Source: Roseinatronobacter ekhonensis (GTDB lineage: Bacteria; Pseudomonadota; Alphaproteobacteria; Rhodobacterales; Rhodobacteraceae). From it: a DNA stretch of 64,000 nt. Below are positions 1 to 64,000 of this stretch, in pieces. Below the pieces are notes generated by a model. The model saw only the letters and a list, made by a program, of their open reading frames with translations. It was not told where the DNA came from and made no database searches. Location of the stretch: NCBI RefSeq assembly GCF_900499075.1, contig NZ_UIHC01000007.1, positions 1 to 64,000 on the forward strand, given 5' to 3'. Numbering within the stretch: position 1 is the first letter of the stretch; the number at the start of each line of letters is the position of its first letter. The position numbers and the translations under genes were made by a program.

Positions 1-148
1 TGCAACCTCATCTCCCACCATGATAACCAAAACAGCCCAATCTCGAACCGTCCCAGCCAACCAGCAACGTCCCCGCCGCCGGTGAAGCGCTATCTAGGCA
101 ATCCAAACAATACACGCAACAGGAAAAGACAGAGGATCGCGAAATTCC

Positions 149-200
149 TGTGGATAAGGTTTAACATACTGTAATCAATATATTATTTACCGTGGTTGCG
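149..200. promoter_or_regulatory. Single DnaA-box-like 9-mer next to an AT-rich stretch
   Basis: Bases 149-157 read TGTGGATAA, the exact reverse complement of the consensus DnaA box TTATCCACA. About 40 AT-rich bases follow (roughly 160-198), unusual in this GC-rich window. No second box was seen in bases 1-200, so an origin is not supported. The rest of bases 1-200 holds no convincing gene. Confidence 0.3.
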
Positions 201-875
201 TTAACGGCAATACGGTCCGCCCCGATATTGCGCGGTATCGTAGTGGAAGTGATTCTCGTGCATGCCATCGGAGCCCGGACCCAGCGTGGTGCCGAAGATC
301 CCGCAGGCATTGGTGTGCATCTCGCGCAGTGCGCGGCTGTATTTGGAGTCCGACCAATCCCCGGCGACGGTAATGGTTTCGCCATTCGCCAAAAGAATGG
401 CGCTGATGTCGATCGCACGTCCCTTGCCGTGTTCCGAGATACGTGCGCCGGCCCGATGGTTGCGCGTGCGGCAGACATAATGCGCTGGCACTCGCAATTC
501 GGTCACACTGGCGCTGGCACGTCCCAGCGCGGGGCGCATGGCTTCGGTGACCCAACGGTGCAGCGCCGTTGCGGTCGGGCAATCCAGCGTGGCCGGTTGT
601 GACAGTTTTACCCCGTCGACATGTGTGACCTGCACCGGAGCCGCCACGCCACAGCCATTTGTTGCGGATGTGATCGGCGCGACCGGCTTGCCCTGTAGTC
701 CCGCGACACCGCATAGCTGACCGGCCGAATGGCTGGCGCGTGACGCGGTATCGCCCATGAAGGGCACCACCCGTCCGATCAGTCGGCCCACATTGCTGTC
801 GCCGCGCGGCCCGCCGCTGGAACACGCGGCCACAGCCGTCACGGTAGCCAGAATGGCAACAAGCGGGTGCTTCAT
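201..875 (-). CDS. Extensin-like C-terminal domain lipoprotein
   Basis: A 224-residue exported protein. It starts with a lipoprotein signal (lipobox ending AVAAC, Cys18), so it is probably lipid-anchored on the periplasmic side. The rest matches the extensin-like C-terminal family of alphaproteobacteria, which resembles M15 D-Ala-D-Ala peptidases. The putative metal ligands are visible: SEHGKGRAID (His149, Asp156) and HENHFH (His206, His209, His211). Several cysteines probably form disulfides. The start at 875 gives the clean lipoprotein signal; an upstream in-frame extension overlaps tyrA and has no signal. A role in cell-wall processing is inferred from the family. It lies 7 bases downstream of tyrA on the same strand and may be co-transcribed with hisC-tyrA. 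Confidence 0.8.
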   Translation of the reverse strand: MKHPLVAILATVTAVAACSSGGPRGDSNVGRLIGRVVPFMGDTASRASHSAGQLCGVAGLQGKPVAPITSATNGCGVAAPVQVTHVDGVKLSQPATLDCPTATALHRWVTEAMRPALGRASASVTELRVPAHYVCRTRNHRAGARISEHGKGRAIDISAILLANGETITVAGDWSDSKYSRALREMHTNACGIFGTTLGPGSDGMHENHFHYDTAQYRGGPYCR

Positions 876-882
876 AGCGGTC

Positions 883-1797
883 CTATCGGTTGGAGCGTCC
901 GAAATCGGGGGCGTCTGTGTCTTGCCCCGCATCAATAATACCACGGCGAATGGCGCGGGTGCGGGTAAAATACGCGTGCAGATGATCGCCATCGCCACGC
1001 CGAATGGCGCGTTGCAGCGCGAACAATTCTTCTGTGAAGCGGCCGAGGATCTCGAGCGTCGCGTCCTTGTTGGTCAGGAACACGTCGCGCCACATGGTCG
1101 GATCGCTGGCGGCGATACGCGTGAAATCGCGAAAGCCCGCGGCGGAATACTTGATGACTTCGCTATCGGTCACGCGGCGCAGGTCATCGGCCACACCCAC
1201 CATGGTATAGGCAATCAGGTGCGGGGTGTGGCTGGTCACGGCCAGAACAAGATCGTGATGGGCCGGGTCCATCACATCAACCTGCGCGCCGATGCCCTGC
1301 CACACGCGGGTCAGCCGGTCGAGCGCGTCGGCATCGGTGCCATCGGGCGGGGTCAGGATGGTCCAGCGGTTGTCAAACAGTTCGGCAAACCCCGCGCGGG
1401 GGCCGGAATGCTCTGTTCCCGCCAACGGGTGTCCGGGGATAAAATGGACATGATCGGGCATATGGGGGCCAACCGCGTCGTTCACAGCCTGTTTGACGGA
1501 CCCGACATCGGTGACGGTCGCACCACGCGCAAGATGAGGCGCGATCTCTGCAGCGACAGCGGCCATCGCGCCGACCGGCACGCAGAGCACCACCAGATCG
1601 GCGCCTTGAACGGCTTGGGCGGCCGTGTCGGTCACGCGGTCCACCAGTGCAATCTCGGTGGCGATCGCACGGGTTTCGGCGGAGCGCGCGGTGCCGGTGG
1701 TTTCCGCAACCAGCCCGCCCCGCCGCATGGCCAGCGCCATCGACGACGCGATCAGCCCCAACCCGACAAACGCCACACGCTGGTAGAGTTGGGTCAT
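883..1797 (-). CDS. tyrA: Prephenate/arogenate (cyclohexadienyl) dehydrogenase
   Basis: A 304-residue NAD(P)-dependent dehydrogenase of tyrosine biosynthesis, converting prephenate to 4-hydroxyphenylpyruvate or arogenate to tyrosine. The N-terminal Rossmann motif VGLGLIASS is at residues 11-19, and the catalytic-region motif [12 protein letters not shown] follows near residue 121, as in the TyrA family. There is no fused chorismate mutase or ACT domain, so this is the short form usual in alphaproteobacteria. The ATG overlaps the hisC stop codon (ATGA), which indicates translational coupling. Whether it prefers prephenate or arogenate cannot be read from the sequence. Confidence 0.92.
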
Positions 1798-2882
1798 CCC
1801 TTCCCCTCCATGAAGCGGGTGATGCTATGCGCCACGCGGCGGCACGCGGATTCGTCGCCAACGGTGATCCGCAATGCTTCGGGCAAGCCGTAGCTGGACA
1901 CTTGCCGCACAATCAGCCCATCGGCCAACAGCGCCGCGTTGCAAGCCGTGGCTTGCGCAGGCGTGTCAAAACGTGCGAGCACGAAATTTGCAAAGGACTG
2001 GTCCGTGGCCACGCCCGCAGCGCTCAGCTTTTCGGCCAGCCAGCCGCGCAGGCGCGCGTTTTCCGACAACGACCGGGTGATATGCGCGGCGTCGCCCAGC
2101 GCGGCCTCTGCCACGTCAAGCTGCGTGTTGGACAGGTTGAATGGACCGCGCAGACGGTTGAGCACATCCATCACATGCGCCGGGCCATAACCCCAGCCAA
2201 TGCGCAGGCCACCCAGCCCATGCAGCTTCGAGAAAGTGCGCGTCATCACCACATTCTCGCGGGTGTCGACCAGCGCCGCGCCGCCGTCATAACCGTCGAC
2301 ATATTCGGCATAGGCCCCGTCCAACACCAACAGGGTCTGCGGTGGCAGACTGTCGGCCAGCCGTTCCAGTTCCGACAACGGCACGAACGTGCCGGTCGGG
2401 TTGTTGGGGTTGGCGACAAAAACCAGCTTGGTGCGGTCGGTCACGGCGTCCAGAAGCGCGTCGATATCCGTGGTCCGGTCACGCTCGGGTGCCTTGACCG
2501 GCGTCGCACCTGCCGCCATGGCACTGATCGGATACATCAGAAAGCCGTGCTGCGAATACAGAACCTCATCCCCTGGACCGGCAAACCCCTGACACAGGAA
2601 CGTGATCACCTCGTCAGAGCCGACACCGCAAATTATGCGCGCGGCATCCAGCCCGTAGCTTGCCGCAAGTGCGGCGCGCAACCCGGCATGGTCGGTCGAA
2701 GGATAGCGGTGCAGGTCATGCCCCGCGCGCCGATAAGCTTCGCGGGCCAACTCCCCGGCACCGAACGGGTTTTCGTTGGATGACAGCTTCAACGCGTCCT
2801 CGCGGCCCGCAATCTTGGCGGTGCCGCCCTGGTAAAGCGCGATATCCATAATGCCGGGTTGTGGGCGGATCTGGTGGGGCAT
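1794..2882 (-). CDS. hisC: Histidinol-phosphate / aromatic aminotransferase
   Basis: A 362-residue class I/II PLP aminotransferase of the HisC family. Visible motifs are SSNENPFG (34-41), the NPNNPTG segment near 158-164, the Asp189 region LDGAYAEY, and the PLP lysine Lys219 in [15 protein letters not shown]. HisC makes histidinol phosphate, but HisC paralogues coupled to tyrA in alphaproteobacteria also transaminate prephenate or aromatic keto acids. The direct ATGA overlap with tyrA suggests a tyrosine or phenylalanine role here. The start at 2882 gives normal HisC length and the typical first residues; the longer upstream frame is low-complexity and unlike the family. No other his gene is nearby. 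Confidence 0.88.
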
Positions 2883-3059
2883 GGTCTGTCCTCTGGGTCT
2901 TGTCGACCACGTCTTAGCGCCGCGCGGGGCGCAGGACCAGAACGCAATGCAACGCAGACCGTCCGGCGAACATGCGCGTTGCACTTGTGCCGCGCGCCCG
3001 ATGCAACCGCATTGCTGGCGCAAACTCTTGTCGCGCCGCCCAGATTTCAGCGGATGGGT

Positions 3060-4031
3060 TTACTCCGCCTCCTCGGACTGTGCCGATTGCAGCCCGCTGA
3101 CACGCGGATATGTCCCCGTATCGGTCCGGGTGCGCGTCTCCAGAACCGGACGGTTCTCGGAAACATTGGCCGTATCTTCGCGGATCAGAATGAAAATTCC
3201 GCTTGCGATGATGATCGCGGCCCCAAGGATCGTGAACAAATCGACGGATTCAGCGAAAAACAGCGCCCCGAACAGAACCGCCCAGATCATTTGCGAATAT
3301 TGCATGGGCGCGACCTGAAACGCGGGCGCGCGCTTGTAGGCCGCGATCACGCATAGGCTGGCAATCAGCGCCAGCACCGCCATTGCGGCCAAAGCGCCGA
3401 AATCGGCCAGCGGCATCGGGCGGTAGACAAAGGGCAGCATCAGCCCCATCACCACCAGATTGGCCATCATGGGATACAGCAGCAAGACCACGTTGCGCTC
3501 TTCCGCACCGATCTTGTGCACAATGATAGAGGCCGTCGCGTTCGCAAACGCCCCCACAAGAGCGGCCAGATGCCCAAGCCCCAACTCTGCCCCCTGTCCC
3601 GGTCGCAGCACGACAAGAACACCGGCAAGCCCGACCAGAACGGCAGCACCCCGCCGCCAACCGACGCGCTCGCCCAGCACGGGCACGGACAAAAGCGTTA
3701 TCAGTAATGGTGTGGCGAACAAAATGGCGTAGGTTTGCGCCATCGGCAGGACCGAGAATGCGTAAAACACACAGACCCCAGTCATGACGGATGCGCCAGT
3801 GCGCAGCGCCGTCCATCCCGGATAGCGCGGTCGCAAATTTCCGTCAGTGCGGTCGCGCATCAGCATCAACGTCGCCAGCGGCAACCCCAGAAGCACGCTG
3901 AAAAACACGATCTGGACGGGGCTATAGCTGCCGCCCAGCGATTTCACGATCACATCATGCGATGAAAACAGCGCAAATGCCAAAAGAGCCAGCCCGGGAC
4001 CGGCAAAACGCGACGATAACCCAAGCGACAT
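3060..4031 (-). CDS. DMT-superfamily (EamA) transporter
   Basis: A 323-residue integral membrane protein with about ten hydrophobic segments and two EamA repeats, typical of drug/metabolite exporters (RhaT/YdcZ type). The start has a good ribosome site (GAGAGGG a few bases before ATG). The C-terminal 45 residues are charged, rich in arginine, threonine and glutamate, and probably cytosolic. The substrate cannot be predicted. It lies between hisC and ygfZ on the same strand but with gaps on both sides, so it is probably its own transcript. Confidence 0.85.
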   Translation of the reverse strand: MSLGLSSRFAGPGLALLAFALFSSHDVIVKSLGGSYSPVQIVFFSVLLGLPLATLMLMRDRTDGNLRPRYPGWTALRTGASVMTGVCVFYAFSVLPMAQTYAILFATPLLITLLSVPVLGERVGWRRGAAVLVGLAGVLVVLRPGQGAELGLGHLAALVGAFANATASIIVHKIGAEERNVVLLLYPMMANLVVMGLMLPFVYRPMPLADFGALAAMAVLALIASLCVIAAYKRAPAFQVAPMQYSQMIWAVLFGALFFAESVDLFTILGAAIIIASGIFILIREDTANVSENRPVLETRTRTDTGTYPRVSGLQSAQSEEAE

Positions 4032-4085
4032 GGCACCCTCTCAGACAGCGACCCTGATACCGCTACCATGGCACTGCCGCGCGAT

Positions 4086-4841
4086 TCAACTGCTGCGCGC
4101 CATGTCCGCCGCAAAGATCGTGGCATCGCCTGCTTGCATGGCATCCGTGACCCGATCAAAGCGTAAATAGGCAATGGCTTCCCCGCCGCTTTGCGTAAAC
4201 AGCGTGCCCACGGCCTTGCCATTCGCCGTGATCTCGGTGCCAACAGGGGCGTGCCCGTCAACCGTGACGGTCGCCAAACCTTTGCGCAGCGCGGTCTTGT
4301 GATGCATCCGCGCTGTCACTTCCTGCCCGACATAGCACCCTTTGCGAAAATCCACGCCATTCAGGCGGTCCAGGCCCACTTCCAGAACAAAGCTGTCATT
4401 TGGCACCAGTTCGACCCCGCTTTCGGGAATGCAATGCGCCACACGGACGGCATCCCAATCGGTGCCATCCTCGACCGGGTCCGCGCCATACAGCCGCCAC
4501 CCCAGCGCCGGATGGCGCGGGTCCGCGACAGCACCTTCGGGTGCGTCGCCGGTGCCCCGGCGCACAGTCATGTCCTCACGCGCCAACTGCACAGGAGCGC
4601 GCAGCTTATACATGCTTAGCCGTTTGAACAGGTCATCGGCCAGCGGTGCAGCAACATCCACCAAAACATCGTCGCCGCGCGCCACCAGAAAGAAATCGGC
4701 CAGATACTTGCCTTGCGGCGTCAAAAGCGCGGCATAGACGATCCCGTTTTCCTCAAGCTGTCGCGTATCGTTGCTGACCAGACCCTGCAAAAACCCCGCC
4801 GGATCGTCGCCCGAAACACGGATGATCGCGCGCTCTGTCAT
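4086..4841 (-). CDS. ygfZ: Folate-binding protein YgfZ (Fe-S cluster repair)
   Basis: A 250-residue GcvT-like protein. The YgfZ signature KGCYVGQE (residues 167-174, with Cys169) is intact. YgfZ proteins bind tetrahydrofolate and support assembly or repair of some Fe-S enzymes, including MiaB-type radical SAM enzymes. The start at 4841 has GAGGTGACT directly upstream; the longer in-frame extension runs through a hairpin-containing spacer and is not coding. It is the usual single-domain bacterial length. Confidence 0.88.
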   Translation of the reverse strand: MTERAIIRVSGDDPAGFLQGLVSNDTRQLEENGIVYAALLTPQGKYLADFFLVARGDDVLVDVAAPLADDLFKRLSMYKLRAPVQLAREDMTVRRGTGDAPEGAVADPRHPALGWRLYGADPVEDGTDWDAVRVAHCIPESGVELVPNDSFVLEVGLDRLNGVDFRKGCYVGQEVTARMHHKTALRKGLATVTVDGHAPVGTEITANGKAVGTLFTQSGGEAIAYLRFDRVTDAMQAGDATIFAADMARSS

Positions 4842-4875
4842 AGTCACCTCGTTTTTCTTGCTGTCCTGCATATAA

Positions 4876-4908
4876 GAAGCGGGGCCGCCTGCGAACAGCC
4901 CCCGCTTC
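4876..4908 (-). terminator. Hairpin downstream of the pirin gene
   Basis: The arms GAAGCGGGG (4876-4884) and CCCCGCTTC (4900-4908) are a perfect 9-bp inverted repeat with a 15-base loop, 69 bases past the pirin stop. On the minus strand the stem is followed by TTATATG, a weak tail. It also sits 34 bases upstream of the ygfZ start and overlaps one end of a dispersed intergenic repeat. Confidence 0.5.
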
Positions 4909-4926
4909 ATCTTGCCAAAAATACTC
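4906..4926 (+). repeat. Dispersed intergenic repeat, short form, copy A
   Basis: A 21-base unit made of TTCATCTTGCC followed by AAAAATACTC. It is identical to copy B at 11813-11833 and differs at two bases from copy C at 18353-18373. It lies between pirin and ygfZ. Related longer units with hairpins occur at 54137, 56903 (reversed) and 59716. Confidence 0.75.
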
Positions 4927-4976
4927 GAACACCAGCGGATCAACCGCCGCGACGGTCGGGGCGTGATGCCCCCGCA

Positions 4977-5888
4977 TCAATGCGCAGGCTGGATGAACGT
5001 GCCGTTGCGCAGGTCGCGCTTCGCCTGACGAATTTCCTCTTGGGTGTTCATCACGATCGGGCCGTGCCACGCGACGGGCTCTTGCAACGGCGCGCCGGAA
5101 ATCAGCAGAAAGCGGATACCCTCTTCGCCCGCCTGCACCGTAACCTCGTCACCGGTGCCAAAACGGATCAGCGTGCGGTCGCCCGACATGTCACGGATGT
5201 TGACCTCTTGGCCCATCACCTCTTTTTCCAGCAAAATGCCGGACGGTTTCGACGCATCCGAAAATACGCCCGCACCTGCAAAGACATAGGCGAAAGCACG
5301 GCGGTAGGTGTCCACCTTGAAGGTTTTGCGCCGACCCGGCGGGACAGAGATGTCCAAATATTGCGGGTCGGCCGCGATCCCGTCAACCGGGCCGCGTTTG
5401 CCCCAGAAATCGCCCACGATCACGCGCACCTTTGTGCCGTCATCGTCGATCACCTCTGGAATATCGCCCGATTGCACATCTTGGTAGCGCGGCGTGGTCA
5501 TTTTCAGTGCGCCGGGCAGGTTGGCCCAAAGCTGGAAGCCATGCATCTGCCCGCTCTGGTTTCCGCGCGGCATTTCCTGATGCAAAATGCCGGACCCTGC
5601 TGTCATCCATTGCACGTCTCCCGCGCCCAAGGTGCCGGTATTGCCAAGGCTGTCGCCATGATCCACCTCGCCCGCGAGGACATAGGTGATGGTTTCAATG
5701 CCCCGGTGCGGGTGCCACGGAAATCCGCGCAGGTAGTGTTCGGGGATTTCGTTGCGAAAATCGTCGAACAACAGGAACGGGTCCAGTTCTGACGGGTCTT
5801 GGAACCCAAACGCACGGTGCAAGTGCACGCCCGCGCCTTCAAGGGTCGGTTGCGCGTGACGGATGTCAATGGTGGGGCGGATGGACAT
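4977..5888 (-). CDS. Pirin family protein
   Basis: A 303-residue bicupin of the pirin family. The N-terminal cupin has the expected metal ligands His59, His61, His103 and Glu105 (FPWHPHRGIET and GILHQEMP). Bacterial pirins include quercetin 2,3-dioxygenases and regulators or redox sensors of central metabolism; which applies here is unknown. The C-terminal pirin cupin is complete and ends with APLQEPVAWHGPIVMNT, a conserved family block. It is a single gene with its own downstream hairpin. Confidence 0.88.
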   Translation of the reverse strand: MSIRPTIDIRHAQPTLEGAGVHLHRAFGFQDPSELDPFLLFDDFRNEIPEHYLRGFPWHPHRGIETITYVLAGEVDHGDSLGNTGTLGAGDVQWMTAGSGILHQEMPRGNQSGQMHGFQLWANLPGALKMTTPRYQDVQSGDIPEVIDDDGTKVRVIVGDFWGKRGPVDGIAADPQYLDISVPPGRRKTFKVDTYRRAFAYVFAGAGVFSDASKPSGILLEKEVMGQEVNIRDMSGDRTLIRFGTGDEVTVQAGEEGIRFLLISGAPLQEPVAWHGPIVMNTQEEIRQAKRDLRNGTFIQPAH

Positions 5889-6018
5889 GGCATTTCCCTC
5901 TCAAAACGTGTCTGCCTCAAAAGATCGGCCATTCTGTCCTACTTGCAACCCGCGACGAGAGCGCCGTAGCTGTTCGTTTATGCACAGCAGCGCAGCACAT
6001 GCGCGGGCCGAGGCCCGC

Positions 6019-6414
6019 CTAATCACCCGACCACACAATGCGCCACGCATAGAATGCCGCAACAAGCGCGACTCCACCAAGGGCCAGACGCAAGAGCAGC
6101 CATCGCAGCCATGACGGTGCGGGAGGATCGAAGCCCTGCTCTTCAACAGTGTCGGGGGCGGGGCCTGCTCGGCGGACGCTGCGCACAAAGGCGTTCAACA
6201 CCTCCTGATCGGATGGGTCTGCACCGCCCGCCGCTTCGCGGGCCTTGCGGCGGTTCACAGAGCGCAGATCGGGCCACCGCGTCCAGACATCGCGGGGCGT
6301 GGGCGCTTGCGGCGTCATACTATGCGAATTGGCCACAATGCCCACACGGGCCTGCCGAGCGACCAGGCTTTCCTGCCGCCGCCGGTCTACCCCCTGCTTG
6401 TGTTGCGTGCTCAT
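6019..6414 (-). CDS. Small protein with one C-terminal membrane anchor
   Basis: A 131-residue protein of unknown function. The first 100 residues are charged and probably cytosolic, and residues about 105-125 form one transmembrane segment (LLLRLALGGVALVAAFYAW), so it looks like a tail-anchored protein. The start at 6414 is chosen because AGGGGGC lies a few bases upstream; an inner ATG at 6318 (99 residues) has no visible ribosome site, although family similarity could favour it. It lies 49 bases after the HNH gene on the same strand and may be co-transcribed. I do not recognise a named domain. Confidence 0.6.
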   Translation of the reverse strand: MSTQHKQGVDRRRQESLVARQARVGIVANSHSMTPQAPTPRDVWTRWPDLRSVNRRKAREAAGGADPSDQEVLNAFVRSVRRAGPAPDTVEEQGFDPPAPSWLRWLLLRLALGGVALVAAFYAWRIVWSGD

Positions 6415-6463
6415 CACAGCCCCCTGCCAGATATCGTCCGTGGCAGAGTATACGTTGACCCCT

Positions 6464-6778
6464 TTACAGTTTGTTACCGCCGCGCCGCCGCGCGCCCGGT
6501 ACTTTCGACGAAAACTCGGGCGGACGCTTGGCCACCCAAGCCAGAAACTTCGCCAGCCGCGGATGCGCACGCAGGGCCGCGACCGTATTGAACGCCCGCG
6601 CCAGTTCGGTTTCCGACAAGGTGGCGTGAATTTCTCTGTGACAGATATGGTGTAGCAGCACCACCCGACCGCCCTTGCCGCCGCGCAGCTTGGGCACAAG
6701 GTGGTGCAGGCTTTGCGGCACATCCGGGGGAATCGGTCGGTCGCATAGCGGGCAGATAGGGTCGTCGACATCGGGCAT
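6464..6778 (-). CDS. Small HNH endonuclease-like protein
   Basis: A 104-residue protein with one HNH/zinc-finger domain: Cys9-x2-Cys12, then LHHLVPK (His25, His26), then HHICHREIH (His43, His44, Cys46, His47, His51). This is the compact stand-alone HNH type widespread in Rhodobacteraceae, with no restriction or mobile-element partner here. The target is unknown; nicking or repair functions are possible. The start at 6778 gives a normal-length protein; a longer in-frame extension would run back across the SnoaL-like gene on the other strand and is not credible. Confidence 0.75.
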   Translation of the reverse strand: MPDVDDPICPLCDRPIPPDVPQSLHHLVPKLRGGKGGRVVLLHHICHREIHATLSETELARAFNTVAALRAHPRLAKFLAWVAKRPPEFSSKVPGARRRGGNKL

Positions 6779-6865
6779 GGCGAAACAGGCACCAAAAGCG
6801 TAAACTGTTGCTAGTTCTAAGACCGCCGCCGCGCCCGACAACATCTGACAGGACAGAACACGCCG

Positions 6866-7249
6866 ATGCCGACCGAAAAAATCACCGCACTTCTGGATGA
6901 TTGGAGCGCCGCGCTGCAATCCTGCGACCCTACACGGATCACCGATCTGTACGCGCCCGACGCCGTTTTGTTGCCAACGATCTCTTACCAGATCCGCCTC
7001 GACCCGGCACAGATACGGCGGTATTTCCGCAATATGATGCAGATGGGGCCTTCTGCGCGATTCAACGAGGTGCATTCGCGTATATTTGACACGATCGCCA
7101 TCAATTCCGGTATCTACACCTTCCGCCTGCACCGGGACGATGGTGCGCCCTATGACCTGATCTGCCGGTTCACGTTTGTCTACAAGCTGCTCGATGACGC
7201 GTGGAAGATCATCGAGCATCACTCCTCGACCATGCCCGATCAGCCCTGA
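6866..7249 (+). CDS. SnoaL-like / NTF2-fold protein
   Basis: A 127-residue protein with the NTF2-like fold of the SnoaL / CaMKII-association family. It has an N-terminal helix (ITALLDDWSAALQSCD), the LYAPDAVLLPT strand, and the C-terminal strand block KLLDDAWKIIEHHSSTMP. Members are often small ketosteroid-isomerase-fold proteins with no defined substrate. Its last 10 bases overlap the 3' end of the convergent SulP gene. No operon partner is present. Confidence 0.75.
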   Translation: MPTEKITALLDDWSAALQSCDPTRITDLYAPDAVLLPTISYQIRLDPAQIRRYFRNMMQMGPSARFNEVHSRIFDTIAINSGIYTFRLHRDDGAPYDLICRFTFVYKLLDDAWKIIEHHSSTMPDQP

Positions 7250-8889
7250 CGGTTGGCGCAGCTTTCTTGCATCGCGTCTTCCATCCGGTCAAAGAATTTC
7301 GGGCTGGCATGGTGACCGAACTGGCTGCGCAGCACCTTGGCCACCTCTGGCGTGGCGCCCACCAGTGCAAGGCATCCGCCCTGCCGTTCCAGCTTGCGCG
7401 CCAGTCCGACCATGGATTGCGCGCCCGATGTGTCCACGAACGGCACGCGCGACAGGTCCAGCACAAGCATACGCGGCAGGTCGGAAATGCGGTCCAGCAC
7501 CCGGCCCATCGTGGCTGCCGCGCCAAAGAAATAGGCCCCCCGCAGGCTGTAGACGACCACGTTTTCCGTCTGCTCGCGCGGGACGGCATCGGTCGGGGTC
7601 ACAGGTTCCAGCCGGGCGGCCTCTGACATGCGGCGGATAAACACCGCGCCGCCCAGCGCCGTGCCTGCAATGATGCCTTCGGTCAGGTCGCGGAACACCA
7701 CCAGCAGGAAGGTGATCAGCAGCACCGCCGCATCGGCGCGGCTGACGCGCAACAGGCTCAGGAATTCTTCCTTCTCGAACATGTTCCACGCCACCACGAT
7801 CAGCACACCGGCCAGCCCTGCCAGCGGGATATGCACCGCCAAAGGCGCAGCCAGGAGCAGCACAAGCGCCACGAAGACCGCGTGCAACATGCCCGACATC
7901 GGCCCCTGACTGCCCGCGCGCACATTGGTCGCCGTGCGCGCAATCGTGCCGGTCACGCAAAAGCCGCCGAACAGCGCAGACCCCATATTGGCCACGCCCT
8001 GCCCCAGCAATTCGGCGTTGGAGCGGTGGCGCTGCCCGCTCATCCCGTCGGCCACCACCGCAGATAAAAGCGATTCGATCGCGCCCAGCAGAGTGAAGGC
8101 CACGGCAAAGGGTAACGCGGCCAGAATTTCTGCCATGCCGAACCCGGGCAGTTGCGGCGCAGGCAACGCGCGCGGCAGGTCTCCGAAGCGGTCCCCGATG
8201 GTTTCGACCGGCAGGCCACCCCAAGCCAGCACCCCGCCGACAACAATCGCGATCAACATGCCGGGCCAGCCGGGCCGATACCGGCGCAAGCCAAGGATAG
8301 CGGCCACGGTGCCCACCGCGACAAGCGTTGTCGTCAGGTCCACCGTGCCGCGCGCCTGCCAGATAACCGCCAGCTTGTGCAGAAATTCCGGCGGGGCGGC
8401 CTGTTCCAGCCGCAAGCCGAAGAAATCGGCAATCTGACTGGCCGCAATGATCAGCGCGATGCCGGATGTGAACCCGACAGTCACCGGAAACGGGATGAAC
8501 TTTATGTAGTCGCCAAGCCGCAACAGCCCGACCAGCATCAGCATGATGCCCGACAGGAAGGTGGCGAGGATCAACCCCTCGACCCCGATTTGCAGGACCG
8601 TGCCGGCGACCAGCACGATGAACGCACCAGCCGGGCCGCCAATCTGGTAGCGCGACCCGCCCATGAGCGACACAAGGAACCCGCCGACAATAGCCGTATA
8701 CAACCCCCGTTCCGGCCCGACGCCCGATGCGATGGCAATTGCCATGGACAAGGGCAGTGCTACAATCGCGACGGTCAGGCCAGCCAAGGCATCGGCCCGC
8801 AAATCACGCAGGGAATACCCGTCGCGGAAAGCTGTCAGGCTCATCGGGCGCAGGTCTTCGATCAGGCCGGGGGCGGGGGATTGGGGCAT
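7240..8889 (-). CDS. SulP family anion transporter with STAS domain
   Basis: A 549-residue inner-membrane transporter. Residues about 15-420 hold the multi-pass SulP core, with the family signature GVGPERGLYTAIVGG near residue 56 and GGSRYQIGGPAGAF shortly after. The C-terminal 110 residues are a cytosolic STAS domain containing VPFVDTSGAQ. SulP proteins carry sulfate, bicarbonate or dicarboxylates, usually with Na+ or H+; the substrate cannot be told here. ATG at 8889 is preceded by GTGGAGAC. No sulfate-assimilation or carbonic-anhydrase gene is adjacent. Confidence 0.9.
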   Translation of the reverse strand: MPQSPAPGLIEDLRPMSLTAFRDGYSLRDLRADALAGLTVAIVALPLSMAIAIASGVGPERGLYTAIVGGFLVSLMGGSRYQIGGPAGAFIVLVAGTVLQIGVEGLILATFLSGIMLMLVGLLRLGDYIKFIPFPVTVGFTSGIALIIAASQIADFFGLRLEQAAPPEFLHKLAVIWQARGTVDLTTTLVAVGTVAAILGLRRYRPGWPGMLIAIVVGGVLAWGGLPVETIGDRFGDLPRALPAPQLPGFGMAEILAALPFAVAFTLLGAIESLLSAVVADGMSGQRHRSNAELLGQGVANMGSALFGGFCVTGTIARTATNVRAGSQGPMSGMLHAVFVALVLLLAAPLAVHIPLAGLAGVLIVVAWNMFEKEEFLSLLRVSRADAAVLLITFLLVVFRDLTEGIIAGTALGGAVFIRRMSEAARLEPVTPTDAVPREQTENVVVYSLRGAYFFGAAATMGRVLDRISDLPRMLVLDLSRVPFVDTSGAQSMVGLARKLERQGGCLALVGATPEVAKVLRSQFGHHASPKFFDRMEDAMQESCANRQG

Positions 8890-9026
8890 GATGTCTCCAC
8901 TAGTGACACAAGGCTTCTTTGCCCGTCAGCGCGGCTTGTCAAGATGACAGGATCGCCCGCCGCTGCCGCGAAATCGTGAATTCCGCCGCAGCGTGATGCC
9001 TTAAAATAAATGCAATCGTGCACTAC

Positions 9027-9076
9027 AGAACCGGATACGTCCGGCCAGCCCCCTGCGGCTGCCGTAAACCGGTTCT
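9027..9076. repeat. Nested inverted repeats upstream of the Hpt-like gene
   Basis: The outer arms AGAACCGG (9027-9034) and CCGGTTCT (9069-9076) are perfectly complementary. Inside are CCGGA-TACG-TCCGG (9031-9044) and CAGCC / GGCTG (9046-9050, 9057-9061). The first inner hairpin shares bases with the outer stem, so the two folds exclude each other. It lies in the 239-base gap between the SulP gene and the gene at 9129. Confidence 0.45.
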
Positions 9077-9128
9077 TAAAGAAATGCTGCGAAACTGGCG
9101 GCGTTATTATATACAGTAGGACATGCTA

Positions 9129-9509
9129 ATGGCCGCAATCACCCGTCTGGAACCGTCTGAATCCATTGCTGTGGATTGCTCTGCCGTCGCCACCCTGTTT
9201 CGCACGCATGGCAGCCTGCTTGCAGAGGATGTGCTCATGGGGCATGTTGAACAGATTACCGACAGGATCGCCGCGCTGGATGCCGCTATCGGCACCCCCG
9301 GATGCGCCCCGATTGCCGAAACCGCCCGCATGTTATCGGGGTTGGCGACCGAAATAGGGCTGACCTCGCTGGCTCATACCCTGACCGCAGTTGCGCAGGC
9401 AGAAACGGCGGGCAACCATGCCGCGGTGCCAGCACTCTGGAACAGGGTAAAGCGCATTGGCGACCTGTCCTTGGTGCGGCTCTGGGATATGCCACAGTTG
9501 CGCATGTAG
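9129..9509 (+). CDS. Small helical protein resembling a degenerate Hpt domain
   Basis: A 126-residue, largely helical protein. The segment ARMLSGLATEIGLTSLA (residues 66-82) follows the spacing of histidine-phosphotransfer domains (A-H-x-L-x-G-x-A-x3-G-x3-L-A), but Arg67 stands where the phosphorylated His should be. It therefore probably cannot relay phosphate, though it could bind a response regulator or kinase. This assignment is by eye. Start 9129 is preferred over the in-frame ATG at 9123 because AGGA sits 7 bases upstream. A possible promoter element TTATTATATAC lies just before it. Nothing in the neighbourhood is a two-component gene. Confidence 0.6.
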   Translation: MAAITRLEPSESIAVDCSAVATLFRTHGSLLAEDVLMGHVEQITDRIAALDAAIGTPGCAPIAETARMLSGLATEIGLTSLAHTLTAVAQAETAGNHAAVPALWNRVKRIGDLSLVRLWDMPQLRM

Positions 9510-9586
9510 GATCAGTCGAAAAAGCGCTGCAAATCCGCGCACGCCTGGGGTAGTGTCCGCCATACATTATGGAAGGACACCCCGGA

Positions 9587-10987
9587 ATGAACACCCCGTC
9601 GCCCTACAGCTTCGCCCCCGAAGGACATGGCACAAAAGATCTGCACCTCGTCACGGTCGAAGCGCATGAGGGCTGGCTTGAAACCCAATCGCGACGGGTG
9701 CGCGCTTGGCTGGCCGCGACGGGCTTTGCTGCCAAGCTGGGCGAGGTCGCGCTTATCCCTGACCCCGATGGCGGGTTGGCCGGCGCCGTGGTGGGCCACG
9801 GCACCGCACATGACCGCAAGCGCGACCGCTTCCTGCTGGGCGGTGTGCGGCGAAAGCTGCCACCCGCGCGCTATGCGCTGCACCACACGCTGGACCAAGA
9901 TGCGTTGAACGAGGAAACCCTCGGGTGGTTGCTCGGGGGCTATAGCTTTCGCGCGTTCAAGACCAGCACACCCGCCGACATGGCGACGCTCGTCGCGCCC
10001 GCTGGCGTAGATGCACAGCACCTTCAGACCATCGCCGAAGCAGAGGCGTTGACCCGCGATCTGATCAACACACCGGCCTCGCAGCTTGGCCCCGAAGAAC
10101 TGGAACAAGCCGTCATGGCCCTCGCCAACCGGTTTGGCGGCGACATGTCCGTGACTTATGGCGACGACCTGCTCTACCAGAACCTGCCGCTGATCCATGC
10201 TGTGGGACGGGCCGCTGACCGCAGCCCCCGCCTGCTCGACATGCGCTGGGGGCGCGCCGGGCCAAAACTGACACTGGTTGGCAAAGGCGTGTGCTTCGAT
10301 ACCGGCGGTCTGAACCTGAAACCCGGCGGCTCCATGGGCTTGATGAAAAAGGATATGGGCGGCGCCGCGACCGTGCTGGGGCTGGCACAGATGATTATGG
10401 CCTCGGGCTGGCAGGTCCAGCTGCGCGTGTTGATCCCGGCGGTCGAAAACGCGGTTTCGGGCAGCGCCATGCGACCGGGCGACGTGCTGACCTCGCGCAA
10501 GGGCCTGACGGTCGAGGTGAACAATACCGACGCCGAAGGCCGGCTTGTGCTGGCCGACGCACTGGCCCTAGCCTGCGAGGAATCGCCCGACGCGCTGATC
10601 TGCATGGCCACGCTGACAGGCGCCGCGCGCGTCGCGCTTGGCCCCGATGTCGCGCCCTTTTACACCCATGACGGCGCGCTCGCACAGGCGCTCACAGCCG
10701 CCAGCGCCCGCGTGCGCGACCCGCTCTGGCAGATGCCGCTGCACCCCGCCTATGCGCCCATGATCGAACCGGCAATCGCCGATCTCGACAACGCCCCTGC
10801 GGGTGGCATGGCGGGATCTATCACCGCCGCGCTCTTTCTCGACCGCTTTGTCGAAGGGGTGGACCGCTACGCCCATTTCGACATCTACGGACATCAGCCA
10901 ACCAGCGCACCGGCACGGCCCAATGGCGGCGCAGGCCAAGGCGCACGCGCGCTATTTGCGGCGCTACCGGGCGTTTTGGACCTGTGA
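9587..10987 (+). CDS. M17 leucyl aminopeptidase family protein
   Basis: A 466-residue cytosolic metallo-aminopeptidase. The C-terminal catalytic domain has the M17 metal and catalytic blocks [18 protein letters not shown] (around 232) and the signature [14 protein letters not shown] (around 312), so both metal sites look intact. It removes N-terminal residues from peptides in turnover. GGAAGGA lies about 9 bases before ATG 9587. Its TGA overlaps the GTG start of the NlpC/P60 gene, so the two are coupled. Both proteins act on peptide bonds, and the pair may work in recycling cell-wall peptides (inference). Confidence 0.9.
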
Positions 10988-11805
10988 GCGATCCGCGCCT
11001 GACCCCGTTTTCAGGCCGCGTCGCCCATGACAGCCTGCGCGGGCGGCGCGACGCGCCCGCGTTCACTGCGGGCACAGCCGCCAGCGTCAGTGCACCGCTG
11101 ACCGACCTGCTTCGCCACCCCGGCGGTCCGCGCGACCGCCAGATTCTGCGCGGGGCGCGGGTCACGGTCATCGACCGGGCCGGGCAGATGGCCTACATGT
11201 TGTGGGACGGGTATTGCGGATGGGTCCGCGCCGATGCGCTTGGCCCTGCCAGCACGCCCACACATCGCGTCAGCGCTGCGGCAACCCACCTCTACACCGC
11301 ACCGGACCTGAAAAGCCCAGAGGTCGCGGCCTTGTCCCTGAACGCGCGAATCGTCGTCACGGGGGCACAGGGCGCCTTCCTGCAAACCGAGTGCGGACGA
11401 TTCCTGCCCAGCCAGCACGCAGCGCCATGTGACGCACCGGCAAGCGATCCCGTTGCCATTGCCGAGCAGTTTCTTGGCACCCCCTACCTGTGGGGCGGCA
11501 ACAGCCATGCGGGGATTGACTGTTCAGGGCTTGTGCAAGTGGCCCTGCACGCCTGCAACCGCCCCTGCCCGGCCGATAGCGATCTGCAGGAACACGCCTT
11601 TGCGCCCCATGGTTTGCCGCCCGGCACGCCGCCGAAGCGTGGCGATCTCTTGTTCTGGCGCGGGCATGTGGCTTGGGTTTCAAACCCCGAAACCATTTTG
11701 CACGCCAACGCACACAGCATGTCAGTGGCCTATGAACCCCTGCAAGACACCATCGCGCGGATCGCACCTGACAGCCCTGTTACGGCGCATATCCGTCTTC
11801 GCTAA
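10984..11805 (+). CDS. NlpC/P60 (C40) cell-wall peptidase
   Basis: A 273-residue protein. The N-terminal half looks like two SH3-type modules and the C-terminal half is an NlpC/P60 domain with Cys180 in GIDCSGLV, His228 in GHVAWV and a further His in the HANAHS block. Members cleave the D-Glu-mDAP bond of murein peptides (dipeptidyl-peptidase VI type). It starts at GTG 10984, overlapping the aminopeptidase stop. No signal peptide is visible, which fits a cytosolic recycling enzyme like Bacillus YkfC rather than a secreted lysin; that is inference from context. Confidence 0.85.
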
Positions 11806-11812
11806 GCCTGAT

Positions 11813-11833
11813 TTCATCTTGCCAAAAATACTC
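11813..11833 (+). repeat. Dispersed intergenic repeat, short form, copy B
   Basis: Identical over 21 bases to copy A (4906-4926). It starts 7 bases after the stop codon of the NlpC/P60 gene and lies between two convergent genes (the second is hrpB). Confidence 0.75.
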
Positions 11834-11862
11834 ACGTCACCACGGCAGCCAGAAGCGCCCCG

Positions 11863-14295
11863 CTAGCCCTTGCGCGGTTTGGCCCGCAAGGTCGGGTCTG
11901 CCTGCAACGGGTCTTCGGGCCATGGGTGCTTGGGGTATTGACCGCGCATGTCCTTGCGCACCTCGGCGTAACTGTTGGCCCAGAACCCGGGCAGGTCGGT
12001 TGTCACCTGCACAGGTCTGCGCGCGGGCGATAGCAGGACCAGCCGCAACGGCACCCGCCCCGGCCCGATGGTGGGGTGCGTGGTCTGGCCGAACAGTTCT
12101 TGCAGGCGTAGCTGCACCTCTGGCACTTCGCCCGAATAGTCAATCGGGGTGCGGTTGCCCAACGGGGTGACAAAATGCGCGGGGGCTTGGTCGTCCAGCC
12201 TTTGCATCTGCCCCCAGTCCAGCCGCGCGCGCAAAGCGGGCAACAGGTCAATCCCGCGCAGGTCTTCGGCGCTGCGGGCACGGCCCAGATGCGGGCCAAG
12301 CCAGTCTTCCAGCGTGCCCAGCAGCGCCGCCTCGGACATATCCGGCAGGTCCGCGCCTTGGCTGCGCAGAAGTTCCACACGTGCGATGAAACGGCGTGAA
12401 GGGTCCGACAGCGGCAGTCCAAGATCACGCAAGCCCTCGCACGCCGCAGCGACCAGCGCCTGCTCATCCGGTGCGCGCCAATGCCGCTCCGACAGAACCA
12501 GCGCGCCGAAACACTCGCGTTCGCTGGCAATGATCCGGCGCTCGCGTTTCGACCATGCGCAAACCCGTTGCCATTGAAAACGGTCCCCGAACAACCCGCG
12601 CAATTCACGCTCGGATATCGGGATCGCTTGACGAATGCGGGCCTCGCGCGGATCACCGTCGGTGTCGGTCACGACCAGCAAACGGGTCTGCGCCAGCGGG
12701 TCAGCTTCGGGAAGTGCTGCGCCTTTGCCCCCCGACAGAATGTAGCGCGGAGCCTCGCCCTTGCGGCGCAGGCCGATGCGGTCGGGATAGGCGAGCGCCG
12801 CCATCTCGGCATGGCTGGCCCCTGCGCCGTCACCAACGTGCCGTTTGATCCGCCGCAGCGCGTCGCGCGCGCGCTCCAGCGTCGGGCGGTGCAGGTCGAA
12901 CGGGTGGCGGTCCGTGAACGCCTTGGTGTCGCGCAACGCCGACAACCGCAGCGACAGGTCCACCGGCGCACCGCGCAGCAGGTCGCCTTCGGACAAGAGC
13001 GCGGCAAGGGGCGCGGCATCGCGGCCCGCATGCAATATCATATGTGCTAGGCGCGGGTGCAACGGCAGCGCCGCCATCGCGCGTCCATGCGCGGATATGC
13101 GGCCCGCGCCGTCCAGCGCGCCCAGTTCCGCCAGAAGTGCGCGCGCCTCTGCCAGCGCGCCCTCTGGCGGGGGCGTCAAGAAGCGCAGGTCGTCTGCCCC
13201 GCCCCAAGCCGCCAGCTCCAGCGCCAGCCCAGCCAGATCGGCGCGTTCTATCTCGGGCGGAGCATAGGCCGCAAGCGCGCCTTCTTCCGCCTTTGCCCAC
13301 ATGCGGAAACACACGCCTTTGGCCACGCGGCCCGCGCGGCCCTGGCGTTGCGTGGCCTCGGCGCGGGTGACACGTTCTGTCACCAGTCGCGACATGCCGG
13401 TGCCCGGATCGAACCGCGCGCGCCGCGCCAACCCGCAATCGACCACGACGCGCACATCTTCGATGGTCAGCGAGGTTTCGGCAATCGCGGTCGCCAGCAC
13501 GATCTTGCGCGCCGTCGCATCGGGGGCAATCGCCGCGCGCTGCGCGCTGGTGGGCAGCGCGCCGTAAAGCGGGCGGCTCACGCAACCCGGCACATGCCCG
13601 TCCAGCAGATTGGCGACGCGCCGAATCTCGCCTTCGCCCGGCAGAAAAACTAGGATCGCGCCATCGGTCTGTGACGCAGCCTCGGCCACAAGCGTCGCCG
13701 CCGCACGCTCGAACCGTTCGTCCTTGCGGCGGGGCCGGTCCAGCCAGCGCGTTTCCACCGGAAAGGCGCGGCCTTCGGCGGTCAGAATGGGCGCGCTATC
13801 AAGCAACGCCGCCACGGGCTCGGCATCCAACGTGGCGGACATGACCAGCACCGCCAGATCGGGGCGCAGTGCCGCGCGCACCTCATAGGTCAGGGCCAGC
13901 CCCAGATCGGCATTCAGCGACCGCTCATGGAATTCGTCAAAGATGACCGCGCCCACGCCGGTCAGCTCCGGGTCGGATTGCAGCATCCGCGTCAGGATAC
14001 CCTCGGTCACGACCTCTATCCGGGTGGCGCGCGACACGACAGCCTCTCCGCGAATGCGGTAGCCAACGGTTGCGCCCACATCTTCGCCCAGCAGCCGTGC
14101 CATCTGTTCGGCGGCAGCGCGCGCGGCAATTCGGCGGGGTTCCAGCATGACAATCCGGCCAGTCGTCTGGTCCAACAAAGCCAAGGGCACGCGCGTGGTC
14201 TTGCCCGCACCGGGCGGCGCTTGCAGCACGGCGCGGCCATGGGCAGCCAGCGCGGCTTTCAAATCGGGCAGAATGTCGTCAATCGGCAGGCGCAT
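11863..14295 (-). CDS. hrpB: ATP-dependent helicase HrpB
   Basis: An 810-residue DEAH/RHA-type helicase. The P-loop APPGAGKTT is at the N-terminus (Lys32), followed by IFDEFHERS (motif II, DEFH), SATLDAEP (motif III) and QRQGRAGR (motif VI). The helicase-associated and HrpB C-terminal domains follow, so it is full length. The physiological role of HrpB is poorly defined, probably RNA or RNP remodelling. The start at 14295 gives the standard HrpB N-terminus; a longer in-frame extension overlaps the MarR gene. It is read alone, 32 bases downstream of the MarR gene on the same strand. Confidence 0.93.
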   Translation of the reverse strand: MRLPIDDILPDLKAALAAHGRAVLQAPPGAGKTTRVPLALLDQTTGRIVMLEPRRIAARAAAEQMARLLGEDVGATVGYRIRGEAVVSRATRIEVVTEGILTRMLQSDPELTGVGAVIFDEFHERSLNADLGLALTYEVRAALRPDLAVLVMSATLDAEPVAALLDSAPILTAEGRAFPVETRWLDRPRRKDERFERAAATLVAEAASQTDGAILVFLPGEGEIRRVANLLDGHVPGCVSRPLYGALPTSAQRAAIAPDATARKIVLATAIAETSLTIEDVRVVVDCGLARRARFDPGTGMSRLVTERVTRAEATQRQGRAGRVAKGVCFRMWAKAEEGALAAYAPPEIERADLAGLALELAAWGGADDLRFLTPPPEGALAEARALLAELGALDGAGRISAHGRAMAALPLHPRLAHMILHAGRDAAPLAALLSEGDLLRGAPVDLSLRLSALRDTKAFTDRHPFDLHRPTLERARDALRRIKRHVGDGAGASHAEMAALAYPDRIGLRRKGEAPRYILSGGKGAALPEADPLAQTRLLVVTDTDGDPREARIRQAIPISERELRGLFGDRFQWQRVCAWSKRERRIIASERECFGALVLSERHWRAPDEQALVAAACEGLRDLGLPLSDPSRRFIARVELLRSQGADLPDMSEAALLGTLEDWLGPHLGRARSAEDLRGIDLLPALRARLDWGQMQRLDDQAPAHFVTPLGNRTPIDYSGEVPEVQLRLQELFGQTTHPTIGPGRVPLRLVLLSPARRPVQVTTDLPGFWANSYAEVRKDMRGQYPKHPWPEDPLQADPTLRAKPRKG

Positions 14296-14327
14296 GACCG
14301 TGCTTATGCCCGCGCGTCCCGTCGCAA

Positions 14328-14795
14328 TCAATCGTCGGTCGCGACGGTTTCGCCATAAGCCACGATCAAAGCGCGCAAGCCTTGTTCCAGAGCCGCAAAG
14401 TTCTGCGGTCCGATCCGCGCCGCCATCTCTGCCTGATAGGCCTGACCGCGCGCGCACAAGGCTGCGAACACAGCACGACCGGCCTCCGTCAATGCAAGAT
14501 CTTCGCGGCGGCGGTCATCGCTGGCGCGGGTGCGGGTCAGATACCCGTCTCTTTCCAGCACCCCCACAGCCCGAGAGACGCGGGTCTTTTCAATATGGCT
14601 GATACGACATATCTCGACCGCGCTCATGGCGCCGAACCGGCCCAGATTGGCCATCACGCGCCATTGCGTGCGCGTCAAACCATACTCTGCCTTGTAGGTC
14701 GCGGCAAATCCAAGACTGACATGCTCCGCTGCCTGATTCAGCAGATAGGGCATGAACGCGTCGAGTTCGAATTCCGGGCGGGGCGTGTCGCGCAT
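14328..14795 (-). CDS. MarR-family regulator, probable repressor of the homogentisate operon
   Basis: A 155-residue winged-helix regulator. The MarR core is clear: [16 protein letters not shown], then the recognition helix region [22 protein letters not shown] and the wing [17 protein letters not shown]. It is divergent from hmgA, and the shared 94-base intergenic region holds a perfect 14-base palindrome between the -35 and -10 positions of the hmgA promoter. By this arrangement it probably represses the aromatic degradation genes and responds to an aromatic acid such as homogentisate (inference). The start at 14795 is chosen for family length; the upstream in-frame extension would cover the operator. 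Confidence 0.85.
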
Positions 14796-14833
14796 CGGCA
14801 GTCCTATTGATGTATCCGGTCTGCACGATAGCC

Positions 14834-14862
14834 TTGACATAGTTGCATTTGCAACAAATAAC
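14834..14862 (+). promoter_or_regulatory. hmgA promoter with a MarR-type operator
   Basis: TTGACA (14834-14839) is a consensus -35 hexamer. The palindrome GTTGCA-TT-TGCAAC (14842-14855) fills the spacer, and an AT-rich AAATAA at 14857-14862 is a possible -10. A repressor bound here would block RNA polymerase. The divergent MarR gene is the likely binder. hmgA has a strong AAGGAGGGG ribosome site further on (14878-14884). Confidence 0.6.
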
Positions 14863-14889
14863 AGAGGCATTCAGCAAGGAGGGGCTGTC

Positions 14890-16245
14890 ATGACCCGTCA
14901 CGATCTGCCGCAAGGCATGGTGCGCGCGCCGTCGCATACCGTCCCACATGAAGGTTATATGCCCGGCTGGGCCAATGATTTCGAGACTGAAGCCCTGCCC
15001 GGCGCCTTGCCTCAGGGCATGAACAGCCCACAGAAATGCGATTACGGACTGTATGGCGAGCAGCTATCGGGCACGGCGTTCACCGCCAATCCGCCCGAAC
15101 GCACATGGACCTACCGCATTCGCCCCTCGGTCAAGCATTCGGCGCGGTATGTGAAAATCGACCTGCCCTATTGGAAATCCGCGCCTTGTGTGGACCCGGA
15201 TGTCATTTCGCTCGGCCAATACCGCTGGAATCCGGTGCCGCATGCCGAAACTGGCCTGACATGGCTGACGGGCATGCGCACCATGACCACGGCGGGCGAC
15301 GTGAATACGCAAACCGGCATGGCCAGCCATATTTATCTTGTGACGGACTCGATGGAGGATGCCTATTTCTACTCTGCCGATAGCGAACTCTTGGTCGTGC
15401 CGCAGGAAGGGCGTTTGCGCTTTTGCACCGAGCTTGGGATTATTGACGTAGACCCCAAGGAAATCGCCATCATCCCGCGCGGGTTGGTTTACCGGGTCGA
15501 GGTTCTGGACGGCCCCTGCCGCGGGTTCGTGTGCGAAAATTACGGCCAGAAGTTTGAAATGCCGGGCCGCGGCCCGATCGGTGCCAATTGCATGGCCAAC
15601 CCGCGCGATTTCAAGGCCCCTGTCGCGGCCTATGAGGATCGCGAGGTACCGTCCACCCTGACGATAAAATGGTGCGGGCAGTTCCACGAAACACAGATCG
15701 CGCAAAGCCCGCTGGATGTGGTCGCGTGGCACGGCAATTACGCGCCCTACAAATACGACCTGAGCACCTATTGCCCGGTCGGCGCGATCCTGTTCGACCA
15801 CCCGGACCCGTCCATCTTCACCGTGCTGACCGCGCCCTCGGGCGTGCCCGGCACCGCGAATATCGACTTCGTTCTGTTCCGCGAGCGTTGGATGGTGGCG
15901 GAAAACACCTTCCGCCCGCCATGGTATCATAAGAACATCATGTCGGAACTGATGGGCAATATCTATGGCCAGTATGACGCCAAACCCCAAGGTTTTGTTC
16001 CCGGCGGGATGAGCCTGCACAACATGATGCTGCCGCACGGCCCCGACCGCGACGCGTTCGAAAAAGCGTCGAATGCCAATCTGGGACCCGACAAGCTGGA
16101 CAACACCATGTCCTTCATGTTCGAAACCCGATTCCCGCAGCACCTGACCCGCTTCGCCGCGCAGGAAGCCCCGCTTCAGGACGATTATATCGACTGCTGG
16201 GACAGTCTGGACAAGAAATTCGACGGCACACCGGGGCGCAAGTAA
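14890..16245 (+). CDS. hmgA: Homogentisate 1,2-dioxygenase
   Basis: A 451-residue Fe(II) ring-cleaving dioxygenase that converts homogentisate to maleylacetoacetate in tyrosine and phenylacetate degradation. The N-terminus has the family block [20 protein letters not shown], and the metal-site segments [14 protein letters not shown] and [15 protein letters not shown] are present, giving the His-Glu-His ligand set. It is the first gene of the catabolic operon and is separated from the next gene by two bases. The start at 14890 has an excellent ribosome site; a longer in-frame extension would cross the promoter. Confidence 0.96.
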
Positions 16246-16247
16246 CC

Positions 16248-17093
16248 ATGGCAAGCGTCACGATCCTTGGGGCCAAGGGCGGCCCCGCCGTGCGCAAGGA
16301 CGGGGCGATGCCCACGTCGCTGCTGGTGCAGATGGGTGGCGCGCAGATCGTGGTAGATTGTGGTCTGGGCGTAGCGCGTGGGCTGGTGCAGGCCGGGGTC
16401 GACCTGCGCGGCCTGTCGCATATCGTCATCACGCACCTGCATTCTGATCATGTGCTGGAACTGGGGCCGCTGATCCACACGGCTTGGACCACGGGACTGA
16501 AAACCCCGGTGCATGTCTGGGGGCCACAGGGTTTGCGCGCCTATTGGGACGGGTTCTTGGCGTCCATGGCCTTCGACTGCAACCTGCGCGTGGCGGATGA
16601 AGGGCGGCCGCCGCTTGGCGACCTTGTGCAGCTTCATGTGCTGGAGGAAGGCGCATTTAGCATCGGCCCAGTGCGCGCCCAAGCACTGCGCGTGCCGCAC
16701 CCGCCGGTCGAGGATTGCTTCGCCCTGCGCCTCGATGCCGAGGGCACATCCCTGTGCCTGTCCTCTGACACCGCCTATTTCCCGCCAATGGCCGAACTGG
16801 CCCGCGGGGCGGATGTCCTATTGCACGAAGCCATGCTGCCCCAAGGGGTCGAAGCAATCATCGCCAAGACCGGCATGGGCGACAAGCTGCGCGCGCATCT
16901 GGCCAATAGCCACACGACCGCAGACAAAGCCGCGCAGATCGCAACGCGCGCAGGTGTCAAGCATCTGGTGTTTTACCACATTATCCCGGCCGATGACCCG
17001 GCCTTTGGCCTGCCCGACTGGCAGGCCGCCATTGCCGGGCATTGGCATGGCGCGTTCACGCTGGCCCATGACGGGCTGACGGTCGAATTCTAG
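16248..17093 (+). CDS. MBL-fold metallo-hydrolase (RNase Z-like)
   Basis: A 281-residue metallo-beta-lactamase-fold hydrolase. The zinc motif is canonical: THLHSDH (His63, His65, Asp67, His68), with later histidines in VPHPPVED, SDTAYFPP, NSHTT and FYHIIP. It resembles the tRNase Z / arylsulfatase-type branch, but its place between hmgA and fahA points to a catabolic hydrolase. Its substrate is not evident. It begins two bases after hmgA ends, so it is certainly co-transcribed. One idea is that it hydrolyses a ring-cleavage intermediate or ester feeding the pathway. Confidence 0.82.
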   Translation: MASVTILGAKGGPAVRKDGAMPTSLLVQMGGAQIVVDCGLGVARGLVQAGVDLRGLSHIVITHLHSDHVLELGPLIHTAWTTGLKTPVHVWGPQGLRAYWDGFLASMAFDCNLRVADEGRPPLGDLVQLHVLEEGAFSIGPVRAQALRVPHPPVEDCFALRLDAEGTSLCLSSDTAYFPPMAELARGADVLLHEAMLPQGVEAIIAKTGMGDKLRAHLANSHTTADKAAQIATRAGVKHLVFYHIIPADDPAFGLPDWQAAIAGHWHGAFTLAHDGLTVEF

Positions 17094-17103
17094 GGGGCAC
17101 ACA

Positions 17104-18351
17104 ATGGGATTGTTGCCAAGCTGGGTTGAAAGCGCCAATGAACCGGGATGTGATTTCCCTTTGAACAACCTTGCGCTTGGCGTGTTCGATACCGACCAAG
17201 GCCCCCGCTGCGGCGTGGCGATTGGCGACCAGATCGCGGATGCAGCGACGCTCGAAGCAATTGGGCTGCTCGACCTTGGCGCGCCTCTGCTTACCCATCC
17301 CTCATGGAATGCCCTGATGGCCGCTGGCCCTGACATATGGGCCGATTTCCGCAACCAGATAACCGCGCTTTTGCACGAAGGTGCGCCAAAGCGCGCCCAA
17401 ACCGCACCGCATCTGCACGCAATACAGGGCGCAACTTTGCACCTGCCCTTTACGGTCAGCGAATTCACAGATTTCTACGCAGGCCGCCACCATGCCACCA
17501 ATGTTGGCACCATGTTTCGCGGGGCAGACAACGCGCTGCCCGCCAACTGGCTGCATATCCCCATCGGGTATAATGGCCGCGCGTCGTCGGTCGTCGTCTC
17601 TGGCACGCCCGTGCGCCGCCCTTGGGGGCAGGTGAAAACCCCGGATGAGAGCGTCCCCCGCTTCACCCCTTCGCAGCGGTTCGATTTCGAACTGGAACTG
17701 GGCGCAATCGTCGGCCAATCCTCGACAGGCCCGGTCAGTGTGGCGCAGGCGAATGACATGATCTTTGGCTATGTGCTGCTGAACGATTGGTCCGCGCGCG
17801 ACATTCAGGCTTGGGAATACCAACCGCTCGGCCCGTTCCAGTCCAAGGCCACCGCCACCACGATCAGCCCGTGGATCGTCATGCGCGCCGCCCTCGACCC
17901 GTTCCGCGCACCCCCGCCGAACCGCGACATCCCGCTTCTGCCGCATCTGGCCGATAGCGGCGATGACTTTCACGATATCGCACTGGAAGTCGCGCTCTCC
18001 CCCAAGGGCGGCAAAGCGCAGACCATCACCCGCACCAATACGCGCGAGCTTTACTATTCCCCTGCTCAACAACTGGCGCACCACAGCACAAGCGGTTGCC
18101 CCATGCGCATGGGCGATCTGCTGGGGTCCGGGACCATCTCTGGCGCAACTCCGGACAGTCGCGGGTCCATGCTGGAACTATCGTGGGGCGGACAAACCCC
18201 CATTAACCTTAACGGCACCCCCCGCGCTTTTCTGGATGATGGCGACACCGTCATCTTCCACGGCGCGGCCATTGCACCCGATTACCGCATCGGTTTCGGT
18301 CCCTGCGACGGAACAATTTTGCCGGCACTTCCAAACCCCTACGCTCCCTGA
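17104..18351 (+). CDS. fahA: Fumarylacetoacetase
   Basis: A 415-residue enzyme that splits fumarylacetoacetate into fumarate and acetoacetate, the last step of homogentisate degradation. It has the small N-terminal SH3-like domain and the FAH catalytic domain, with blocks YAGRHHATNVGTMFRG, RFDFELELG, NDWSARDIQAWEYQPLGPF and the C-terminal FGPCDGTILPALP. Length fits the long eukaryote-like FahA class. Ten bases separate it from the upstream MBL gene. The isomerase normally required between hmgA and fahA (MaiA) is not in this operon. Confidence 0.95.
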   Translation: MGLLPSWVESANEPGCDFPLNNLALGVFDTDQGPRCGVAIGDQIADAATLEAIGLLDLGAPLLTHPSWNALMAAGPDIWADFRNQITALLHEGAPKRAQTAPHLHAIQGATLHLPFTVSEFTDFYAGRHHATNVGTMFRGADNALPANWLHIPIGYNGRASSVVVSGTPVRRPWGQVKTPDESVPRFTPSQRFDFELELGAIVGQSSTGPVSVAQANDMIFGYVLLNDWSARDIQAWEYQPLGPFQSKATATTISPWIVMRAALDPFRAPPPNRDIPLLPHLADSGDDFHDIALEVALSPKGGKAQTITRTNTRELYYSPAQQLAHHSTSGCPMRMGDLLGSGTISGATPDSRGSMLELSWGGQTPINLNGTPRAFLDDGDTVIFHGAAIAPDYRIGFGPCDGTILPALPNPYAP

Positions 18352-18352
18352 T

Positions 18353-18373
18353 TTCATCTTGCCCCAAATACTC
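18353..18373 (+). repeat. Dispersed intergenic repeat, short form, copy C
   Basis: Starts two bases after the fahA stop and reads TTCATCTTGCCCC then AAATACTC, two mismatches from copies A and B. It lies inside the catabolic operon, between fahA and the second MBL gene, so it is transcribed through if the operon is continuous. Confidence 0.7.
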
Positions 18374-18425
18374 CCGCCGGAGGCGCACTGATAGCACCCG
18401 GCACAACGACAGAAGGACGAACCCC

Positions 18426-19376
18426 ATGGCCAAAGCCTTCGCCTCGCAAGGCGACATGACGGACAAACAGATCAGCTTCACCGAGGTGGGGCGCGATTTG
18501 TACGCCTTCACCGCCGAAGGCGACCCGAATTCGGGTGTTATCATTGGGGATGACAGCGTGATGGTGGTTGAAGCCCAAGCCACGCCCCGGCTGGCGCAAA
18601 AGGTGATCGACTGCATCCGCCAAGTGACCGATAAACCGATCACCCATCTGGCGTTGACGCATTACCACGCGGTGCGCGTGCTGGGCGCGTCCGCCTATGG
18701 CGCGGGCCAGATACTGATGTCCGACGCTGCGCGCGGCATGGTGGCAGAGCGGGGGCAAGAGGACTGGGACAGCGAATTCCAGCGCTTCCCGCGCCTGTTT
18801 CAGGGGCATGAGAGCATTCCCGGCCTGACATGGCCGACCACCAGTTTCACGGGCCGCATGTCGGTGTTCCTTGGCAATCGCCGGGTGGACCTGATGCAAT
18901 TGGGCCGCGCGCACACGGCCGGCGACATCGTCATCCATGTGCCCGATGAAAACGTCATGTTCACGGGCGATATCGTCGAATACCATTCCGCCTGCTACTG
19001 CGGTGACGGGTATTTTGCCGATTGGGGCGGCACGCTCGACGCGATCAAGTCGTATGGCGTCGACGCCATTGCACCGGGGCGCGGCGATGCGCTGATGGGT
19101 CAAGACATGGTCAATACCGCCATCGAGAATACACGCGATTTCGTGCATTCCACCTACCGCCCGGCAGCTCGGGTGGCCGCGCGCGGCGGCACGCTCAAGG
19201 ACGCATGGGACGCCGTGCGCGCCGAATGCGACCCGAAATTCGCCGATTACGCGATTTACGAGCATTGCCTGCCCTTCAACGTGGCCCGCGCCTATGATGA
19301 AGCGCGCGGCATCGCGCACCCCCGCATCTGGACCGCCGAGCGCGACATGCAGATGTGGGACGACCTGCAAGGATGA
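18426..19376 (+). CDS. MBL-fold protein with a degenerate metal motif
   Basis: A 316-residue metallo-beta-lactamase-fold protein. The first motif reads LTHYHAVRVLGA (His79, His81), where the usual H-x-H-x-D-H would have Asp83 and His84 but has Val and Arg. Later parts GRAHTAGDIVIHVPDENVMFTGDIVEYH look normal, so one metal may still bind at the first site. The second site, which needs the Asp-His pair, is probably lost. It is coupled by ATGA to the small membrane protein gene that follows. Its role in aromatic catabolism is unknown; a one-metal hydrolase or thioesterase is possible. Confidence 0.8.
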   Translation: MAKAFASQGDMTDKQISFTEVGRDLYAFTAEGDPNSGVIIGDDSVMVVEAQATPRLAQKVIDCIRQVTDKPITHLALTHYHAVRVLGASAYGAGQILMSDAARGMVAERGQEDWDSEFQRFPRLFQGHESIPGLTWPTTSFTGRMSVFLGNRRVDLMQLGRAHTAGDIVIHVPDENVMFTGDIVEYHSACYCGDGYFADWGGTLDAIKSYGVDAIAPGRGDALMGQDMVNTAIENTRDFVHSTYRPAARVAARGGTLKDAWDAVRAECDPKFADYAIYEHCLPFNVARAYDEARGIAHPRIWTAERDMQMWDDLQG

Positions 19377-19576
19377 GCCTTGGACCCGACAGGACAGAAC
19401 ACCGCGTCCGGCTGGCCGTGTCGCTGCTCGGGCTGGCGGTCTTGATCTGGATCATCGCATCGGGCCGCATGACAGGGTTTGCTTGGGTGGAAGTGGGCGC
19501 AGTGGCGGGCCTGTTCTTTGGTGGCTCGGCGCTGTGGTCGGGCTGGATACTGTGGCGCGAAGGAAGCAACAAATGA
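19373..19576 (+). CDS. Small two-helix membrane protein
   Basis: A 67-residue protein with two hydrophobic helices (about residues 12-28 and 35-55), beginning at ATG overlapping the preceding stop and ending in ATGA shared with the FAD-hydroxylase start. The double coupling supports a real gene. I do not recognise the family. Its position between an MBL protein and a hydroxylase suggests a membrane tether or uptake accessory. Confidence 0.7.
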   Translation: MSLGPDRTEHRVRLAVSLLGLAVLIWIIASGRMTGFAWVEVGAVAGLFFGGSALWSGWILWREGSNK

Positions 19577-21195
19577 CCAAGATTTTTGACATTCCGCTGT
19601 ATCCCTACACGCGCCATGCCGATCAGGACCGCGATCAGGACACCCCTGCCCGCTATCCGGTGGTCATTGTTGGCGCGGGGCCGGTGGGGTTGGCAGCAGC
19701 GATCGATCTGGCCAGCCGCGATGTGCCGGTCGTGGTGCTGGACGACAATGACCGCGTCAGCTTCGGGTCACGCGCCATCTGTTTCGCCAAGCGGACGTTA
19801 GAGGTTCTGGACCGTCTTGGGTGTGGTTCCGCCACAAAGATGGGTGTGACGTGGAATACAGGACGCGTGTTTCATGGCGAGGGCGAGGTTTACGGCTTCA
19901 ACCTGCTGGAAGAGGACGATCACAAGCACCCTGCTTTCGTGAACCTGCAACAGTATCACGTTGAACACATCATGGTGCAACGCGCGCAAGAATTGATGGC
20001 GCAGGGCGCGCCCTTGCAGATACGCGGGCGCAACCGCGTCGAAACCATTGGCACGCATGACGATCATGTGCGCCTGAACATCGCCACCCCGGAAGGTGAT
20101 TATGAGCTGCACGCCGACTGGCTGATTGCCTGCGATGGGGCGAATTCGCCCACAAGGCGGATGATGGGCCTCGATTTCGTGGGCCGTGTGTTCGAGGACA
20201 ACTTCCTGATTGCCGATGTGGTCATGCAGGCCGATTTCCCGACAGAGCGGTGGTTCTGGTTCGACCCGCCCTTTAACAAGGGTCAATCGGCGCTGTTGCA
20301 CCGCCAGCCCGACAATGTCTGGCGCATAGACCTGCAACTGGGCTGGGACATTGACCGAGAGGCTGAAAAGCGGCCCGAGCGCGTCATCCCCCGTCTGCAA
20401 GCCATGTTGGGGCCGGATGTGGAGTTCAGCCTTGAATGGGTGTCGATCTACACGTTCCAGTGCCGCCGGATGGAGAAATTCCGGCATAACCGCGTGATCT
20501 TTGCGGGCGATTCGGCGCATCAGGTCAGCCCGTTCGGCGCACGCGGGGCGAATTCGGGCATTCAGGATGCCGACAATCTGGCTTGGAAGCTGGCCGCGGT
20601 GGTGCAGGGGCACGCGCCAGAGGCGTTGCTGGACAGCTATGATTTCGAACGGGTTTACGCGGCAGATGAGAACATCCTCCATTCCACCCGCGCGACAGAG
20701 TTCATAACCCCCAAAAGCGAAACAAGCCGCCTGTTCCGCGATGCCGCGCTGGCCTTGGCCGAACGGCATGATTTTGCCCGGCCCCTTGTGAATTCCGGGC
20801 GCTTGTCCACGCCCAGCGCCTATGAGGATAGCTGGCTGACGGCCGCCGATCCCGATGGCCTGCCGGACATGTGCCGCCCCGGTGCACCCATGCCGGATGC
20901 GCCTGTGCCGGATGGCTGGCTGTTGGACCAGACCGGCGGCGATTTCTGTCTGCTCTGGGTGAACGGGGCGGCACCACCACCGTTGCCCAAAACGGCAGTT
21001 CCGGTGCGTGTGCTGCATATCGACCCTGCCACGGCGCCGGTCCTGGCCAAACGCTATCTGGGCGATGCACCGCGCGCAGCCTATTTGCTGCGCCCCGACC
21101 AGCACATTGCCGCGCGCTGGACCGCCCCTGAAACCGCGCCGCTGACCGCTGCCCTGTCGCGCGCCCTGTCACAATCGGAGGTGGCCCATGGCTGA
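19573..21195 (+). CDS. FAD-dependent aromatic hydroxylase (UbiH/PheA/MhpA type)
   Basis: A 540-residue class A flavoprotein monooxygenase. The FAD-binding GxGxxG is in VVIVGAGPVGLAAA near residues 29-42, and the second FAD motif GDSAHQVSPFGARGANSG is near residue 312. The C-terminal thioredoxin-like region seen in phenol/3-hydroxyphenylpropionate hydroxylases is also suggested. The substrate is unknown; because it sits in a homogentisate operon, it may hydroxylate 3-hydroxyphenylacetate or another phenolic acid to a ring-cleavage substrate (inference). It overlaps its neighbours at both ends. Confidence 0.87.
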   Translation: MTKIFDIPLYPYTRHADQDRDQDTPARYPVVIVGAGPVGLAAAIDLASRDVPVVVLDDNDRVSFGSRAICFAKRTLEVLDRLGCGSATKMGVTWNTGRVFHGEGEVYGFNLLEEDDHKHPAFVNLQQYHVEHIMVQRAQELMAQGAPLQIRGRNRVETIGTHDDHVRLNIATPEGDYELHADWLIACDGANSPTRRMMGLDFVGRVFEDNFLIADVVMQADFPTERWFWFDPPFNKGQSALLHRQPDNVWRIDLQLGWDIDREAEKRPERVIPRLQAMLGPDVEFSLEWVSIYTFQCRRMEKFRHNRVIFAGDSAHQVSPFGARGANSGIQDADNLAWKLAAVVQGHAPEALLDSYDFERVYAADENILHSTRATEFITPKSETSRLFRDAALALAERHDFARPLVNSGRLSTPSAYEDSWLTAADPDGLPDMCRPGAPMPDAPVPDGWLLDQTGGDFCLLWVNGAAPPPLPKTAVPVRVLHIDPATAPVLAKRYLGDAPRAAYLLRPDQHIAARWTAPETAPLTAALSRALSQSEVAHG

Positions 21196-21394
21196 TCTGA
21201 TCCTGCACCGCAACCTGAGCGATCCCGACGGGGTCTATGCCGACCTGCTGGCCGCGCATGAGGGCCTGAGCAAAGACGAAAGCGATGCGCTGACGGCGCG
21301 TCTTGTGCTGATTCTGGTCAATCACATCGGGTCACGCGACGTGCTGAATGCGGCCCTTCATGCGGCGGGCCAAAGCGCAAAAGCACCCGGCTGA
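21188..21394 (+). CDS. DUF2783 protein
   Basis: A 68-residue protein matching the DUF2783 family, which is regularly found next to FAD hydroxylases of this type. It overlaps the hydroxylase gene by 8 bases. The sequence is a short acidic helical protein (YADLLAAHEGLSKDESDAL) with no catalytic motif. It could be a small subunit or chaperone of the hydroxylase. It closes the catabolic operon; a hairpin follows at 21427. Confidence 0.8.
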   Translation: MADLILHRNLSDPDGVYADLLAAHEGLSKDESDALTARLVLILVNHIGSRDVLNAALHAAGQSAKAPG

Positions 21395-21426
21395 AACGCC
21401 TGAACCTGCGCCAAAGCTCGATTCGT

Positions 21427-21447
21427 GAAGGCATCGCGCCTTCGTTT
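21427..21447 (+). terminator. Hairpin after the catabolic operon
   Basis: GAAGGC-ATCGC-GCCTTC (21427-21443) followed by GTTT. A 6-bp stem with a short T tract, 33 bases past the DUF2783 stop and about 95 bases before the next operon. A plausible but weak intrinsic terminator. The rest of 21395-21542 is AT-richer (TTGAATAGCTGTTAATAAG at 21473) and probably holds the promoter of the PKS/NRPS operon, without a clear -35/-10 pair. Confidence 0.45.
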
Positions 21448-21542
21448 CGCCGCAATATCGTCGTCAAACCGCTTGAATAGCTGTTAATAAGTTCGAAACG
21501 GAAACAATATTCCGTCCGACAAGCAGCGAGGCGCGCACCGCC

Positions 21543-22433
21543 ATGGTGGATACGACACGGCTAGAAAAGCTATTGGGCCGCGTGGCCGACCCCAGCACGA
21601 AGCGCGCGGGCAGTTCCAATATGCCCGCAGCCCGCAATCTTGCGTTGTCGGGCCATCGCGATATGCGGCGCGACGGCGCGGCCAGGGCGCTGTCACCGCA
21701 GCGCAAAGCTCAGGTAGAAGCGCAGTGGGATAGCTTGCAGGCGTTCAAGCGCGACCCGTCGCCGGACAGCAAGATCACGCAATTCAACAAGCAGGCCCGC
21801 GCACCCGACGTGGTTGCGCTGTTTGACGTGTTGCGCACCCAGCTTGCCCAGACCTTCGCCGAGCGGCGTGTCCGCACTTTGGCAATCACCGCGCCCGCCA
21901 GCGGTTGCGGCACCAGTTTTGTCACGGCGGGCCTGCTCGCCAGTTTCGCGCGGCGCAACGAGCAGCGTGTGCTTGGGCTGGACCTGAATGTCACGGCACC
22001 TGCGTTGCACCGGTTTTTCGAACTCGACAGCCCTCGCCCGATTGACGCGCTGATTTCCGGCGCGGCCAGCCCGCATGACCATCTGGTCAAGATAACCAGC
22101 CGCGTGGCCGTCGGCCTTGGCGCGCCGACAGAAACGCCCGATCTGCTGACCAGCGCGATCTCTGCGCAGGAACTGGCAGAGATGCTGGACGAATTGACCG
22201 CCGAATTTGCGCCCGAACTGCTGATCTGCGACCTGCCGCCCCTGCTGGACGGGGACGCGGCCATGACCATCCTGCCGCAAATGGGCGCGACCTTGCTGGT
22301 TGCCGACAGCGCCCGAACCACCGCCGCCGATATTGCCCAATGCGAACGCCTTTTGGCTGAAAAAAGTGATTTTCTGGGTGTGATCCTGAACCAAAACAGC
22401 GGCGCGGCGCGTAACGCCGCCAAGCGCAGCTAA
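21543..22433 (+). CDS. BY-kinase-like ATPase (CpsD/CapB family) with altered P-loop
   Basis: A 296-residue protein with the fold of the cytosolic CpsD/Wzc kinase domain that pairs with Wzz proteins. The P-loop reads APASGCGTS (residues 117-125): Thr124 replaces the Walker A lysine. The Walker A' segment is LGLDLNV (Asp147) and Walker B is LLICDLPPLL. No C-terminal tyrosine cluster is present. The protein may bind nucleotide poorly, or act as a non-catalytic partner of the adjacent Wzz. The first 85 residues are a basic extension. It is the first gene of the 16-kb operon and is followed 15 bases later by wzz. Confidence 0.78.
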   Translation: MVDTTRLEKLLGRVADPSTKRAGSSNMPAARNLALSGHRDMRRDGAARALSPQRKAQVEAQWDSLQAFKRDPSPDSKITQFNKQARAPDVVALFDVLRTQLAQTFAERRVRTLAITAPASGCGTSFVTAGLLASFARRNEQRVLGLDLNVTAPALHRFFELDSPRPIDALISGAASPHDHLVKITSRVAVGLGAPTETPDLLTSAISAQELAEMLDELTAEFAPELLICDLPPLLDGDAAMTILPQMGATLLVADSARTTAADIAQCERLLAEKSDFLGVILNQNSGAARNAAKRS

Positions 22434-22448
22434 CGGACGGAAGCGACC

Positions 22449-23813
22449 ATGGGACCGATCCAGACACTTGACGAACTTCGCGGATTTCTGGCGCGCCGTG
22501 CGGCGCTTATCGCCGCCGTGGCCTTTATCGCGACCATTGGTGCGATCTTTTTCGCGCTGTCGACCGATCATACGTATGACAGTCAGGCCGTCATTCAGGT
22601 CGAGGGGCCGAGCGTAAGCAGCGACGTAACCGCAGGTGCGGTGCCGTCCAGCGCCGCGCGGCGGCTGGCCTCTGTCGAACAGCGGCTGATGTCGCGCGGC
22701 AACTTGCTGGATCTTGCCAACCGATACGACATGTTCCCCGGCATGACCCCGCAAGAGCGTGTGCTGGGCATGCGCGAATCGATCCGGTTCGAGGTGGTCG
22801 CTGCAATTCGTGAACGCGCCGCGCTTGGAACCGATGTCACCAGCGAAAACCGCTCGCGCACCCTGACCGTCAGCGTGACAGAGGCGTTCGCGACCGATGC
22901 CATCGTGTCGCTGGTGCGGGTCATGACGGAAGCAGGCGATCCGCAAGTGGCCGCAGATCTGGCCAATGAACTGGCCGATGCCATCGTGCAGGAAAATGCC
23001 TCTACCGTCGCAGGCAACGTCCGCGAGGCGATTGATTTCTTCGCACGGCAGGAAGAGCGCATTCGTCAGGAAATCGAATCCGTCGCGGCCGAGATTGTCG
23101 CGTTCAAATCCGAGAATTTCGACTTGCTGCCCGAGGCGATGGAAGACCGTCGCGAGGAACAAATCTCGATCCGCGAGGACCTGTTGCGTGCCAACCGCGA
23201 AATCGCGGCTCTTGAGAACGAGATCGCGACGCTGGAGAACCAAAGCCGGCTGCGCGCCACCGAACAGCGCCGCCTGAACGCAGCGCAGGACGAACTGGCG
23301 GCCGTGCAGCGCGAGCAGGACCAGTTGCGTCAACAATCTGCCGAACTGGAACGGCTGGCCCGCGCTGCCCCGCAAGTCGCGTTCGAGCTGGAAGCCCTGG
23401 AGCGTCGCGAATTCCAGCTTCGCGAACAGGCCAACGACATCGCCGAACGCCGCCTGAACGCCTCTCTGGGCGAACAATTGGATGATGACCAGAATTTCGA
23501 ACGATTCGAAATGCTGGAGGCCGCGTTGCCCGCCGATTACCCGTCGTCGCGGTCGCGCGCTTCGATGGTCGTGATGGGGCTTATCGGCGGCCTGTTTCTG
23601 GGGCTTATGCTGTCCTATGCGATGGAATGGTTAAACCCGGCCCTGCGCAGCGCCGCACAAGTGGAGCGTGAACTGGGTATGCAGCCGGTTCTGACCATCC
23701 CCAAACTGGAACTGCCCGCAGAACGCAGGCGCCGCGGCGTCGGCTGGGCCGCAGGTGGTGCGCTGGTTTTGCTGACGGGGCTTGCCCTTGTCATGATGAC
23801 ATTGGGCGGGTGA
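22449..23813 (+). CDS. Wzz/GumC-type polysaccharide chain-length protein (GNVR-like)
   Basis: A 454-residue inner-membrane co-polymerase. There are transmembrane segments near residues 18-40, near 370-395 and at the extreme C-terminus (about 425-452). The long periplasmic stretch between the first two is coiled-coil with many EQR/EIE repeats, typical of PCP-2/GumC proteins. The Wzz family sets polymer length with a Wzy polymerase and, with a CpsD partner, forms a split Wzc. Both partners are adjacent genes. No outer-membrane export protein (Wza) is within the window. Confidence 0.85.
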   Translation: MGPIQTLDELRGFLARRAALIAAVAFIATIGAIFFALSTDHTYDSQAVIQVEGPSVSSDVTAGAVPSSAARRLASVEQRLMSRGNLLDLANRYDMFPGMTPQERVLGMRESIRFEVVAAIRERAALGTDVTSENRSRTLTVSVTEAFATDAIVSLVRVMTEAGDPQVAADLANELADAIVQENASTVAGNVREAIDFFARQEERIRQEIESVAAEIVAFKSENFDLLPEAMEDRREEQISIREDLLRANREIAALENEIATLENQSRLRATEQRRLNAAQDELAAVQREQDQLRQQSAELERLARAAPQVAFELEALERREFQLREQANDIAERRLNASLGEQLDDDQNFERFEMLEAALPADYPSSRSRASMVVMGLIGGLFLGLMLSYAMEWLNPALRSAAQVERELGMQPVLTIPKLELPAERRRRGVGWAAGGALVLLTGLALVMMTLGG

Positions 23814-23823
23814 GGCAGGCGTC

Positions 23824-25332
23824 ATGGGAAATGCCATTGCATATCTTGTGCTTCTGACATGGCCCCTGGCCATTCTGGTCATGTTCCGCCGCATGGCCCC
23901 GGAGCGCGCGTTTATCTGGTCCATCCTGGGCGGCTACATGCTGTTGCCGCAACTGACGCAGGTAAACCTGCCGCTGCTGCCCGATCTGGACAAGGTGCTT
24001 ATCCCCAATGTCACGGCTTTTATGGTCTGTCTGGCGCTGGTGCGGGCGCGGGTTGCGGTTGTGCCGCAAAACCTGCTGGCACGGTTACTGTTGATGCTGT
24101 TCATCCTGTCACCCGCATTCACCGTCTTTACCAATACAGAACCGCTGCAATTCGGGCTTGTGACTTCTGATCACACCACGTGGATGGGCATCTTTTCGCC
24201 CGCGAATGCCACTATCCCCGGCCTGCGGCTCTACGATTCCGTCTCGGTCGTGGCCGCGCAGATCATCTTTATGCTGCCCTTCTTTCTGGCGCGCAGCCTG
24301 CTGGCGCATGAGCGTGCGCTGGCAGAAGTGCCGCGCGCACTGGTTGTGGCCGGGCTGATCTATTCGGTTCCCATGCTGATCGAGAACATCACCGGGCCGG
24401 AGCTTCACCGGCTGTTTTACGGCTATATCCAGCATGATTACGGCCAAGCGATCCGCTTTGGCGGGTTCCGTCCCTATGTGTTCATGCCGCACGGGCTGTG
24501 GGTCGCATTCTTTGCAATGATGTGCTTCACCTCTGCGCTGTTGCAGGCCCGGAAAGCCGATGCAGCAGAACGCACGCGCACCGTGGTGATCGCGATCTGG
24601 CTGGGCATTTCGTTGGTATTGTGCCGCAGCGTCGGGCCTTTGGCCCTGACACTGGTGGTCGCGCCGCTGGTGCTGTTTTTCGGCCCGCGCATGCAGTTGC
24701 GGATGGCAGCGCTGATGGCGCTGACCGCACTGGCCTATCCGCTTTTGCGCGGCTCCGGCGTTGTGCCGGCCGAGGCGCTGGTGCGGTTCATCGCAGGGCT
24801 AAGCCCCGACCGCGCGGAATCTCTCGCCTACCGTTTCACGAACGAGGATATCTTGCTGGAACGCGCCGCCGACAAGCCGCTGTTCGGCTGGGGCGCTTGG
24901 GGCCGCAATCTTGTGTATGATCCCGAAACCGGCGAGGCGCTGACCATTTCCGATGGGCAATGGATTATCACCATCGGGCAGTCGGGCTGGCTGGGCTATA
25001 TCGCGACATTCGGCCTGCTGTGCCTGCCGATCTTTGCGCTGTGGTGGCGGTATCGTCAGGTCGACAACGCCCAGATCCCCGGTCAGGTCGGGTTGCTGGC
25101 GCTGATCCTTGGTGCGAACCTTGTCGACCTGTTGCCGAACGCCACGCTTATTCCCTTCACATGGCTGCTTGCGGGCGCGCTGCTGGGCCACGCCGAATTG
25201 GTGGCAAACCGGGCCCATGCCGCAAAACTGGACAGACTTCAGGCATTGGGCACGCGCCGCACGCTGCTGGCCACCGCCCAACCCAAACGCAGACCTGCGC
25301 CCCTACATTCCGAACAGGACCAGATGTTATGA
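23824..25332 (+). CDS. Wzy-like O-antigen polymerase/ligase family membrane protein
   Basis: A 502-residue integral membrane protein with about eleven transmembrane helices and a large central loop (around residues 115-180) with W/D/R-rich segments, as in Wzy and WaaL proteins. In this family the role is glycan polymerisation or ligation to a lipid or protein. The stop codon overlaps the PKS start (ATGA), so polymerase and PKS are translated in a coupled way; this is the tightest join between the glycan and the PKS half of the operon. Family assignment is from topology and context rather than a strict motif. Confidence 0.75.
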   Translation: MGNAIAYLVLLTWPLAILVMFRRMAPERAFIWSILGGYMLLPQLTQVNLPLLPDLDKVLIPNVTAFMVCLALVRARVAVVPQNLLARLLLMLFILSPAFTVFTNTEPLQFGLVTSDHTTWMGIFSPANATIPGLRLYDSVSVVAAQIIFMLPFFLARSLLAHERALAEVPRALVVAGLIYSVPMLIENITGPELHRLFYGYIQHDYGQAIRFGGFRPYVFMPHGLWVAFFAMMCFTSALLQARKADAAERTRTVVIAIWLGISLVLCRSVGPLALTLVVAPLVLFFGPRMQLRMAALMALTALAYPLLRGSGVVPAEALVRFIAGLSPDRAESLAYRFTNEDILLERAADKPLFGWGAWGRNLVYDPETGEALTISDGQWIITIGQSGWLGYIATFGLLCLPIFALWWRYRQVDNAQIPGQVGLLALILGANLVDLLPNATLIPFTWLLAGALLGHAELVANRAHAAKLDRLQALGTRRTLLATAQPKRRPAPLHSEQDQML

Positions 25333-28300
25333 GTAACGAGCAGATTTTCAGCGAAAACGACATTGCCATCATCGGCATGGCCGCACATTTGCCCGGAGCA
25401 TCCTCTGTGGCGGAATTCTGGGACAATCTGCGCGCCGGACGGTCGTCCATCCGCCGCCTGTCAGAGCAGGAATTGCTGGACGCGGGCGAATCCGCCGCGA
25501 TGTTGCGCAAGCCAAACTATGTGCCCTTTGCCGCCCCGCTTGACGGGTTTGCAGAGTTCGACCCCGACCTGTTTGGTTTTTCGCCGAAAGAAGCCGCCAT
25601 TCTGGACCCCCAGCACCGCCAGTTCCTAGAGGTCGCGTGGGAAGCGTTTGAAAACGCCGGCCACCCGCCGCGCGGCGAAAAAGGCACCGTGGGCGTGTTT
25701 TCCGGCTGCGGCATGGGCAGCTATTTCTATTTCAACCTGTGCTCGAACCCGCATCTGGTCGATGACGTGGGCATGTTTTTGCTGCGCCATACCGGCAATG
25801 ACAAGGATTTCCTGACCACTCGTGTCAGCCATATTCTGGACCTGCACGGCCCTTCGGTAAATGTGCAGACAGCCTGCTCGACCTCGCTTGTGGCAGTGCA
25901 TTACGCGGTCAACGGGCTGTTGACGGGCGAATGCGACATGGCGCTGGCGGGCGGTGTTACCATCGAGTTGCCGCAAGGGCGCGGCTACCTGCACAAGGAA
26001 AACGAGATCCTGTCGCCCGATGGCGAATGCCACGCGTTCGACCACCGTGCCCAAGGGACGGTGTTCGGGTCGGGCGCGGGCGCGGTGGTGCTGCGCAGGC
26101 TGGCTGATGCCATGGCCGATGGCGACCGGATCATCGCCGTCGTCAAGGGCAGTGCCATCAACAATGACGGCGCGCAGAAGGCGGGCTATCTGGCCCCGTC
26201 GGTCGAAGGGCAGGCCGCCGCGATTGCGGATGCCCACCAGATCGCAGGCGTTGCGTCCGACAGCATTTCCTATGTCGAGTGCCACGGCACTGGCACCTAT
26301 TTGGGCGACCCGATAGAGGTTGCCGCGCTGACCGAAGCCTTCGCCAGCGACAAGACCGGGTTTTGTCGCATCGGGTCGGTGAAAACCAATATCGGGCATC
26401 TGGACACGGCGGCGGGTGTGGCCAGCATCATCAAGGTCGCGCAAGCGCTGCACCACCGCGAATTGCCGCCGTCCTTGGGGTATGAGGCCCCGAACCCCGC
26501 GATTGATTTCGAACATTCGCCCTTCGTGGTGAATGACCAGCTCACCCCGTGGCAAGCGGATGGGCCATTGCGCGCGGGCGTGAACTCGCTTGGCGTGGGC
26601 GGAACGAACGCGCATGTGGTGCTGGAAGAAGCGCCCGCGCGCAGCGCGTCTGACGACAGCGATTGGCCGTTCCAGATCCTGACACTGTCGGCAAAATCCA
26701 AAACCGCGCTTGCAGCCAATGCGAACAACCTCGCCGCGCATCTGCGCACCCATCCCGACCAGCCCTTGGCCGATGTGGCCTTTACCTTGAAGGAAGGGCG
26801 CACCGCGCTGGACCAGCGCCGCGTGGTCGTGGCCGAAACGCATGCAGAGGGCGCCGACCTGCTGGACCAGGACAACCCGCGCCGCGTGTTCACGCATACC
26901 GCGCTGGACCGCACGGACATGGTGTTCATGTTCCCCGGCGGCGGCGCGCAATATGCGGGCATGGCGCGCGAGCTCTATGAAACAGAGCCGGTCTTTGCCG
27001 AATGGATGGACCGTGGTCTGGACCATTTGCAACCCAAGCTGGATTACGACATCCGCGCGCTGTGGTTGCCCGAAAAAGGGTCTGAGGCGGCGGCGAATGC
27101 CCAACTTACCCGTCCCTCGGTGCAACTGCCACTGATCATGATTACCGAATACGCGCTGGCGCAGATGTTCATGGGCTGGGGCGTGGAGCCGCAGGTGCTG
27201 GTCGGCCATTCGATGGGCGAGAACGCCGCCGCCTGTCTGGCGGGCGTCATGTCGTTCGAAGATTGCATCGGCCTTGTCCACCTGCGCGGACGGCTGTTCG
27301 ACACGGTGCCTGCGGGCGGTATGCTGTCGGTGCCCCTGTCGCTGGACGCGCTGCAACCCTATCTGGACGGTGACCACGATATCGCATCCATCAACGCGCC
27401 GGAACTGACCGTCATTTCCGGCCCGCAAGCCGCGCTGGACCGGCTGCAAGCCAAGCTGGCAGCAGATGAGGTGGACGCGACCCGCATCGCCATCGACATT
27501 GCCGCGCATAGCCGGATGCTGGACCCGATCCTGTCGGAATTCGGCGCCTATCTGCGGTCCATTCCGCTGCATGCGCCGCGGCTGCCGATCATCTCGAACT
27601 TCACCGGAGAGGCGCTGACCGACGCGCAGGCCACCGACCCCGACTATTGGGTGCAACACCTGCGCAACACGGTGCGCTTTGCCGATTGCGTTGGCACGCT
27701 TGGCACCGTCCCGAACCGGATTTACCTTGAAATGGGGCCGGGCAAGGCGCTGTCTTCGCTGACCCGCATGCACGGCGCTGTGCCGGGGCAACAGGTGCTG
27801 GCGGCCCTGCGCCACCCGGAAGAAGAGATTGCGGACGACCTGTATCATCTGGGTGTTCTGGCGCGCATCTGGGCGCTGGGCGGCAGTTTTGATTGGGCGC
27901 AAATCTGGGGCGACGCCAAACGCCACCGCGTCGAATTGCCGACCTACGCCTTTCAGCGCGCGCGATATTTCATAGAGCCGGGCACGGTGCAGACCGACAG
28001 CGCCCCCGCGCTGGACCGGCTGGATGATATCTCTGCCTGGGGCAGCAAGATCGCGTGGAAACCCGCCTATGCCGATTGCGAGATCGACGTGGCGACCGAT
28101 CTGGGCACTGATCCGCAGACATGGCTGGTCTTTGCCGACGAGGACGGCACCGCCGCCCCGGTCATGGACCGGCTTCGTCGCGCGGGCCACAAGGTCATTG
28201 AGGTCCGCGCGGGCGATACCTATGCGCGCAAATCCGACACGTCCTTTACCCTTGCGCCGGAACATGGGCGCGAAGCCTATGCCCGCCTGCTGGCCGATCT

Positions 28301-31300
28301 GATTGCCAGCGGCACCGCGCCCACGCGCATTGCACATTTCTGGCTGGTCACGGGCCGCGAGCGGTTCCGCCCCGGCTCCAGCTTTTTGCACCGCAATATT
28401 GAACAGGGCTTCTACGCGCTGATGTTCCTTGCGCAGGCGATGCAGAGCGAAACGCTGCCGCAGCCCGTGCATATGGTCGTTTTCACGAATGGCGCGCAGG
28501 CACTGGAGGGTGAGGCCCTGCGCCACCCCGAAAAGGCCATGATCGCCGGTCCAGCCCGGGTCGCCCCGCGCGAGATTGCGGGCCTGACCTGCGCGACGCT
28601 GGACATTGACGCAAGTGCCGCGCCCGACACGCTGCTGGAAGAGCTTTGCGCAACACCCGCCAACAGCACTGCACTTGTGCGGGCAGGCAAGCGGTATGGG
28701 CAGGTTCTGCGCCCTGCCGCGTTGCCGGATGCCCTGCCCGATATGCCTGACGGCGCGCATTGGATCATAACCGGCGGGTTTGGTGGCATTGGCCTGACCT
28801 TGGCCGAAGACCTGATCACACGTTTCAACGCAAAGATCACGCTGATTGCCCGCACGGCGCTGCCCGACCGCGCCGACTGGGACGACTGGAAGGCCCATCA
28901 CGGCCCCGCCGACCCGACCACACGCCGCCTGCTGGCCGTAGAGCGGCTGGAAGCCCTTGGCGGGCATGTTCATGTCGCGGGTGCGGATGTCTGCAATATT
29001 GACCAGATGCGCGACGCCCTGAAGGCGGCGACCAAATCGCATGGCACACCTTACGGGTTGATCCATGCGGCGGGGCATATTGCGGATGCGCCCCTGTTGG
29101 CGAAATCCACGGGCGACGTGGAAGAGGTATTCGCACCCAAGCTGCACGGGTTGCGCGTGCTTGACAGCCTGCTGCCCGACGGGGCGTTGCAGGTGATGGT
29201 GCTGTTCTCGTCCACCTCCACGCTGACTGCGCCGGTGGGGCAGGTCGATTATGTGGCCGCCAACGAATACCTGAATGCCTTTGCCCGCGCGCGGGTCGGT
29301 GGCAAAACCCGTGTCATCGCGCTGGACTGGGGCATCTGGGCAGAGGCAGGCATGGCCGCCGATGCAATGGCCGAGCGGCTGGGCCATGCGCCCAAACCGC
29401 CCGCCAGCCCATGCGCCCAACCTCTCTATGACGACATGGGGTTCGACCCGGCCGGAAACCGGCGTCTGAGCACGCAACTTTCGTCTGAAAACTGGATCGT
29501 GGACCAGCACCGCACCCGCGACGGCGCTGCGATCCTGCCGGGCACCGGCTATCTGGACCTTGCGGCGCAGGCGTTGCGGGCCCAAGGCGAAACCGCCCCG
29601 TTCGAATTGCGTGACTTGTATTTCTTCCGTGCGCTGACCGTGCCGGACGGGTCGTCGCGCAAACTGCGCGCCACGCTGGAACGCTCGCCCGAAGGGTATG
29701 AATTTTCCCTGCGCAGCGATGTCATGCATGGCGGGTCCGAAGGGTTCGTGCTGAACGCCCAAACGCAAATCGCGCTGCTGGACGGGATTACCCGCCCGGC
29801 GCCAATTGCCCCCGCGGACATCGCGGCACGCTGCCCCGATGTCACAGAGGGGTCCGGCCTTGCCAGCCCGCAAGAGGCGCATCTGGCCTTTGGTCCGCGT
29901 TGGCGCGTGCTGACCCGCACCGCCTATGGCACGGATGAGGGGATCGCAGATCTGTCACTGCCGGATGCGTTCACCGCCGATCTGGACGCGGGCCATATCC
30001 TGCACCCCGCGTTGATGGACCTTGCCACCGGGTGGGCCATGGGGCTGATCCCCGGCTATAGCGGTGCGCATTTGTGGGTGCCCCTGTCCTATGGCGCGGT
30101 CCGGGTCTGGGCCGATCTGCCGCAGCACATTGTCAGCCATGCCCGCCTGCGCCGCGACAGCGATCCGGGGTTCGCAAGCTTCGACATTACGCTGGCCACG
30201 CCACAAGGCGACGTGGTGGCAGAGATCACGCGCTTCACCATCAAGCGGCTGGCACATGGCAGTTTTGCCGATGCGCCCCCGATCCGCGCCACCGAAGTCA
30301 TGCGCGACGCGACCGCCAACGCCACCCTTTCGCCCGCAGAAGAGCGGTTGCGCGACTTGTTGGCCCTGGGGATTACACCGGCAGAGGGTGCGCAAGCCTT
30401 CCTGCGCGCCTTGGCCTTGGGTGTTTCGCCCATTATCGTGTCGTCAATCGACCCCAAGGCGCTGATCGCCCAAGTCTCGGCCGAAGCCAGCGCCCCGACA
30501 CCCGATGGCGGGTTTGAGCGCCCCGATCTGGGCACCGACTACATCGCCCCGCGCAATGACGTGGAACGCACGCTGACCGGCATCTGGCAAAGCCTGCTCG
30601 GGATTGACCGGATCGGTGCCGAGGACAGTTTCTTCGACCTTGGCGGCCATTCGCTGATCGCGGTGCGCCTGTTTGCGCAGGTCAAGAAAGCCTACGGGGT
30701 GGATTTCCCCATCTCTGTGCTGTTCGAGGCGCCCACCATCGCCGCCTGCGCCGCCATGATCGCAGAGCAAACGGGCGCGTCGCTGGACGACACCGGCACC
30801 GACAATGTGGTGCAGCTGCCCAAGCGCCGCCGCTTCAAGCATCTTGTTCCCATGCATGATGGCGAAGGCGGGTCCAAGCCGCCCTTCTTCCTTGTGGCGG
30901 GCATGTTCGGCAATGTGCTGAACTTGCGCCACCTTGCCACGCTTGCGGGTCGCGACCGGCCATTCTACGGGCTACAGGCGCGTGGGTTGTTCGGGGGCGA
31001 AGCCCCGCATGACCGTATAGAGGACGCTGCCGCAGACTATATCGCAGAGATCCGGCAAGTGCAGCCGCATGGCCCCTACAGCCTTGGCGGGTTCTCTGGC
31101 GGGGGCATCACGGCCTATGAAATGGCCCGCCAGTTGGAAGCCGCCGGAGAGGTGGTCGAGCTGGTTGTCATGCTCGACACACCGTTGCCCGTGCGCCCGG
31201 AACTGACTGCACCCGACAAAGCCTTGATAAAGCTGGCGGAACTGAAGCGCAAAGGCCCGTCCTACCTGTCGGAATGGTGGCAGGCCCGCAGCGCGTGGAA

Positions 31301-31661
31301 GCGCCGCAAGGCCGAAGGCCCGGCCACTGACACCGAAGACGCGTTCCACAATGCCGCGATCGAATCCGCCTTCCGCCGCGCCGTGGCCGACTACACCGTG
31401 CAGCCGTGGGACGGGCGGCTGGTGCTGTTCCGTCCGCCGCTGGACCGCCACTGGAAGGTGACAGGCGGCAACTGGGTCAGCCGTGAGCGGGAATATGTCT
31501 TCCCCGACAATGACTGGACCGGCTTTGCCCCGGCGCTGGAGGTGTATGAAGTGCCAGGCGACCATGACAGCATGGTTCTGGAACCCAATGTCCGCGTGCT
31601 GGCCGGCAAACTGCAAACCCTGCTGCCCGACAGCCCGTGTTGCAAGGAGGCGGCGGAATGA
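25329..31661 (+). CDS. Type I polyketide synthase, KS-AT-KR-DH-ACP-TE
   Basis: A 2110-residue single-module PKS. KS is at about 10-430 with the triad Cys183 (TACSTS), His319 (HGTGTYLGDP) and His357 (NIGHLD). AT is at about 530-830 with Ser628 in GHSMGE; the specificity position reads IAAHS, neither the typical malonyl nor methylmalonyl motif. KR is at about 1140-1340 with TGGFGGIG and the catalytic segment VDYVAANEY. DH is at about 1380-1630 with His1394 and Asp1564 (HPALMD). ACP carries Ser1775 (LGGHSL). TE is at about 1850-2100 with Ser1923 (GFSGG) and His2079. All domains look active. KR precedes DH, the reverse of the usual order, and no enoyl reductase is present, so the product should be alpha,beta-unsaturated. 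It overlaps the polymerase gene and the next GT gene (ATGA at both ends). Confidence 0.93.
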   Translation: MSNEQIFSENDIAIIGMAAHLPGASSVAEFWDNLRAGRSSIRRLSEQELLDAGESAAMLRKPNYVPFAAPLDGFAEFDPDLFGFSPKEAAILDPQHRQFLEVAWEAFENAGHPPRGEKGTVGVFSGCGMGSYFYFNLCSNPHLVDDVGMFLLRHTGNDKDFLTTRVSHILDLHGPSVNVQTACSTSLVAVHYAVNGLLTGECDMALAGGVTIELPQGRGYLHKENEILSPDGECHAFDHRAQGTVFGSGAGAVVLRRLADAMADGDRIIAVVKGSAINNDGAQKAGYLAPSVEGQAAAIADAHQIAGVASDSISYVECHGTGTYLGDPIEVAALTEAFASDKTGFCRIGSVKTNIGHLDTAAGVASIIKVAQALHHRELPPSLGYEAPNPAIDFEHSPFVVNDQLTPWQADGPLRAGVNSLGVGGTNAHVVLEEAPARSASDDSDWPFQILTLSAKSKTALAANANNLAAHLRTHPDQPLADVAFTLKEGRTALDQRRVVVAETHAEGADLLDQDNPRRVFTHTALDRTDMVFMFPGGGAQYAGMARELYETEPVFAEWMDRGLDHLQPKLDYDIRALWLPEKGSEAAANAQLTRPSVQLPLIMITEYALAQMFMGWGVEPQVLVGHSMGENAAACLAGVMSFEDCIGLVHLRGRLFDTVPAGGMLSVPLSLDALQPYLDGDHDIASINAPELTVISGPQAALDRLQAKLAADEVDATRIAIDIAAHSRMLDPILSEFGAYLRSIPLHAPRLPIISNFTGEALTDAQATDPDYWVQHLRNTVRFADCVGTLGTVPNRIYLEMGPGKALSSLTRMHGAVPGQQVLAALRHPEEEIADDLYHLGVLARIWALGGSFDWAQIWGDAKRHRVELPTYAFQRARYFIEPGTVQTDSAPALDRLDDISAWGSKIAWKPAYADCEIDVATDLGTDPQTWLVFADEDGTAAPVMDRLRRAGHKVIEVRAGDTYARKSDTSFTLAPEHGREAYARLLADLIASGTAPTRIAHFWLVTGRERFRPGSSFLHRNIEQGFYALMFLAQAMQSETLPQPVHMVVFTNGAQALEGEALRHPEKAMIAGPARVAPREIAGLTCATLDIDASAAPDTLLEELCATPANSTALVRAGKRYGQVLRPAALPDALPDMPDGAHWIITGGFGGIGLTLAEDLITRFNAKITLIARTALPDRADWDDWKAHHGPADPTTRRLLAVERLEALGGHVHVAGADVCNIDQMRDALKAATKSHGTPYGLIHAAGHIADAPLLAKSTGDVEEVFAPKLHGLRVLDSLLPDGALQVMVLFSSTSTLTAPVGQVDYVAANEYLNAFARARVGGKTRVIALDWGIWAEAGMAADAMAERLGHAPKPPASPCAQPLYDDMGFDPAGNRRLSTQLSSENWIVDQHRTRDGAAILPGTGYLDLAAQALRAQGETAPFELRDLYFFRALTVPDGSSRKLRATLERSPEGYEFSLRSDVMHGGSEGFVLNAQTQIALLDGITRPAPIAPADIAARCPDVTEGSGLASPQEAHLAFGPRWRVLTRTAYGTDEGIADLSLPDAFTADLDAGHILHPALMDLATGWAMGLIPGYSGAHLWVPLSYGAVRVWADLPQHIVSHARLRRDSDPGFASFDITLATPQGDVVAEITRFTIKRLAHGSFADAPPIRATEVMRDATANATLSPAEERLRDLLALGITPAEGAQAFLRALALGVSPIIVSSIDPKALIAQVSAEASAPTPDGGFERPDLGTDYIAPRNDVERTLTGIWQSLLGIDRIGAEDSFFDLGGHSLIAVRLFAQVKKAYGVDFPISVLFEAPTIAACAAMIAEQTGASLDDTGTDNVVQLPKRRRFKHLVPMHDGEGGSKPPFFLVAGMFGNVLNLRHLATLAGRDRPFYGLQARGLFGGEAPHDRIEDAAADYIAEIRQVQPHGPYSLGGFSGGGITAYEMARQLEAAGEVVELVVMLDTPLPVRPELTAPDKALIKLAELKRKGPSYLSEWWQARSAWKRRKAEGPATDTEDAFHNAAIESAFRRAVADYTVQPWDGRLVLFRPPLDRHWKVTGGNWVSREREYVFPDNDWTGFAPALEVYEVPGDHDSMVLEPNVRVLAGKLQTLLPDSPCCKEAAE

Positions 31662-32644
31662 GCGCGCGTGTCCTGACGGTAATCCTGAATTACCGCACTG
31701 CCGAGATGTGCTTGCGCGCCGCGCAGGCCGCCCGTGTTGCGATGGAAAGGTTGGCCGGGGAAATCGTGATTGTCGACAATGACAGCAATGACGGGTCAGA
31801 AGAGCAGTTACGCGCAGGCACCCACGGCTGGCCGCGCACACGGGTCATCCAGTCGGGCGTGAATGGCGGGTATGGTGCGGGCAACAATGTCGGAATACGT
31901 GCTGGCATGGCCGACGGGTCCAAGCCCGATTTCGTCTACCTGCTGAATTCCGACGCATTTCCCGACCCCGACGCCATTGCGCAGCTTCGCGACTACCTGA
32001 CAGCCCATCCCGATTGCAGCTTTGCGGGCAGCCATATTGTCGGCGAGGACGGGGGCGACCATGTCACCGCCTTCCGCTTCCATTCGGCGTGGTCAGAGTT
32101 CGAAACCGCTGCCAATACCGGCCTCGTCTCTCGGGTGCTCAGAAAACATATCGTGCCCATGGGCGTCCCCCAAAACCCCACGCGGGTGGACTGGTGCGCA
32201 GGCGCAAGCGTGATGTTTCGCCAGAGCGCGCTTGACCGGGTGGGCCTGTTCGATGAACGGTTCTTTCTGTATTTCGAGGAAACAGACCTATGCCACCGGA
32301 TGGCCGATGCGGGCTGGCACGGGATCTACCTGCCCGATAGCCGGGTGGTGCATGTCGGCGGGGCCTCTACCGGGGTGACGGGACTGGCGCGCAAACCGGG
32401 CTACTGGTTTGACTCGCGCCTGTTGTATTTCTCTAACCGCGGCGGGCGAGGGTATGTATTGCTGACGACACTGGCCTTTCTGGCCGGTGCCAGCATCTGG
32501 ACCGTCCGACGCCTGATCGAACGCAAAGATGACCGCATTGCGCCACATTTTCTGCGCGATCTGATGTCACACACGATCAGATACCTGATGCCGGGCGCGA
32601 CGGCCTCTCGGGGCAGTAAAGGGGCACGCGAAGCGGCCCGATAG
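31658..32644 (+). CDS. Glycosyltransferase family 2 (rhamnosyltransferase-like)
   Basis: A 328-residue GT2 enzyme. The N-terminal GT-A fold has VILNYRT, the acceptor-side VIVDNDSNDGS and NGGYGAGNN, then LLNSDAFPD in the DxD position and FFLYFEETDLCHR, the block conserved in WbbL-type rhamnosyl/hexosyltransferases. A hydrophobic stretch near residue 270 may bind the membrane. ATG 31658 overlaps the PKS stop and AAGGAGG lies upstream. Lying between the PKS and NRPS genes, it is likely to glycosylate the assembly-line product or build the repeat unit of the associated polymer. Confidence 0.88.
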   Translation: MSARVLTVILNYRTAEMCLRAAQAARVAMERLAGEIVIVDNDSNDGSEEQLRAGTHGWPRTRVIQSGVNGGYGAGNNVGIRAGMADGSKPDFVYLLNSDAFPDPDAIAQLRDYLTAHPDCSFAGSHIVGEDGGDHVTAFRFHSAWSEFETAANTGLVSRVLRKHIVPMGVPQNPTRVDWCAGASVMFRQSALDRVGLFDERFFLYFEETDLCHRMADAGWHGIYLPDSRVVHVGGASTGVTGLARKPGYWFDSRLLYFSNRGGRGYVLLTTLAFLAGASIWTVRRLIERKDDRIAPHFLRDLMSHTIRYLMPGATASRGSKGAREAAR

Positions 32645-32653
32645 GGGTTTGGT

Positions 32654-35600
32654 ATGACGCAGTTTAACAGCATCCTCATTGGCGACGAAACGCTCACCGC
32701 AGAATGCGGCGCACAGCTTTTGGCGCGCGGGCACCGTATTGGTGCGGTTGTCACAGACAACCCGCGCGTGGCTGACTGGGCGGCGGGTGCTGGCCTGAAC
32801 GTGCTCGCCCCCGGCGCCGGGCTTGCCGCGCGTTTGGCGGGTTTGCAGGCGGATTGGCTGTTCAACATCGCCGGGCTGCGTATGCTGCCGCGCAACGTGC
32901 TGGACCTGCCAGCGCTTGGTGCAATCAACTTTCATGACGGCCCGTTGCCGCGCCATGCCGGGCTGAACGCGCCGGTCTGGGCGCTGCTAGAGGGCGAGGC
33001 CCGACACGGCATCGCATGGCATGTCATCGAGGACGGTGTCGATACCGGCGATGTGCTGGTCAGTGCGGAATTTGATATTTCGCCCGAAGATACCGCCCTG
33101 ACGCTGAACACGAAGTGCTTTAGCGCAGGTCTGGACAGCTTTGCGCAGGTTCTGGATATGCTGGCCGCGGGGCAACTCGCCCGCCAGCCGCAGGACATGA
33201 CTGCACGCTCGGTGCATACACGCGCCGACCGGCCCGGATTGGGCGGCCAGATTGACCCGCGCCAGACCACGACCGACATCCTGCGCCTTGTGCGCGCCAT
33301 GGATCACGGCCCTTACTGGAACCCGCTGACCACACCAAAGCTGCGTTTGGGTCAGACGGTGGTTTGCGTGGGCCAAGCCGACATGGCCGACGGCCACGCG
33401 CCCGCAGGCACCATTCTGGACGTGTCCGAAGATAGCGTGACGGTTGCGTGCGCCGATGGTGCACTGCGCCTGTTCGGCCTGATCTGCCAGCAAGGCAAGC
33501 CGGTCATGCCTGCCGCTCTGGTTGCTGCAGGCGACAAGCTGGGCGCGCCGGATACGCGCTTGCATGACGTTCTGGTGCAGATTGCCAATGCCGAACCTGC
33601 CTATCGCGACGCGCTGCGCGGCGCGGGCGATCCTGGTCTTGGCCAAGGCACGGAAAGCGAAATGCTGCCTCTGGATCTGGGTGGCGCCACCACGGATGCC
33701 AGCATCGCGGCCTTCGCCGCCGCCCTTGGCGCAGCGTTCGGGCGCACGGCGCTGCGCATGGCCCATGTCACCCGTGCGGGCGCTGAACTGGCGGCACAAG
33801 CCCCCGATTTCTTGTTGGGCTGGGCACCGCTTCTGGTGTCGATGGACGATACCGGCCCGCTGAGCAGCCTGCAAAACCAGATGAAACGTGCCGCCCACGC
33901 CCCTGCGCTGGCCCGCGACTTGCCAGCCCGCGACCCGTCGCTTGGCCCGATCGCGCCGCCGGAACTGGCCGTGACCGATGGCAGCCCAAGCGATGCCGCA
34001 CTGGTGCTGGACCTGTCCGGCCCCGCCCTGCGCTATGATCCCGCCTGCCTGTCGGCAGAGCTGGCCGCGACGTTGAAAACCACCATCGAAGCGTTGGCCC
34101 CGAAGCTGGCCGATATGCCGCTTGCCGCACAGGTTACAGCGCCCGACATCAAAGCGGATGACACGGCGCGGCCCTATGACCGCGCCTGCATCCATCATGC
34201 GTTCGAGCATCAGGTGGCCAAAACCCCCGATGCCGAGGCACTGAGCTTTGAGAACCAAAGCCTGACCTATGCCGAGTTGAACGCCCGCGCCAACCGCGTG
34301 GCGCATGTGCTGCTGGGTATGGGTTTGCGCCCCGACACGCCCGTCGCACTCTGCGCAAAACGCGGGCCAAACCTGTTGGTGGGCGCGCTGGGCATTCTGA
34401 AAGCGGGCGGCGCCTATGTACCGCTGGACCCTGCCTATCCGGCGGACCGGCTGGCGCATTACCTGAGTGATTCCGGAGCGCCATTTATTGTGACCGAGCA
34501 CGCATTGCTGGACATGCTGCCGGACCACAGCGCCGAGATGCTGCAACTGGACACCGACACGCGGCTGGACGCCGCACCCGACACAAACCCCGACAGCGCG
34601 GTGACGCCCGATAATCTGGCCTATCTGATCTATACATCGGGTTCGACCGGCACCCCCAAGGGCGTGATGGTCGAACACGGCAACGTCGCCAATTTCTTTG
34701 CCGGTATGGATGACTGCATCCGCCATGACCCGCCGGGCGTGTGGCTGGCGGTCACGTCGCTCAGCTTTGACATTTCCGTGCTGGAACTGTTCTGGACGCT
34801 GGCGCGCGGCTTCAAGGTGGTGCTGATGGGCGACGAGGATCGCGCCATGGTCGCCAAGGGACCCGTCCGCGTGTCCGAAGGGCATATGGATTTCAGCCTC
34901 ATGTATTGGGGCAATGATGACGGCCAAGGCCCTCAGAAATATCACCTTTTGCTGGAGGGCGCGAAATTCGCCGACAGCCACGGCTTCTGCGCGGTCTGGA
35001 CGCCGGAGCGTCATTTCCACGCTTTCGGCGGTCCCTTCGCCAACCCGTCCGTGTCGGGGGCTGCTGTGGCCGCCGTAACCCAGAACATCGCCGTGCGCGC
35101 AGGCTCTTGCGTGGCACCGCTGCACTCGCCCATTCGCATTGCCGAAGAATGGGCCATGATCGACAACCTGACCAACGGGCGCACCGGAATCGGTATCGCG
35201 TCGGGCTGGCACCCGGTGGATTTCGTTCTTCGCCCCGAAAACCGCCCGCCCAATAACAAGGCGGCCATGTTCGAAACGCTGGAAACCCTGCGCAAACTGT
35301 GGCGCGGCGAGACGGTGGAATTCGACAAGGGCGACGGCATGGTGCCGATCCAGACCCTGCCGCGCCCCGTGTCGTCTGAATTGAACATCTGGCTGACCAC
35401 GGCGGGCAACCCCGAGACATGGCGCGAGGCCGGGCGCTTGGGCGCGCATGTGCTGACCCACCTTCTGGGCCAGTCGGTCGCAGAGGTGGAAGGCAAGATC
35501 AAGATCTACCACGAGGCACTGCGCGAAACCGGCCGCGATCCGGCGGATTACACCGTCACGCTGATGCTGCACACGTTCGTCGCCCGCGACCGTGAACACG

Positions 35601-37183
35601 CCCGCGAAGTGGCGCGCGGCCCGATGAAAAGCTACCTCAAGGCCGCGGCGGCGCTGGTCAAGCAATATGCCTGGGCCTTCCCCGCTTTCAAGAAACCCGA
35701 AGGCGCGAAGAACCCGATGGATATCGACCTGTCCACCCTGTCCGACGACGAGGTCGAGGGCATTCTGGACTACGCGTTCAACCGTTATTTCGAGGATTCG
35801 GGGCTGTTCGGCACGGTCGAGGATTGCCTTGAGCGGGTGGAGCAACTCAAAGCCATCGGCGTCAATGAAGTGGCCTGCCTGATCGACTACGGCATCGCCA
35901 CCGAACAGGTGCTGGAAGGGCTTTACCCGCTGGCCGAAGTGGTCAAACGCTCGAATGCCGGGCTGCACCTGCCGGATGATGACTTCTCGCTGTCTGCGCA
36001 AATCCTGCGCCACAAGGTCACGCATCTGCAATGCACCCCGTCCATGGCGCGTATGCTGTGCATGAGCGACGAGGCACGCGCGGCACTGGCCACCGTACCG
36101 AATGTGCTGGTCGGCGGCGAAGCGCTGCCGGGCGCTTTGGCACAAGAGATTTCGGGCCTGACTGGCCAGCCCCTTCGCAACATGTATGGGCCGACGGAAA
36201 CGACAATCTGGTCGTCCAGCACGACAACCCGTGGTAATGCGGGCGTGGTCGGCATCGGTGCGCCGATTGCCAACACGTCCCTGCATGTTCTGGACGAGAC
36301 TCAACGGCCCGTACCGCTGGGCACCGAGGGCGAGCTTTACATCGGCGGCGACGGCGTGACGCGCGGTTACTGGAACCGGGCAGAGATGACGGCGGACCGC
36401 TTCATCCCCAATCCATTCGGCGCAGGACGGCTTTACCGCACGGGCGATCTGGTGCGCCGCAACCCTGCGGGTGGCATTGATTTCCTTGGGCGCGTGGACA
36501 ATCAGGTCAAGCTACGCGGGCACCGCATCGAACTGGGAGAGATCGAGAGCGCGCTCGACGCGGTGGCAGGGATTACCCAATCGGTGGTCATCGCGCGCGA
36601 GGACCAACCCGGCGATCTGCGGCTTGTGGCCTATTACACCGGCACCCCTGCAGGCGACCTGCGCAGCAGCCTTGCAGACCGGCTGCCCGCGCATATGCTG
36701 CCTTCGCATTTCGTGCCGATGGCAGCTTTGCCGCTGACCCCGAACAAGAAAATTGACCGCAAGGCATTGCCCGCGCCGACGCAGGCACCCGCCGCAACCA
36801 CGCAACCCGCATCCGATGCGGCCCCTGCCGCCGAGGGCACGCAAGCCACCATCGCGCAGGTCTGGCAAGACGTGTTGGGCATCGCACAAGTGGCCGGGTC
36901 GGATAATTTCTTCAACCTTGGCGGCCATTCGTTGCTGGCGGTGCAGGCCCATCGCGAATTGCGCGCGCGGCTGAACATGCCGGGCTTGTCGATTACCGAT
37001 ATTTTCCGCTTCCCGGTGCTGGGCGATCTGGCGCGCCATCTGGACGCAAAGCAACGCCCCGCCCCTGCGGCAACAGTGCAGCCTTTGCACCCGACAGCGG
37101 ACACACCGGCAGCACCAACCGACCGCATGGACGCCATGGCACGCCGCCGCGCGATGCGCGACAGAAGGGCAGGTACCAAATGA
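32654..37183 (+). CDS. NRPS with formyltransferase domain and monooxygenase-interrupted adenylation domain
   Basis: A 1509-residue single-module NRPS. Residues 1-290 resemble methionyl-tRNA formyltransferase, with the triad Asn92, His94, Asp130 and motif NFHDGPLPRHAG. Residues about 300-510 look like a C-terminal remnant of a condensation domain without HHxxxDG. The adenylation domain starts near 530, with A3 YTSGSTGTPKG near 660 and A4 before 720. It is interrupted at about 745-1095 by a luciferase-like FMN monooxygenase of the MupA/Atu3671 type (DFSLMYWGNDDG, WTPERHFHAFGGP, ASGWHP). It resumes with A5 NMYGPTETT (1175), YRTGDL (1261) and NKKIDRKAL. PCP carries Ser1426 (LGGHSL). There is no TE or functional C domain, which fits a loading module. 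The PPTase start overlaps its stop. Confidence 0.92.
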   Translation: MTQFNSILIGDETLTAECGAQLLARGHRIGAVVTDNPRVADWAAGAGLNVLAPGAGLAARLAGLQADWLFNIAGLRMLPRNVLDLPALGAINFHDGPLPRHAGLNAPVWALLEGEARHGIAWHVIEDGVDTGDVLVSAEFDISPEDTALTLNTKCFSAGLDSFAQVLDMLAAGQLARQPQDMTARSVHTRADRPGLGGQIDPRQTTTDILRLVRAMDHGPYWNPLTTPKLRLGQTVVCVGQADMADGHAPAGTILDVSEDSVTVACADGALRLFGLICQQGKPVMPAALVAAGDKLGAPDTRLHDVLVQIANAEPAYRDALRGAGDPGLGQGTESEMLPLDLGGATTDASIAAFAAALGAAFGRTALRMAHVTRAGAELAAQAPDFLLGWAPLLVSMDDTGPLSSLQNQMKRAAHAPALARDLPARDPSLGPIAPPELAVTDGSPSDAALVLDLSGPALRYDPACLSAELAATLKTTIEALAPKLADMPLAAQVTAPDIKADDTARPYDRACIHHAFEHQVAKTPDAEALSFENQSLTYAELNARANRVAHVLLGMGLRPDTPVALCAKRGPNLLVGALGILKAGGAYVPLDPAYPADRLAHYLSDSGAPFIVTEHALLDMLPDHSAEMLQLDTDTRLDAAPDTNPDSAVTPDNLAYLIYTSGSTGTPKGVMVEHGNVANFFAGMDDCIRHDPPGVWLAVTSLSFDISVLELFWTLARGFKVVLMGDEDRAMVAKGPVRVSEGHMDFSLMYWGNDDGQGPQKYHLLLEGAKFADSHGFCAVWTPERHFHAFGGPFANPSVSGAAVAAVTQNIAVRAGSCVAPLHSPIRIAEEWAMIDNLTNGRTGIGIASGWHPVDFVLRPENRPPNNKAAMFETLETLRKLWRGETVEFDKGDGMVPIQTLPRPVSSELNIWLTTAGNPETWREAGRLGAHVLTHLLGQSVAEVEGKIKIYHEALRETGRDPADYTVTLMLHTFVARDREHAREVARGPMKSYLKAAAALVKQYAWAFPAFKKPEGAKNPMDIDLSTLSDDEVEGILDYAFNRYFEDSGLFGTVEDCLERVEQLKAIGVNEVACLIDYGIATEQVLEGLYPLAEVVKRSNAGLHLPDDDFSLSAQILRHKVTHLQCTPSMARMLCMSDEARAALATVPNVLVGGEALPGALAQEISGLTGQPLRNMYGPTETTIWSSSTTTRGNAGVVGIGAPIANTSLHVLDETQRPVPLGTEGELYIGGDGVTRGYWNRAEMTADRFIPNPFGAGRLYRTGDLVRRNPAGGIDFLGRVDNQVKLRGHRIELGEIESALDAVAGITQSVVIAREDQPGDLRLVAYYTGTPAGDLRSSLADRLPAHMLPSHFVPMAALPLTPNKKIDRKALPAPTQAPAATTQPASDAAPAAEGTQATIAQVWQDVLGIAQVAGSDNFFNLGGHSLLAVQAHRELRARLNMPGLSITDIFRFPVLGDLARHLDAKQRPAPAATVQPLHPTADTPAAPTDRMDAMARRRAMRDRRAGTK

Positions 37184-37881
37184 TACAGCAACGGTTCTCA
37201 TACGCGGAATTCGCGCGCCCCTTGTTCAGCGATTTTGTCGCGATGGCTTGGGCCGACCCCACCGCGCCCATGCCCCGCCTGATCGGCGACGAGGTTTTGG
37301 CGGTCGAACAGGTCAGCCCGGCCCGCGCGCGCGAATTCGGCGCAGGGCGCGCTGCTGCCCGAGAGGCGATGGGCGACCTTGGCCAACCTCCGCGCCCCGT
37401 GCTGCAAGGCGAAGACCGCGCGCCGGTCTGGCCCAAAGGCCTGACAGGGTCCATTACCCATACCGGACGCGACTGCATGGCGGTTGTCACCGATGCGCCA
37501 GATATCTGCGCGCTGGGGCTGGATATGGAAGCGGCCACACCGCTCGAATCCGCGCTGTGGCCAGAGATTTGCACGATGTCCGAAATGCACTGGCTGGCAA
37601 GCCTTGGGCCGTCACAGCGCGGCCATTTCGCCAAGCTGATCTTCAGCGCGAAGGAAGCTGTCTACAAGGCGCAATATCAGGTCAGCCGACAGATGCTCGG
37701 ATTTCACGACCTGTGCCTGTCGGTCGATCTTGCCAACCAGCGATTTGACGCCAGTGTGACCGCGCCCATTGCAGGCTTTCGCCCCGATGCGGTCCTGAAG
37801 GGGCGATTCGTTATTCTAGGGGCGGCCTTTGTCACCGCGGTCGAGCTTTGGGCCGATGACGCCGGCCTAAGCCCAGCCTGA
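37180..37881 (+). CDS. 4'-phosphopantetheinyl transferase (EntD/Sfp type)
   Basis: A 233-residue PPTase that should convert the PKS ACP (Ser1775) and NRPS PCP (Ser1426) to holo form. Visible motifs are the EntD-like REFGAGRAAAREA, the GSITHT histidine block, LGLDMEA (the Mg ligand Asp) and FSAKEAVYKAQY, the classic second signature. ATG 37180 overlaps the NRPS stop. It is the last gene of the operon, so the operon carries its own activating enzyme. Confidence 0.93.
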   Translation: MIQQRFSYAEFARPLFSDFVAMAWADPTAPMPRLIGDEVLAVEQVSPARAREFGAGRAAAREAMGDLGQPPRPVLQGEDRAPVWPKGLTGSITHTGRDCMAVVTDAPDICALGLDMEAATPLESALWPEICTMSEMHWLASLGPSQRGHFAKLIFSAKEAVYKAQYQVSRQMLGFHDLCLSVDLANQRFDASVTAPIAGFRPDAVLKGRFVILGAAFVTAVELWADDAGLSPA

Positions 37882-37890
37882 TACAGCTAG

Positions 37891-37915
37891 GGCTGGTGGC
37901 AGAAAACCACCGGCC
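37891..37915 (+). terminator. Hairpin after the PKS/NRPS operon
   Basis: GGCTGGTGG (37891-37899) and CCACCGGCC (37907-37915) form a 9-bp stem with one wobble pair around the loop CAGAAAA, ten bases past the PPTase stop. No T tract follows, so it may be a Rho-assisted or processing signal. The remaining 180 bases before the next gene show no other clear structure. Confidence 0.4.
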
Positions 37916-38093
37916 TGCAACATCTGCCCAGCCTTCGGAGAAGCCGCGACAGAATGCCCGAAAGGCCGTTTTCAATAGAAAATATTGGCGTTTCTGGTAT
38001 GCTTATGTGGTCAGGCAGTCAGCGTTGTCAGTAAATTTACCTTCGGTCATCAGTATCGGCGGCAGCGCATGACACAACATCGGCAGAGGTCAT

Positions 38094-38405
38094 ATGAAGA
38101 AAATTCTATCCGCCGCGGTGACGGGGTTGTTCCTTGTCGGGCCGCAATCCGCTTTCGCGGGCCCTATTGAAAACGCGTGTCTGCGATCTGATCGTGCACA
38201 AGCCACCCGTGCGATGTGCCGCTGTATCGACAGTGTTGCGCAAACCGCGCTGACACGTTCGGAACAGCGTCGGGCCGCCAGCTTCTTTTCAGACCCGGAC
38301 CGCGCGCAGCAAGTGCGTATGTCCAAAAGCGCCCGCGACAACGAGTTTTGGGATCGCTATCGCGCCTTCGGTTCAACAGCCGAGCAATACTGCGCAGGGC
38401 GCTGA
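38094..38405 (+). CDS. Small secreted protein of unknown function
   Basis: A 103-residue protein with a signal peptide (MKKILSAAVTGLFLVG...AFA|GP) and a mature part of about 80 residues with four cysteines (CLRS, MCRCID, QYCAGR), which probably form disulfides in the periplasm. AGAGGTCAT precedes the start. I do not recognise the family. A strong terminator follows 39 bases after its stop. Confidence 0.7.
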   Translation: MKKILSAAVTGLFLVGPQSAFAGPIENACLRSDRAQATRAMCRCIDSVAQTALTRSEQRRAASFFSDPDRAQQVRMSKSARDNEFWDRYRAFGSTAEQYCAGR

Positions 38406-38444
38406 GGCGGGCGCTATTGCCGCGACATGGGCCGTTGGTCAAAC

Positions 38445-38474
38445 GGGCGCGGGGAAAACCCCCGCGCCCTTTTT
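38445..38474 (+). terminator. Strong intrinsic terminator
   Basis: GGGCGCGGGG (38445-38454), a short A-rich loop, then CCCCGCGCCC (38460-38469) and TTTTT. A 10-bp GC stem with U tract ends the small secreted protein gene; it also separates it from the convergent PCuAC gene that stops at 38478. Confidence 0.85.
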
Positions 38475-38477
38475 GCA

Positions 38478-38975
38478 TCAATGCTTGTGGCCGTGGCCAT
38501 CGCCATGATCCATCATTTTCATGCCGCCCATTTCGCCGGTCACGTCATTGCGCTCCAGATCGACGGGAATTACCACGTCCATCTCGCCCGCTTTCTCAAA
38601 AACCAGCGTGACCGCGACCTCGTCCCCATGGGCCAGCTTGCGGTTCAACCCCATGAACATCACATGGTGGCCGCCGCGTTCCAGCATATGCATGTCACCC
38701 GCCGGAATCTCGAAGCCTTCCTCAACCTCGACCATGCGCATCACGTCGCCATCTGCGATATGGGTGTGCAGCTCGACCCGCTGCGCCACGTCAGAGCGAG
38801 CCGACACAAGCCGGTCATCTTCCATGCCGGTGTTCTGAATGCCCATAAAGGCCGCGCCGGACTGCGCCATGGGTGATGCCACGCGCGCATAGGCGTCATT
38901 GATGGTGATGGTATCTGCCAAAGCAGGCAGGGCGAAAAGTGCAGCGGTTGCCGCCACGAATGCAAAACGTTTCAT
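38478..38975 (-). CDS. PCu(A)C periplasmic copper chaperone
   Basis: A 165-residue exported protein with a clear signal peptide (...ALFALPALA|DT). It has the PCuAC metal-site order H(M)x10Mx21HxM, seen as HTHIADGDVMRM and GDMHMLERGGHHVMFM. The C-terminal tail is His/Met-rich (GGMKMMDHGDGHGHKH), an extra metal-binding extension. The family delivers Cu(I) to the CuA and CuB sites of cytochrome oxidases. The start at 38975 is set by the signal peptide. It lies 34 bases downstream of another exported protein gene on the same strand. Confidence 0.9.
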   Translation of the reverse strand: MKRFAFVAATAALFALPALADTITINDAYARVASPMAQSGAAFMGIQNTGMEDDRLVSARSDVAQRVELHTHIADGDVMRMVEVEEGFEIPAGDMHMLERGGHHVMFMGLNRKLAHGDEVAVTLVFEKAGEMDVVIPVDLERNDVTGEMGGMKMMDHGDGHGHKH

Positions 38976-39009
38976 GTCATATCCTTGATTTTGCGTTGAT
39001 TTTGTCAGA

Positions 39010-39369
39010 TCAGCCAAAAACGAGGACAGGCGGCGCACGGGCATCGCGCCATGCATCGGAATTCTGGTTATAGTCAACACGCTGCGACCCGCTTGGAACA
39101 AAGCGCGCGACGGTAATGCGCTGGAACGTCGCAACCGGCAGCGCCACCGGCAAGGCTCCTGACAGGGCCATGCTGTCCGGGCACGGCACGCCCTCTGCCA
39201 CGCGGTTGCCGTGCTCGTCCACCGTGATGGTGACAAGCCCGTATCCGGTGCAGATGACATATTTGTCAGCCCCCGCGCCGGTCTGGTGTGACGCGGCAAA
39301 CCCCACGGACCCGACCGCCAGCACAAGGGCCAGCGCAAACGGGGTCGCAAGAGAGATCAGGTGTCGCAT
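39010..39369 (-). CDS. Small exported protein next to the copper chaperone
   Basis: A 119-residue protein with a signal peptide (MRHLISLATPFALALVLAVGSVGFA|AS) and two conserved-looking cysteines in YVICTGYG and VPCPDS. It resembles the short periplasmic DUF2946-type proteins that accompany copper genes, but this is uncertain. It is 34 bases upstream of the PCuAC gene on the same strand and probably co-transcribed, which supports a copper-related role. Confidence 0.65.
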   Translation of the reverse strand: MRHLISLATPFALALVLAVGSVGFAASHQTGAGADKYVICTGYGLVTITVDEHGNRVAEGVPCPDSMALSGALPVALPVATFQRITVARFVPSGSQRVDYNQNSDAWRDARAPPVLVFG

Positions 39370-39407
39370 TACGTTCTGTTTATCGGCAAATCGCGCAGCC
39401 GCCTAGC

Positions 39408-40022
39408 CTATTCGGGTGCGACAAGTCGCTTGATCGCAGCCACATGCGCTTGCGTCGCGGCGCAGGAATCGGCGGTCAAGGCGCGGGCATCGTCGAGCAA
39501 GCTGTCGGGCGCCGCGATGCGGTCGACCAGCCCCCAGGCCAACGCTTCGTCGGCCTCTATCTTGGTGCCTGCCATCAGGATCATCTTTGCACGGGCAGGC
39601 CCGACCAGCGCACAAAGCCGCGCAGGGTCCGAGGGTTGCGGTAGAAAGCCAAGCTTCATCACCGGGTAGAAGAACTTTGCCCCCGGCACTGCCAGCCGAA
39701 TATCGCAAGCCAGCGCCATACCGAACGCGCCGCCCGCCAATGTGCCGTTCAGCGCGGCGATGGTCAGACACGGCAAGCCCGCGATTTGGCCCGACAGCCG
39801 CTCCCACAAGGGAGAGGTCGCAAGCCCCGCGCGCGCCGCATCCAGATCGGCACCGGCGCTGAACACGCGCCCCGCGCCGGTCAGCACAAGCGCATTTGGC
39901 AAATCATCGCGCGATGTGATGGCGCACAGTTCTTCCAGCATCGCTTCGGTCAGTGAATTCGCCTTGTCGGCGCGGTCAAGGGTTATGGTCCACAGATCCG
40001 GCGTCTGCTCCAGCGCGATCAT
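39408..40022 (-). CDS. Enoyl-CoA hydratase/isomerase family protein, short
   Basis: A 204-residue crotonase-fold protein, about 50 residues shorter than typical. Visible are FSAGADLDAA (oxyanion hole) and IAALNGTLAGGAFGMALACDIRLA. The usual catalytic Glu of GGGxEL is replaced by Phe in GGAFGMAL, so a standard hydratase activity is doubtful; isomerase or CoA-hydrolase variants are possible. The stop of the upstream SDR overlaps its ATG (ATGA), so the two are coupled. Confidence 0.82.
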   Translation of the reverse strand: MIALEQTPDLWTITLDRADKANSLTEAMLEELCAITSRDDLPNALVLTGAGRVFSAGADLDAARAGLATSPLWERLSGQIAGLPCLTIAALNGTLAGGAFGMALACDIRLAVPGAKFFYPVMKLGFLPQPSDPARLCALVGPARAKMILMAGTKIEADEALAWGLVDRIAAPDSLLDDARALTADSCAATQAHVAAIKRLVAPE

Positions 40023-40768
40023 GCGCCCAGCCCCAAACGGGTGCGGACGCTTTCGTCGCGCAACGAGACCTCGCGCCCGACCCAGTCATCCGCATCGGCG
40101 GTGCACATCCACGCCAGCGCGCGTGCGGGCCATTCCGCCGGAATGTGGGCGTCCCAATCCAACCGGCTGACGGCGTTGATGCCGCTGTCGCGAATTGTGC
40201 GCTGCATGTCCGTGGCCACGGTTCCGGGCGACAGGCTCATGATGCGCAACGCGGGCGCTTCCACCGCCGCCACCCGCGTCAGCATCCACGCGGCGGCCTT
40301 GGAACTGCAATAGGCCCCCCACCCTTCGAGCGGGTTATACGCAGCGCCGGACCCGACAGTGATGATCGTGCCGCCCGGTGCCATTTCGGGCATGGCCGCG
40401 CGCAGACCGTGAAACACGCCTTTCAGGTTGATGTCGATCAGCCGTCCGAATTCGTCGGGATCGGCCTGTGCCAACGGCGCAATCGGGTCGATAACCCCCG
40501 CATTGTTGATCAAGACATCCAGCCCGCCGAACTGCGCGCGCATCTGGGCCACGGCCTGTGCCACATTGGCATAGTCGGCCATATCGCACCCGATGGCCAA
40601 TGCCCCGGTTTCCTGCGCCAGCGCGTCAAGGGCGTCGGCGCTGCGCGCGATCATGCCCACTTTCGCACCGGCCTGCACAAATTCATGCACAGCGGCAGCC
40701 CCGATTCCGCGGCTCGCCCCGGTTATCAGAACCGATTTGCCGCGCAGCGATGTCAGATCAACGGGCAT
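40019..40768 (-). CDS. SDR family oxidoreductase
   Basis: A 249-residue classical short-chain dehydrogenase. The N-terminal cofactor motif is TGASRGIG and the catalytic Ser-Tyr-Lys appears in VGSGAAYNPLEGWGAYCSSKAA. The substrate is unknown. It is coupled to the crotonase-like protein, which suggests a step in acyl-CoA or ring metabolism. TamB stops 10 bases upstream on the same strand, so all four genes tamA-tamB-SDR-crotonase may be one transcript. Confidence 0.87.
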   Translation of the reverse strand: MPVDLTSLRGKSVLITGASRGIGAAAVHEFVQAGAKVGMIARSADALDALAQETGALAIGCDMADYANVAQAVAQMRAQFGGLDVLINNAGVIDPIAPLAQADPDEFGRLIDINLKGVFHGLRAAMPEMAPGGTIITVGSGAAYNPLEGWGAYCSSKAAAWMLTRVAAVEAPALRIMSLSPGTVATDMQRTIRDSGINAVSRLDWDAHIPAEWPARALAWMCTADADDWVGREVSLRDESVRTRLGLGA

Positions 40769-40778
40769 GGCCCCTCCA

Positions 40779-43700
40779 TTAGTAGTCCCGCTCGAAGAAC
40801 AGCCCCACAGAGGAGCGCCCGTCGTTATTGACCCGCCCGCGCGCAGTCAGCGATGGCGACAGGTCAATATTGATCGACACCTCGCTGTCGCCCTGTGGGT
40901 TCACTTCCAGATCCGTATACACGTTTTCGGTCAGATAACGCCCCATCCGGACAGACGTGTCACCATCTTCGTCGGTGCGAACATCCAGATCATCCAACCC
41001 GACATTGCGGCGCAGTTTTTCCAGAATACCTTCGGACTGGCCCGATAACGTGGCCAGCGACGAGGCAAGCTGCGCCGCCTGAAACAGGCTGAGCGTTTCA
41101 AAGCCGCGTCCGAATAGCAGCAGCGAGACGATCTCTTCCTGCGGCAGTTCGGGGCTGGATTCAAACACAAGTTCCGGCTCGTCGGCGCGACCCTGCAAGA
41201 CGATACGCGCGCTGACGCCCTCGCGCTCGGTTGACGCGATCAGCCGCACGAAAGGCATGAAATCCCCTTGCAGACTGGCAAACCCTTCATTCAGCGCAAA
41301 GCGGTTCCCCAACAGATCCAGCCGCCCGCGTATCAGGTTGAACTGTCCGATGGGGATAACATCGGCCGTATTGCCGGTCAGCCGCAAGCTGCCGCCCAAT
41401 TCTGCATCCAGACCGCGTCCGCGAATGAAAATGCGGTTGGGCGCGTCTATGGTCAGATCAAGGCTAGATGGGTTCCGCTCGCGCCCGAACGTCTCTCCCG
41501 CGAAGATACCGGCGCGGGCGCGGGTGGTCTGGGCATTGCCCGATTCGCCCACATGGCGGATGCCGGGCGGAATATAGGCCGCGCCGGTCAGCCCGACACG
41601 GGGAATGCGCAGTTCCATGCTGTCCAACCCCAGCCGACCGGATACGGCGGGGCCGCGTGTCAGCGGGCCGGAAATGTTCAGATCGCCCGTGATTGTCGCC
41701 TCAAAGAGTTGCGGGTCCACAACCCGCAGCGCATCCAGGCGGGCGCGCAAATTACCGTCAAATGGCGGGGCAAGCGTGATTGCGCCGTCCAGCGCAAGCG
41801 CGCCGCCCTGAGCCGATTGCCCCGACACATCAATCACCGCGCGCCCGCCCGACAGGTCGGCACGCGCCTGCACCCCGGTCAGTCGCAGCCCGCGACGCGG
41901 ATCAACCACGCTCACCCCGTCCGCCGTGGCGCTGCCGGACAGGGACGCAAGCTGTAACGGACCTTGCAGCGTCAGATCGAACCGCGCAGGGCCTTGCACG
42001 GATCGCGGTTCAATGCGCGGATTGACCAGCGCAATGTCGGTGCTGCCGGACAGTTGCAGATTGGCTTGCAGGCTTTTGGACAGACTGCCGGTTGCGCGCG
42101 CATTCAACTGCGCGGGGCCTGTCACGCCAAGATTGACGGCATAGGCATCGCCCGTATCGCGCGCCTGTCCCGACAGCGTAACCGCACCCGTAATGCCGGG
42201 CGCTGCGAGCGCAAGGTCGGCAAGGCGGGCCTCTAGCGTCAGGTCGGGCCGTCCATCACGAAGCTGTCCCGAAACGCGGGCATTCAATGCCGGACCATCC
42301 AGATTCAGCTGCTCCAGCAACACCGCGTCGGGCGTGATCATGGCTTGCGCCTGAAGCACATGCCGCCACGCCAGAACACGGTCAGCGGCCTCTGCCCCGA
42401 AGGACAAATCGCGCGCATTTGCATCCAGCGTCACACGGCGCGAATCGCCATCCTCGCGAAGCGTCGCGGTTCCACTGATTGCGCCGCGAAAACCGGGGCG
42501 GACAGCGGCAAGATCCGGCACCGCGAATGTGCTCTCAAGCGCCGAGCTTCCGGGGTCGACACGGCCTTGCGCCTGCGCCCGAAGCGCCGGATTGTTCAGA
42601 TCCAGATTGGCCAGATCAAACGCCGCGCCATCGCGCTGGCCGGACAGCGTCAGCCGCGTCTCGCCGCGCAGGGCGCGATCCAGATCGGCCTGACCAATCG
42701 CCATGTCGCGCCCCAAGGCGGTCAGATCGACCTGTGCCTGTTCTAGCGGGCCTGACACGGACAGGTCGGCCCGCAGGCTGCCCCCGTATTGCGCGCCAAG
42801 CACTGACAGATCGGTGACATCCAGACGCCCTGACAGGTCTACAAGCGCGGAACGGACCTGCCCGGAGATATCCGCCGTCAATGTTTGCGCCCGCGCTTGC
42901 AACTCGCGCAGGGTAATTTGCCCGTCCGCACCGCTGGCGGCCAGTGTTATGGTACTTTCACCAGCCAGCAGCGCATCCAGTTGCGCTTGGTCCAGCGCCA
43001 GGTCACGGCCTGTCAGCGTGCCGCTCAGGTCGAACTGGTCGCGCTCGGGGCCCCAAGTCCCCTCCAGCCGGGCATTCAGGCCGCCGGACAGATCCCGCCC
43101 TGCCAGACCGGAAAGCCGCGCAATATCGGTATACTCCGCTCTGATATCACCGTCGATCACGCCTTGGTCCAGCCGGGCGCGGCCTTGCAGAACGTAGTCG
43201 CGCCCTTCCAGCAGGAAACCGGGTAGCAGAAACGGCTGCCCGTCGCGCCAGATAAACGCGATAGAGGCGTTTACCGACTGGCCCAGCGCCGCGCCGATAT
43301 TTGGGTCGCGCGCGGTGAGCCCCATGGTCGACACATCGACCAACGCATCAACGGTGTTGCGCGTCTCGCCAAAGGCTTCGGACGTGATCCGCCCAAGCCC
43401 GTTTACAAAGACGGACTCGACCGCGAAATCGCCATTGTCAAAGCCGGTCAGGTCCAGAACCAGATCCCAGTCATCGCTTTGCGCGGCGTCAAAGGCCAGT
43501 TTCAGATCGGCACTTTGCACACTGGTATCGGCACCCGCCAAGGGCAAAAGCACACGCCCGCCCGCAGGGTCGGCCAGCGTGCCGTTCAGGTCAATCAGCT
43601 CGGGCAGGCCCTCTGCCCCGACGCGCGCGCGCCCCTCAACCGACAGGGTTTGCGTCCGAACGCTAAGCGCATCAAGCGACACCCGGCCATCGTCAAAGCG

Positions 43701-44609
43701 ACGAACACGGGTGGTCAAGCTGCTCTCGTCACCGAAGAACGGATGATAGGCCGCGTCGATCAGCGGTCGCAAATCGCCCGTAAGGTCCAGCGCGATGGCC
43801 TGTTGCACACCGGGTTGCGCGGTTTGCAGTTCAAATTGCCCTTGCACGCGCGGCGCTCCGTCGGTCGCAAGGTCGATTTCTGCCGCGAACGCGTCTATCG
43901 GGCCTTCGCCCTCTATGCGCAACTGCGCCGACGGACGGCCTGGAACCCCGAGCTTCGACACGGCAATGCCACCCTCGGCTTCGACCGCGTCCAGAACGAG
44001 CGACAGAATGCGCGTTTCGTTGGAAAAGGCGGCATCCAGCGTGAAGCTGCCGTCCACCGCGTCCAAGCGTTCCAGCGACAGGGTCGCTGAACCCGCGCCC
44101 GCTGCCAGATCCGCCCGGCCGCTGACACCGGCGCGGACCGCCTGGCCCAGCAATTCGGGCGCCAGTGTCACCTCGGCCAGCGCCAACTGCCCCAGCTCTA
44201 CCGATACGGGCAAATCGGGCAGTTCGAACCGGCGCGCGGGCACCAGTTCCTCCGAGGGCGGCGCAACAGGGGCGCGCAACACCTCAACCAGGGTGGCAGA
44301 TATTTCCGAGATTTCGATACGGCGCTGGAACAGGGCAGCGCGATTCCACTGCAAAGCCCCACCGCTGATACGCAGCCAGACGCCTTCATTGTCGGCGATC
44401 GTCATTTCGTCGAAGGTGGCGCGCGAGGACAGCGCCCCTTCGAACCCGCTGATGCGCACCGCACGCCCACGGTCGGACAGGCTGTCTTGCAAGATGCGTG
44501 TCAGGAACCCGACATCGCTTTCATCGGGGTCCGGCAATCCGGCATCCTGCGCCAGCGCAGACAGGCCAAGACCGAACACGGCAAGGGCGGCGAGGAACCA
44601 TCTGCGCAT
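40779..44609 (-). CDS. tamB: Translocation and assembly module protein TamB
   Basis: A 1276-residue protein with an N-terminal signal/anchor (FLAALAVFGLGLSALA), a very long repetitive beta-rich body and the conserved DUF490/TamB C-terminal domain (FIRGRGLDAELGGSLRLTG and DLSPSLTARGRVNNDGRSS near the end). TamB bridges the periplasm as a beta-taco and works with TamA in outer-membrane protein assembly or phospholipid transfer. Its ATG (44609) shares one base with the tamA stop, so the two are tightly coupled. The length is within the family range. Confidence 0.93.
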   Translation of the reverse strand: MRRWFLAALAVFGLGLSALAQDAGLPDPDESDVGFLTRILQDSLSDRGRAVRISGFEGALSSRATFDEMTIADNEGVWLRISGGALQWNRAALFQRRIEISEISATLVEVLRAPVAPPSEELVPARRFELPDLPVSVELGQLALAEVTLAPELLGQAVRAGVSGRADLAAGAGSATLSLERLDAVDGSFTLDAAFSNETRILSLVLDAVEAEGGIAVSKLGVPGRPSAQLRIEGEGPIDAFAAEIDLATDGAPRVQGQFELQTAQPGVQQAIALDLTGDLRPLIDAAYHPFFGDESSLTTRVRRFDDGRVSLDALSVRTQTLSVEGRARVGAEGLPELIDLNGTLADPAGGRVLLPLAGADTSVQSADLKLAFDAAQSDDWDLVLDLTGFDNGDFAVESVFVNGLGRITSEAFGETRNTVDALVDVSTMGLTARDPNIGAALGQSVNASIAFIWRDGQPFLLPGFLLEGRDYVLQGRARLDQGVIDGDIRAEYTDIARLSGLAGRDLSGGLNARLEGTWGPERDQFDLSGTLTGRDLALDQAQLDALLAGESTITLAASGADGQITLRELQARAQTLTADISGQVRSALVDLSGRLDVTDLSVLGAQYGGSLRADLSVSGPLEQAQVDLTALGRDMAIGQADLDRALRGETRLTLSGQRDGAAFDLANLDLNNPALRAQAQGRVDPGSSALESTFAVPDLAAVRPGFRGAISGTATLREDGDSRRVTLDANARDLSFGAEAADRVLAWRHVLQAQAMITPDAVLLEQLNLDGPALNARVSGQLRDGRPDLTLEARLADLALAAPGITGAVTLSGQARDTGDAYAVNLGVTGPAQLNARATGSLSKSLQANLQLSGSTDIALVNPRIEPRSVQGPARFDLTLQGPLQLASLSGSATADGVSVVDPRRGLRLTGVQARADLSGGRAVIDVSGQSAQGGALALDGAITLAPPFDGNLRARLDALRVVDPQLFEATITGDLNISGPLTRGPAVSGRLGLDSMELRIPRVGLTGAAYIPPGIRHVGESGNAQTTRARAGIFAGETFGRERNPSSLDLTIDAPNRIFIRGRGLDAELGGSLRLTGNTADVIPIGQFNLIRGRLDLLGNRFALNEGFASLQGDFMPFVRLIASTEREGVSARIVLQGRADEPELVFESSPELPQEEIVSLLLFGRGFETLSLFQAAQLASSLATLSGQSEGILEKLRRNVGLDDLDVRTDEDGDTSVRMGRYLTENVYTDLEVNPQGDSEVSINIDLSPSLTARGRVNNDGRSSVGLFFERDY

Positions 44610-46435
44610 TAGAATGCCTGCCCGATTCCCAGATAAAGCTGCGCGCCATTTCCGGTATTGCCGCCGATAGGAAGGCCGACATCCAGCCGCAAGGGCCCGA
44701 TGACGGTGTCATAGCGCAGCCCCAGCCCTGCCCCGGCATGCCAGTCCGACATGCCCGAAAAACTACCCGCGCTGACATATCCCGCATCGGCAAAGGCCGC
44801 GAGTCCGATCTTGTCGCTCGCGCGCAAACGCAGTTCTACCGAGGTCGCGGCAAAGCCCTTCCCGCCAGAGGTCACGCCGCCCGACACCACGCCAAGGCTG
44901 CGATAGGGTTGCCCCCGCACTGTGCCGCCGCCCCCCGAATAAAACAGGAAATCACGCGGGGTATCGCCCAAAGCGGGGCCATAGACCGCGCCGATCTGCG
45001 CGCGCCCGGCCAAAACGATCCTGTCACCCAGCGGATAATAACCACGCAAATCGGCCGTGGCCCGCACCCCGGCACCCGTGCCCGACAAGCCGTAAAATGG
45101 CGTCATTGTGGCGTTGACATAAAATCCGCTCGTGGGGTTGGTTATGTCGTCGCGGCGCTCGTATGTGGCCTCTAGCGGCAGCAGGACCAACCTGTAATCA
45201 CGCTGGATGGTGCGGGCGGGTCCGAAATCTGCGCGCTCTGCCAGAAACCCGATACCGCCGGAAAAGGTCAGGTTGTCACTGTAGCGGTGAACCAGTTTTG
45301 CATCGACCTGCAATCGGCGCGCGTCGAAGTCGGCTTCGGACTCGGTCTCTATGACCGCCCCCAAGGTAAAGGTTGTGTCGGGTGTGAAGGTCGCGGGGCG
45401 CGCGAATTCCAGTTCCAGACTGTAATCAAGGCCTCCGACATTTGCGCCCAGACCGTCGATCATGCCCTCTATGCGGAACCGCTCTGCCCCGCCCAACAGG
45501 TTACGGTGCAGCCAGAACCCGGTCAGCTTTGCGCCGCGTTCGGTGTCATATTCCACCCCGGCCCCAATGCGGCGCGGCGGGGCTTCGACCACCGCGGCCG
45601 ATATGTCCAACGTGCCATCGGGGTTTGCCGTTTCTGCCTCGCGCAGCGCGACCGACGAAAATGTCCCCGTGCTGCGCAACCGCGTGGTCGCGCGGTCGAT
45701 ATCTTCGGGGTCGTACTGCTCGCCCGTGGGCAGGCCCGCAATCTCGACAATGCGGGCGGGCCGGACGGCCTGCTGCCCCTCGGGGCGCAGATTGCCGAAC
45801 CGCAGGCGTGGCCCCGGATCCAGCGTGATCGCGACATCAAGTGCTTGCTCGGGGTGGCGGGCGGAAATGGCCTGCCCGGAAGGTTCTGCCTTGGCGTGGC
45901 CCTGCGCGCGCCAACGGTCCAGCGCAACCCCGGTTGCCTCGCGGATGACGGTGCTGCGGGCAGGCTGTCCGGTTGCGAAACCGGCAGGCAGGTCGGTGTC
46001 ATCCGCCAATGGCGCGATCTGCGCTTGCGCGAACTGAAATGCCGGGCCGGGCACCATGCTGACAACAATTTCACCGATCCGCGTCGGCGGCTCCAGCGGC
46101 GAGATTTCTGCCGCCTCGCGCCCGTCAATGCGCACTGATATCTGAGGTGCGTAGTAGCCCGCCTCGTAGAACACACCGATAAGACGGCCGTATTCTGCCC
46201 GCGCTGTCGAGAACAGCTCCAGCGGATCGCCTACATCTTGGGCATTTGCTTGCGCCAGCAAAGAGGCTCGCTGCAACGCGCTCTCCAAACTGTCCGGCCC
46301 ACCATTCAGGCGAAATTCAAACGAATCAAGCGCGCTGGCAGGCGCAGACAGGGCGCAGGAAACCGCGAAAGCCGCGCCCGCACGCAACAGAGATCGCGCG
46401 GAAATGCCAGTTTTACCAATGATAAAGACGCCCAT
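44609..46435 (-). CDS. tamA: Omp85-family outer-membrane protein TamA
   Basis: A 608-residue outer-membrane protein. The signal peptide ends SAPASA|LDSF; POTRA-type repeats cover about residues 30-250, followed by an Omp85 barrel with the family loop GGGGTVRGQPYRS and a C-terminal Phe (GIGQAF). ATG 46435 is chosen because it gives a clean signal peptide; a TTG 33 bases upstream is an alternative. The pair TamA-TamB is standard for proteobacteria. Confidence 0.92.
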   Translation of the reverse strand: MGVFIIGKTGISARSLLRAGAAFAVSCALSAPASALDSFEFRLNGGPDSLESALQRASLLAQANAQDVGDPLELFSTARAEYGRLIGVFYEAGYYAPQISVRIDGREAAEISPLEPPTRIGEIVVSMVPGPAFQFAQAQIAPLADDTDLPAGFATGQPARSTVIREATGVALDRWRAQGHAKAEPSGQAISARHPEQALDVAITLDPGPRLRFGNLRPEGQQAVRPARIVEIAGLPTGEQYDPEDIDRATTRLRSTGTFSSVALREAETANPDGTLDISAAVVEAPPRRIGAGVEYDTERGAKLTGFWLHRNLLGGAERFRIEGMIDGLGANVGGLDYSLELEFARPATFTPDTTFTLGAVIETESEADFDARRLQVDAKLVHRYSDNLTFSGGIGFLAERADFGPARTIQRDYRLVLLPLEATYERRDDITNPTSGFYVNATMTPFYGLSGTGAGVRATADLRGYYPLGDRIVLAGRAQIGAVYGPALGDTPRDFLFYSGGGGTVRGQPYRSLGVVSGGVTSGGKGFAATSVELRLRASDKIGLAAFADAGYVSAGSFSGMSDWHAGAGLGLRYDTVIGPLRLDVGLPIGGNTGNGAQLYLGIGQAF

Positions 46436-46637
46436 CGCGGTGCGAAGTACCTTTCCAACTTGCGGCAAGTGTCGCAGATCAGGCTTGGTCCGACAACTCG
46501 AAACTCGGAAACCACGTCACGAACCCGTGCGTGATAGGCTGCGGCGGAAGGGCCTTGGCCGCGCTATTGTCGCGTAGGGCCCAGAGTGCTAAGTCGCGCA
46601 CAAGGAAGACCTCGTTTTATTCAAGGAGCTTGGGCAT

Positions 46638-48026
46638 ATGGCGCAAGACTACATCGTTCGCGACATCGCATTGGCCGAATATGGCCGCAAGGAACTGGAC
46701 ATTGCCGAAACCGAAATGCCGGGCCTGATGGCATTGCGCGAAGAGTTCGGCGAAGCCAAACCGCTGACCGGCGCGCGCATCGTGGGCAGCCTGCACATGA
46801 CGATCCAGACCGCCGTTCTGATCGAAACACTGACCGCGCTGGGCGCCGATGTGCGTTGGGCGTCGTGCAACATCTATTCCACGCAGGACCACGCGGCGGC
46901 GGCAATTGCCGCGGGCGGCACCCCGGTGTTCGCCATCAAGGGCCAGACGCTGGAAGAGCATTGGGATTATCTGGACAAATCCTTCATGTTCCCGGAAGGC
47001 GCGAACATGATCCTTGATGATGGTGGCGACGCCACGCTCTATGTCCTGCTGGGTGCGCGCGCCGAAGCGGGTGAAGAGATCATCCCCGTCCCGCAGTCTG
47101 AGGAAGAGGCCGTTATCAAGGCGCAGATCGCCAAGCGCATGGAACAAAGCCCCGGCTGGTTCACCAAGACGCGCGACGCGATCAAGGGTGTGTCGGAAGA
47201 AACCACCACCGGCGTGCACCGCCTGTATGACCTGCACAAGCAGGGCCAGCTTCCTTTCCCCGCGATCAACGTGAACGACTCTGTCACCAAGTCGAAATTC
47301 GACAACAAATATGGCTGTAAGGAATCGCTGGTCGACGGCATTCGCCGTGCGACCGACACCATGATGGCGGGCAAGGTCGCCGTGGTTTGCGGTTATGGCG
47401 ATGTGGGCAAAGGCTCTGCCGCGTCGCTTCGTGGCGCAGGTGCCCGCGTGAAAGTGACGGAAATCGACCCCATCTGCGCGCTGCAAGCCGCGATGGACGG
47501 GTTCGAGGTGACGACGCTGGAAGACGTGGTCAAATCGGCGGACATCTTCATCACCACCACCGGCAACAAGGACGTTATCCGCATTGAGCATATGCGCGAG
47601 ATGAAGGACATGGCGATCGTCGGCAATATCGGCCATTTCGACAATGAAATTCAGGTCGCCGCCCTGAAAAACCACAAATGGACCAACATCAAGGACCAGG
47701 TGGACATGATCGAAATGCCATCGGGCAACCGCATGATCTTGCTGTCCCAAGGCCGCCTGCTGAACCTTGGCAACGCCACCGGCCATCCGTCCTTCGTGAT
47801 GTCGGCATCCTTCACCAACCAGGTTCTGGCGCAGATCGAATTGTGGACCAAGGGCGAGGAATATCAGCCCGGCGTCTACCTGCTGCCCAAGCATCTGGAC
47901 GAAAAGGTCGCGCGCCTGCATCTGGAACGCATTGGCGTGAAGCTGACAGAACTTGCGCCCGAACAGGCTGACTATATCGGCGTGACCGTCGAAGGCCCGT
48001 TCAAGCCGGAACACTACCGCTACTAA
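46638..48026 (+). CDS. ahcY: Adenosylhomocysteinase
   Basis: A 462-residue NAD-dependent enzyme that splits S-adenosylhomocysteine into homocysteine and adenosine, supporting the methyl cycle. The NAD-binding block [10 protein letters not shown] is present, the family segments [22 protein letters not shown] and [11 protein letters not shown] are intact and the protein ends with the conserved KPEHYRY. AAGGAGC precedes the start. I checked the 170-base leader for a SAH riboswitch-like structure and do not see one. A strong hairpin follows the gene. Confidence 0.97.
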
Positions 48027-48064
48027 AACGCACGTCACAAGCGCGTTACATCGAGTCACTACCC

Positions 48065-48098
48065 AAGCCTCCATCACCAACCTGATGGAGGCTTTCTT
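48065..48098 (+). terminator. ahcY terminator hairpin carrying the next gene's ribosome site
   Basis: AAGCCTCCATCA (48065-48076) and TGATGGAGGCTT (48083-48094) are perfect 12-bp arms around the loop CCAACC, followed by TCTT. It fits an intrinsic terminator for ahcY. The GGAGG of the 3' arm (48087-48091) lies 8 bases before the ATG of the next gene at 48100 and is its only visible Shine-Dalgarno, so the hairpin would also hide that site. Confidence 0.7.
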
Positions 48099-48099
48099 A

Positions 48100-50247
48100 A
48101 TGCGTGTATCCTTCCTAGCACTTCTTGCCACAGGGGCGCTCGCCGCCCCCGCAATGGCAGAAATGAACTTCAACCGTATAGCGTCTTTCCCGGTCGCGCT
48201 GAACAACCCTGATGCCGAAGAAACCTCGGCAGAGATCATCGCCGCCACCGGCGACGGCATGACGCTGGTCTATTCCGACAGCCCTGCAGGCGTGATCGGG
48301 TTCATCGACATCACCGACCCCGCGAACCCGCAAGCGGCTGGCACTTTCGTGCTGCCGAATGGCGAACCGACCGCCGTGTCCGCCTTGGGCCAGACCGTGT
48401 TCGTTGCCGAGAACACCGCAGCCAGCTACACCGACACGTCGGGCGTACTGCATGCCGTTGATGCTGCCTCGCGCGACGTGATCGCGTCTTGCGATCTGGG
48501 CGGCCAGCCTGACAGCACCGCCGTTGCCCCCGATGGCAGCTTCATCACCGTTGCCATTGAAAACGAACGCGACGAAGACCTTGGCGATGGCCGCGTGCCG
48601 CAGATGCCCGCCGGTTATCTGGTCATCCAGCCCTTGGGCGACGGTGGCAGCATGGAGTGCGACGCGCAAATCCGCGTGGACCTGACCGGTCTGGCTGATG
48701 TGGCCGGCGAAGACCCCGAGCCCGAATTCGTGGATGTGAACGCAAATGGCGACATCGTCGTCACGCTTCAGGAAAACAACCACATGGTAGTCGTCTCCGC
48801 CGCTGGCGAGGTGCTGAGCCATTTCTCGGCCGGTGCGGTTGATCTGGACAACATCGACACCACCGAGGAAGGCGCGCTTCTGTTCACCGAAAGCCTGTCC
48901 GATGTTCCGCGCGAACCAGACGCCGTGCAATGGATCGACACCGACCACATGGTCATCGCCAATGAAGGCGACATGGATGGTGGCAGCCGTGGGTTTACCG
49001 TGTTCCACCGCGACGGCACCGAAGTTTTCGAAGCTGGCACGTCGTTTGAACATGCGATTGTCGAAATCGGCCACTATCCGGAAGAGCGGTCCGGCAACAA
49101 GGGTGTTGAACCCGAAGGCATGGAATTCGCCACCATCAACGGCACACCCATGATGTTCTTGCTGGCCGAACGCTCCTCGGTCGTTGGTGTGTATGACATG
49201 ACCAACCCCGCCGCGCCGGCCTTGGCGCAACTGCTGCCCTCGGGCACGGCCCCGGAAGGCGCTATCGCGATCCCCGACCGCAACCTTCTGGTTGTCGCCA
49301 ACGAATATGACGGCCGCGAAGATGGTGCAGCCCCGTCGCATGTCATGCTGTTCGAATATCAGGACGCACCGGCTGTCTACCCGCATCTGACCAGCGCAGG
49401 CACGGATGAGCTGATCGGCTGGGGCGCGATTTCCGGTCAGGTCATGGCCGAAGATGGCACCATCTTTGCTGTCAATGACAGCTTCTACGGCATGCAGCCG
49501 ACCATCTTCCACATCGACCCAAGCCAGACGCCCGCGCGCATTGTCGACGCGATCCGCGTCACGCGCGAAGGTGCGCCTGCGCAGTTGATGGACATGGAAG
49601 GCATCACGCTGGACGGCAATGGCGGTTTCTGGGTGGCATCTGAAGGGCGGTCGGACCGCCTTGTGCCGCACGCGATCTACCATATCGGGGCCGATGGCGC
49701 GATCGAGGACTACATCGCTCTGCCCGACGCATTGCTGGCGGTCGAGCGCCGGTTCGGGTTCGAAGGTATCACCCGCGTGGATGACATGCTCTATATCGCC
49801 GTGCAGCGCGAATGGCGGGACGATCCGGCCAACCACGCCAAGGTTCTGGGCTACAATCTGGACACAGAGGAATGGTCGTTCGCCCATTACCCGCTGACCG
49901 AACCGGCCACCGGCTGGGTCGGCCTGTCGGAAATCGTGGCGCATGACGGGTTCCTGTATTTCGTGGAACGCGACAACCAGCACGCAACCGCCGCGGTGAC
50001 CAAGCAGATCACCCGTGTTGCACTGGACAGCGTGGAGATGGTCGCACTGGACGAAACCCCAAATGTTCTGGAAAAGGAACTGGTGGTCGATCTGCTGCCC
50101 GTGCTGACCTCGACCGGCGGATATGTGCTGGACAAGGTCGAAGGGCTAGCCATCGCGGCGGACGGCACGATGTGGGTTTCGACCGACAATGACGGTGTCG
50201 ATGACCACTCGGGCGAAACCATGTTCTTCAGCATCGCGCCGATGTAA
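48100..50247 (+). CDS. Secreted beta-propeller protein with phytase/esterase-like domain
   Basis: A 715-residue exported protein (signal peptide MRVSFLALLATGALAAPAMA|E). The first 400 residues look like a beta-propeller with repeated VxxxGD/xDITDPxNP strands, as in choice-of-anchor I or alkaline-phosphatase-like proteins. The last 300 match the esterase-like activity of phytase family (segments GWGAISGQVMAEDGTIFAVNDSFY, MEGITLDGNGGFWVASEG, FGFEGITR). Members are secreted phosphoesterase-like enzymes, perhaps for phosphate scavenging. A strong terminator follows 24 bases after the stop. The substrate is not known. Confidence 0.82.
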   Translation: MRVSFLALLATGALAAPAMAEMNFNRIASFPVALNNPDAEETSAEIIAATGDGMTLVYSDSPAGVIGFIDITDPANPQAAGTFVLPNGEPTAVSALGQTVFVAENTAASYTDTSGVLHAVDAASRDVIASCDLGGQPDSTAVAPDGSFITVAIENERDEDLGDGRVPQMPAGYLVIQPLGDGGSMECDAQIRVDLTGLADVAGEDPEPEFVDVNANGDIVVTLQENNHMVVVSAAGEVLSHFSAGAVDLDNIDTTEEGALLFTESLSDVPREPDAVQWIDTDHMVIANEGDMDGGSRGFTVFHRDGTEVFEAGTSFEHAIVEIGHYPEERSGNKGVEPEGMEFATINGTPMMFLLAERSSVVGVYDMTNPAAPALAQLLPSGTAPEGAIAIPDRNLLVVANEYDGREDGAAPSHVMLFEYQDAPAVYPHLTSAGTDELIGWGAISGQVMAEDGTIFAVNDSFYGMQPTIFHIDPSQTPARIVDAIRVTREGAPAQLMDMEGITLDGNGGFWVASEGRSDRLVPHAIYHIGADGAIEDYIALPDALLAVERRFGFEGITRVDDMLYIAVQREWRDDPANHAKVLGYNLDTEEWSFAHYPLTEPATGWVGLSEIVAHDGFLYFVERDNQHATAAVTKQITRVALDSVEMVALDETPNVLEKELVVDLLPVLTSTGGYVLDKVEGLAIAADGTMWVSTDNDGVDDHSGETMFFSIAPM

Positions 50248-50271
50248 TCGCAACAGTCTGATCCAAATATC

Positions 50272-50301
50272 AGGGCGGTCCCTTCCGGGCCGCCCTTTTT
50301 T
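50272..50301 (+). terminator. Intrinsic terminator of the phytase-like gene
   Basis: AGGGCGG (50272-50278), a loop, CCGCCCT (50290-50296) and a run of T. Additional CC/GG pairs may extend the stem. A typical strong terminator, 25 bases past the stop. Confidence 0.88.
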
Positions 50302-50408
50302 ATTGCTGCACGGACCGGGATATCTAGGGTTGCAACCGCAAACAAAGACCATCTGACGCCGTGGAATGGCGCAATAGTCGACCGCCATCAACGATTGGAC
50401 CGTGTGAA

Positions 50409-50483
50409 ATGAAAACCCTGATTCTCACATCCGGCGGGGTTCTGCTGGCGCTGCTGACCGCGCTTGGTTTTGCAGCTTGCTGA
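50409..50483 (+). CDS. 24-codon lipoprotein-signal-like microORF
   Basis: ATG to TGA encodes 24 residues: a Lys, a hydrophobic stretch (VLLALLTALGFAA) and a final Cys. It looks like a bacterial lipoprotein signal that ends at the lipid-modified Cys. Its TGA shares a base with the ATG of the next membrane protein gene (TGATG), which suggests translational coupling. The ribosome site is weak (GGA 9 bases upstream), so a real peptide is plausible but not proven. Confidence 0.4.
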   Translation: MKTLILTSGGVLLALLTALGFAAC

Positions 50484-50827
50484 TGTCACGACACGCGCTG
50501 CGCGCGGGTAGGGCTGGCATCTCTCACAGCCTGACAGGACTGTCCCTTGCGCAGATCGGCCTTGCAGCGGTTGCGCTTACAGTCACATATCTTGGCAGCC
50601 CTACAGGCGACCTTGGCTGTTGGATTGGCTTTGCGGGTTATGCCCTTTGCGCCATCACAGCAATTGCCATGCTGTTGCTGCTGCTCTGGGGTCTGCTGCC
50701 GTCGAACGCGCGGCACGCATTGTCACGCAGGGATCTAGTTGCATTGGTTGGGCTAAGCGCAATGCTGACCGTGGTCGCTTTCGTAATCCATGCAAGGTCC
50801 GTGGCATTTTGCATCGGGTCGGTTTAG
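50483..50827 (+). CDS. Small membrane protein, unknown function
   Basis: A 114-residue protein with three hydrophobic segments (about residues 18-38, 46-74 and 84-102). It overlaps the microORF stop (TGATG). ATG 50483 is preferred over an upstream TTG. I do not recognise the family. Confidence 0.5.
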   Translation: MSRHALRAGRAGISHSLTGLSLAQIGLAAVALTVTYLGSPTGDLGCWIGFAGYALCAITAIAMLLLLLWGLLPSNARHALSRRDLVALVGLSAMLTVVAFVIHARSVAFCIGSV

Positions 50828-50868
50828 CATACCGACCTGTTTTTCGCGCACACAATAGCCTAGGGCCA

Positions 50869-51120
50869 ATGACCGCTCCCCATCCCAGCTCGATCGTCAT
50901 CGTCGGTATAGCCGTCTTCCTTCTGGGGTTCCTGTATGATGCCCGGTTTGCAGGCCTTCCTTACCAAGATCCGACCCCCGAAATGCAGGCAAACTGGCTG
51001 TTTCACGGCACAGTCGCCGGGCGGATCATGTTGTCCGGCGCGGTGTTATTCTTGGCCGGGTGCGTCTGGGGTGGGCTTGGTTGGGCGTGGGCACGCGCCA
51101 AGCGACGGCGCCGCGATTGA
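50869..51120 (+). CDS. Small two-helix membrane protein
   Basis: An 83-residue protein with two transmembrane helices (about 8-26 and 52-75) and a basic C-terminal tail (RAKRRRRD). ATG 50869 follows TAGGGCCA. It lies 41 bases after the previous small membrane gene and 51 bases before tRNA-Gly. Function unknown. Confidence 0.6.
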   Translation: MTAPHPSSIVIVGIAVFLLGFLYDARFAGLPYQDPTPEMQANWLFHGTVAGRIMLSGAVLFLAGCVWGGLGWAWARAKRRRRD

Positions 51121-51171
51121 GCTTTGGCCCGCTTGACCATACGCGCCCCTTGCGCTAACCACACACGCGAA

Positions 51172-51245
51172 GCGGGCGTTGTGTAATGGTAAGACCTCAG
51201 CCTTCCAAGCTGATGATACGGGTTCGATTCCCGTCGCCCGCTCCA
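51172..51245 (+). tRNA. tRNA-Gly (anticodon TCC)
   Basis: 74 bases including an encoded CCA. The acceptor stem is GCGGGCG / CGCCCGC with T as discriminator; the anticodon loop CTTCCAA carries TCC (51204-51206) and the T arm holds GGTTCGATTCC. It reads the GGA codon. It stands alone between a small membrane gene and ppk2. Confidence 0.96.
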
Positions 51246-51310
51246 CCCCCCCTTGCCAATCGCGCCCGTTCGGCATTTGCTGGTGTCCTAACGAGTGAAA
51301 GGCGCGCCCC

Positions 51311-52204
51311 ATGTCCGATATTCCCATGCCATTGGCCGGTCGGGTCACAGAGTTTCTGGAGGAATCTGCCCCAAAGGCCCTGCGCGAAACGGTCGAGGAT
51401 GCGCGCAAACGCGACACGCTGGCGGGCGATTTCCCGTATCCGCGCTGGATGGATAAAGACGACTACAAGGACGCGCTGAAACCCCTGCAACTGGAACTGA
51501 TGAAGCTGCAACACTGGCTAACCACCAGCGGCGCGCGCGTGGTGGTGGTGTTCGAGGGGCGCGATACTGCTGGCAAAGGCGGCGCGATCAACCGCATCGC
51601 AGATGTGATGAGCCACCGCATCCTGAAGGTCCAAGCCCTGCCGAAACCCACCGACCGAGAGGCCCGCGAATGGTATTTCCAGCGCTATGTCACCCGCCTG
51701 CCTGCGGGCGGGGAAATGGTGCTGTTCGACCGTAGCTGGTATAACCGCGCCATCGTCGAAGACGTGTTCGGCTTTTGCACCCCTGCCCAGCGCGCCGCGT
51801 TTTTCGACCAGTTACCAGCGTTCGAGAACTTGCTCGTGCAGGATGGCATCCACTTCATCAAGATCTGGCTGAATGTCAGCCGCGCCGAGCAATTGCGCCG
51901 CCTGCTGGCGCGCGAGGGCGACCCGATGAAACACTGGAAGCTGTCGGGCATAGACGTGAAGGGTTTGGGCAAATGGGACAGCTACACCCATGCCATTGCC
52001 GAAACATTCGAGCGTAGCCATACCGCTGCGGCCCCTTGGACGGTCATCCGCTCAGAGGATAAATACCGCGCCCGCCTGGCAGTGCTGCAACATATCCTTG
52101 GGCAAATCCCGTATGAGGGCAAATCCAGCATAGACCCGCCCGACCCCGCAATCTGCGGCACGCCGGCGCTGTGGCAGCCCGAATTGTGGGATGACGGCAC
52201 CTGA
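51311..52204 (+). CDS. ppk2: Polyphosphate kinase 2
   Basis: A 297-residue PPK2-family kinase that transfers phosphate between polyphosphate and nucleotides. Walker A is FEGRDTAGKGGA (Lys89 region) and the Walker B/catalytic block is FDRSWYNRAIVE (Asp140, Arg141). The sequence is the single-domain class I type common in alphaproteobacteria. AAAGG precedes ATG 51311. It shows no link to the arsenic genes that follow, which have their own upstream region. Confidence 0.94.
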   Translation: MSDIPMPLAGRVTEFLEESAPKALRETVEDARKRDTLAGDFPYPRWMDKDDYKDALKPLQLELMKLQHWLTTSGARVVVVFEGRDTAGKGGAINRIADVMSHRILKVQALPKPTDREAREWYFQRYVTRLPAGGEMVLFDRSWYNRAIVEDVFGFCTPAQRAAFFDQLPAFENLLVQDGIHFIKIWLNVSRAEQLRRLLAREGDPMKHWKLSGIDVKGLGKWDSYTHAIAETFERSHTAAAPWTVIRSEDKYRARLAVLQHILGQIPYEGKSSIDPPDPAICGTPALWQPELWDDGT

Positions 52205-52231
52205 ACCTCCGGCTTCGCGGCTGTCATCAAA

Positions 52232-52273
52232 ACTTCATTCGACTTGCGTTGTTATTTCCCTTATTCATGAAGT
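52232..52273 (+). promoter_or_regulatory. Possible ArsR operator region
   Basis: ACTTCAT (52232-52238) and ATGAAGT (52267-52273) are 7-base inverted arms flanking an AT-rich 28-base core, immediately before the ars operon start at 52274. The second arm overlaps the small palindrome TTCATGAA (52264-52271). ArsR binds similar dyads; exact -35/-10 elements are not clear. Confidence 0.35.
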
Positions 52274-53125
52274 ATGGAAAATAATCGCGCCATCCAGTCT
52301 TTCGCAACACTCGGCCAAACCGGCCGTCTGGCGGTTTTTCGCCTGCTTATGCGCTTTGCCCCGCAGGGCGTGCGCCCGACAGAAATGGCGCAATCACTGG
52401 GCCTGAAACCCAACACCCTGTCGCATTACCTGTCCGACCTTACCGCCTGCGGTCTGGTCACCCAGCGGCGCGAGGGGCGGTCGCTTTACTATGCGGTCGA
52501 CCTGTCGCGCGCCCATGCCCTGATCTCATATCTTGCGCTGGATCTGGGCCGCGCCCGCCCCGACCTGCTTCCAGATAGTCTGACCCTGCCTGAAAGGACC
52601 AAAACCATGTCCGATACCGCGTTCAACGTGCTGTTCATCTGCTCGGGCAATTCCGCCCGCTCCATCTTTGCCGAGGCGCTGATGCGCGATCTCGGAAATG
52701 GCAAGTTCACGGCCTATTCCGCCGGGATGCACCCGAATTCTCAGCTCAACCCCTTCGCGCTCGAAGTGCTGGCGCGCAACAACCACCCAACCGAGGCGAT
52801 GCGCTCCAAGGGTATCTCCGAATTTCAGACGCCCGACGCCCCGGTGATGGATTTCGTCTTTACCGTCTGCGACACCTCTGCGGCGGAAGAATGCCCGCCC
52901 TGGCCCGGCCAGCCGATTACCGGCCATTGGGGGTTGCCCGACCCGGTCAAGGCCACCGGCACCGACGCCGAACGTGCGCTGGTCTTTGCCCAGACCTATG
53001 GCGCGCTGCGCCGCCGTATAGAGGCGTTTGTTGCCTTGCCGGTCGAAAGCCTGTCGCGCCTGTCGCTGCAAGCACGGGTCGATGCCATCGGAACAGATGC
53101 CGACCTGAAGGACAAAGCCCAATGA
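52274..53125 (+). CDS. ArsR regulator fused to arsenate reductase (LMW-PTP type)
   Basis: A 283-residue fusion. Residues 1-100 are an ArsR winged helix with the recognition segment [25 protein letters not shown]. Residues 112-283 are an LMW-phosphatase-type arsenate reductase with the CX5R loop CSGNSARS (Cys123, Arg129), plus FTVCD (Cys199), EECPPWPG (Cys207) and HWGLPDP (Asp223), as in ArsC. Met112 (base 52607) is preceded by AAAGGA at a normal distance, so a free reductase could be made from an internal start. ATGA at 53122 couples it to the GAPDH gene. Confidence 0.9.
52593..52609 (+). promoter_or_regulatory. Internal ribosome site for a stand-alone ArsC
   Basis: AAAGGA (52593-52598) lies 8 bases upstream of the in-frame ATG at 52607, exactly where the reductase domain begins. 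Translation here would give a separate 172-residue ArsC in addition to the fusion. Confidence 0.45.
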
Positions 53126-54132
53126 CACGAATCGCTCTGAACGGCCTTGGCCGGATCGGAAAACTTGCCCTGCGCGACCTGATCGACACCGGCGCGGGCG
53201 GCGAGATCGTTTTGGTGAACGATCCCGTGGGTGATGCAGAACAGCATGCGCTATTGATGGAGTTCGACTCTGTGCACGGGCGTTGGCCGACGCCGGTATC
53301 GCATGGGCCGGACAGCCTGACCTTCGGGGATCAGGCGATCCGGCTTACGCATGAAAAGACACTCGACGCCCTGCCGCTCGCGGAACTGGGTGTTGACCTG
53401 GTGATCGACTGCACCGGCGTATTCAAGACAGAGGCGAAACTCGCCCCCTATTTCGCGGCAGGCGTGAAAAAGGTCGTGGTCAGCGCCCCCGTCAAGGATG
53501 GCGGCGCCCTCAACCTGGTCTATGGCGTGAACCATCACCTTTATGATGCGGCAGAGCATCGCATCATCACGGCGGCAAGCTGCACGACCAACTGCCTTGC
53601 CCCGGTGGTCAAGGTTATCCACGAAAACCTTGGCATCCGTCACGGGTCGATCACCACCATCCATGATGTGACCAATACGCAAACCATTGTCGACCGACCC
53701 GACAAAGATATGCGGCGCGCGCGCTCGGCCATGACCAATCTCATCCCCACCACAACGGGCAGCGCCACGGCGATCACGCTCATATACCCCGAACTTGAAG
53801 GGCGGTTGAACGGCCATGCCGTGCGCGTGCCGCTGCTGAACGCGTCGCTGACCGATTGCGTGTTTGAAGTGGAACGCTCCACAACCGTCACAGAGGTCAA
53901 TGCGCTGCTGAAAGCCGCCGCCGACGGCGCGCTGCACGGTATCCTCGGCTACGAGGACCGGCCGCTGGTATCGTCCGACTACCTCAACGATCCGCGCTCT
54001 TCCATCATCGACGCGCTCTCGACCATGGTCATCAACGGCACGCAGGTCAAACTCTACGCATGGTATGACAATGAATGGGGCTATGCCTGCCGCCTGAGCG
54101 ACATCACCCGGATGGTGGCCCAAAGCCTCTGA
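53122..54132 (+). CDS. ArsJ-associated glyceraldehyde-3-phosphate dehydrogenase
   Basis: A 336-residue GAPDH. The N-terminal NGLGRIGK, the catalytic SCTTNC block (Cys154) and the C-terminal [10 protein letters not shown] are intact. In ArsJ systems this GAPDH makes 1-arseno-3-phosphoglycerate from arsenate, which ArsJ exports; that pairing is seen here because the next gene is arsJ. A long repeat element (copy D) fills the 92 bases between them, so arsJ is separated rather than overlapping. Confidence 0.93.
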
Positions 54133-54136
54133 CCCG

Positions 54137-54198
54137 TTCATCCTTGCAAAAATATCCTGGGGGAGTCGCGCGGCACGCGCGACGGGGGCAAAGCCCCC
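54137..54198 (+). repeat. Dispersed intergenic repeat, long form with two hairpins, copy D
   Basis: Begins TTCATCCTTGC, continues AAAAATATCC and GGGGG, then hairpin 1 GTCGCGCG-GCA-CGCGCGAC (54165-54183) and hairpin 2 GGGGGC-AAA-GCCCCC (54184-54198). It follows the GAPDH stop by 4 bases. Copies E and F have the same order with different hairpin-1 sequences that still pair perfectly. Confidence 0.8.
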
Positions 54199-54224
54199 GG
54201 CTCCGCCTGCCATAAGGTGCCGAC

Positions 54225-55472
54225 ATGACCCGAACTGCGAACCCATTGCGCGCCTATGCCGCTGTTACGGCGGCCTATTGGGCTTTCATGCTCTCGGACG
54301 GGGCGTTGCGGATGCTGGTGCTGTTGCATTTCAACAGCTTGGGCTTCTCGCCCGTGCAGCTTGCATGGCTGTTTCTGCTGTATGAAGTCGCGGGGATCGT
54401 CACCAATCTGGCCGCTGGCTGGCTGGCCGCGCGCTTCGGGCTGGCCGCCACGCTCTATGCGGGCCTTGGGCTGCAAATCGTAGCGCTGGCGGCGCTGGCG
54501 CAGCTTGATCCGAACTGGACGATCGCCCTTTCGGTTCTGTTCGTCATGCTCGTGCAGGGCGCGTCGGGCGTCGCCAAGGACCTGTCGAAGATGTCGTCCA
54601 AATCGGCGGTCAAACTGCTGGCACCGTCCGAAAACAACGGGTTGTTTCGCTGGGTCGCGGCGCTGACCGGGTCCAAGAACGCGGTCAAGGGCTTGGGCTT
54701 TTTCCTTGGCGCGGCGCTTCTGGCGCTGTCGGGGTTCCAGACAGCGGTCTGGTCCATGGCGGCCGTGCTTGCCGTCATCCTGATCGCCATCATCCTGTTT
54801 TTGCCCGCGGGCCTGCCGGGGCGGATGAAATCCGCCGAAGGCTGGGGCGGCTGGCGATCCTCGGACCCGCGCGTCAACAAGCTGTCGCTGGCGCGGATGT
54901 TCCTGTTCGGCGCACGCGATGTGTGGTTTGTCGTCGGCATCCCGATCTATTTTCAGGCCGTGCTGTCGGACGGCACGGCGGAAGGACGGCGCGAGGCGTT
55001 CTTTCTGGTCGGCGGCTTCATGGCGCTCTGGATCATCGGTTACGGCGCGGTGCAGGCGTTTGCCCCGCGCCTGCTGGGCGGTCCTGCCCAGTCGGAACAG
55101 GCCATCACCGCCAAGGCGATCTTCTGGGCCGGGCTGCTGGTGCCCATCCCGTTCCTGCTGGCGCTTGCCGTGGTTCTGGCTGGCGGTCCCGCGCCGTGGC
55201 TGACGGCGACGCTGGTGGCCGGACTGCTGCTATTCGGATTCATCTTTGCGGTGAATTCCTCGGTGCACTCTTACCTGATCCTCGCCTTTGGCGCGGCCGA
55301 ACGGATCACCCGCGATGTCGGGTTCTACTATATGGCCAATGCCAGCGGGCGGCTTGTGGGCACGTTTCTGTCCGGGGCAAGCTATCAGCTGGGCGGGCTG
55401 GCCCTATGTCTGGCCACTGCCGGGATCATGGCGCTGGCAAGCTGGGTCGCCGCGCGGCGTCTGGCGTCCTAA
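54225..55472 (+). CDS. arsJ: ArsJ organoarsenical efflux transporter (MFS)
   Basis: A 415-residue major-facilitator transporter with 12 predicted helices. Family segments include AYWAFMLSDGALRMLVLLHF at the start, GASGVAKDLSKMSSKSAVKLLAP and NGLFRWVAALTGSKNAVKGLGFF. It exports 1-arseno-3-phosphoglycerate, which decays to arsenate outside. The operon arsR/arsC - gapdh - arsJ is a complete arsenate resistance unit. Its last 4 bases overlap the 3' end of the convergent ABC1 kinase gene. Confidence 0.93.
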   Translation: MTRTANPLRAYAAVTAAYWAFMLSDGALRMLVLLHFNSLGFSPVQLAWLFLLYEVAGIVTNLAAGWLAARFGLAATLYAGLGLQIVALAALAQLDPNWTIALSVLFVMLVQGASGVAKDLSKMSSKSAVKLLAPSENNGLFRWVAALTGSKNAVKGLGFFLGAALLALSGFQTAVWSMAAVLAVILIAIILFLPAGLPGRMKSAEGWGGWRSSDPRVNKLSLARMFLFGARDVWFVVGIPIYFQAVLSDGTAEGRREAFFLVGGFMALWIIGYGAVQAFAPRLLGGPAQSEQAITAKAIFWAGLLVPIPFLLALAVVLAGGPAPWLTATLVAGLLLFGFIFAVNSSVHSYLILAFGAAERITRDVGFYYMANASGRLVGTFLSGASYQLGGLALCLATAGIMALASWVAARRLAS

Positions 55473-56767
55473 GCGTAGGGTTCGACCAATGGGCGCAGGG
55501 CCACTCGCGCGCGCAGGCGTTGACCCAGCAGATACATGCCCGCGATCTTGCGGTGCAAGAACAACATCTCTGCGGGCGGAACATGCCAGAAATCCCGCGT
55601 CTGCCCCAGTTCCTGCCCGTCGCGCAAGACATCTTCGACCAATGTTGCGTTGCCGAAGTCATAGGGCGCTTCTTGTCGCAAGGGCGCGCTTGCGCGCAGC
55701 GCCAAATCAAGGATCAGGTCACGCCGCGCGGCTGGCACGTCGCCGCGGAAATAGCCGATCCGCGCCATTTGCTGGGCCATTGCATCACGGTCCGACGCCA
55801 GAATGGCCCGTAGCAAAGCACGGTAAGCGCTGGCATCCTCTGGCGCGATGTCGCGCGTTGCGCCAAAATCCAGCAGGACGATCCGGCCATCGGGCGACAG
55901 GCGGTAATTGGCGAAATTCGGGTCCGTCTGCATCTGGCCCAACTTGAACAACTCGCGCAGCGTGAGCGACACAAGCTGCACCATCGCGGCATCGCGGGTC
56001 GCCTGGGGGTGATCGGCCAAGGCGTCGATGGGCTGGCTGTCGATATACTCCATCGCCAGAACCTGCGGTACGGTCAGATCGTCAGCCACGGCAGGAATTA
56101 TGAAGCCATCTCCCAGTGCGGCGCGGAACCGGCCCAATGCGCGGGCTTCGCGCGCATAATCGGCCTCGTCATGCAGTTGCGCGCGCGCCGCTTGCAAGAA
56201 CGGCGCGATATCCAGATCGCGCGGCAAGACACCCGGCAATCGCAGAACACGGCCCAGCGTAGCAATGTCGCTGTCGATGCTGCGCGCGATTCCCGGGAAT
56301 TGCACCTTGATCGCCAGATCGCGCCCGTCGCGGGTGATAGCCCTGTGCACCTGCCCGATAGAGGCAGCGGCGATGGGGCGCACATCGAACCGGCGGAACC
56401 GTGCGAACCAATCCGGGCCCCATGCCTGCGCCAGAACCTGCTTGAGCTGCGCGGGCGGCATGGGCGGCGCATTGGCCTGCAACTGCGCCAAAGGCGCGCT
56501 GAATTCCGGCGGCAGGGCAAGGCCGCTATCCATGGACAGCATCTGCCCCAGCTTCATCGCGGCCCCGCGCAGGTTGGACAGCCCGCCCGCCACACGCAAT
56601 GCATTGGCCGGCGTGAGCGCCGCGCGCCCCAGATCGGCTCCCTGCCCGCGCATGACCTGCCCGGCCAAAGCGCCAAGCGTCGCGCCCGCCAAACCACCCG
56701 CCATGCCGCCCACACGCAGGCTGCGCGCAAAAGCAGAAGACGGAACTGGGCGGGCGCGGTCTGTCAT
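55469..56767 (-). CDS. ABC1/UbiB-family kinase-like protein
   Basis: A 432-residue protein of the ABC1/ADCK/UbiB family. The KxGQ motif is present as MKLGQMLS, AAASIGQVHRA (the A-rich loop) follows, then IKVQFPG (the lysine), LLDFGATRDI (the DFG-like block). Members support ubiquinone synthesis or lipid metabolism. It starts at ATG 56767; a longer in-frame extension overlaps the repeat element. It is a separate copy from the ubi operon usually found elsewhere. Confidence 0.88.
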   Translation of the reverse strand: MTDRARPVPSSAFARSLRVGGMAGGLAGATLGALAGQVMRGQGADLGRAALTPANALRVAGGLSNLRGAAMKLGQMLSMDSGLALPPEFSAPLAQLQANAPPMPPAQLKQVLAQAWGPDWFARFRRFDVRPIAAASIGQVHRAITRDGRDLAIKVQFPGIARSIDSDIATLGRVLRLPGVLPRDLDIAPFLQAARAQLHDEADYAREARALGRFRAALGDGFIIPAVADDLTVPQVLAMEYIDSQPIDALADHPQATRDAAMVQLVSLTLRELFKLGQMQTDPNFANYRLSPDGRIVLLDFGATRDIAPEDASAYRALLRAILASDRDAMAQQMARIGYFRGDVPAARRDLILDLALRASAPLRQEAPYDFGNATLVEDVLRDGQELGQTRDFWHVPPAEMLFLHRKIAGMYLLGQRLRARVALRPLVEPYA

Positions 56768-56844
56768 GGCGGTCAAGATGGTGCATGCCTGCCCAATGTC
56801 GAGCAGTCCCGCGCAAATTGCGCTGCGCAAGTCTATCCTTTTCA

Positions 56845-56903
56845 GGGGGCTTTGCCCCCGCGCGCAAAGGCGCGCTCCCCCAGGATATTTGCGCAAGGAT
56901 GAA
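56845..56903 (-). repeat. Dispersed intergenic repeat, long form with two hairpins, copy E
   Basis: Read on the minus strand: TTCATCCTTGC, then AAATATCCTGGGGG, hairpin 1 GCGCGC-CTTT-GCGCGC (56860-56875) and hairpin 2 GGGGGC-AAA-GCCCCC (56845-56859). It lies upstream of the ABC1 kinase gene and downstream of tRNA-Asp. Confidence 0.8.
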
Positions 56904-56950
56904 TTGGCATGAAAAAACCCCCGGCCCAAGGGGCGAGGGGGTTTTGAAAG

Positions 56951-57027
56951 TGGCGCGGTTGACGGGGCTCGAACCCGCGACCCCCGGCGTGACAGGCCGG
57001 TACTCTAACCAACTGAGCTACAACCGC
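56951..57027 (-). tRNA. tRNA-Asp (anticodon GTC)
   Basis: 77 bases on the minus strand with encoded CCA (56951-56953). Acceptor GCGGTTG / CAACCGC with G as discriminator, D arm TAGCTCAGTTGG, anticodon loop CTGTCAC (GTC) and T arm GGTTCGAGCCC. Confidence 0.96.
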
Positions 57028-57097
57028 GCGATAGGGGGCAATTACGCAATGGCGCGGGCGGCGTCAAGCGCAAAGCCGTGGGTTTTTTGCTGGAATG

Positions 57098-57826
57098 TCA
57101 TGTTTTGCGGGTCATCGCACGGCGCAGGCTGAGCGTGGCCAACACCGCCAAATAGACAAGGTCTGCGACCACCAAGGTCGCCCATGTGCGCAGAAACAGC
57201 AGACCAACAAAGGCACTTGCGCCCACCAACACCCAAATGGCGTGACGGCGCGCGATGCGGATCGCCTTTAGCGACGGGGTGGGCAAGCGCGACACCATCA
57301 GCAGGCCCACAGCCCCAAGATAAAGCGCAACCGGCACAGGGATGCTTGCCGGGTCCAGCACGTTTGCCAACCCCAGATACACTGGCAACAGCCCCAGCAT
57401 GGCGCCCGCTGGCGCCGGCACTCCAATGAAGTGCCGGATCATGCCGCCATCGGGCTTGCTGCGCGACAGGTTGAACCGCGCAAGCCGCAAACAGGCGCAG
57501 ACCGCGAATGTCAGCACAAACACCCAGCCGAAGCCCGCCGCCATGCCATTGAGCGCATAACCGTAGACCAGAATACCGGGCGCCACCCCGAAACTGACGA
57601 AATCGGCAAAGCTGTCGAGCTCGGCCCCGAAGCTGCTGGCCGCGTTCAGTTTGCGGGCCAAAAGCCCGTCCAACCCGTCCAGAATGGCGGCAACGATTAT
57701 CAGCGCTGCCGCCAATTCGTACCGTTCGGCGAAAGTGTAGCGAATCGCGCTCAGCCCCGCGCACATCCCCAGTATCGTGACGACATTCGGGACAAGTTGC
57801 ACAAGCGAGAGACTGTCGCGTTGCAT
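57098..57826 (-). CDS. pssA: CDP-diacylglycerol-serine O-phosphatidyltransferase
   Basis: A 242-residue membrane enzyme making phosphatidylserine. The CDP-alcohol transferase motif DG-x2-AR-x8-G-x3-D-x3-D is intact (Asp53 to Asp75: DGLDGLLARKL...). About eight helices are visible. It overlaps psd (TGATG at 57826), so synthesis and decarboxylation of phosphatidylserine are coupled, giving phosphatidylethanolamine. Confidence 0.94.
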   Translation of the reverse strand: MQRDSLSLVQLVPNVVTILGMCAGLSAIRYTFAERYELAAALIIVAAILDGLDGLLARKLNAASSFGAELDSFADFVSFGVAPGILVYGYALNGMAAGFGWVFVLTFAVCACLRLARFNLSRSKPDGGMIRHFIGVPAPAGAMLGLLPVYLGLANVLDPASIPVPVALYLGAVGLLMVSRLPTPSLKAIRIARRHAIWVLVGASAFVGLLFLRTWATLVVADLVYLAVLATLSLRRAMTRKT

Positions 57827-58524
57827 CAGCGCACGCCTGCGATGCGGCGCGGCTCGGTGCTGGTCAGGTCCGCGATCACGGTTTCAGCCGAAATCATGGT
57901 CTGGCCAAGCGCCACCAGCGGCTCCACCCCGTCGGGCAGATAAACATCTACGCGCGATCCAAAGCGAATCATGCCGAACCGCTCTCCGGTTTCCATGTCT
58001 TGGCCCTCCTGCACTTCGCACAGAATGCGGCGCGCCACGAGGCCAGCGATCTGCACCACACCAACCTGGCGGCCATCGGCCAGTTCCACGGCCAGCCCGT
58101 TGCGCTCATTGTCGACGGATGCCTTGTCCAAAGACGCGTTCAGGAATTTGCCGGGACGATATGCGATCTTGGTGATTCGCCCGGCAACCGGCACGCGGTT
58201 CACATGGCAGTTGAACACGTTCATGAAGACCGAAACGCGGGTCAACGGCTGGTCGCCCATCTCCAGCTCTGCCGGGGGAACGGCGGGTTCGATCAGCGAG
58301 ATCACACCGTCGGCGGGGCTGACAAGCAGCCCTTCGCGCAATGGTGTCTGGCGATCAGGATCGCGAAAGAAGTAGTAGCACCAGACCGTCAGGCCCAAGC
58401 CAATCCAGCCCAAAGGCTCCCACAGCAGGAACAGGGCCACCGTGACGACACCGAAAATGGCAAGGAACTTGTGTCCCTCGCGGTGGATGGGTTTGACGAT
58501 TGTCGAAAGCATATCGGCGGCCAT
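57826..58524 (-). CDS. psd: Phosphatidylserine decarboxylase
   Basis: A 232-residue small-type decarboxylase. It self-cleaves at Gly189-Ser190 in RFGSRVDV to make the pyruvoyl group. Two N-terminal hydrophobic helices (around 20-50) anchor it. The block [18 protein letters not shown] is present. It precedes and overlaps pssA. Confidence 0.94.
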
Positions 58525-58537
58525 GGTCTGCCTTTCT

Positions 58538-59662
58538 TTATATCGGGTCTATATCGCCTTGGGCGCGCAGTGCGTGGAACTCAGCCACGAAGGCGTCCAG
58601 CCGGGCTGTCGCAATTGCCCCGCGCAAACCGGCCATCAGGCGTTGATAGTAGCGCAGGTTATGCCATGTCAGCAGCATGCCTGCGATCATTTCATCCAGC
58701 CGCACCACATGATGCAGATAAGCACGGCTATACTTGGTACAGGCAGGACAATCACAGCCCTCTTCCAAAGGGCGCGGGTCGTCGCGGTGCCGCGCGTTGC
58801 GCAGGTTCACGGACCCGCGCGCGGTCCAGGCTTGCCCGGTGCGGCCAGAGCGCGTGGGCAAAACGCAATCGAACATATCCACGCCGCGCTGCACCGCGCC
58901 AACAATATCGTCGGGCTTGCCCACACCCATCAGGTAGCGTGGCTTGTCGTCGGGCAATTGGCCGGGTGCGTAATCCAGCACGTCGAACATCAGCTCCTGC
59001 CCCTCGCCTACGGCAAGACCGCCAATGGCATAGCCATCAAAACCGATGGCAGTCAGCGCTTCGGCGCTTTCGGCGCGCAAATCCTTGTAGACGGACCCCT
59101 GCTGTATCCCGAACAGCGCATAACCGGGCCGATCGCCAAAAGCCTCGCGCGACCGCTGCGCCCAGCGCATCGACAGCTCCATAGACGCGCGCGCCAAGGC
59201 CTCATCGGCCGGAAACGGCGTGCATTCATCAAACGCCATCACGATATCAGACCCCAGCAGGCGCTGGATCTCCATCGACCGCTCTGGTGTCAGCATGTGG
59301 CGCGACCCGTCGACATGGCTGGCAAAGCGCACGCCCTCTTCGGTCAGCTTGCGCAAATTCGCCAGGCTCATAACCTGAAAGCCGCCCGAATCCGTCAGGA
59401 TGGGCCGATCCCAGTTCATGAACTTGTGCAACCCGCCCAGATCGGCGATCCGCTCGGCACTGGGGCGCAACATCAGATGATAGGTATTGCCCAGCAGGAT
59501 ATCGGCACCGGTCTCGCGCACCTGTTCAGGCAACATGCCCTTCACGGTCGCTGCCGTGCCAACAGGCATGAAGGCGGGTGTGCGGATTTCGCCACGCGGC
59601 GTGTCAATCCTGCCCTGTCGCGCGCGCCCGTCCCGAGCCTCTATCTGGAATGCAAATCTCAT
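58538..59662 (-). CDS. tgt: Queuine tRNA-ribosyltransferase
   Basis: A 374-residue TGT that inserts preQ1 into tRNA GTN anticodons on the way to queuosine. Visible are [12 protein letters not shown] (nucleophile Asp region), FDECTPFP, the GGLAVGEG loop and the zinc block [16 protein letters not shown]. It lies 13 bases upstream of psd on the same strand and may be co-transcribed. No other que gene is near. Confidence 0.96.
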
Positions 59663-59715
59663 GCGGCCATGCTTTGCCGCAAAACCCTTGTCTTGCCAAG
59701 CGAAAGCGCCTGATT

Positions 59716-59775
59716 TTCATCCTTGCCCAAATATCCCGGGGGAACATGGCGCAGCCATGTGGGGGCAGAGCCCCC
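59716..59775 (+). repeat. Dispersed intergenic repeat, long form with two hairpins, copy F
   Basis: TTCATCCTTGCCC, AAATATCCCGGGGG, then hairpin 1 ACATGGC-GCA-GCCATGT (59744-59760) and hairpin 2 GGGGGC-AGA-GCCCCC (59761-59775). It lies between smr and tgt, both on the minus strand. The remainder of the 177-base gap shows nothing else. Confidence 0.8.
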
Positions 59776-59839
59776 GACCTTTGCGCGCGACCGAGCGCGG
59801 GTGGGTGGGTGGGCGCCACGGTCGCGCGCCCGCCTGTCC

Positions 59840-60445
59840 TCAGCGCATCCGCCGCAGGTAAACGTAATAGGCCCCGCTTCCGCCGTGGCGGGCATGGGCC
59901 TCGCGCAGCTCCAGCACCGCGCCGGACAACGGGGCCATGCGCAGCCATTGGGGCACGTCGTGTTTCAAAGCCCCACGACGCCGCGGGATCGGGCCGTCAT
60001 CCTCGACCTGTCGTCCCTTGCCGGTAATCACCAGCACAAGTCGCAACCCCTGTGATTGTGCTCGCAAGATGAACCCGTTCAGCGCGCCATGCGCCTGTCC
60101 CAAGGTCATGCCATGCAGGTCGATCCGCGCTTCGGGCTGCAACTTTCCCCGTGTCATACGCTGGAAGCGGCGCTTATCCATCGTGACGGGCGCATCCGCC
60201 AAAGACTCTGACAAAGGTCGGCCAAGGTTATGGGGCGGCGGGGCCGTATCCGTGCCCACAGGGCGCAGGCTACGCAGCGCCCGAGGCGGGGTTGGAGGGG
60301 CTTTTTGGGGAGCGGGTTCGTCTGCGACCTCGGCTTGGTCAAACATGCGCGCCAAGTCGGTTTTGAATGGGCGCGCGGTCTGTGCGACCCGCGCCCACAA
60401 TTCGCGGTCTTCGGGGCTGAGCGCAGGGCGCTTTTTGCGCGACAT
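59840..60445 (-). CDS. Smr domain protein
   Basis: A 201-residue protein with a C-terminal Smr domain: DLHGMTLGQAHGAL, then VLVITGKG and the end block GSGAYYVYLRR. The first 100 residues are disordered and charged. Smr domains are nicking endonucleases related to MutS2; function in this stand-alone form is unclear. It sits near the Tim44-like protein gene, 21 bases apart on the same strand. Confidence 0.87.
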   Translation of the reverse strand: MSRKKRPALSPEDRELWARVAQTARPFKTDLARMFDQAEVADEPAPQKAPPTPPRALRSLRPVGTDTAPPPHNLGRPLSESLADAPVTMDKRRFQRMTRGKLQPEARIDLHGMTLGQAHGALNGFILRAQSQGLRLVLVITGKGRQVEDDGPIPRRRGALKHDVPQWLRMAPLSGAVLELREAHARHGGSGAYYVYLRRMR

Positions 60446-60466
60446 GCCCCTCTCCTTCTCTGCAGC

Positions 60467-61135
60467 TTAATCGCCGGTTGCGACCAGTTTCCAGTTCGGG
60501 CTGTCAGAGGTCATGTCGCGGGCAAAAGTCCAGACATCTTTCTGGCGCTTGATCGCATTCGGATCACCCTCGACCAACTCACCGCTTTCGGATTTGCGCA
60601 CGGCTTGCGTCAATTCACCCACAAAGCGCAGGGTGATTTCCCCCTCTTTGGTGGTTTCATCGAAAGTGGCCTCAACGATCTCTATTTCGCGCAGCCCCAC
60701 GAAAGACGCTTCGACCACAAGCCCTTCGCGCTCGCGCATCTGCACCACTTCGTCAAAGCTGTTGAACACATCGCGCGACAGAAACGGCAGGATAGATTCC
60801 ATATCGGCGGATTCGAATGCCATCAGGATCATTTCATAGGCACCACGCGCGCCCTGCATGAAGTCGCTGACGCCGAATTCGGGATCGACAGCTTTCATCC
60901 GTGCCAGCGCTTTGGCGTTGTCGGACCCTTCCGGAACATGGTCGGTAATGTCAGTGTCGGGCCCGCCCTCTATCACCTCGAATGCTGGTTTTCGCGCGCT
61001 GGGCGCAGACGGCGCATCACGAGAGACGGGCGTTTTTTCAAACCCGTCTCGGGTGCCAAGCACCGACCGCAGCCGCAGTATCAAAAACACGGCTATGCCT
61101 GCAAGAACGAGTAGTTGGATCACGGCGGGGTCCAT
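60467..61135 (-). CDS. Tim44/TimA-family membrane adaptor
   Basis: A 222-residue protein with one N-terminal transmembrane helix (residues 6-24) and a C-terminal Tim44-like domain (about 80-220, FMQGARGAYEMILMAFESAD). The Tim44-like proteins of alphaproteobacteria are proposed inner-membrane adaptors. The start at 61135 has GAGGTAAC upstream, better than the ATG 15 bases earlier. It diverges from fxsA. Confidence 0.85.
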   Translation of the reverse strand: MDPAVIQLLVLAGIAVFLILRLRSVLGTRDGFEKTPVSRDAPSAPSARKPAFEVIEGGPDTDITDHVPEGSDNAKALARMKAVDPEFGVSDFMQGARGAYEMILMAFESADMESILPFLSRDVFNSFDEVVQMREREGLVVEASFVGLREIEIVEATFDETTKEGEITLRFVGELTQAVRKSESGELVEGDPNAIKRQKDVWTFARDMTSDSPNWKLVATGD

Positions 61136-61242
61136 TGTTACCTCTGCCAAGGGTTGGTATGGCGTTACTCATGCCTATGTAAGGTGGCGACACGGGCAAG
61201 TCCACCACAAGCGGCCCGATCCTTGGGGAAAGAGGGGAAGAC

Positions 61243-61686
61243 ATGCCGATATTGCTGGCCTTTCTGGCGGTTCCATTGCTGGAAATCGTGCTTTTCGTGC
61301 AGTTGGGCGGCGCTTTGGGCGTTTTGGGCACTTTTCTTGAAATTTTCGCGAGCGGCGCGCTTGGCGTGTTTCTGATGCGGCTCGAACCTTACCGCAACGC
61401 GACCGACATCCGTGCAGCACTGGCACAAGACCGCAGCCCCGCAAGTCCGATGGCGCATTCCGCATTGCGCATGATCGGCGCGTTGTTGCTGGTCGTACCG
61501 GGGTTTTTCACAGATGCGCTTGGCTTGCTGCTGCTGGTCCCCATGTTACGCATGCTGGTCTTGCGCAGGGTGGTGGTGCAGGCGCGCCCTGCCCCCCGCG
61601 ACGACATCATCGACGGCGACTATACCGCAGGCGCCGAGGGCGACCCCGATCGCCTGCCACCGGACCCGCGCCATTACCGGGATTGA
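61243..61686 (+). CDS. fxsA: FxsA family membrane protein
   Basis: A 147-residue integral protein with three to four helices and a cytosolic tail. The FxsA family blocks LLAFLAVPLLEIVLFV and LLLVVPGFFTDALGLLLL are present. In E. coli FxsA overproduction relieves phage F exclusion by PifA; the native function is unknown. Confidence 0.88.
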   Translation: MPILLAFLAVPLLEIVLFVQLGGALGVLGTFLEIFASGALGVFLMRLEPYRNATDIRAALAQDRSPASPMAHSALRMIGALLLVVPGFFTDALGLLLLVPMLRMLVLRRVVVQARPAPRDDIIDGDYTAGAEGDPDRLPPDPRHYRD

Positions 61687-61754
61687 GGCGCGGCGCGCCT
61701 GCTGCTAAACACCGCCGCAATCAGAATTCTACCTTTTCATGAGAGAGCGAACCG

Positions 61755-62279
61755 ATGACCGAAGCCGACACTCCCACCGAAGGCAATGGCGCGCAGCCAG
61801 AAACTCCGAAAGTGAATATGCGCATTCTGGCGCAATACATGCGCGACATGTCGTTTGAAAACGTCGCCGCGCAGAAAAAGCTGCAAGGCGCGAATGTGCA
61901 GCCCGATATTCAGGTTCAGGTCAGTCTGGACGCGCAAAAGCGCGAAGCAGAGAACCAGTATGACGTGGCAACCAAGTTCAAGATCACATCGAAGAACAAG
62001 TCTGACGATCAGGTTCTGTTCATGATTGAACTGGATTATGTCGGCGTGTTCATGGTCGAGGGCGTGCCGCAAGAGCAGTTGCACCCCTTCCTGCTGATCG
62101 AATGCCCGCGCATGATCTTTCCCTTCGCGCGCCGCATTATTTCGGATGTCACACGCGACGGCGGCTTCCCGCCGCTGAATCTGGACACCGTCGATTTTCT
62201 GGCACTCTACCGTCAGGAAGTGCAGCGGCAGGCGGCTGCGCAAGCTGCGGCAGGCAAAACTGCGCCAATGCCGAACTGA
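61755..62279 (+). CDS. secB: Protein-export chaperone SecB
   Basis: A 174-residue tetrameric chaperone that delivers precursors to SecA. The family blocks RILAQYMRDMSFENV, FMIELDYVGVF and LLIECPRMIFPFARRIISDVTRDGGFPPLNLD are intact. AGAGAG precedes the start. A terminator follows at 62289. Confidence 0.96.
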   Translation: MTEADTPTEGNGAQPETPKVNMRILAQYMRDMSFENVAAQKKLQGANVQPDIQVQVSLDAQKREAENQYDVATKFKITSKNKSDDQVLFMIELDYVGVFMVEGVPQEQLHPFLLIECPRMIFPFARRIISDVTRDGGFPPLNLDTVDFLALYRQEVQRQAAAQAAAGKTAPMPN

Positions 62280-62288
62280 ACCTGACCT

Positions 62289-62313
62289 GCGGGCGCACAG
62301 CGCGCCCGCTTTT
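62289..62313 (+). terminator. secB terminator
   Basis: GCGGGCGC-ACAGC-GCGCCCGC (62289-62309) followed by TTTT. It lies between secB and the convergent dnaQ end (62313). Confidence 0.85.
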
Positions 62314-63038
62314 CAGCCGTAGTTTTTCCAGACAGCTTCATCCCCAAGCGCTGCGACAAAAGCGGCGTGCGCCGCGGCTTCCGCGTCGGTCAGGCGCGCA
62401 GGCAGCGGCTTTGGGCGTTTCGGCAAGGGTGCGCGTTGCACGGTGCCGCCCGCGTTAATCGGCTCGGATGACAGCGCGAAATCGGGCTGCGCGCCGCCCA
62501 TCAGTTCCAGATACACCTCTGCGAGAATTTCGCTATCCAACAGCGCGCCGTGCAAGCTGCGCGACGAATTGTCTATGCCGAACCGGCGGCACAACGCATC
62601 CAGCGACGCCGGAGAGCCGGGGAATTTCTTGCGCGCGATTGCCAGTGTGTCGACCGCGCGCGGCCATTCAAGCTGCGGCAAACCCATGCGCCCAAGCTCG
62701 AAATTCAGAAATTTCATGTCGAAGGCCGCGTTGTGGATGACCAGCTTCGCGTCGCCCACGAAGTTCAGAAACTTTTGCCCCACCTGCGCAAAGACCGGCT
62801 TGTCGCGCAACGTGACCTCGCCATCCCGCGCGGGGCGCGGCTCTGCCAGCAGGTCCGGGCCGATCCCGTGCACGCCGAATGCCCCGTCGGGCATGCCACG
62901 CTCGGGGTTGATATAAACGTGAAAAGTCTGGCCCGTGGGCCGCAAATTCACGATTTCCAGCGCCCCGATTTCAACAATCCGGTCGCCTTGGTCGGGTTCG
63001 AACCCCGTGGTTTCCGTATCCAGCACGATTTCACGCAT
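62313..63038 (-). CDS. dnaQ: DNA polymerase III epsilon subunit
   Basis: A 241-residue 3'-5' proofreading exonuclease (DEDDh). Asp7 and Glu9 are in [18 protein letters not shown] holds the next acid, and [15 protein letters not shown] holds the last His-Asp pair. The C-terminal tail should bind the alpha subunit. It overlaps coaE by 8 bases. Confidence 0.95.
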
Positions 63039-63609
63039 GCGCCGCACCCCCCAGCTTTGCCACCAGATCTTGCACGGCAGCGCGGGTGCTGTCCATATCC
63101 AGTGTTTCGATCACGAAATCGGCGCGGGCATGCTTTTCGGCATCCGGCATCTGACGGGCCAGAATGCGGTCTAGCTGTGCGTCATCCATCCCAGGCCGGG
63201 CCAGCACGCGGGCACGTTGCACATCCGGCGGAGCGGTCACAACCAGCACCCCGTTCACATCGGCGCCGGTTTCAAACAAAAGTGGAATATCCAGAACCAC
63301 AAGCGGCGCATCGGCCTGAGCGATAAATGCAGCGCGGTCGGCGGCGACCAGCGGGTGCACCACCGCTTCCAGCTTGCCCAGCGCAGAGCTGTCGCGCGCA
63401 ATCCAGTCTTTCAGCGCAGATCGGTCAATATGGCCGTTCACCACCGCGCTCGGGCAAATCTCTCCCACCGGGCCGACAGCAGGGCCTGCATACAGCCTGT
63501 GCACGGCTGCATCCGCATCCCAGACCGGCACGCCCAACGCGCGGAACATTTCCGCAGTGGTGGATTTGCCCATCCCGATAGAGCCGGTCAACCCAAGGCG
63601 ATAGGTCAT
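63031..63609 (-). CDS. coaE: Dephospho-CoA kinase
   Basis: A 192-residue kinase of the last step of CoA synthesis. The P-loop is [12 protein letters not shown]. It overlaps dnaQ (8 bases) and aroE (ATGA). The start at 63609 gives family length; the longer frame upstream is not coding. Confidence 0.95.
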
Positions 63610-64000
63610 GCTGCCAGCACAGCGGCGCGCAAGGCATCCGTCACCTCTGGCCGTGTGCCGAACCAGCGCTCGAACCCCGGCACGGCCTGATGCAACAGCA
63701 TTCCCAACCCGTCCACCGCCATGCACCCCTGCGCGCGGGCCTGCGCCAGAAGCGGGGTTTCCAGCGGGGTATAGACTATGTCGGTCACAAGGGCCGTTGC
63801 AGGCAACGCGGTCAGGTCGAGATCCAGTGCCGCTTGCCCTGCCATGCCCAGCGAGGTCGTATTTATCAGGCACGAAAGCTCTGGCAAACGCCGCGCGCGG
63901 TCTGCCCAAGGTAGTGCGGTCACGCCAAACTCTTGCGCCAGCCCCTCTGCACGGGCGGCGGTGCGGTTGGTCAGATAGATTTCCTGCACACCGGCATCTT
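63606..64000 (-). CDS. aroE: Shikimate dehydrogenase, 3' part (cut by the window end)
   Basis: The C-terminal 131 residues of AroE are visible, starting at the NADP-binding segment ([17 protein letters not shown]) and including INTTSLGM and the end block [18 protein letters not shown]. The 5' half lies outside the window. It reduces 3-dehydroshikimate to shikimate. Overlap with coaE (ATGA) is typical of this locus. Confidence 0.93.

Follow-up and report, generated by a model that had tools for sequence, protein, structure and literature searches.

A putative glycine-primed PKS/NRPS line encoded among exopolysaccharide genes in Rhodobacteraceae

Gene content and organization of the operon

The window analysed here is a stretch of 64,000 nt from Roseinatronobacter ekhonensis (contig NZ_UIHC01000007.1, positions 1 to 64,000). 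Between positions 21543 and 37881 it carries seven genes, all intact and all on the same strand. This is the co-directional set described in an earlier sequence-only reading, and the gene labels were backed by family scans:

21543..22433, + strand: CpsD/BY-kinase-like ATPase, 296 aa, degenerate (Walker-A Lys and Tyr tail absent); CbiA PF01656, weak TIGR03018/EpsG matches, sequence and motif check in relatives
22449..23813, + strand: Wzz/GNVR chain-length determinant, 454 aa; PF02706 above cut-off, TIGR03007 (XrtA-type) below
23824..25332, + strand: Wzy-like polymerase, 502 aa; Wzy_C PF04932 at E 1.8e-4, below gathering score; co-occurrence with the NRPS in 101 genomes
25329..31661, + strand: single-module type I PKS, KS-AT-(structural KR half)-KR-DH-ACP-TE, 2110 aa; Pfam domains, catalytic residues conserved in 60 relatives, ATGA overlap with Wzy
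31658..32644, + strand: GT2 glycosyltransferase flanked by PKS and NRPS, 328 aa; PF00535, start site, position kept in 56/60 loci
32654..37183, + strand: one-module NRPS, FT-A[LLM]-PCP, 1509 aa; PF00551, PF02911, PF00501 (two pieces), PF00296/TIGR04020, PF00550
37180..37881, + strand: Sfp/EntD-type 4′-phosphopantetheinyl transferase (PPTase), 233 aa; PF17837, PF01648, directly after the NRPS in 49/60 loci

Three joins (Wzy/PKS, PKS/GT2 and NRPS/PPTase) are four-base ATGA overlaps, not four as previously counted, and the remaining intergenic gaps measure 15, 10 and 9 nt. The polymerase stop does overlap the PKS start and the glycosyltransferase gene does lie between PKS and NRPS, both as described before. 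For GT2, the ATG at 31658, which is preceded by AAGGAGG, was taken as the start and the GTG at 31637 was discarded. No promoter-like site was found immediately 5′ of the operon, and the yield of the site scan was not above chance.

Polysaccharide assembly proteins

At the position of the Walker-A lysine the ATPase reads TAPASGCGTS, and its C-terminal tail contains no tyrosine. With both the lysine and the C-terminal tyrosines missing, the protein probably lacks tyrosine kinase activity, as far as its motifs allow a prediction. Its earlier designation as CpsD-like holds as a family resemblance (CbiA/BY-kinase-like); the criteria for a BY tyrosine autokinase of the CpsD/Wzc type, a Walker-A lysine and a C-terminal tyrosine cluster, are not fulfilled. 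The second protein meets the criterion for a Wzz chain-length determinant (PF02706 above cut-off in the Pfam scan). The Wzy_C family PF04932 scored 21.8 bits on the third, with a cut-off of 31.7, and the putative Wzy label rests on this sub-threshold match together with the conserved neighbourhood and co-occurrence.

An XrtA/PEP-CTERM (exosortase) locus was also considered and was rejected, since TIGR03007 (130 vs 279 bits) and TIGR03018 (64 vs 231 bits) stayed far under their cut-offs and XrtD was present in 0/20 flanks. None of the scanned window genes matched Wzx, Wza or a priming transferase, whose absence from the window had been noted before; homologs of each are encoded elsewhere in this genome, on contigs other than that of the window.

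Domain architecture of the PKS and NRPS

Catalytic residues of the PKS are conserved in the 61 sequences compared, comprising KS C183/H319/H357, AT S628/H727, KR Y1308, DH H1394/D1564 and TE S1923/D1950/H2079. An enoylreductase domain was not detected by the Pfam scan.

The NRPS consists of a formyltransferase, a split adenylation domain and a PCP, with a luciferase-like monooxygenase (LLM) inserted between A4 and A5. It fulfils the criteria for an FT-A-PCP initiation module, as the formyltransferase residues N92/H94/D130 are present in 60-61 of the 61 sequences and no condensation domain was detected, residues 291-510 giving no Condensation match even at E 1. S1426 of the PCP is likewise conserved (61 sequences). 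The adenylation domain carries the specificity code DILQLGMIWK, which across the 61 sequences reads D-I-L-Q-(L/M)-G-M-I-W-K. The identical code was reported for four glycine-activating A domains with monooxygenase (PMC12283262), and the combination of the glycine code with an LLM inserted into the A domain meets the criterion for the myxothiazol/melithiazol type. Activation of glycine by the NRPS is inferred from this code and not from an enzyme assay.

Several characterised systems share parts of this architecture. Linear gramicidin synthetase LgrA, the best whole-protein PDB match of the NRPS, likewise initiates by FT-A-PCP; unlike the window NRPS it lacks an embedded monooxygenase and makes a peptide. 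LgrA activates valine. Among solved structures, the PuwE monooxygenase domain (PDB 6ket, E 6e-103) is the nearest to the LLM domain; a beta-amino fatty acyl chain was proposed as substrate of PuwE (PMC4219810). The terminal NRPS of myxothiazol and melithiazol biosynthesis also has a monooxygenase within a glycine A domain and the code reported for such domains (PMC11342130), but it is a terminal chain-cleaving module, whereas the window NRPS represents a loading module that includes a formyltransferase, no condensation domain having been detected in it. The initiation modules of necroxime, lobatamide and oximidine biosynthesis likewise provide an oxygenase-modified glycine primer that is extended by a DH-containing PKS (PMC7318616). 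Those, however, are trans-AT lines producing large cytotoxic benzolactones, while the line studied here comprises two proteins with integral AT, FT and TE and is located in polysaccharide loci.

Conservation in Rhodobacteraceae

In a sample of 296 Rhodobacteraceae genomes, approximately one per genus, NRPS homologs were found in 109. About a third of the sampled genera carry this two-enzyme line, predicted to start from glycine, within or next to their surface-polymer genes. The order PKS-GT2-NRPS was kept in 56 of the 60 loci examined, with joins mostly between -4 and +6 nt, and the pairwise distances of the three proteins correlate (r 0.68-0.85). Since this core order is conserved across dozens of genera, the arrangement is, judged by comparative genomics, more than chance. 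The earlier proposal would have failed had the gene order been confined to a single strain, which is not the case. The full seven-gene order including the Wzy/PKS overlap is restricted to the Roseibaca/Natronohydrobacter/Roseinatronobacter group and few allies; outside this group Wzz, CpsD and Wzy occupy other positions in the locus. In Shinella and Aminobacter, GT2 is located elsewhere than between PKS and NRPS, and on Rhizobiales plasmids PKS, NRPS and PPTase are accompanied by polysaccharide genes. The combination had been called unusual, which holds relative to described systems but not within the Rhodobacteraceae, where the unit is common.

Association with exopolysaccharide genes

Flanking regions from 20 genera were compared with 20 control regions from the same genomes. 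Polysaccharide genes flank the PKS/NRPS locus in all 20 genera. CpsF/WecG was present in 20 flanks, CpsD and Wzz in 19 each, GT4 in 18, and Wzx and Wzy in 16 each, all versus 0 in the controls; a priming transferase occurred in 11 flanks vs 1 control. Among the 296 sampled genomes, a Wzy of the window type and the NRPS were found together in 101, the NRPS alone in 8 and the Wzy alone in 11 (Fisher P=8e-56, odds 202), whereas pufLM, an unrelated and patchily distributed photosynthesis trait used as control, was not associated with the NRPS (P=0.81). The pairing persists in 27 genomes in which the two genes are unlinked, either separated by >30 kb or placed on separate contigs. The conclusion of the sequence-only reading that these are not two clusters side by side was upheld, and the comparative data strongly support one putative system of PKS/NRPS and polysaccharide genes.

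The genera in this co-occurrence analysis are not fully independent. Co-inheritance of NRPS and Wzy is, in addition, no proof of chemical linkage.

Discussion

Roseobacters are abundant marine surface colonisers. Their genome papers repeatedly record an orphan PKS-NRPS cluster to which no product is assigned (PMC11225332, PMC10221251), and so far the line has been catalogued only as an orphan cluster of the antibiotic type. The roseobacter genes ISM_16730 and SSE37_17955 were described as LLM-class NRPS-like, and Inhi_1972 and Inhi_1974 show the one-gene gap that would be expected (no sequence comparison in either case); all four were reported as uncharacterised secondary metabolism without a tie to exopolysaccharide. 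The searchable literature gave no function for the homologous roseobacter locus tags, and no previous link between PKS-NRPS and exopolysaccharide in Rhodobacteraceae was described there.

In our view, the most likely role of the line is to supply a surface sugar polymer with an unusual chemical group. In the specific form of this view, which we favour by a modest degree, PKS, GT2, NRPS and PPTase form a unit devoted to a Wzx/Wzy-dependent exopolysaccharide pathway and provide it with a short acyl group, a formylated and oxidised glycine-polyketide. The PPTase would activate both carriers, PCP and ACP. The NRPS would activate glycine and load it on the PCP, where it may be formylated from formyl-tetrahydrofolate and oxidised at C-alpha or N by the inserted flavin monooxygenase. 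The PKS would then accept the glycine starter and add one malonyl-type unit, followed by reduction and possibly dehydration, and the thioesterase would free a C4-type acyl product, e.g. 4-formamido-, 4-oxo- or 4-oximino-butyryl or butenoyl. GT2 may set the sugar bearing, or adjacent to, this acyl group on a lipid-linked repeat unit. After flipping, the co-encoded Wzy would polymerise these units and Wzz would set the chain length. The reaction order and the product structure are inferred. The formylated, oxidised aminoacyl-polyketide suggested earlier fits the conserved formyltransferase, glycine code, monooxygenase and KS/KR/DH/TE residues; its covalent attachment to the glycan remains an inference.

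If this pathway is correct, modular PKS/NRPS chemistry extends to routine bacterial glycan decoration. It is possible, though we hold it only tentatively, that the exopolysaccharide in about a third of Rhodobacteraceae genera bears a reactive or metal-binding group from this line, either an oxime or aldehyde arising by N- or C-alpha oxidation of glycine or a hydroxamate of the N-formyl-N-hydroxyglycine type. A natural-product assembly line would then complete the repeat unit of a surface glycan. As this widespread cluster is tied to one polymerase and one exopolysaccharide class, its product should be sought in the polymer and not in culture extracts alone.

No enzyme for joining the product to a sugar was identified. 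A 312-aa protein encoded 3′ of the PPTase in Ruegeria was considered as a dedicated acyltransferase and rejected, having no family match and occurring in only 1/20 flanks.

Hydrolysis or cyclisation is the usual outcome of type I TE activity. Release of a free acid by the TE is conceivable, and the line may make a diffusible metabolite (antibiotic, metallophore or signal), perhaps glycosylated by GT2, whose genes merely travel in a polysaccharide island. The cataloguing of roseobacter T1PKS/NRPS-like clusters as orphan secondary-metabolite clusters agrees with this (PMC11225332, PMC10221251), as does an FT-A-LLM NRPS from Aliiroseovarius, a distinct relative at 41% identity that lies outside polysaccharide genes beside a 9 kb NRPS/PKS. 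We nevertheless regard a free metabolite as the doubtful option, given that the conserved core contains no exporter, resistance or regulator gene, that polysaccharide genes adjoin the locus in all 20 genera whose flanks were sampled and that the co-occurrence with Wzy outlasts physical linkage.

A function of the PKS product as a lipid-like anchor or starter for glycan building or export, glycosylated by GT2, appears still less probable. Capsule loci with PKS/FAS genes are known from Sinorhizobium (RkpA) and Burkholderia (WcbR), for which such a role was proposed; these, too, are large type I PKSs in surface-polysaccharide loci (no sequence comparison), and they are not known to have a partner FT-A-MOx NRPS. 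The tight coupling of GT2 to the PKS would suit an anchor, but the undetected enoylreductase and the glycine starter, which predicts a short polar product, do not, and the priming sugar transferase in 11/20 flanks points to the usual undecaprenyl route.

Compared with the exopolysaccharide pathway that we prefer, two functionally separate clusters fused in the lineage of the window can hardly be maintained: the Wzy/PKS overlap and seven-gene order are indeed limited to the window's group and few allies, but the polysaccharide association is family-wide and recurs in different arrangements.

Organization of the operon

The seven co-directional genes claimed in the sequence-only reading are present and intact at window positions 21543-37881, with the following assignments.

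Genes of the operon, in order and in one direction, as assigned by Pfam and NCBIfam
Gene 1: CbiA/BY-kinase-like ATPase
Gene 2: Wzz protein
Gene 3: Wzy_C match, below threshold
Gene 4: PKS of 2110 aa, with KS, AT, KR plus structural half, DH, ACP and TE
Gene 5: GT2, start ATG at 31658
Gene 6: NRPS of 1509 aa, with formyltransferase (FT), two-piece A domain split by a luciferase-like monooxygenase (LLM, or MOx), and PCP
Gene 7: Sfp-type PPTase

The successive joins measure 15, 10, -4, -4, 9 and -4 nt (the second -4 with the GT2 start at ATG 31658), so that three ATGA joins exist and not the four counted before. On the 5' side, the operon is preceded by homogentisate-catabolism genes and a flavin monooxygenase, while on the 3' side convergent PCuAC, enoyl-CoA hydratase, SDR and TamB/Omp85 genes follow. 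A strong terminator-like stem is located at 38445-38469; a small ORF directly ahead of it (38093-38405) encodes a cysteine-containing protein that is probably secreted. The genome comprises 3.9 Mb in 196 contigs.

The ATPase (21543-22433) has neither a Walker-A lysine nor a tyrosine tail, a state conserved in the Roseibaca/Natronohydrobacter group, whereas many homologs of other genera retain GCGKS/T motifs and the tyrosine tail. The protein probably acts with Wzz as a degenerate partner.

Distribution and conservation

NRPS matches, mostly full length, were obtained in 109 of 296 family genomes, a sample from 295 genera with nearly one genome per genus. A class-wide draw of 385 genomes added only 6, four of them from Rhodobacteraceae. 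The nearest relative found belongs to the same genus (G179), and NRPS identity to the window reaches 84% in Roseibaca sp. Y0-43 and 85% (best segment) in Roseibaca domitiana.

In 60 loci retrieved around the NRPS, the PKS adjoins it nearly always; 56 loci have GT2 between the two, and 49 have the PPTase after the NRPS, with intergenic joins mostly between -4 and about +6 nt. PKS, GT2 and NRPS are correlated with one another in their pairwise distances (r 0.68-0.85), and the PPTase is tied to these three more loosely (r 0.28-0.41). The full seven-gene order occurs in Roseibaca, Natronohydrobacter, Roseinatronobacter and relatives, and also in one further locus (L033); the remaining genera have Wzz, CpsD and Wzy at other positions.

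An FT-A-LLM protein sharing 49% identity with that of the window is encoded in a myxobacterial MAG (Sandaracinaceae, L136:10001-14221), with a partial PKS match upstream, possibly a case of long-distance transfer.

Association with polysaccharide genes

The window-type Wzy was detected in 112 of the 296 genomes. Wzy and NRPS occur together in 101, NRPS only in 8, Wzy only in 11 and neither in 176 (odds ratio 202, Fisher P 8e-56, uncorrected for shared ancestry). The similarly patchy photosynthesis genes pufLM (123 genomes), used as control trait, showed no association (P 0.81). Once 16 genomes with weak or partial Wzy matches were left out, all 96 remaining Wzy genomes carried the NRPS, a descriptive figure as the cut-off was chosen post hoc. 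Of the 101 genomes with both, 27 have the two genes >30 kb apart or on separate contigs, some of these separations being assembly breaks.

On plasmids of Paracoccus, Ruegeria, Parasedimentitalea, Shinella and Aminobacter, the assembly-line unit lies amid varying combinations of flippases, priming transferases, rfb genes and glycosyltransferases. To avoid hand-picked examples, 20 kb on each side was inspected in 20 genera, against one 20-kb control region elsewhere in the same genome. CpsF/WecG was found in the flanks of all 20 genera, CpsD and Wzz in 19 each, an EpsE-like GT4 in 18, and Wzx and Wzy in 16 each, none of them in any control; a priming transferase was found in 11 genera and one control. 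The larger size of the flanks (40 versus 20 kb per genome) is too small a difference to explain these results.

The operon described from sequence is real, and the finding is stronger than could be known from that reading. There is good support for a functional link of the assembly line to a Wzy-type exopolysaccharide, and we hold it with considerable confidence. That the product is covalently attached to the polymer is an inference only slightly favored over its opposite. The literature accessible to us, without most subscription journals, contained no paper tying roseobacter PKS/NRPS clusters to exopolysaccharide. Genome papers describe, without assigning a product, genes that may or may not belong to the cluster seen in the window: in Phaeobacter inhibens these are PKS/NRPS genes (Inhi_1972, Inhi_1974), in Roseovarius and Sagittula NRPS genes of the LLM type, and in Tritonibacter and Sulfitobacter T1PKS/NRPS clusters listed as orphans.

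Homologs of a flippase, a priming transferase and Wza are located on other contigs of the window's genome. One of its contigs, C67, carries a CpsF-type transferase, a GT2 and two proteins that matched no family (L225:12872-13855 and 13795-15567, in a region of this genome), the former 49% identical to the gene 3' of the PPTase in Ruegeria conchae. This distribution suggests a split locus, although joint working of the parts is not proven.

Two further observations concern the flanks. An 883-aa protein with a signal-peptide-like N-terminus (L170:2309-4960, minus strand) is kept in 13 of 20 flanks and had no match in Pfam and NCBIfam scans. In the Paracoccus marcusii polysaccharide locus (L092:674-4552), a second NRPS (C-A-PCP-TE) adjoins a CpsF gene and may add another amino acid; 4 of the 20 upstream flanks contain relatives.

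Predicted assembly-line chemistry

Across 61 sequences, with single exceptions, the FT triad, PCP serine, KS cysteine and histidines, AT serine and histidine, KR tyrosine, DH histidine and aspartate, ACP serine and TE triad are conserved. The A-domain code, assigned at the GrsA positions, reads D-I-L-Q-(mostly L or M)-G-M-I-W-K. The window's version, DILQLGMIWK, is reported in an A-domain survey as common to four glycine-activating domains with MOx (PMC12283262). In myxothiazol and melithiazol biosynthesis, the MOx hydroxylates the C-alpha of glycine and the N-C bond is cleaved, leaving glyoxylate on the carrier (PMC11342130), and in necroximes an oxygenase converts the glycine primer to an oxime (PMC7318616). 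The closest solved relative of the NRPS monooxygenase insert is PuwE.

From the conserved residues, the glycine code, these precedents and the kinship to PuwE, we infer that a formylated glycine starter would be oxidized, in a manner not readable from sequence, extended once by the PKS, with malonyl assumed as the AT substrate, and released by the TE. The structure of the product inferred in this way remains tentative and may well prove different.

A related FT-A-LLM-PCP NRPS with 41% identity on an Aliiroseovarius plasmid (L097:19386-33125) adjoins an NRPS/PKS of 9 kb as well as nos genes, lies outside polysaccharide genes and probably leads to a different product.
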